Below are positions 1 through 20,675 of a stretch of DNA of 20,675 bases, piece after piece. Source of the DNA: a virus. The first letter of the stretch is position 1, and every line of letters begins with the position of its first letter. A program made the translations under genes and the position numbers. Location: IMG/VR virus record IMGVR_UViG_3300021957_000402, positions 1 to 20,675 of that record, one strand, 5' to 3'. The notes beneath the pieces are model-generated. The model did not search any database. It had not been told where the DNA came from and worked only from the letters and a program-made list of their open reading frames with translations.

Positions 1-3000
1 TCATCTCTTAGTGGGGATGATTTTGAAAAAGCTTCAGAAGGAGCCGCGAGAGCTTTAAAAGATATAAAAGATGTAAACTTACGAAAAACCTTTGCAGAAG
101 CAGGTACTGATATTGAAAAAATGACTGCCGCTTTGAAAAATTATGAAGATGTTAGGGTGGCGGGTAGTCAGAGGGCACAGCAAAATATTTTCACTTCAAC
201 TGCTGCGGAATTAAATACAACCCCTTTCACTCAAAGCTTTAGGAGTGTTGACAAACAATTAGAAGAAAGAGCAAAAAAATTAGAGGAAATATTAGGTTTA
301 CAAGTAGAAGAGAGCATAGACGCCACAGGTCGCCGTATATCAGTTGGTCGCGGCGGCGGGGGTGCTCGTGTGAATGAAAAAATTCTGAAAGTATCAGAAA
401 AATCTAGAGACATTATATTGCAAGAATATGATAGACTTTTTAAAGATATTTCTGGTTTAGATACGGCAACAAGGGGTATATTAGGTAGTTTATCTGAAGA
501 TACTTTAGCGAAGAGATTAGAAGAGCAAACTGGAAAAAGTTTTACAGAGGTAACTTCTATTGTAGAGACTATTAATAATCTTAGGGGAACGATTATAGGT
601 GATTATATATTCGGCAACGTTGAAAGCCTTTTAGAAGATTCTGTGTCAAAAGATTTTTCTGTGGATATAGACAAAATATTGGCTGACACAAGAGGCGCTG
701 CGACTAAAACTTTTAATAATATATTTCAAAAAATAAACAATGATTTTGATGATTTATCTAATGAAACGTTAAGAGCAATCCAGTCAACTAGTTCTACTCA
801 AAAACTAAAAAATACTATATTAGATTTTACGACTTCGTTCAATGAATCTATTTCTTCTTTTGTATCAAATAATTTACCAGATTTAGAAAAGTATCAGTAT
901 GCCAGATCTGTGGCTAAGCAAAAAGCAGATAATCAGTTAGCTAAATTAGCTCAAAGCTCCGATGATTTTGAAGAAAATCAAACAAATGAAAGAAGGAAAG
1001 CTCTAGAAAAAAATGCAGTAGATATATCAGCTTCTTTTGAAAAAAACTTATTTCAATCTCAAGCTGTTGGCGAACTTTTTAGAGACACAATATTGCCTAG
1101 ATTAAAAGAAGGCGATTATGATATTAATATAGATCAAATACAAAAACAAGCTCAAAAAGACCTTATCCTTGATTTCAATAAAGAATATTATTCTGGAATA
1201 CCAAGTCCGTTTCCACAAACAGGAATGTTTGCTAATAATAGAGTTGGAGAAAATCCAGACATTGGTTATACAGAAGATGATTATGGGGGTGTTACTAGAA
1301 GTCAAGGCCTCCGACAGGCAGAAGTAGAAAAATTAAGAATACAAAAACAATTACAAGATTTAAAAGCAATAGAAGAAGGAAGCGGTGCAGGAACTGACCT
1401 ATCACAAGAAGAAGCGAAAAAACAAGCTGCTAGATTAACTAAGAAATTAGTAGATTTAGATAGAATAACAAGTGTACTATCTTTAACGCAAAAAGAAGTA
1501 ACAAAAAACGAGATAGAGTCTTTAGTAAAAAATAAAAAAGCTGCGCAAGCTTTATTTGACCAACAAGCAAAAGACGCTAAAAAATTATTCGAACTGAATA
1601 AAGTATTTACTAAGCAAAGAATAGAAGCGGAACAAGCTCTAGCTTCTAAAAGAGCAGAAATAGATGAAAAGAATTTAGCTAGAACTAGAGCCGCTGAAAT
1701 AGCTTCTACTAGACTAGGTTTTGCTAGTAATATTGATCAAGCTAGAGGCAGGGGGCAAATAGCTTTAGCAGAAAACGCTTTAAATGACCCAAGAGCTAAT
1801 TTCGGTTTAGGTTTAAAAGAGATAACAGAAAGGAGAATTAAAGCGGAGCAAGAAATATTAGAAAAAAGAAGGTCTCTTGAAGACGCTCAATTAGATATTG
1901 AGATGAAACAATCTTTATTATCATTAAACGCTGAAATACAAAATACAAATGCTTTACATGAATTAAGTCGATCTGTATTGCAGTTAGTAGGCGTTAATTT
2001 AAGAAACGATAGGGATGTACTAAGTATAAGAGAAGGAAATTCTGGGATGGACGATGAAGCTATAAGGGAAACTTATGGTGATGAAGCTGCTAATAAATAT
2101 TTTACATCAAGAAGTATAGATAGCAGTCTTTCTGGAGATGAAATTCGTTCTTCAGCTTTAGAAAAAGAATTAGCGATTCAAAAAGAGTCTGGACAAATAG
2201 ATGAAAAAGCTCTACGGGTAGCGGCTAAAAAAGATGGTTTCAGTGCTTCCCAATTAATGATGCTAGAAGAAGAGTTTAAAAACAGAAAAGGTATTTTAGA
2301 AATAGAAAGACAGATTGAAAATATACTAAGAAACAGAAAAAATGATGCATCTAGAGAAGGCGTAGATTTAGCTGGTAATTTTAAAGCTGGTGTTGGTGCT
2401 ATGAGTTCTGAAGCTGACACTATACTTAATAATTTAGCAAGAAATGCTCCTTCTAGATTTGCTGATGGGATGGCAAATGCTTTAAATGAAGTAGCTAACG
2501 GAACTAAAGATATAGGAGATGCTTTTTCTGATATGGCAATTGATTTTGGCAGAATGCTTCAGCAAGAAGTTTTCAGGGCTTTAGCTCAAAAAGCTGTAGG
2601 TAATTTATTAAGCGGTTTTACTACTGGTCAAACTGGTGGTTCAATGAGTCAGGGAGCGATAAAAGCTCAAAATGGAATGTATATTTCAGGCGGTAGAACA
2701 GGTGACCGTAATTTAGCTTTATTAGAGGACGGTGAATACGTTTTAAATAGAAATGCTGTTAGAGGAATGGGTGGGCGTAAAGCTTTAGATAAATTAAATT
2801 TCGGAATGGCTCCTAGATTTCAAAGTGGCGGGTATAATATGTACGCTGACCAAGCTTTGAAAAACGGCGAATACGATTTCACTGGGGATTTAACGTTTAA
2901 TGGTTCAAATGCTGGAGATGTAAATCCTGATTTATACAGCGCTTACGCTTTCGAAAATAGCCCTTATTTCCAAAGACAAAAAGAAATAGCTAATGAAAAG

Positions 3001-3954
3001 CTTCAGAGAAGAATTCAAAAGAGATTTGAAAAAAAGACAAAAAGAGCGCAATTAGCTGGAGCTATAGTAAGTATGATTGGCAGCATTGCTGCAGCAAGCG
3101 CTGAAAGCTCAATAAGTAAAACTACTAACATTGGAGCTCTTGCTAAATCTGCGGGAAGCAGTCTTAAATCTACGACTGAGGCAGGTCAAGCCGCTTTAAA
3201 CGATGCCCGTCAAAGAGGTAATTTCGCTTTGGGTAGCTATATACGAAGAAATTCTAGTTCTCTTACATTAAATGGCCAAACTATAGATAAATTAGGCGCA
3301 GATCAAATGGTTTCTGATTTACGTTCGAATGTTTTTGATTATGATTCAGCTGTGAATGTTGAAAACATGATCTCATCAGATAAATTTCAAAGAAAAATGG
3401 CTGACCCTTTTGGTGGTGGGATGTTTAATAGGGATAGGGTAAAAATATCTTCTGTTTTTAATAATGCAGGATTTACGGCTGAAGCTTCTAATAAACCGGG
3501 GTTATTGATGAATATGTTTTCAGGGGCTAGAGGGTTTTTAAGTAAAGGTAAAAGGCAGGAAGGAGGCTTGATTAATTATAATTCAGGAGGTTTCGTTCCT
3601 CACGGTTCAAGGTTAAGCGATACAATTCCAGCTATGTTGACGGGTGGTGAATATGTAATGAATAATAAAGCTGTTGCAAAATATGGATTAGGGACGATGA
3701 ATGCTATGAATGCTGGGGGTCTTTCTACTTCTAGTACTACTAATAATTCTACTAACAATAATGCTACTAGTATTTCTGTAAGTGTTGATAGGTCTGGTAA
3801 ATCTGAATACGGCGCTCAAACTACTAGTTATAATAAAGATGATATTGTTATATCTAAAGAGATGGCACAGCAGATAAATGCTCTTGTTTTAAAAAGGGTA
3901 GTGGATGAAAAAAGATACGGTGGAGAATTGTATAAAGACCCATTAAGAACATAA
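1..3954 (+). CDS. Tail tape-measure protein, 5' end outside window
   Basis: The frame is open from base 1 without a stop, so the ATG at 121 is an internal methionine and the gene starts upstream; 1317 codons are visible. In siphophages this protein fills the tail tube, sets tail length and is ejected with the DNA. The evidence is its great length, long Lys/Glu/Ala-rich probable coiled coils (clearest around bases 1300-1950), a short hydrophobic Ala/Ile/Gly segment (about 3046-3102), and a C-terminal part with two copies of a 'GD...ALLEDGEYVLN..AV' type motif (about 2672-2790 and 3590-3700), common near tape-measure C termini. It ends in an Asn/Ser/Thr-rich linker and a 'DEKRYGGELY' segment, which recalls the 'RRPGG' ends of many tape-measure proteins. 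The family call is firm; orthology to lambda H specifically is not claimed. The stop abuts the next ATG. Confidence 0.9.
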   Translation, partial: SSLSGDDFEKASEGAARALKDIKDVNLRKTFAEAGTDIEKMTAALKNYEDVRVAGSQRAQQNIFTSTAAELNTTPFTQSFRSVDKQLEERAKKLEEILGLQVEESIDATGRRISVGRGGGGARVNEKILKVSEKSRDIILQEYDRLFKDISGLDTATRGILGSLSEDTLAKRLEEQTGKSFTEVTSIVETINNLRGTIIGDYIFGNVESLLEDSVSKDFSVDIDKILADTRGAATKTFNNIFQKINNDFDDLSNETLRAIQSTSSTQKLKNTILDFTTSFNESISSFVSNNLPDLEKYQYARSVAKQKADNQLAKLAQSSDDFEENQTNERRKALEKNAVDISASFEKNLFQSQAVGELFRDTILPRLKEGDYDINIDQIQKQAQKDLILDFNKEYYSGIPSPFPQTGMFANNRVGENPDIGYTEDDYGGVTRSQGLRQAEVEKLRIQKQLQDLKAIEEGSGAGTDLSQEEAKKQAARLTKKLVDLDRITSVLSLTQKEVTKNEIESLVKNKKAAQALFDQQAKDAKKLFELNKVFTKQRIEAEQALASKRAEIDEKNLARTRAAEIASTRLGFASNIDQARGRGQIALAENALNDPRANFGLGLKEITERRIKAEQEILEKRRSLEDAQLDIEMKQSLLSLNAEIQNTNALHELSRSVLQLVGVNLRNDRDVLSIREGNSGMDDEAIRETYGDEAANKYFTSRSIDSSLSGDEIRSSALEKELAIQKESGQIDEKALRVAAKKDGFSASQLMMLEEEFKNRKGILEIERQIENILRNRKNDASREGVDLAGNFKAGVGAMSSEADTILNNLARNAPSRFADGMANALNEVANGTKDIGDAFSDMAIDFGRMLQQEVFRALAQKAVGNLLSGFTTGQTGGSMSQGAIKAQNGMYISGGRTGDRNLALLEDGEYVLNRNAVRGMGGRKALDKLNFGMAPRFQSGGYNMYADQALKNGEYDFTGDLTFNGSNAGDVNPDLYSAYAFENSPYFQRQKEIANEKLQRRIQKRFEKKTKRAQLAGAIVSMIGSIAAASAESSISKTTNIGALAKSAGSSLKSTTEAGQAALNDARQRGNFALGSYIRRNSSSLTLNGQTIDKLGADQMVSDLRSNVFDYDSAVNVENMISSDKFQRKMADPFGGGMFNRDRVKISSVFNNAGFTAEASNKPGLLMNMFSGARGFLSKGKRQEGGLINYNSGGFVPHGSRLSDTIPAMLTGGEYVMNNKAVAKYGLGTMNAMNAGGLSTSSTTNNSTNNNATSISVSVDRSGKSEYGAQTTSYNKDDIVISKEMAQQINALVLKRVVDEKRYGGELYKDPLRT
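326..372 (+). other. GC-rich patch encoding a Gly/Arg linker in the tape measure
   Basis: In otherwise very AT-rich DNA this short stretch is rich in G and C and includes CGGCGGCGGGGG. It encodes a glycine run (residues 'GRGGGG') between helical segments, which is probably a flexible break in the coiled coil. No independent function is evident. Confidence 0.5.
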
Positions 3955-4869
3955 ATGAAAAACGCAATAACAAATTACGAAAACACTTTTTACTTTAATG
4001 GTACTGCTTTATCTGGAGTCGTAGCTGTAGATGGTTCTTATAGTGTAGATTATTCGCCGCTTAATTCTTTAGGTAAAGGGTTTTTAAAGCAAGTCATGTC
4101 TGCTCCTCCTTCTGCTAATATGTCTGTTACTCGTTATTTAACTAATGCAGATCCAATATTAAACTTTACAGGAACTAATAAGTTTGTTGCTGAACGTTTT
4201 AATGCTGGTTTGTTTTATAAAAATAAATATTTTGCTTTTCGGGAAGGTTTTTTAAGTTCTTTAGGCGTTTCTTGTTCTGTTGGTGAGATTCCTCAGATAC
4301 AAAGCTCTTTTGATGTATACGGTGATATAGGTCCTAATTTTAACCCTTCTGGCGATAAGTATGCTGGCGCTGTGTTTGTTCCTCAAGTTAAAGATATTTT
4401 ACTAACTACTAGGGGGTCAACTACTAATAGAATAAATAATTTTAGTATTGATTACGCTTTAAGCAAGCAAGTCATTTATGGAATATCTTCTTCTGGAGAC
4501 GAATTACCTTTTGAGGTTCATAATGTAGTCCCTATAGAGGTTACAGCCAGTTTTGGTATGGAAATAGATGATTACGAAACGAAACGTGCTTTTAGTGATT
4601 TGACTTCTAATGCCTCAACAAATTTTTCTATTAGCGTAAATGGAGCTGTTTTATCTGATATAAGTTTAGATTCGGCAGATGGTGAGACTTTAGTTGATGC
4701 TGGTAGTTCTGGTGAAGCTGGTGGCGATTTCAAATCTTACGATAAAGGGGATTCGGCTTCTATATTTAATTTTACGGCTTCTGATGCTATTATAGTATCA
4801 GAGCAAGTTAGTTCTACTTCAGATGAAGTAATGAGTGTAAACTTATCATATAAAACATATTTAAACTAA
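3955..4869 (+). CDS. Beta-rich tail protein A, two-domain, paralogue of the 276-residue protein
   Basis: This 304-residue protein has alternating short hydrophobic strands and polar turns, no signal peptide and no membrane segment. Two halves look related: residues about 18-125 (from 'SGVVAVDGSYSVDYSP') and about 160-304 (from 'NNFSIDYALSK'), each with a V/S-x-D-Y strand near its start. The same plan, including a '[FW]DxYGDI/V'-like end to the first half (FDVYGDIG at 119-126), recurs in the 276-residue protein at 6647-7477. A loop at 250-258 carries 'GSSGEAGGD', nearly repeated in the 953-residue protein. Its place directly after the tape measure, with zero spacing, indicates a tail structural role. 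A tail-tube-like or distal-tail-like beta sandwich is possible but inferred only from layout. I do not recognise a named family. The ATG immediately follows the previous TAA, with no clear Shine-Dalgarno. Confidence 0.7.
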   Translation: MKNAITNYENTFYFNGTALSGVVAVDGSYSVDYSPLNSLGKGFLKQVMSAPPSANMSVTRYLTNADPILNFTGTNKFVAERFNAGLFYKNKYFAFREGFLSSLGVSCSVGEIPQIQSSFDVYGDIGPNFNPSGDKYAGAVFVPQVKDILLTTRGSTTNRINNFSIDYALSKQVIYGISSSGDELPFEVHNVVPIEVTASFGMEIDDYETKRAFSDLTSNASTNFSISVNGAVLSDISLDSADGETLVDAGSSGEAGGDFKSYDKGDSASIFNFTASDAIIVSEQVSSTSDEVMSVNLSYKTYLN

Positions 4870-4870
4870 A

Positions 4871-6646
4871 ATGGCAAAATTTACAGATTTAACACCTATA
4901 GCTGGTTCGAGCATGACTACTAGTCATGTTTTTGCTGTTTCCACAAGTGCAGACACATTTCAATTAAGCTTAGACGCTTTAGAACAGTCTTTTACTGGTT
5001 TAACAGCAAAAGGCACTAGCGGTATATCTTTTATAGGTAATACGGTTCCTAGCGGCATTACAGTAGCTGACAATGGCTTTGTGGGAATTAATGACACTAA
5101 TCCAAATTTCGTTTTAGATGTAGGAGATTATGGGGCCGTTACTCATCCAGAATTTAGGATGACAGCTTCATCTTCTTCTAGGTCTGTCAAAACTACGATT
5201 GCCGATTCTGGTGTTTACTGGCAATCAATAAAAAAAGCTTCAGATACAGATTATTACATACAAGTTTCAGAAGATGGTTCTAATTACACTGGAGCATTGA
5301 ATATAGATAAAGACGGTAATATAGGAATTTTTGATGGTGGTGATGATTTAACGAATAAGTTTTACGTTTCAGGTGGAGATGTTAAATTTCAAAGTGGGGT
5401 TTCTGGCATGGTTTTTGATCCGGGTGATGCAGAAATAAAAACTTCAGTAGCTGGTGATATTTTATGTTTAAATAGAAGTAATTCTGATGATATTGTTTTA
5501 GGCAACGGTTCTTTATATGTCTCTAATAATTCTTCTAATTCAAAAGTGGGAGTTAACACGGATTCTCCTAGTTATTCCTTAGAAGTTGAAGGTATAAACA
5601 CTATTTTTAGTATAACAAATCCTTCTACCTCACGCAGTAGAATGAAAATAGCTAATAATTCGTCCACTAGTTATATAAGCGTTGAATCAACAAAATTGCT
5701 TATAGGGCCAAATCCTACTTTAAGTAGTAATAATTTAGTTTACGATTTGTCTTCTAAAAAATTAGGTGTAGGGTCTATTTCTCCAGATAACAAGCTTCAT
5801 GTTTACAGCATTACTGATGATAGAGTTTCAAAATTTGAAGGTAAAAGTTCGAGCTCTTCTGAAGTTTTTCAAGTAAATAATTTTAACAATGATGAAGTTT
5901 CTTATACTGGCCCTCGCCATACAGTATACACATTTGGTAGGTCGGTAGGCACTGGGCCTAGTTTCACGAATAATCAATCTAAATGGGGCATAGGGTTGTT
6001 CGATGATGGGATTGGGGTTGATTATGATGATGTTTTTGTTTTTAGAGTAGATGCGGACACCTCTTCAAATTCGTCTATAAAAGCTGAATTAGACCGTGAC
6101 GGAAATTTTAATATTCAGGGTTCTTATACAACTAGCAATTCTTATTCAAAAGGTAAATTTGTACAAAATTATCATTCACGATGTATTTCTAGCGATATAT
6201 ATATAAACCCTTTTAGTGAAAGCTCTGCTACTACTGCTAATGTGAGTAGCAGTACAGAAAATCCTTTCACTATAGCTCCTTTTGCTGGGGAAATTAAAAA
6301 AATAAAAATTATAACAGCAGATGTTTCTTTAACTCACTTTACTAATGGTGCAAGATTTGAAATTTCAATTGTAAACCCTTCTTCTGGTGGTGAAAATGAA
6401 CAGCTCACTTCTTTTACTTCTGCAGCCTCTTCTGCTCCAACTTCGCTGCCTTCAAATGGTGTTGTTGCTCAGTTTGGATTGCAAGGGGTTAGCTCTGCTG
6501 GAACTGTGTATAGTTTTGAAAGCTTTTCTGGTAGTGCAACTTTTACTGAGGGGCAATTAGTTCAGTATAGAATTTGTCAAGCAAATGGTTCAGCAACGGA
6601 TATCAATAGCACAATAATGTCAACAGTTTCCTTTACCGTAGATTAA
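4871..6646 (+). CDS. Fibre-like virion protein with repeated VGI/VGV-P-LxV motifs
   Basis: This 591-residue protein starts 'MAKFTDLTPIAGSS', an opening typical of phage appendage proteins. It carries three copies of a motif common in phage and bacterial fibres: residues 70-84 (VGINDTNPNFVLDV), 226-240 (VGVNTDSPSYSLEVE) and 298-311 (LGVGSISPDNKLHV). Between them are Ser/Asn/Asp-rich strand-turn stretches that fit a trimeric beta-structured shaft. The C-terminal part, about 440-591, has a different composition (NPF..., FTIAPFAGEIKKI) and looks like a separate compact beta domain, possibly a fibre head. No enzyme motif or chaperone domain is evident. It lies between two paralogous beta-rich proteins, one base after the previous stop in the string TAAAATG. 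It may be a side fibre or a tip decoration; the role is inferred from motifs and context. Confidence 0.72.
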   Translation: MAKFTDLTPIAGSSMTTSHVFAVSTSADTFQLSLDALEQSFTGLTAKGTSGISFIGNTVPSGITVADNGFVGINDTNPNFVLDVGDYGAVTHPEFRMTASSSSRSVKTTIADSGVYWQSIKKASDTDYYIQVSEDGSNYTGALNIDKDGNIGIFDGGDDLTNKFYVSGGDVKFQSGVSGMVFDPGDAEIKTSVAGDILCLNRSNSDDIVLGNGSLYVSNNSSNSKVGVNTDSPSYSLEVEGINTIFSITNPSTSRSRMKIANNSSTSYISVESTKLLIGPNPTLSSNNLVYDLSSKKLGVGSISPDNKLHVYSITDDRVSKFEGKSSSSSEVFQVNNFNNDEVSYTGPRHTVYTFGRSVGTGPSFTNNQSKWGIGLFDDGIGVDYDDVFVFRVDADTSSNSSIKAELDRDGNFNIQGSYTTSNSYSKGKFVQNYHSRCISSDIYINPFSESSATTANVSSSTENPFTIAPFAGEIKKIKIITADVSLTHFTNGARFEISIVNPSSGGENEQLTSFTSAASSAPTSLPSNGVVAQFGLQGVSSAGTVYSFESFSGSATFTEGQLVQYRICQANGSATDINSTIMSTVSFTVD

Positions 6647-7477
6647 ATGTCTAAATTTTTAAACTATAGAGGCGTAGATTTTCAATTGGAAAATGAAGAT
6701 TTCTATGCTACAAATGTAAGTCTTAGTGCTCAAGCTTCAGTTGATCCTGTTATCTTGAGTGATGGATCTTTATTGAGTTACGCTCCTTCCTCTGCTGTTG
6801 TAGGAAGTTTGAGTTGTGATTTTTATTTAACAACTGCTTTGCCTTCTTATTTAAATATAACAGGTACTCATGACACCCCTATTAAAGCTAAATTTGCTAA
6901 TGTAGAGATAGCTGAAGTTTATCCTAAAAATATTTCTTTTAGTGTAGAGCCTTTTCAACCTGTATTGATTTCAGCAGAGTTTGATTGGTATGGTGATGTT
7001 AAAGTTGAAAATTTTGAAGAACAAGATATAAATCAAGTAAAGCAAAAGCAAGTGCCTAATTATATAGCTCATTCTTATAAAAGTCATTTAAGTTCACGAA
7101 ATATATTTAATTCAGATTCCAGTGGGTCAACTGGGCCTAGTGGTCCTCAAGGTAGTATTGTTTCTTTTTCATATCGTTCAAGTTGTGATAGACCTACATT
7201 TTTTAATGTAGATGAAGTTGTTCCTTTTAGAGTAGGTAAACTAAATAAACAGTGTGAAGTAGATTTAAGTGCAAACAATTTAGGAAAATTAATATCTGTC
7301 AATGGTAAGAATGCTTCTAGTGTTATATATTTAAAAGATTTTTACGGAACGTCTTTATCTTCTTTTTCAATAGACGGAGTATTATCTAATCAAAATTACA
7401 ATATTTCTGAGGGTCAGTATTTGCTGACAGAGGCTTCAATTAGACAAACAATTACAGAAACAAAAACGTTGATCTAA
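6647..7477 (+). CDS. Beta-rich tail protein B, two-domain, paralogue of the 304-residue protein
   Basis: This 276-residue protein follows the same two-part plan as the protein at 3955-4869. The first domain (about 8-118) runs from 'FQLENEDFYATNVSLSAQ' to 'EFDWYGDV', which matches 'SFDVYGDI' of the paralogue; the second (about 169-270) starts with 'IVSFSYRSSCDRP'. The domains are joined by a charged, Gln/Lys-rich linker (121-150) and a short collagen-like tract 'GSTGPSGPQG' (160-169). The shared phrase 'V(V/D)PxxV' near 'NVDEVVPFRV' and 'EVHNVVPIEV' supports common descent of the second domains. No signal peptide or membrane segment is seen. Its position between a fibre-like gene and the M-type gene makes a tail structural role likely. 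The exact function is unknown. The ATG abuts the previous TAA and no Shine-Dalgarno is visible. Confidence 0.7.
   Translation: MSKFLNYRGVDFQLENEDFYATNVSLSAQASVDPVILSDGSLLSYAPSSAVVGSLSCDFYLTTALPSYLNITGTHDTPIKAKFANVEIAEVYPKNISFSVEPFQPVLISAEFDWYGDVKVENFEEQDINQVKQKQVPNYIAHSYKSHLSSRNIFNSDSSGSTGPSGPQGSIVSFSYRSSCDRPTFFNVDEVVPFRVGKLNKQCEVDLSANNLGKLISVNGKNASSVIYLKDFYGTSLSSFSIDGVLSNQNYNISEGQYLLTEASIRQTITETKTLI
7121..7156 (+). other. Collagen-like Gly-X-Y tract in tail protein B
   Basis: These bases encode a short run with glycine every third residue (GSTGPSGPQGS). A very similar tract (GPTGPSGPS) opens the fibre gene at 18596. It is a probable flexible or short triple-helical linker between the two beta domains. 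Confidence 0.6.
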
Positions 7478-7478
7478 A

Positions 7479-9383
7479 ATGAGTTATTTATTATCAGGTT
7501 TAAATATAAAAAATATTTCGGAGTATAATTCTTCCGATGCATATAATAAATATGATGTTATCGATTTTCAGTTGCACAGTCAAAAATCTGCTTATCCGAA
7601 TTATACAGGTTTTGGTGAAACAGGTTTATTATTTTGGTTCAACAATGAATACTTAAATAGTTTTAATTTAGATTTAGATAATTATATTACTGGATGGCTT
7701 AATAAAGAAACTTCTGATATATCTTCAGATGGCGTGTATGCAAATTTATTACAGCTTTCTGAAGATAAATCTTTAAGGCCTTTTGTTTATTTTGACGATA
7801 ATTATATTGAGTTGTTTGGAGACCAGTTTTTAAGTGGTTCTGGTTTTGATTGCCAAGAAAGAACTACTTTTGTATGTTTTGATGCTTCTGCAATTACAGA
7901 TACTAATCCTGAACAAAACATATTTAGGTTTGACAGGGAAGATGGTTGGGCAGAATCAAATTTTATTGCTACTGGACCTTCTGGTTTTTTAAAGATAAAA
8001 GGGTCTAATGCTCAAGGTCAAGCTAAAATTATGGTAGACGAGCAAGAGTTTGACGCGTCTTCTCCTATATATAACGCTTTAAATATAATAACTTTAGTTC
8101 AATCATCCGGTAACCCTTCTACAGGCCCATCTATAACCGTAAGGCAAAACGGTCACCAATTAGGAGCTTACGAACATTATTATTCTGGATGGACTTCTGG
8201 TTTTCTTAAGTTGGGGGACACGAACAATCCTAATGGTGTTAAATATTATGATATTTTTTCTTTTAGTGGTGTTTTAAATGAAAGCGAAATCAAATCATAC
8301 GAAAAATATTTATATGAATCTTATTTTGACGGTAATGATTTTTATTTTGCGAAGGAAGATGTTCCTGCTGGTTTTTCTAAATCTCCTTTAAGTTATAGTG
8401 GTAATGATTACTGGACTCAAGACATAGATGATTTATTTAAATTAAGTTATGGGTCTTCAGTTAATTTTTCGGCTAAGCTTTCTAGATCAGATTTTGGTGA
8501 CGGTTATCAGTCTAATGTATCTAGGAATATAAACAGTCTAAATAGTGTTTTTGATTTAAAATATGATGGACTTACTGATGTTCAGGCTAAATGTTTGATA
8601 GCTTTTTTCGAAACGACTCCTGAAGCTGGCATAAAAAATGAAACCGAAGGTTTTGCTGGTGTTAATATTGATTTGTTTCAACCTTATAAAAAAGATGCAG
8701 AACTTTATTTTTTAGATATTAATCATTCAACCTCTTATAACGATATAAATGCTATATCTATAAAAGCGGAATCATTATATGATAGTAATTTAGATTACAA
8801 GGGGATGTCTATTAAATTAGATGAAAAAAATATAAGAACATACACTGACTCTTTAGCTGGTTTTGAATATGATGATGTTGTTTATTTGGAGTCGAATTTC
8901 TATTCTGAGAGGGGGTATTATTATTATACGGGGCAAAAAACAAAAACTTCAGTACCTGAAGAAAACTCGCCATTAGGAGCTCAGTCTCATTTTACAAAAG
9001 AGTTTTATTTTAAATCAGATATAGATTATGATATTACCGATCAAATAAATTTAGTTACTATTGATTACGAAGGTTCAACAAAACAATATCTTAAAGATGG
9101 TATAAATTACAATAATTTAGAGTTTAATTTATCTTTTTCAAGCAGATCAAATAAAGAAACTACAGCTCTATTAAAATTCTTAGATGATAAAGCTGGTTTT
9201 AAAATATTTAGATATTCTTTACCTCAACCTTATAATAAAGAGATAGATGTTTATTGCCCTGAATGGAGCCATACTTACAATTTCTACAACAACAATGATA
9301 TTCAGGTTAAATTTGTGCAGTTTAGAGCTAAATCTTTAGAATTGACCAACTTTGACACACGAATAGATTTCGTAAGTATATAA
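7479..9383 (+). CDS. M: Tandem M-type minor tail protein with N-terminal lectin-like module
   Basis: This 634-residue protein fuses several modules. Residues 14-30 ('SEYNSSDAYNKYDVIDFQ') resemble the start of a CBM5/12-type small carbohydrate-binding fold. Residues about 49-282 resemble a concanavalin/LamG-like lectin domain, from 'GLLFWFNNEYL...ITGWLNKE' to 'VKYYDIFSFSGVLNESEIKSYEKYL', the usual closing pattern of that fold. Two copies of a lambda gpM-like (Phage_min_tail) domain follow. The first, about 320-435, has 'FGDGYQSNVSRNINSLNSVFDL'-type features and a helix ending in an 'AFFETTPEAG' loop. The second, about 515-615, has 'DGINYNNLEFNLSF', 'LLKFLDDKAG' and 'YCPEWSHTY'. Lambda gpM is about 109 residues, so this protein is a large fusion. 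In lambda, M joins the tip to the tape measure and tube. Gene order (before L, K, I, J) supports the call. Confidence 0.8.
   Translation: MSYLLSGLNIKNISEYNSSDAYNKYDVIDFQLHSQKSAYPNYTGFGETGLLFWFNNEYLNSFNLDLDNYITGWLNKETSDISSDGVYANLLQLSEDKSLRPFVYFDDNYIELFGDQFLSGSGFDCQERTTFVCFDASAITDTNPEQNIFRFDREDGWAESNFIATGPSGFLKIKGSNAQGQAKIMVDEQEFDASSPIYNALNIITLVQSSGNPSTGPSITVRQNGHQLGAYEHYYSGWTSGFLKLGDTNNPNGVKYYDIFSFSGVLNESEIKSYEKYLYESYFDGNDFYFAKEDVPAGFSKSPLSYSGNDYWTQDIDDLFKLSYGSSVNFSAKLSRSDFGDGYQSNVSRNINSLNSVFDLKYDGLTDVQAKCLIAFFETTPEAGIKNETEGFAGVNIDLFQPYKKDAELYFLDINHSTSYNDINAISIKAESLYDSNLDYKGMSIKLDEKNIRTYTDSLAGFEYDDVVYLESNFYSERGYYYYTGQKTKTSVPEENSPLGAQSHFTKEFYFKSDIDYDITDQINLVTIDYEGSTKQYLKDGINYNNLEFNLSFSSRSNKETTALLKFLDDKAGFKIFRYSLPQPYNKEIDVYCPEWSHTYNFYNNNDIQVKFVQFRAKSLELTNFDTRIDFVSI
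7623..8324 (+). other. Lectin-like (concanavalin/LamG-type) module in the M-type protein
   Basis: Residues about 49-282 show 'LLFWFNNEYL' and 'ITGWLNKE' at the start and 'DIFSFSGVLNESEIKSYEKYL' at the end. The pattern resembles the 'LWLDA...V..W.D' opening and 'I.E.IIFDR.LT..E...I..YL..KY' closing of LamG/concanavalin-like domains. Fold and glycan binding are inferred. Confidence 0.6.
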
Positions 9384-9385
9384 TT

Positions 9386-12247
9386 ATGACTACTGAATAT
9401 AATAATGGAGTTTACTTAGGTCGCATCCCAACAGGTTTTGCGGGTTATACCGGGGTTTCTATATTTAATAGATCTGATAAATCTGTGACTTATGTTGCTG
9501 AAATGTCTGAAACAGATTTGAAAAAAGGAAGCAATAATGATCCTTTACCAGAAGCAGACGCTGCAAATGGAAATCTTTATAATACTCTTTTTGTTTCTAG
9601 CGACTTAAATGATGTTAATACTGAGTTGAATGAAACGGTTCTAACTTTAGGTGCTGGTGAATCTGGTAATATTTATATAGGTCACAAACCTTTTAATACT
9701 TTTTCGAGTGCTGCTGTGGAGAGTACTGGTATAGAAACTTCTACTTTAAATATTCTTTCAGAATCTTCAGCAGGAGATCTTGATGCATCGATTAACATAG
9801 AAATAACTGGCCAGAGAATTACAAGCCCTCTTATACCAGATAAACCCGGAAGATTTTTTGCTATAGAATCTTATGACGAAACCGATAAATATGCATTAAA
9901 TTTTAATTGGAAACTTCTAAGTGGGCAAGCTTTCGTTACTGGTTTTAAACTAGACTTATGTAGCGATTCTAGTTTTAATACTCCCGTTAAAGATTCGCCT
10001 TATCAAATTCCTATCGTGAAAAATTCAGAATTTTCTGAGCCAGATTATTTGAGTTATTATAACTATGATACTATAGATTTTTCATATAAAATAGATAAAT
10101 TACCAACTATTGGTTCTTTATATTCTAGAATTGTTGCTGTAAATGGTTTGGATGGAAACAGTGATCATACTTTTTGTACAGGTTTTAAATCAGACAGTGT
10201 AATAGCTATAGATGATGTAACTTACAGTGGTTTTCATCCTTCTCCGGGGGATGATTTAGGTTTTAGTCCAGAGTCTTTATTAATAGATCATCTTGTTGAC
10301 GGCAATGAAGTGGATTTAATGGAACTTTTATATGAAAAAAATGGTGAGTCTTATGATTTTACATATTACACGGGTGCTGTTATAAATTTTCATCGTTCTC
10401 AAGGAAACGAAGAAATCATTTCCAAGAACAAAGATGTAGCTGCTTTGAGGCTTAAAAAGCCAGACAGGCCTTTATCTTATAGTGTTGATAGCAATAATAA
10501 GTTTAATTTAGTTTTAAATTTTAAGAAAATTTTTGTTGCTGGTTATAATGGTAGAGGGGCTGATGGAAATGTTGCTGGTGAAAATGGTAGTGCAATTTTT
10601 GATTTTGACAATTTAAATGATGGTAATAAGGTTTTTGATTATTATATAAACAAAGATAAAGATAGTGTTTTTTATGCAGGTTTGGGGGGAGAGCAATCTT
10701 TCAAAATTGACACCAACCCAGCTACAAATGTAACAGAAGGACGCCGTTTAGGCCATAACAATTTATCTGATCTTGATTCAGTTGATAGAAAAGAACTAGT
10801 TAATCCAGAAAAAGAAATTCAAGCTGCAGGATTAGATGGTAAGTTGATTAAAGAATCTACTTCGTCGTTTCCTAATTTGTATTTAGGATTTTCACAAAAA
10901 GACGCGAGCAGTTCTATTCCTAATTCTAAGCTTTTGTTTAGATTCCAAACAGAAAACATGGAAGGTACTGCTGGTGATGCAGTGACTAGTTGGTATTCTC
11001 CTAATAATAACTTAATTTTTAAAAACACTGATGGCGACAATACTTCATTAACTGTAAGAGAAGCTTACGGTAGAAAGTTTTATGAACTAACTGGTGGCAA
11101 CAATCAAGGTAAAGCTATTACAGCTACTAAAAATGATTCAGAAGGAACTGGGCCTTCCTTTGCAGGCGGTAACAACCGAAAAGATCTTAGGCCAAATTAC
11201 ACAATACTAGTTTTTGCTTTAGCTAGAAAAAATTTAATAAATAATAACTATGATGAAACAATAACTGATATGCTTTCTAAATGCGGGGCGATTCATAAGT
11301 TTGTTGGTAAAACTAGATGGGGGTGGCAAGGTGATGATAGTAGCTCTGCACGAGATATTTCTGAAATATTTTGGGGTACGCCAACTCCTCCTTTTGATCC
11401 TGATAAACCAGTATACAATTTTTATAGAAAAGATAATGTTACTAGAAGCTCTTTTGCAGGATCTTGTCTAAATGCTGTTTATTTTGTGAAGCAAGGTGCT
11501 TTTTTGCAAAGAGGGGTTGACGGGAATGATAATATAAGAGTATCTGAAAGACAGTATTATTACTTATCTAACCAGCAGCAAACTGACGACCCAGACAAAT
11601 GGAAAACTACTCGGGTTAAGACTGGTAGAGAAGTGGCTGACTATCAAGATTATAAAAATTTGAATTTAGCTAAAACGTCAGATTTTCCACCAGCTAATAA
11701 TTCTAAGTTTATTTTGAATAATAGTACTGAAGAACTTGAAGAACTTGAAGCTTTTGAGTTGTTTTTCGTTAAAATGCATTATACTTTGAGTAGTTCTCGT
11801 TCTGATGTAGATCTTGTAAATCATAGATCTTCTGATTTTGTAGCTGCTACAAATGAAACTTTTATAAACGGTAAAAAAGTTTTTAATCAAACGATTCAAC
11901 ATCATCTAGGGCTTGGTGACGCTACCAATTTTGCTCAAGAGATGTTGATACAGCTTAATAATAATGATAGCGATCCTGATGCTAATACGCGAACTAGGCT
12001 GTATCTTTTTGATTATCTTTATGGGGCAGCTGAAACCATTGATGAGAGGGATAGTGACTCTGAATCTATTATGCAATATTTATCAAGTTATTATGCTCCA
12101 TTAATTGTTAAATCTTCGAGCGCAAAATTAATAGCAAGGAATAGTGGTAGTAGTGGTAGTGGTGGTAGTAGTGGTGAAGCTGGCAACGATCAGCTCGCTT
12201 TTGATTTACCTTTAAGCCATAATTATTTAAATTTATATTCAAGTTAA
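9386..12247 (+). CDS. Large multidomain tail-tip adhesin-like protein
   Basis: This 953-residue protein is not a member of the basic lambda M-L-K-I-J set but sits between M and L. Residues 1-140 are beta-rich and possibly Ig-like. Residues about 150-270 look like a fibronectin type III-like domain, from 'PDKPGRFFAIESYDETDKYALNF' (read as separate strands) to 'YSRIVAVNGLDGNSDH'. Residues 384-402 are glycine-rich (AGYNGRGADG and following). Residues about 513-907 look like a lectin-like domain expanded by insertions: the opening 'KLLFRFQTENM...DAVTSWYS' and the closing 'RLYLFDYLYG...SIMQYLSSYYAP' resemble the LamG-type start and end. A Gly/Ser linker with 'GSSGEAGND' (927-935) and a short C-terminal strand segment follow. 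No signal peptide or transmembrane segment is seen. It is likely a virion protein displaying adhesive domains near the tip. Assignment is by layout and motifs only. It starts two bases after the M-type stop and ends one base before L. Confidence 0.7.
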   Translation: MTTEYNNGVYLGRIPTGFAGYTGVSIFNRSDKSVTYVAEMSETDLKKGSNNDPLPEADAANGNLYNTLFVSSDLNDVNTELNETVLTLGAGESGNIYIGHKPFNTFSSAAVESTGIETSTLNILSESSAGDLDASINIEITGQRITSPLIPDKPGRFFAIESYDETDKYALNFNWKLLSGQAFVTGFKLDLCSDSSFNTPVKDSPYQIPIVKNSEFSEPDYLSYYNYDTIDFSYKIDKLPTIGSLYSRIVAVNGLDGNSDHTFCTGFKSDSVIAIDDVTYSGFHPSPGDDLGFSPESLLIDHLVDGNEVDLMELLYEKNGESYDFTYYTGAVINFHRSQGNEEIISKNKDVAALRLKKPDRPLSYSVDSNNKFNLVLNFKKIFVAGYNGRGADGNVAGENGSAIFDFDNLNDGNKVFDYYINKDKDSVFYAGLGGEQSFKIDTNPATNVTEGRRLGHNNLSDLDSVDRKELVNPEKEIQAAGLDGKLIKESTSSFPNLYLGFSQKDASSSIPNSKLLFRFQTENMEGTAGDAVTSWYSPNNNLIFKNTDGDNTSLTVREAYGRKFYELTGGNNQGKAITATKNDSEGTGPSFAGGNNRKDLRPNYTILVFALARKNLINNNYDETITDMLSKCGAIHKFVGKTRWGWQGDDSSSARDISEIFWGTPTPPFDPDKPVYNFYRKDNVTRSSFAGSCLNAVYFVKQGAFLQRGVDGNDNIRVSERQYYYLSNQQQTDDPDKWKTTRVKTGREVADYQDYKNLNLAKTSDFPPANNSKFILNNSTEELEELEAFELFFVKMHYTLSSSRSDVDLVNHRSSDFVAATNETFINGKKVFNQTIQHHLGLGDATNFAQEMLIQLNNNDSDPDANTRTRLYLFDYLYGAAETIDERDSDSESIMQYLSSYYAPLIVKSSSAKLIARNSGSSGSGGSSGEAGNDQLAFDLPLSHNYLNLYSS
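10922..12106 (+). other. Expanded lectin-like module in the 953-residue protein
   Basis: Residues about 513-907 open with 'LLFRFQTENMEG...VTSWYSPNNNL' and close with 'TRLYLFDYLYGAAETIDE' and 'QYLSSYYAPLI', matching the beginning and end of LamG/concanavalin-like domains. The span is much longer than a usual 200-residue domain, so it probably carries loop insertions (around 630-780). Confidence 0.5.
12143..12176 (+). repeat. Imperfect GGTAGT microsatellite encoding a Gly/Ser linker
   Basis: A run of AGT and GGT codons encodes SGSSGSGGSSG near the C terminus of the 953-residue protein. It is directly followed by codons for EAGND. Such simple repeats encode flexible linkers and can change length by slippage. 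Confidence 0.7.
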
Positions 12248-12248
12248 A

Positions 12249-14279
12249 ATGTCAAATTTATTTTTATTAACAAACAGTGAAGTTATCGACTTATTTGAAA
12301 TAAAGTTGAATGATTTTGAGGGCTATCTTTATTTTCATGGGTCAAAAAACTTTGAGAAAGATTTAGTTTTTCAAGGTAGAACGTATTTATATATACCTTG
12401 TGAAATGTCAAACCTTCAATATGGTTCAGATGGTAAACAAAATAGACCAGTTATTAAGATATCTAACGTTAATAATTTTATAAGTAATTTAATAAAAGAT
12501 AGAGGCAATTTATTAGGTAAAGAATTTAATAGAAAAAAAATGTTAGCTAAGGATTTAGATGCTATTAATTTTGGTGGAGCGTTTAAAAATCCTTTAGGTG
12601 TTTCTGGTTTTAAAGATTTCATCTCAAATGATAAATTTATAGTAAATAAAAAAAATTCAGAAAACAAAGAAAGAGTAGAGTTTGAATTATCTAATATATT
12701 AGATATAGATGGGTTGACTTGTCCTTCTAGAAAAGTGTTTAATAATTCTTGCCAGTGGCAATATAGAGGGCATGGGTGTAATTATGGTAAAATTGCAAAC
12801 TATTCTGGTCCTAATGTTAAAATAACTGAATCTGCAAAATCGAGTTTAGAAGGAGTTTTGAAACATTATGATGAAGCAGGTGATAGCATTAGAAGTTATT
12901 TAGGTGTTTGGTTAGATTATTCAGGTGTGACCGTTTCGGAAAACACAACAAAATACTTTCGACAAGTTCCAACAGATTATACTTATTGGAATCTTATCTA
13001 TCCAGAAATATATTTTAAGACGGCGCTTAATAATTCTTGGGTAAATAAAGCGGGCATTTTAAATACTTCTCCTGCTGAAGGTGTGCAAGGTCAACTTAAT
13101 GAGAATATGGCTTGGAGTGGTGATGAAGGCCCAATTGTCTTTCCAAATTCAGGAAGATTGGGAGACAATTATGGCATACTCCCGAAGGGATCAGGAGATA
13201 CTTTTAACCAGCAGTATCCTTCCTATATTGATTTAAAATTAAATTATGATTATAACAATAAAGATTTGACTATTTTTTATATATTTGAACCAGTTAGCAC
13301 TTTTATGCCCCAGCGCGGTGAGTTGAAGGCAGCGTTAACCACAGAAGATTTAAAAACACGTATCGGCCTTACTGATGGGATAACTAAGAGAACAGTTTTC
13401 ACAGGAGCACGTTTAGATTCTTTTCGGATTAAAGATACCAATAATCAAAGCCTTGGCCCTTACTTTTTTAGACCTGTGTCTACAAGAAAAGGCGGTGCTA
13501 GATTTCGACCTTATAATGATGTTATAGATTTTCCTAGACTTTATTCTTGTTCTATTCCGGCAGTTGATACTGGCGAAGATTTAATTAAATTTTATAAAAA
13601 CGGTACATTTTTGTCATCAGTAGAACCAAATTACGGTGGGTCTGACTCAAGTCACGGAATAGAAAATTTAGGATTTTATACAAAATCTGATATAGTTATC
13701 TACGAAATTATAATATTTCAAAAACAATTAACTGCCAATCAAATAGGAAGCATTAATACTTATTTAGGCGCAAAGTATGGAATTTCTACTCCTTCTTCAG
13801 ATATTTCTCAAGACTTATATAAAGCCAGTTCTTCTTTTTTCGCTCAAAGCGATGGTAATTTAGGTGTTCCTATGGCTGATGAAAATGATAAAACGTTTTT
13901 AAAACTTTTTGATGATAAATTTAAATATAATAGTTCTTATGGTTTCAAAGATTTGGTTTATAAAGGAGATTATAATAGTAAAACGGTTTATAAGAGAGGA
14001 GATTTTGTTAAAATTGATATTAATATAGATTTTGATTTCACTAAAGATTCATCAACTCAAAATTCAGAATTACCACATAGATTTTTTATATGTGTATCAG
14101 AGCAAGGGTCTAAAGGAATAAATCCTTTAGATAATAGTATTATATGGAAAGAAGATAAATGTTCTAAAAGTTTATCTGGTTGTTCTTTAAGGTTTGGGTC
14201 TGATGACGCAATTAGCAAAGCCATTCCTTTTGGGGGTTTTCCGGGCACAGTAGATTACGATTATGAATTACCTAGCTAA
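12249..14279 (+). CDS. L: L-type iron-sulfur tail-tip protein, Fe-S cluster domain split by large insertion
   Basis: This 676-residue protein belongs to the lambda gpL family (Phage_tail_L), whose C-terminal domain holds an iron-sulfur cluster; lambda gpL itself is about 232 residues. The N-terminal part (about 1-155) is beta-rich, as in L. The cluster half-sites are plain: 'CPSRKVFNNSC..YRGHGC' with C158, C168 and C177, then 'DKCSKSLSGCSLRFG' with C638 and C645, followed by the family ending 'PFGGFPG' (660-666). The cysteine spacings of 9 (168-177) and 7 (638-645) fit the family. About 460 residues separate the two halves, against a few tens in lambda. The insert holds a lectin-like module (about 196-512) and a CBM5/12-like module (about 563-635). 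L binds the tube side of the tip in lambda. The 3' end overlaps the K start by 17 bases. Confidence 0.88.
   Translation: MSNLFLLTNSEVIDLFEIKLNDFEGYLYFHGSKNFEKDLVFQGRTYLYIPCEMSNLQYGSDGKQNRPVIKISNVNNFISNLIKDRGNLLGKEFNRKKMLAKDLDAINFGGAFKNPLGVSGFKDFISNDKFIVNKKNSENKERVEFELSNILDIDGLTCPSRKVFNNSCQWQYRGHGCNYGKIANYSGPNVKITESAKSSLEGVLKHYDEAGDSIRSYLGVWLDYSGVTVSENTTKYFRQVPTDYTYWNLIYPEIYFKTALNNSWVNKAGILNTSPAEGVQGQLNENMAWSGDEGPIVFPNSGRLGDNYGILPKGSGDTFNQQYPSYIDLKLNYDYNNKDLTIFYIFEPVSTFMPQRGELKAALTTEDLKTRIGLTDGITKRTVFTGARLDSFRIKDTNNQSLGPYFFRPVSTRKGGARFRPYNDVIDFPRLYSCSIPAVDTGEDLIKFYKNGTFLSSVEPNYGGSDSSHGIENLGFYTKSDIVIYEIIIFQKQLTANQIGSINTYLGAKYGISTPSSDISQDLYKASSSFFAQSDGNLGVPMADENDKTFLKLFDDKFKYNSSYGFKDLVYKGDYNSKTVYKRGDFVKIDINIDFDFTKDSSTQNSELPHRFFICVSEQGSKGINPLDNSIIWKEDKCSKSLSGCSLRFGSDDAISKAIPFGGFPGTVDYDYELPS
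12750..12779 (+). other. First Fe-S half-site of L (C168, C177)
   Basis: The codons for C168 and C177 bracket 'QWQYRGHG', matching the conserved Cys-Arg/Gln-Trp-x-Tyr-Arg-Gly-x-Gly-Cys segment of the L family. A further cysteine, C158, lies ten residues upstream. Metal ligation is inferred from family knowledge. Confidence 0.75.
12834..13784 (+). other. Lectin-like module inserted in L
   Basis: Residues about 196-512 include 'YLGVWLDYSGV' and 'YTYWNLI' at the start and 'DIVIYEIIIFQKQLTANQIGS' then 'TYLGAKYGI' at the end. This closing strand-plus-helix pattern is characteristic of LamG/concanavalin-like domains. It is the clearest of the three such modules in the window. Confidence 0.68.
13935..14153 (+). 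other. CBM5/12-like module next to the second Fe-S half-site of L
   Basis: Residues about 563-635 contain 'VYKGDYNSKTVYKRGDFV', 'RFFICVSEQGSKG' and 'NSIIWKED', which follow the 'W/Y..ttaYkkGDvV.y.g..Y.c..n....P....W' layout of small chitin-binding-type domains. The module leads straight into the 'DKCSK' cysteine. Substrate is unknown. Confidence 0.55.
14160..14183 (+). other. Second Fe-S half-site of L (C638, C645)
   Basis: The codons for C638 and C645 enclose 'SKSLSG' and are followed by 'SLRFG', the usual second cysteine pair of gpL proteins. It lies downstream of the inserted modules. Confidence 0.75.
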
Positions 14280-14592
14280 ATTAAAGAGTAATAAATTTTT
14301 GTTTAATGGTTTAAAAAACAAATCTATAGAATCTAAGGAGGAAATTTGTGGTTTTGTGCTTGATGGGAAGTTTGTTCAAAAAAAAAATATGCATCCAGAT
14401 CCTGTCAATCATTTTTTAATCTCTCCAAAAGAATGTATTTGGGGAGAAGATGTGATTGTTTTTCATAGTCATCCTAGTCATGTTGAAGAAAAAGGTTTTT
14501 CAGAATGGGATTTAGAAAATCAAAAATTTTTTTATATGGATATGCTTTTATATAGTGTAAATGAAGATGAATTTTACTTTAAGGAAAAATAA
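14263..14592 (+). CDS. K: K-type tail protein, JAMM/MPN peptidase domain only
   Basis: This 109-residue protein matches the N-terminal JAMM (JAB1/MPN) zinc metallopeptidase domain of lambda gpK. The probable catalytic Glu is E27 in 'KEEICGFV', and the metal site is 'HSHP' (H68, H70) with S80 and D83 in 'SEWD'. There are nine residues between H70 and S80, against seven in the usual JAMM signature, so the loop is longer. Lambda gpK (about 199 residues) also has an NlpC/P60 cell-wall hydrolase domain; here that half is absent and the gene ends at 14592. The start at 14263 overlaps L by 17 bases and gives the complete domain. The stop shares one base with the I start (TAATG). In lambda, K is needed for tip assembly but is not found in mature tails. 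Confidence 0.85.
   Translation: MNYLAKLKSNKFLFNGLKNKSIESKEEICGFVLDGKFVQKKNMHPDPVNHFLISPKECIWGEDVIVFHSHPSHVEEKGFSEWDLENQKFFYMDMLLYSVNEDEFYFKEK
14581..14585 (+). promoter_or_regulatory. Shine-Dalgarno-like AAGGA before the I-type gene
   Basis: AAGGA lies six bases before the ATG at 14592, inside the end of K. It is the only good ribosome-binding sequence seen before any start in the window. Confidence 0.55.
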
Positions 14593-15167
14593 TGGTTAAT
14601 GTTACTTTAAAAGGCATTTTAGGAAAAAAACTTGGCACCGATTGGAGTTTGAGCGTTTCTTCTGTTTTTGAAATATTTGAAGCTGTAGAAGCTAATTCTT
14701 CTGCAGTGTCTAAAAATTTTTCTGATCTACAGAAATTTGTGACTCATTTTATGGTTTTTGTTGATGGAAAAGCTGTTCCTTATTATTTAATGAACAGTAA
14801 AATTCTAAAACAAAATAGTAAGGTAGAAATAGTCCCTCTTGTTCAGGGTTCTGCTGCTATTATACCGTTTATTATATCTATGGTTTTTTCAGTAATCGCC
14901 ACGATTATAACAAAACAAATGAGCCCTAAATCACCAAAAGACGTTAAAACTAATTCAACGATTTTAGGGTCCATGCGAAACGTTACATCCAGAAATGTTG
15001 TAGTACCTATTGGCTATGGTAGGTTAAGGTTAGGCAGTGTATTAGTTTCTAACTATATTACCTCAGTGCCTAGTGTACTAGAGCAGATTCTTAATGGTGG
15101 CAGTGGCAGTCCTACTATGAACCTTTTTAATAAGTCGTATAGATTTAGTAGAGAAAATAATTATTAG
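14592..15167 (+). CDS. I: I-type tail assembly protein
   Basis: This 191-residue protein has the lambda gpI layout. Residues 1-85 form a probable ubiquitin-like beta-grasp domain, from 'VNVTLKGILGKKLGTDWSL' to 'NSKVEIVPLVQGSA', the latter being the typical 'IxIVPVVxGA' ending. Residues about 87-107 form a strongly hydrophobic helix (IIPFIISMVFSVIATI). The C-terminal part holds the family signature 'ILGSMRNVTSRNVVVPIGYG' followed by 'RLRLGSVLVS', matching the 'N.....NPVPLLYGRLRVGS' pattern. Lambda gpI is about 223 residues. K and I with JAMM and ubiquitin-like folds are always adjacent in lambda-type tails. I is required for tip assembly with J. The start overlaps the K stop by one base and is preceded by AAGGA, which supports it. 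Confidence 0.9.
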   Translation: MVNVTLKGILGKKLGTDWSLSVSSVFEIFEAVEANSSAVSKNFSDLQKFVTHFMVFVDGKAVPYYLMNSKILKQNSKVEIVPLVQGSAAIIPFIISMVFSVIATIITKQMSPKSPKDVKTNSTILGSMRNVTSRNVVVPIGYGRLRLGSVLVSNYITSVPSVLEQILNGGSGSPTMNLFNKSYRFSRENNY

Positions 15168-15176
15168 AATTTAATT

Positions 15177-18100
15177 ATGAGCGTAAAAGAAATTTCTATT
15201 AGCTTAATGCATAATGAATCAAATGATTCAAAGTTGGAAAGTAATGAATTTTTATCTTGCCAAGATTTAATTTGTGAGGGTCCTATAGCTGGTCTTGTTG
15301 ACAGCCAAGGTAATATTCTAAAATATTTATCTGATGTTGAAGACTCAAGTATTGTTTTAGGAAAAGGAGTTTATTTAAATGATGTTCCTCTTATAGATTC
15401 TAAATTAAATAAGTTTAATTTTGTTTCTCAAGGTTTTTATCTTTCAAACGGAACAGATCAGAAATATATAGGAAGTCGTTTACTTGATTGGCCTTCCACA
15501 GTCTTTAATTATAGACAGCCATTGCTATTAAACGAAAAAAACTTTGCTGGTGATGTTTTGAATCTGAAATGGGTGCCTCATTCTCCCCCAATAGACTCTC
15601 TAGTTTTCCCTTTTTCTTATAGCCGTTCTTCAGGTCAAATCGTGAAAAAGAAAAGGTATGCATCACTTCTAGATCAGGGACTTTTTAACTATTTCGGAGG
15701 TCTAGCTATAAACGATGGTGATCCATGGGGGGCGGCGATAGAAGCCGTAGAAGAGGCTAAAAACTTTTGTAACCCTTTTGTTCATGAGATAAAAAATAAA
15801 TTTACTGATGTGCTGACAGTTAATCTTTCGGTTGATCAGTTATATAATATTAGTAAAGATGGCAGCAACTTAGCTTCTGAAGTTACTTTTGTGGTAGAAT
15901 TTTTTGAAGATGGTTCAAGTGATTCAACTTACGTTTTTATACCTGTGAAGGGCATATCTAAAAACCCTTATGTTTTTCCTATTAATTTGTATTTAGATAT
16001 AAATACTTTTTTAGATAAAAAATATTATGTAAGAATTTATTCATTGACTCAAAAAATATCTGTTAATAATGCTAAAACAGTTACTAATATCAGTGTAGCG
16101 TCTATAGTTGAAAACGTAACTAAGATGGGCAGTTTTACTTACCCATATTCGGTTGTTGTCAATTCTCAGATTTCTTCAGCTCATTTTAAAGAGCAGCCTA
16201 CTAGGACTTTTGATTTAAAATTATTAAAGATTAAAGTTCCTGATAATTATGATCCTGAATCCAACTCTTACTCTGGTAATTGGAGCGGGGTTTATAATAA
16301 ATTTTTAAGATGGACTGATAATCCGGCTTGGATCTTTTACGATATTTGCACTAATGGCAGATACGGAGTAGGGAATGGTAAGGTTTTACTAGAAGATTTA
16401 AATAAATGGGAATTATATAAAATAGCTAAATATTGTGATGAATTAGTAGTTTCTACATCTCCAAGAGGCGCAAGTGAAGATTCTTTCACTTACAATCCTT
16501 CTGATACAACATGTATTTATTTAAGCAGAATATCTGAAGACGGGTCTGAAAACACTTTGGAGAGTTTAGTAAAAAAGTATCATCCGATTTTTACAACAAA
16601 AAAACAGTCTGACAATGACCTATTAGGGGCTGATGAGCCTCATAATTCAGTTATTTTTCTTTTTGATATTGATGATCAGGTTTCAAGTAATTGTAGGAAA
16701 TTTGTTTTCTCTATTTTAGAAGGAAGCTTTAATGTTGATGGTAATTTTGAAGAAGTGTCTGATGGTGAGCAAGGTTCAGTTTTTAAATTTCATTTAATTC
16801 CTTATTTCGGACCCACATCAGCTTTTGAAAAAGAGCCAACAGGTGAAATGTTGGAAGGTTTTAGAGAAGCAATAGAATCCCCTAACCTTAAGAAAGCTGT
16901 TCAAGAAAAAAATTTACAGGGTGTATTGGATAATTCAAAGATAAATACAGAAAACGGGGCCATGGATTATATTTTGACATTTATTAAAGAAAATTGGCAT
17001 AAGCGGTCTATAGACGATAAAAAGCATTTAGCGAATGAATATATCTACGCTCCGATTTTTTCTAACGAACAATCTTCTTTAAATTTAAGAGGAAAATGTT
17101 TACCTAGAACGCCCCGTTATAGAGACCCTTTAGAGCCTAGATTTACAGCGAATGTTTTTATTAATAACGAAACAGAATGCTTAAAGCTGTTAAATGATTT
17201 AGCTTCAATTTTTAGAGGTTTAACTTATTATAGGAATAATTTAATTACAGCTACAATAGACGTTGCAAAACCTGTTTCTTATATTTTTAATAACACTAGT
17301 GTAAAAGATGGGGTTTTTAATTATTCTACAGGTAGCTTGGATGGCAATTATAGTGTCGCGAAAGTTTTATATAAAGATAGGTATGGTAATTTCACAGATG
17401 AAGTTGAAATTGTGGAAGACAGTGAGTTAATTAGGGAATATGGCATCGTTTCAAAAGAAATACTTGGTTTTGGTGTAACTTCTAAAGATCAAGCTAGAAG
17501 GATGGGTTTATGGCTTTTAGCTACAAATAGATTCGAAAATGAAACTGTTTCCTTTTCGACTGATATGCAGGGAATACTTTTGAAGCCGGGAGACGTTATT
17601 CAAATAGAAGATTCTTTTAAAAGTGATTTCGCTTTGAATGGTAGAGTCTTGGATGTAAATAGATCAGAAAAATACATTGTTGTTGATAGGAAAATTAGTG
17701 TTGAGTTTGCGGGGAGTGAAATAAAGTTTTTGTATGATAGATCTTATAAATCTTTTGATGATATTTCTAGTTCAGATCAATTTATTGATCAAGAAAAGGA
17801 TGATGTTGTTTCACTTTTTATAGATCATATCGATAACAGCACTAATAGAGTTTACTTTTCTCAACCTTTGAATGAAGACGGAAGTTTAAATGAGGAGGGT
17901 TTTTCTAGCTTTTATAAAATTTCCGTATCTTCTCCGTTTATTATTAATATTGATTCGAGTGCTGAAGACAATGTTGAAAATAAAAATTTATACAAAATAG
18001 TAAGCATAAGTGAGCAAGATGTAAATGAATATTCTATTTTTGCCATGAAACATGATAAGAATAAATATTCTAGCTTAGATGATAATGTTATAAGTGAAGA

Positions 18101-18587
18101 AAAAAACATTTCCAAAAAAACCATTTCTTATTCTTCTTCAGAAAATATAGTTGAACTTGATTTGTCTGGGATGGAAGATTCTTATTATAGTTTAAAGAGG
18201 CTTCAATTGCCTACCATTAATCAAATGAATTTCGATTACTCTTTTTGCGAGTATGAATCCTCGTTATCTGATAAGAACAATACTTATTATGCTTCTTTAA
18301 CCTTATCTTTCGATTTAATTAAAAATTTTATTGAACTGCAGTCTGATCTTGGGAATAGTTACTATTCAGAAATCAATAAAATATTATCTGTTGGAGGAGG
18401 TTTTATTTGTAAGATTATTTCTGATAATCAATCAATTAAATTTAAAGTTCCTTTTTCTGAAACAGGAAAGAAAAATATCTTTTTGGGGGAAGCACCTAAG
18501 CGCGTAACTAAGTCTCAAGTCTTTGCTTTCCTATCTTTTGTAAAAATATATATATACGACATAGAAAATAAAATAATTGAAGTGTAA
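15177..18587 (+). CDS. J: J-type central tail-tip (host specificity) protein with extra internal domain
   Basis: This 1136-residue protein aligns by eye with lambda gpJ (1132 residues). Landmarks in order: 'FLSCQDLICEGPIAGLVD' (25-42); 'LLKIKVPDNYDPESNSYSGN' (349-368); 'NPAWIFYDICTNGRYGVG' (382-399); 'KWELYKIAKYCDE' (410-422); 'EPRFTANVFIN' (653-663); 'EIVEDSELIREYGIVSKE' (744-761), 'QARRMGLWLLATN' (772-784) and 'LKPGDVIQI' (802-810); 'LYKIVSISEQ' (938-947). Lambda has only about nine residues between YCDQ and EPRITCN; here the corresponding segment, about 425-651, is some 225 residues of unrecognised sequence. The C-terminal 160 residues do not resemble lambda's fibronectin-type and receptor-binding parts. 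J forms the trimeric hub that contacts the host. It starts nine bases after the I stop, without a Shine-Dalgarno. Confidence 0.92.
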   Translation: MSVKEISISLMHNESNDSKLESNEFLSCQDLICEGPIAGLVDSQGNILKYLSDVEDSSIVLGKGVYLNDVPLIDSKLNKFNFVSQGFYLSNGTDQKYIGSRLLDWPSTVFNYRQPLLLNEKNFAGDVLNLKWVPHSPPIDSLVFPFSYSRSSGQIVKKKRYASLLDQGLFNYFGGLAINDGDPWGAAIEAVEEAKNFCNPFVHEIKNKFTDVLTVNLSVDQLYNISKDGSNLASEVTFVVEFFEDGSSDSTYVFIPVKGISKNPYVFPINLYLDINTFLDKKYYVRIYSLTQKISVNNAKTVTNISVASIVENVTKMGSFTYPYSVVVNSQISSAHFKEQPTRTFDLKLLKIKVPDNYDPESNSYSGNWSGVYNKFLRWTDNPAWIFYDICTNGRYGVGNGKVLLEDLNKWELYKIAKYCDELVVSTSPRGASEDSFTYNPSDTTCIYLSRISEDGSENTLESLVKKYHPIFTTKKQSDNDLLGADEPHNSVIFLFDIDDQVSSNCRKFVFSILEGSFNVDGNFEEVSDGEQGSVFKFHLIPYFGPTSAFEKEPTGEMLEGFREAIESPNLKKAVQEKNLQGVLDNSKINTENGAMDYILTFIKENWHKRSIDDKKHLANEYIYAPIFSNEQSSLNLRGKCLPRTPRYRDPLEPRFTANVFINNETECLKLLNDLASIFRGLTYYRNNLITATIDVAKPVSYIFNNTSVKDGVFNYSTGSLDGNYSVAKVLYKDRYGNFTDEVEIVEDSELIREYGIVSKEILGFGVTSKDQARRMGLWLLATNRFENETVSFSTDMQGILLKPGDVIQIEDSFKSDFALNGRVLDVNRSEKYIVVDRKISVEFAGSEIKFLYDRSYKSFDDISSSDQFIDQEKDDVVSLFIDHIDNSTNRVYFSQPLNEDGSLNEEGFSSFYKISVSSPFIINIDSSAEDNVENKNLYKIVSISEQDVNEYSIFAMKHDKNKYSSLDDNVISEEKNISKKTISYSSSENIVELDLSGMEDSYYSLKRLQLPTINQMNFDYSFCEYESSLSDKNNTYYASLTLSFDLIKNFIELQSDLGNSYYSEINKILSVGGGFICKIISDNQSIKFKVPFSETGKKNIFLGEAPKRVTKSQVFAFLSFVKIYIYDIENKIIEV
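16449..17129 (+). other. Extra block of about 225 residues inside J
   Basis: This codes for residues about 425-651, between two segments adjacent in lambda J. It includes hydrophobic strands ('NSVIFLFDIDD', 'VFKFHLIPYFGP') and a helix-rich charged part ('LKKAVQEKNLQGVLD'). I do not recognise a family. Confidence 0.7.
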
Positions 18588-18595
18588 TATAAAGT

Positions 18596-20675
18596 ATGCC
18601 AGTTATTACAGGTCCAACAGGCCCTTCGGGTCCTAGCAGTTTTTTTGAGATAAATAGTTTAACTATAGATAATCTTGATTTTTATAGTGAAGTTGATTAT
18701 ATAGTAAGCCCGTCTGTTCATGGGTTAAGTTCTAACTCTAAGTTGATTTCAGCTTCTCTTCTTCAAGATAATGTTTCTTTTCAGCTGGATATATTTGACC
18801 CTTCTACTAGTAAGGTAATAACTGATTCTTTTGTAAAGTCTATTTACTTTTCTGGCATAAAAGTAGATTTATATGATTCGAATAGAAATTTTATAAGTAA
18901 TATAGTTGATTACACTAAAGACACTAATATAAGTTTTACTAGCTCTTCTTTAAAAGATTCTATAGAAATTTATACAGGTTTTGATAGTATAAATAATTTT
19001 AGAACGTTTTTTTTAGATTTTACTACTTGTAGTATTTATGGTGATAAAGATACGTATAGCAGTTTATTAACATATCCACAAGTAGAAATAACAGGGTTAG
19101 AGGTATTAAATACAAATCCAATACAAATAGCCCCACTTCTTAACGATTATTCGTACGCCAAAAGCATTTCAACTTATTTAGTTGCAGATCCTAATGAATT
19201 ACCTTCTGGAGATGCAAATCTTTATAATCCTGTTAGTGGGTATTCAAATCAGGATTTAGTTTATCAAAATAACAGGTCGAAAACTTTTTTTGAATTTAGT
19301 CCTCCTGCATCTGGGGCCGCTTATGTAGATTACACTAATCCTTTTAATTTTATATTTTTGCCGTATGATTATTTTAATACTGGTAGTTATTTTTCAAGCT
19401 CTGGGATTAAAACTTCTTTTTATGAAACAGAAGTAATATCTTCTTCAATAGACAATATAACAGGTTTCGTTTCTGCTTCTCAGAATAAATACGATAAGAA
19501 TTTAGATCTTAAAGCTTTTGTTAAATGGGACGCTATTCAGCAGCAGGAAAACTTATCATTTGAAGCTCATGTTAGCGAAAAAGGTAGTAATCATATAAGT
19601 TATGTCTTTAATAGCCCTAATACTCAAGTAGAAGCTATTGAATATATAGCCTATGGCACAGGCAATAAAATAATTAATAATTCAGATAGATCTAATTATT
19701 ATTCTGGAGTAGATTCTATTTTTAAAACTTATGGTCAGCAAGGTATTGAGTGGTCTGATCATACTTTATTTGTAGATAATTATAATTCTTTACCTGTCGG
19801 TTTCTATCCTACTGGGTCAAAATTAAGTAGCGTATCAGAAATTCGTATACCTGCTGGAGTATCAGATAGTCCAGAGTTATATTTCGTTTATGATTATGAA
19901 CCTTCTACGAATTCTTTTTCTATCTTGCCAAGTGGGGGTCAATATGCTGGGGATGTTTACACAGGTACTTATACTGGAGCAAAATATACTGGAGTTTATT
20001 CTAATTCAGAAGACTATGGGCCTTCGGGTTACGATGGTATATCAGGTAAATCTCCTATTTATGTAGATTTTGAAAGCGGCACGTTATTAGCTAAAAGAAT
20101 AACAGGGTTTACAGGTGAAATTGATTTTATATTATCTGAATTTGAGCCTAAGATTGAATTTAATGTAAAACCCAATAAAGATTACGAGATAAAAGTAAGA
20201 GCTTCTTATGAAGATGGAACTTCTTCTGATTTTTCAGAAACCTTGTTATTTACTTCAGGTCAAATATTAAATAATGTAGAAAGTATATTTTCTGGTAGCT
20301 ATGTTTTAGCTGGTTCTGGTGTTAGTGGTTTTGTTCCTTACTTTAGTGGCGACGATTTACTTGAAAACTCTGTTATTTATCAAAATGCGTCTGGGAATTT
20401 AGGACTGAATAAAATAGAACCATCTGGCCAGTTGCACATAGGTGGGGATTTATATATTGATAACGTTATAGAAGATGAAAATACTAATAAATTTTTAGTT
20501 TGGGATTCTTCTACTCGTTTAGTTAGTTATTCAACAAGTGGTGGAGGTGGAGGTGGTGGTTCAGGTTCTTCTGGAACTTCTGGAACTAGCGGCTCTTCTG
20601 GAACTAGCGGCTCTTCTGGAACTAGCGGCTCTTCTGGAACTAGCGGCTCTTCTGGAACTAGCGGCTCTTCTGGAA
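18596..20675 (+). CDS. Tail fibre-like protein, 3' end outside window
   Basis: The frame runs from ATG 18596 to the right edge without a stop (693 codons visible). It starts eight bases after J. The N terminus is a collagen-like tract (ITGPTGPSGPSS). A long beta-rich, Ser/Tyr/Asp-rich region follows, with 'YTGTYTGAKYTG' repeats near residue 460 and a fibronectin type III-like segment around 515-555 ('KDYEIKVRASYEDGTSSDFS'). Next comes the fibre motif 'LGLNKIEPSGQLHIGG' (602-617), also seen three times in the 591-residue protein. Then 'NKFLVWDSSTRLVSY' leads to a polyglycine stretch and Gly-Ser-Ser-Gly-Thr-Ser repeats. The likely role is a distal fibre attached at the J hub, possibly supplying the receptor-binding part that J seems to lack. 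The receptor domain would lie beyond the window. No good Shine-Dalgarno precedes it. Confidence 0.8.
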   Translation, partial: MPVITGPTGPSGPSSFFEINSLTIDNLDFYSEVDYIVSPSVHGLSSNSKLISASLLQDNVSFQLDIFDPSTSKVITDSFVKSIYFSGIKVDLYDSNRNFISNIVDYTKDTNISFTSSSLKDSIEIYTGFDSINNFRTFFLDFTTCSIYGDKDTYSSLLTYPQVEITGLEVLNTNPIQIAPLLNDYSYAKSISTYLVADPNELPSGDANLYNPVSGYSNQDLVYQNNRSKTFFEFSPPASGAAYVDYTNPFNFIFLPYDYFNTGSYFSSSGIKTSFYETEVISSSIDNITGFVSASQNKYDKNLDLKAFVKWDAIQQQENLSFEAHVSEKGSNHISYVFNSPNTQVEAIEYIAYGTGNKIINNSDRSNYYSGVDSIFKTYGQQGIEWSDHTLFVDNYNSLPVGFYPTGSKLSSVSEIRIPAGVSDSPELYFVYDYEPSTNSFSILPSGGQYAGDVYTGTYTGAKYTGVYSNSEDYGPSGYDGISGKSPIYVDFESGTLLAKRITGFTGEIDFILSEFEPKIEFNVKPNKDYEIKVRASYEDGTSSDFSETLLFTSGQILNNVESIFSGSYVLAGSGVSGFVPYFSGDDLLENSVIYQNASGNLGLNKIEPSGQLHIGGDLYIDNVIEDENTNKFLVWDSSTRLVSYSTSGGGGGGGSGSSGTSGTSGSSGTSGSSGTSGSSGTSGSSGTSGSSG
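20582..20675 (+). repeat. 18-base tandem repeat encoding (Gly-Thr-Ser-Gly-Ser-Ser)n
   Basis: Five identical copies of GGAACTAGCGGCTCTTCT run from 20582 to 20671 and the next copy begins at 20672, so the array continues past the edge. A degenerate lead-in (SGSSGTS) and a polyglycine run at about 20540-20560 precede it. Glycine occupies every third residue, as in collagen, but there is no proline. Confidence 0.95.

Follow-up and report, generated by a model that had tools for sequence, protein, structure and literature searches.

A Perfect Coding Repeat in a Putative Collagen-Like Tail Fibre Stalk of an Uncultured Phage Family

Introduction

The last gene of the uncultured virus record analysed here runs into a short tandem repeat whose copies agree down to the third codon position, and there the record stops. 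What does such an array encode, why are its copies identical at the DNA level, and does the number of copies visible at the edge reflect the real gene? The first-pass annotation, made from the DNA letters alone, had proposed five identical 18-base copies from 20582 onward, a stalk with Gly at every third residue, recent expansion or homogenisation, a variable copy number and a likely assembly break. Here, we analysed the whole stretch of 20,675 bases (hereafter the window), which is the entire virus record, so that its right edge is the end of a contig. It was compared with its relatives in viral_contigs, whose loci are designated by L numbers.

A Perfect Array in a Predicted Tail Fibre Gene

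TRF detected one array with a period of 18 and 100% matches (table 1). The perfect run is exactly 99 bp and is interrupted by base 20576; it thus starts five bases earlier than first noted, and the five full units from 20582 are indeed all one identical 18-mer. The array is in frame with the open ORF, whose translation ends in ...SGTSGSSGTSGSSG, and Gly occupies each third residue over 15 triplets up to the window edge (up to 130 triplets in relatives). Period-18 runs elsewhere in the window reach at most 32 bp. A small Gly/Ser-coding 9-bp repeat is present at 12142-12175, near the C-terminus of a 953-aa protein (9386-12247). When the exact 51-base pattern of the array was searched for in viral_contigs, no other contig matched and the missing downstream half was not located. 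RNA families and tRNAs were looked for across the window and none was found. A literature search for the repeat peptide returned no relevant match, which does not prove its absence from print.

Table 1. Predicted features of the window discussed in the text
Feature	Position	Strand	Remarks
Tape-measure-like gene	1-3954		phrog_3547 among matches
gpL-like minor tail protein, long C-terminal extension	12249..14279	+	PF05100
Tail protein	14263..14592	+	phrog_30
Tail assembly protein	14592..15167	+	phrog_32
gpJ-like central tail fibre / host-specificity protein	15177..18587	+	phrog_31, PF13550
Tail fibre gene, open at window edge, 693 codons visible	18596..20675	+	
Pre-array segment, 94-98% DNA-identical in L008 (rest of fibre gene 45-76%)	20165..20539	+	Exchanged module ending at array
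Array lead-in: glycine run and non-identical SSG/TSG triplets	20540..20576	+	
Perfect 18-bp tandem array, 5.5 copies, unit coding (SSG TSG) in fibre frame	20577..20675	+	Runs off the record's end

The fibre gene begins eight bases after the gpJ-like gene. Judging from sequence matches, the genes upstream of it are a siphophage tail-tip cluster of the lambda gpL-K-I-J type, in which we take the phrog_32 product to be gpI and the phrog_30 product to be gpK. The array-bearing gene is a predicted tail fibre gene: it lies at this tail-tip cluster, and the downstream modules of two of its relatives (L006 and L013) match phrog_9942 and phrog_18345 (tail fiber protein). Its 648-aa N-terminal part matched no family in Pfam, and the structural model of this part was poor (mean pLDDT 56.4). 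The PDB matches listed for the N-terminal part were mostly strings of beta-sandwich domains, including the lambda central tail fibre (8xci); a structural identity based on them was rejected because the TM-scores (<0.3) were too low for use.

Some neighbouring genes have features of their own. The gpJ-like gene is mosaic, with a DNA identity to L009 that varies from 42% to 92% by 200-bp block, unlike the adjoining N-terminal part of the fibre, which is 98.4% identical to the same contig (L009 and L006 lie on one contig). A 276-aa protein (6647-7477) contains a short GSTGPSGPQGS stretch, and its apparent counterpart in L012 and L013, recognised by eye, has a GxS insert (FGTSGNNGSSGSSGGAG), which was also seen in L017. 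A 591-aa protein encoded among the tail genes (4871-6646), for which no PHROG or Pfam match was found, has stretches like VGVNTDSPSYSLEV that by eye resemble the beta modules of the fibre.

Relatives and Sequence Past the Array

The N-terminal 648 residues of the fibre recur at 41 loci in viral_contigs (38-98% identity in the best segment), and 15 aligned relatives are 42-97% identical to this part. Two relatives that were read past this part stop in the array: L007 (97%) runs into a 27-bp unit and L008 (53%) into a 54-bp unit. The contig of L006 (98%) spans an array of 477 bp, continues into beta modules that match phrog_9942 (tail fiber) and stops within a second array. These three were found by the fibre alone; L013 (70%), found among the gpJ relatives, is complete and encodes 2163 residues, including arrays of 327 and 159 residues and a C-terminal domain of 132 residues. 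Because this complete relative is so long and has two arrays, the fibre gene of the window is probably far from complete at the end of the record. By analogy with L006 and L013, its missing half would bring further GxS triplets, then an exit of the LLSL..TDNGVITLNG type and beta modules. With the collagen rise of 0.29 nm per residue given in PMC3368898, the arrays of L013 would measure approximately 95 and 46 nm and the 45 residues visible in the window 13 nm.

In a set of 50,697 phage records, no match was found for the window (megablast), for the N-terminal part of the fibre (tblastn, E 1e-3) or for the C-terminal domain of L013, and the middle modules of L013 matched 11 records, with about one tenth of their length covered. 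Among these records, we found no cultured member of this phage family. The fibre is also present on one 7.4-kb contig of an uncultured Bacteroidetes bin (L048). Four of 395 Bacteroidetes genomes matched, this bin at full length and the other three over 47-57 residues only; the binned contig is weak evidence of a Bacteroidetes host.

Turnover of Copies and Units

One pair, L013 and L014, differs in copy number: 0 mismatches separate the two in the 8433 bp upstream and the 2030 bp downstream of the array. Despite these identical flanks, their arrays are 981 and 1071 bp long, respectively: L013 has one additional exact 36-bp unit, and L014 has one additional 126-bp unit that differs by one base from its neighbour, although every relative is an assembled contig, probably built from short reads, in which a collapsed repeat could imitate a change in copy number.

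Units also differ among close siblings. The window, L006 and L007 share 97.7-98.4% DNA identity over 1938 bp before the array, and their units are 18 bp in the window and 27 bp in L007, with a best shift of 135 bp in L006. L019 and L020, which are 99.7% alike before the array, encode an identical hexapeptide in all but the first unit; 9 of 14 18-bp units are distinct in L019 versus 3 of 9 in L020. Differing units are also carried by L059 and L060 (97.4%), and L081 and L086 (100% over 2547 bp) diverge inside the array region.

We then asked how far the encoded peptide accounts for the repetition of the DNA. With the amino acids fixed and the codon usage of the window, five copies would match at all six codons with a probability of 7e-11. 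Synonymous-codon shuffles within the window array (n = 200) gave an identical stretch of at most 30 bp, compared with 78 bp observed. For a broader comparison, 37 arrays of at least 14 triplets were taken from 31 loci (L012, L039 and L085 were left out as repeats, and L058 was not included). DNA repetition exceeded all 200 shuffles in 31 of them, the other six being those of L022, L023, L032 and L035, the first array of L059 and the second of L084. The codon identity of the copies is not explained by the protein sequence. Taken together, the comparisons indicate that the arrays change length and content quickly among relatives. The proposal of recent expansion or homogenisation is supported by the shuffles, the sibling units and the codons of L019 and L020, and that of a variable copy number, for relatives, by the assembled L013 and L014.

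Exchange of Modules at the Array

When L008 was compared with the window in 100-bp blocks, identity was 45-76% until about 20165-20195 and 94-98% from there to the array. L038 and L013 show a similar jump: their identity is 34-68% at first and 97-98% over the 250 bp that precede the array (92% when the final 319 bp are taken). Immediately downstream of the array, a segment of 118 bp is 92% identical between L107 and L006, although the N-terminal part of L107 is 31% identical to that of the window over 384 residues. Stretches of 420-499 bp in L095, L096/L097 and L098 match the beta-module DNA of L006 at 88-89% identity; L095 and L096/L097 start with a different N-terminus, whereas the start of L098 is open. 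The jumps in identity before the array and the shared DNA after it show that both sides belong to exchanged modules. We infer that the repeat itself drives this exchange.

Contig Ends and Assembly

Among 49 tallied contigs, in which several viruses are repeated (L012/L013/L014, L031/L039, L084/L085, L025/L045, L081/L082/L086 and L019/L020) so that the independent number is smaller, 32 end inside an array, 14 before any array and 3 beyond one (L013, L014 and L059), in agreement with the suggestion that the array is a likely assembly break. The 49 comprise 31 of 39 gpJ relatives, the window, L007, L008, L048 and 14 further contigs from the 41 fibre loci, whose remaining loci lie on contigs already counted; the gpJ relatives left out were L037 and L040-L044, which stop inside gpJ, and L046 and L047, whose gpJ match is partial. 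An array was defined as at least five Gly-x-x triplets consisting mainly of S, T, A, D, N, G, V and I, and a contig was considered to end in it if it stops within 12 bases of it. Two tallied contigs, L017 and L033, end inside gpJ (their matches reach residues 923 and 999 of 1136); without them, 32 of 47 end in an array and 12 before. Two others counted as ending before an array deserve mention: L061 actually ends in a GPQ/GPA array that the rule missed, and L082 ends 92 bases past a short stretch of four triplets. As computed with L017 and L033 included, arrays contain 1.758 contig ends per kb, compared with 0.147 upstream of them and 0.272 in the sequence between or beyond arrays.

In a de Bruijn simulation, the left contig keeps exactly k array bases whenever the array is clearly longer than k (99 bases for k = 99). 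Thus, the 99 bp of the window may report the assembler, in which case the true perfect run would be approximately 117 bp or more, and the copy number at the edge may mark where a k-mer assembler stopped instead of the true number. The terminal run of the window fits k = 99 and also smaller k plus whole loops. Terminal perfect runs elsewhere are 93, 115, 128 and 137 bp, with 123 bp observed twice (L008 and L027), and a 127-base suffix recurs in three contigs (L031, L039 and L086, the first two being one virus). Lengths of 99, 123 and 127 fit k values of common assemblers, whereas 93, 115, 128 and 137 do not. We therefore discarded the idea of reading a single k from these runs, which give no one answer. 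Moreover, the rule used finds no perfect run at the end of 18 of the 32 contigs that stop in an array, so those ends need another cause.

Collagen-Like Character

Collagen-type sequences have proline-rich X and Y positions, and the array of the window is without proline. In 6069 array residues of the relatives, Ser accounts for 42.6%, Gly for 34.7%, Thr for 16.0% and Pro for 0.7%, the last value being biased because the array rule misses arrays rich in proline, that of L061 among them. With so little proline, unlike in classic collagen, a triple helix is not secure. On the other hand, L013, L006 and L020 score 201.6, 73.6 and 30.6 bits against PF01391 (cut-off 27.2); L061 (25.9) and L007 (19.4) fall below it, and the 15 triplets of the window gave no match even with E raised to 10. 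L061, of the same fibre family, carries in this slot a classic collagen-like GPQ GPQ GPA array (10270-10427) that reaches the contig end. The Gly at every third residue, the PF01391 scores of the longer relatives and the GPQ/GPA repeats of L061 place the array with collagen-like phage fibres. Together with the position after gpJ, they also favour the stalk proposed at first, although the window itself lacks a PF01391 match.

Discussion

Our preferred reading, to which we assign a probability of about 75%, is that the array is a coding minisatellite of a collagen-like tail fibre stalk in an uncultured phage with a lambda-type tail tip, and that it is variable in length and serves as an exchange joint. 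The N-terminal domains of the fibre would attach near gpJ, (SSG-TSG)n would form a trimeric rod of the collagen or polyproline-II type, and beta modules and a C-terminal domain would come after the rod, as in the complete L013. Because the units are multiples of 9 bp, slippage or unequal recombination would gain or lose whole Gly-x-x triplets, which keeps frame and register while the length of the rod changes. The repeats and the short segments shared on both sides would act as joints for the exchange of fibre modules, possibly with the array as its cause, and the copies visible at the edge probably mark the point at which a k-mer assembler gave up and not their true number.

How far could the identity of the copies arise in another way? 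That protein-level selection and codon preference alone keep the copies alike, in the absence of recent expansion, is extremely improbable: the unit does include TCT and ACT, the commonest Ser and Thr codons of the window, but its AGC, GGC and GGA are minority codons there (10, 15 and 21%), and both the probability calculated above and the shuffles, none of which equalled the observed stretch, speak against it, as do siblings L019 and L020, which encode the same residues with different codons. The same pair, with many silent differences in L019 where L020 has few, would suit the idea that perfect identity is mainly a product of assembly, in which a long and imperfect array was reduced to its identical copies by an assembler that followed the commonest k-mers. 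Such an origin would also agree with a record that stops within the array and with the exact k bases kept in simulation. However, if k was 99, the whole 99-bp run existed in the reads, and the assemblies of L013 and L014 pass through arrays with identical as well as non-identical units; long identical stretches, of 117 bp for L009 (on the contig of L006) and 123 bp for L013, also lie inside arrays that were crossed. We regard this origin as quite unlikely.

A different question is whether the segment folds at all. In a flexible, unstructured Gly/Ser/Thr linker, expansion would be tolerated since nothing folds there, and the absence of proline from the window array, the 58.6% Ser+Thr in arrays of the relatives and the lack of a PF01391 match for the window are all compatible with this possibility. 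An unstructured linker would nevertheless have no need of Gly at every third position for up to 130 triplets, longer relatives score as PF01391, and L061 has GPQ/GPA in this slot; a linker is therefore unlikely, and the collagen-like stalk remains our preferred reading.

A wider interpretation, which we put forward tentatively and consider possible but not probable, is that the array is a rod and a recombination joint at once: homogenised Gly-x-x repeats, with the short shared segments that flank them, would let phages resize the fibre and swap whole distal tips among fibres that have otherwise diverged, forming a fast-evolving host-range device in a family without a cultured member among the records searched, and a proline-free Ser/Thr repeat would take the role of collagen. 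With such arrays, the receptor-binding part of the fibre escapes metagenomics, as most tallied contigs end there and the tip and its host signal are lost. The relatives also form a natural panel, alike in the fibre base and different in the stalk, that is suited to studying stalk length against adsorption. In addition, a proline-free repeat in a collagen slot raises the question of which sequences form the helices of phage stalks.

Comparison with Known Systems

The polyglycine-rich domain of Salmonella phage S16 is reportedly a folded tip domain, unlike the long linear array between modules observed here. What the two have in common is glycine-rich segments within the fibre protein, the polyglycine-rich domain being that of the S16 tail-fibre adhesin (PMC13243795). 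The E. coli O157:H7 prophage proteins EPclA/B, as described in PMC3368898, are more similar in having a Gly-every-third stalk between tail-fibre domains and one or two Col domains per fibre, whose lengths typically differ by multiples of three residues. EPclA is trimeric and its collagen triple helix was demonstrated (PMC3368898), whereas the stalk here is predicted from sequence; it also differs from EPclA/B in its proline-free Ser/Thr repeat and in flanks without a Pfam family.

Collagen-like repeats likewise separate domains of the antireceptors of Streptococcus thermophilus phages (PMC5601072), where, according to work cited in PMC7242381, they were suggested as a recombination hotspot. 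Those phages have another host; in the present family arrays reach 130 triplets and most are repeated at the DNA level (compare PMC5601072). In the Guarani virophage, ORF8 contains 27-nt collagen-like repeats, and an in-frame loss of 81 nt was described in a mutant selected on a new host (PMC7242381). ORF8 is a virophage protein and not a tail fibre, and the host association was seen there, whereas our comparison is of sequences. Length change in collagen-like domains is thus already known, and here it is seen in an uncultured phage family.
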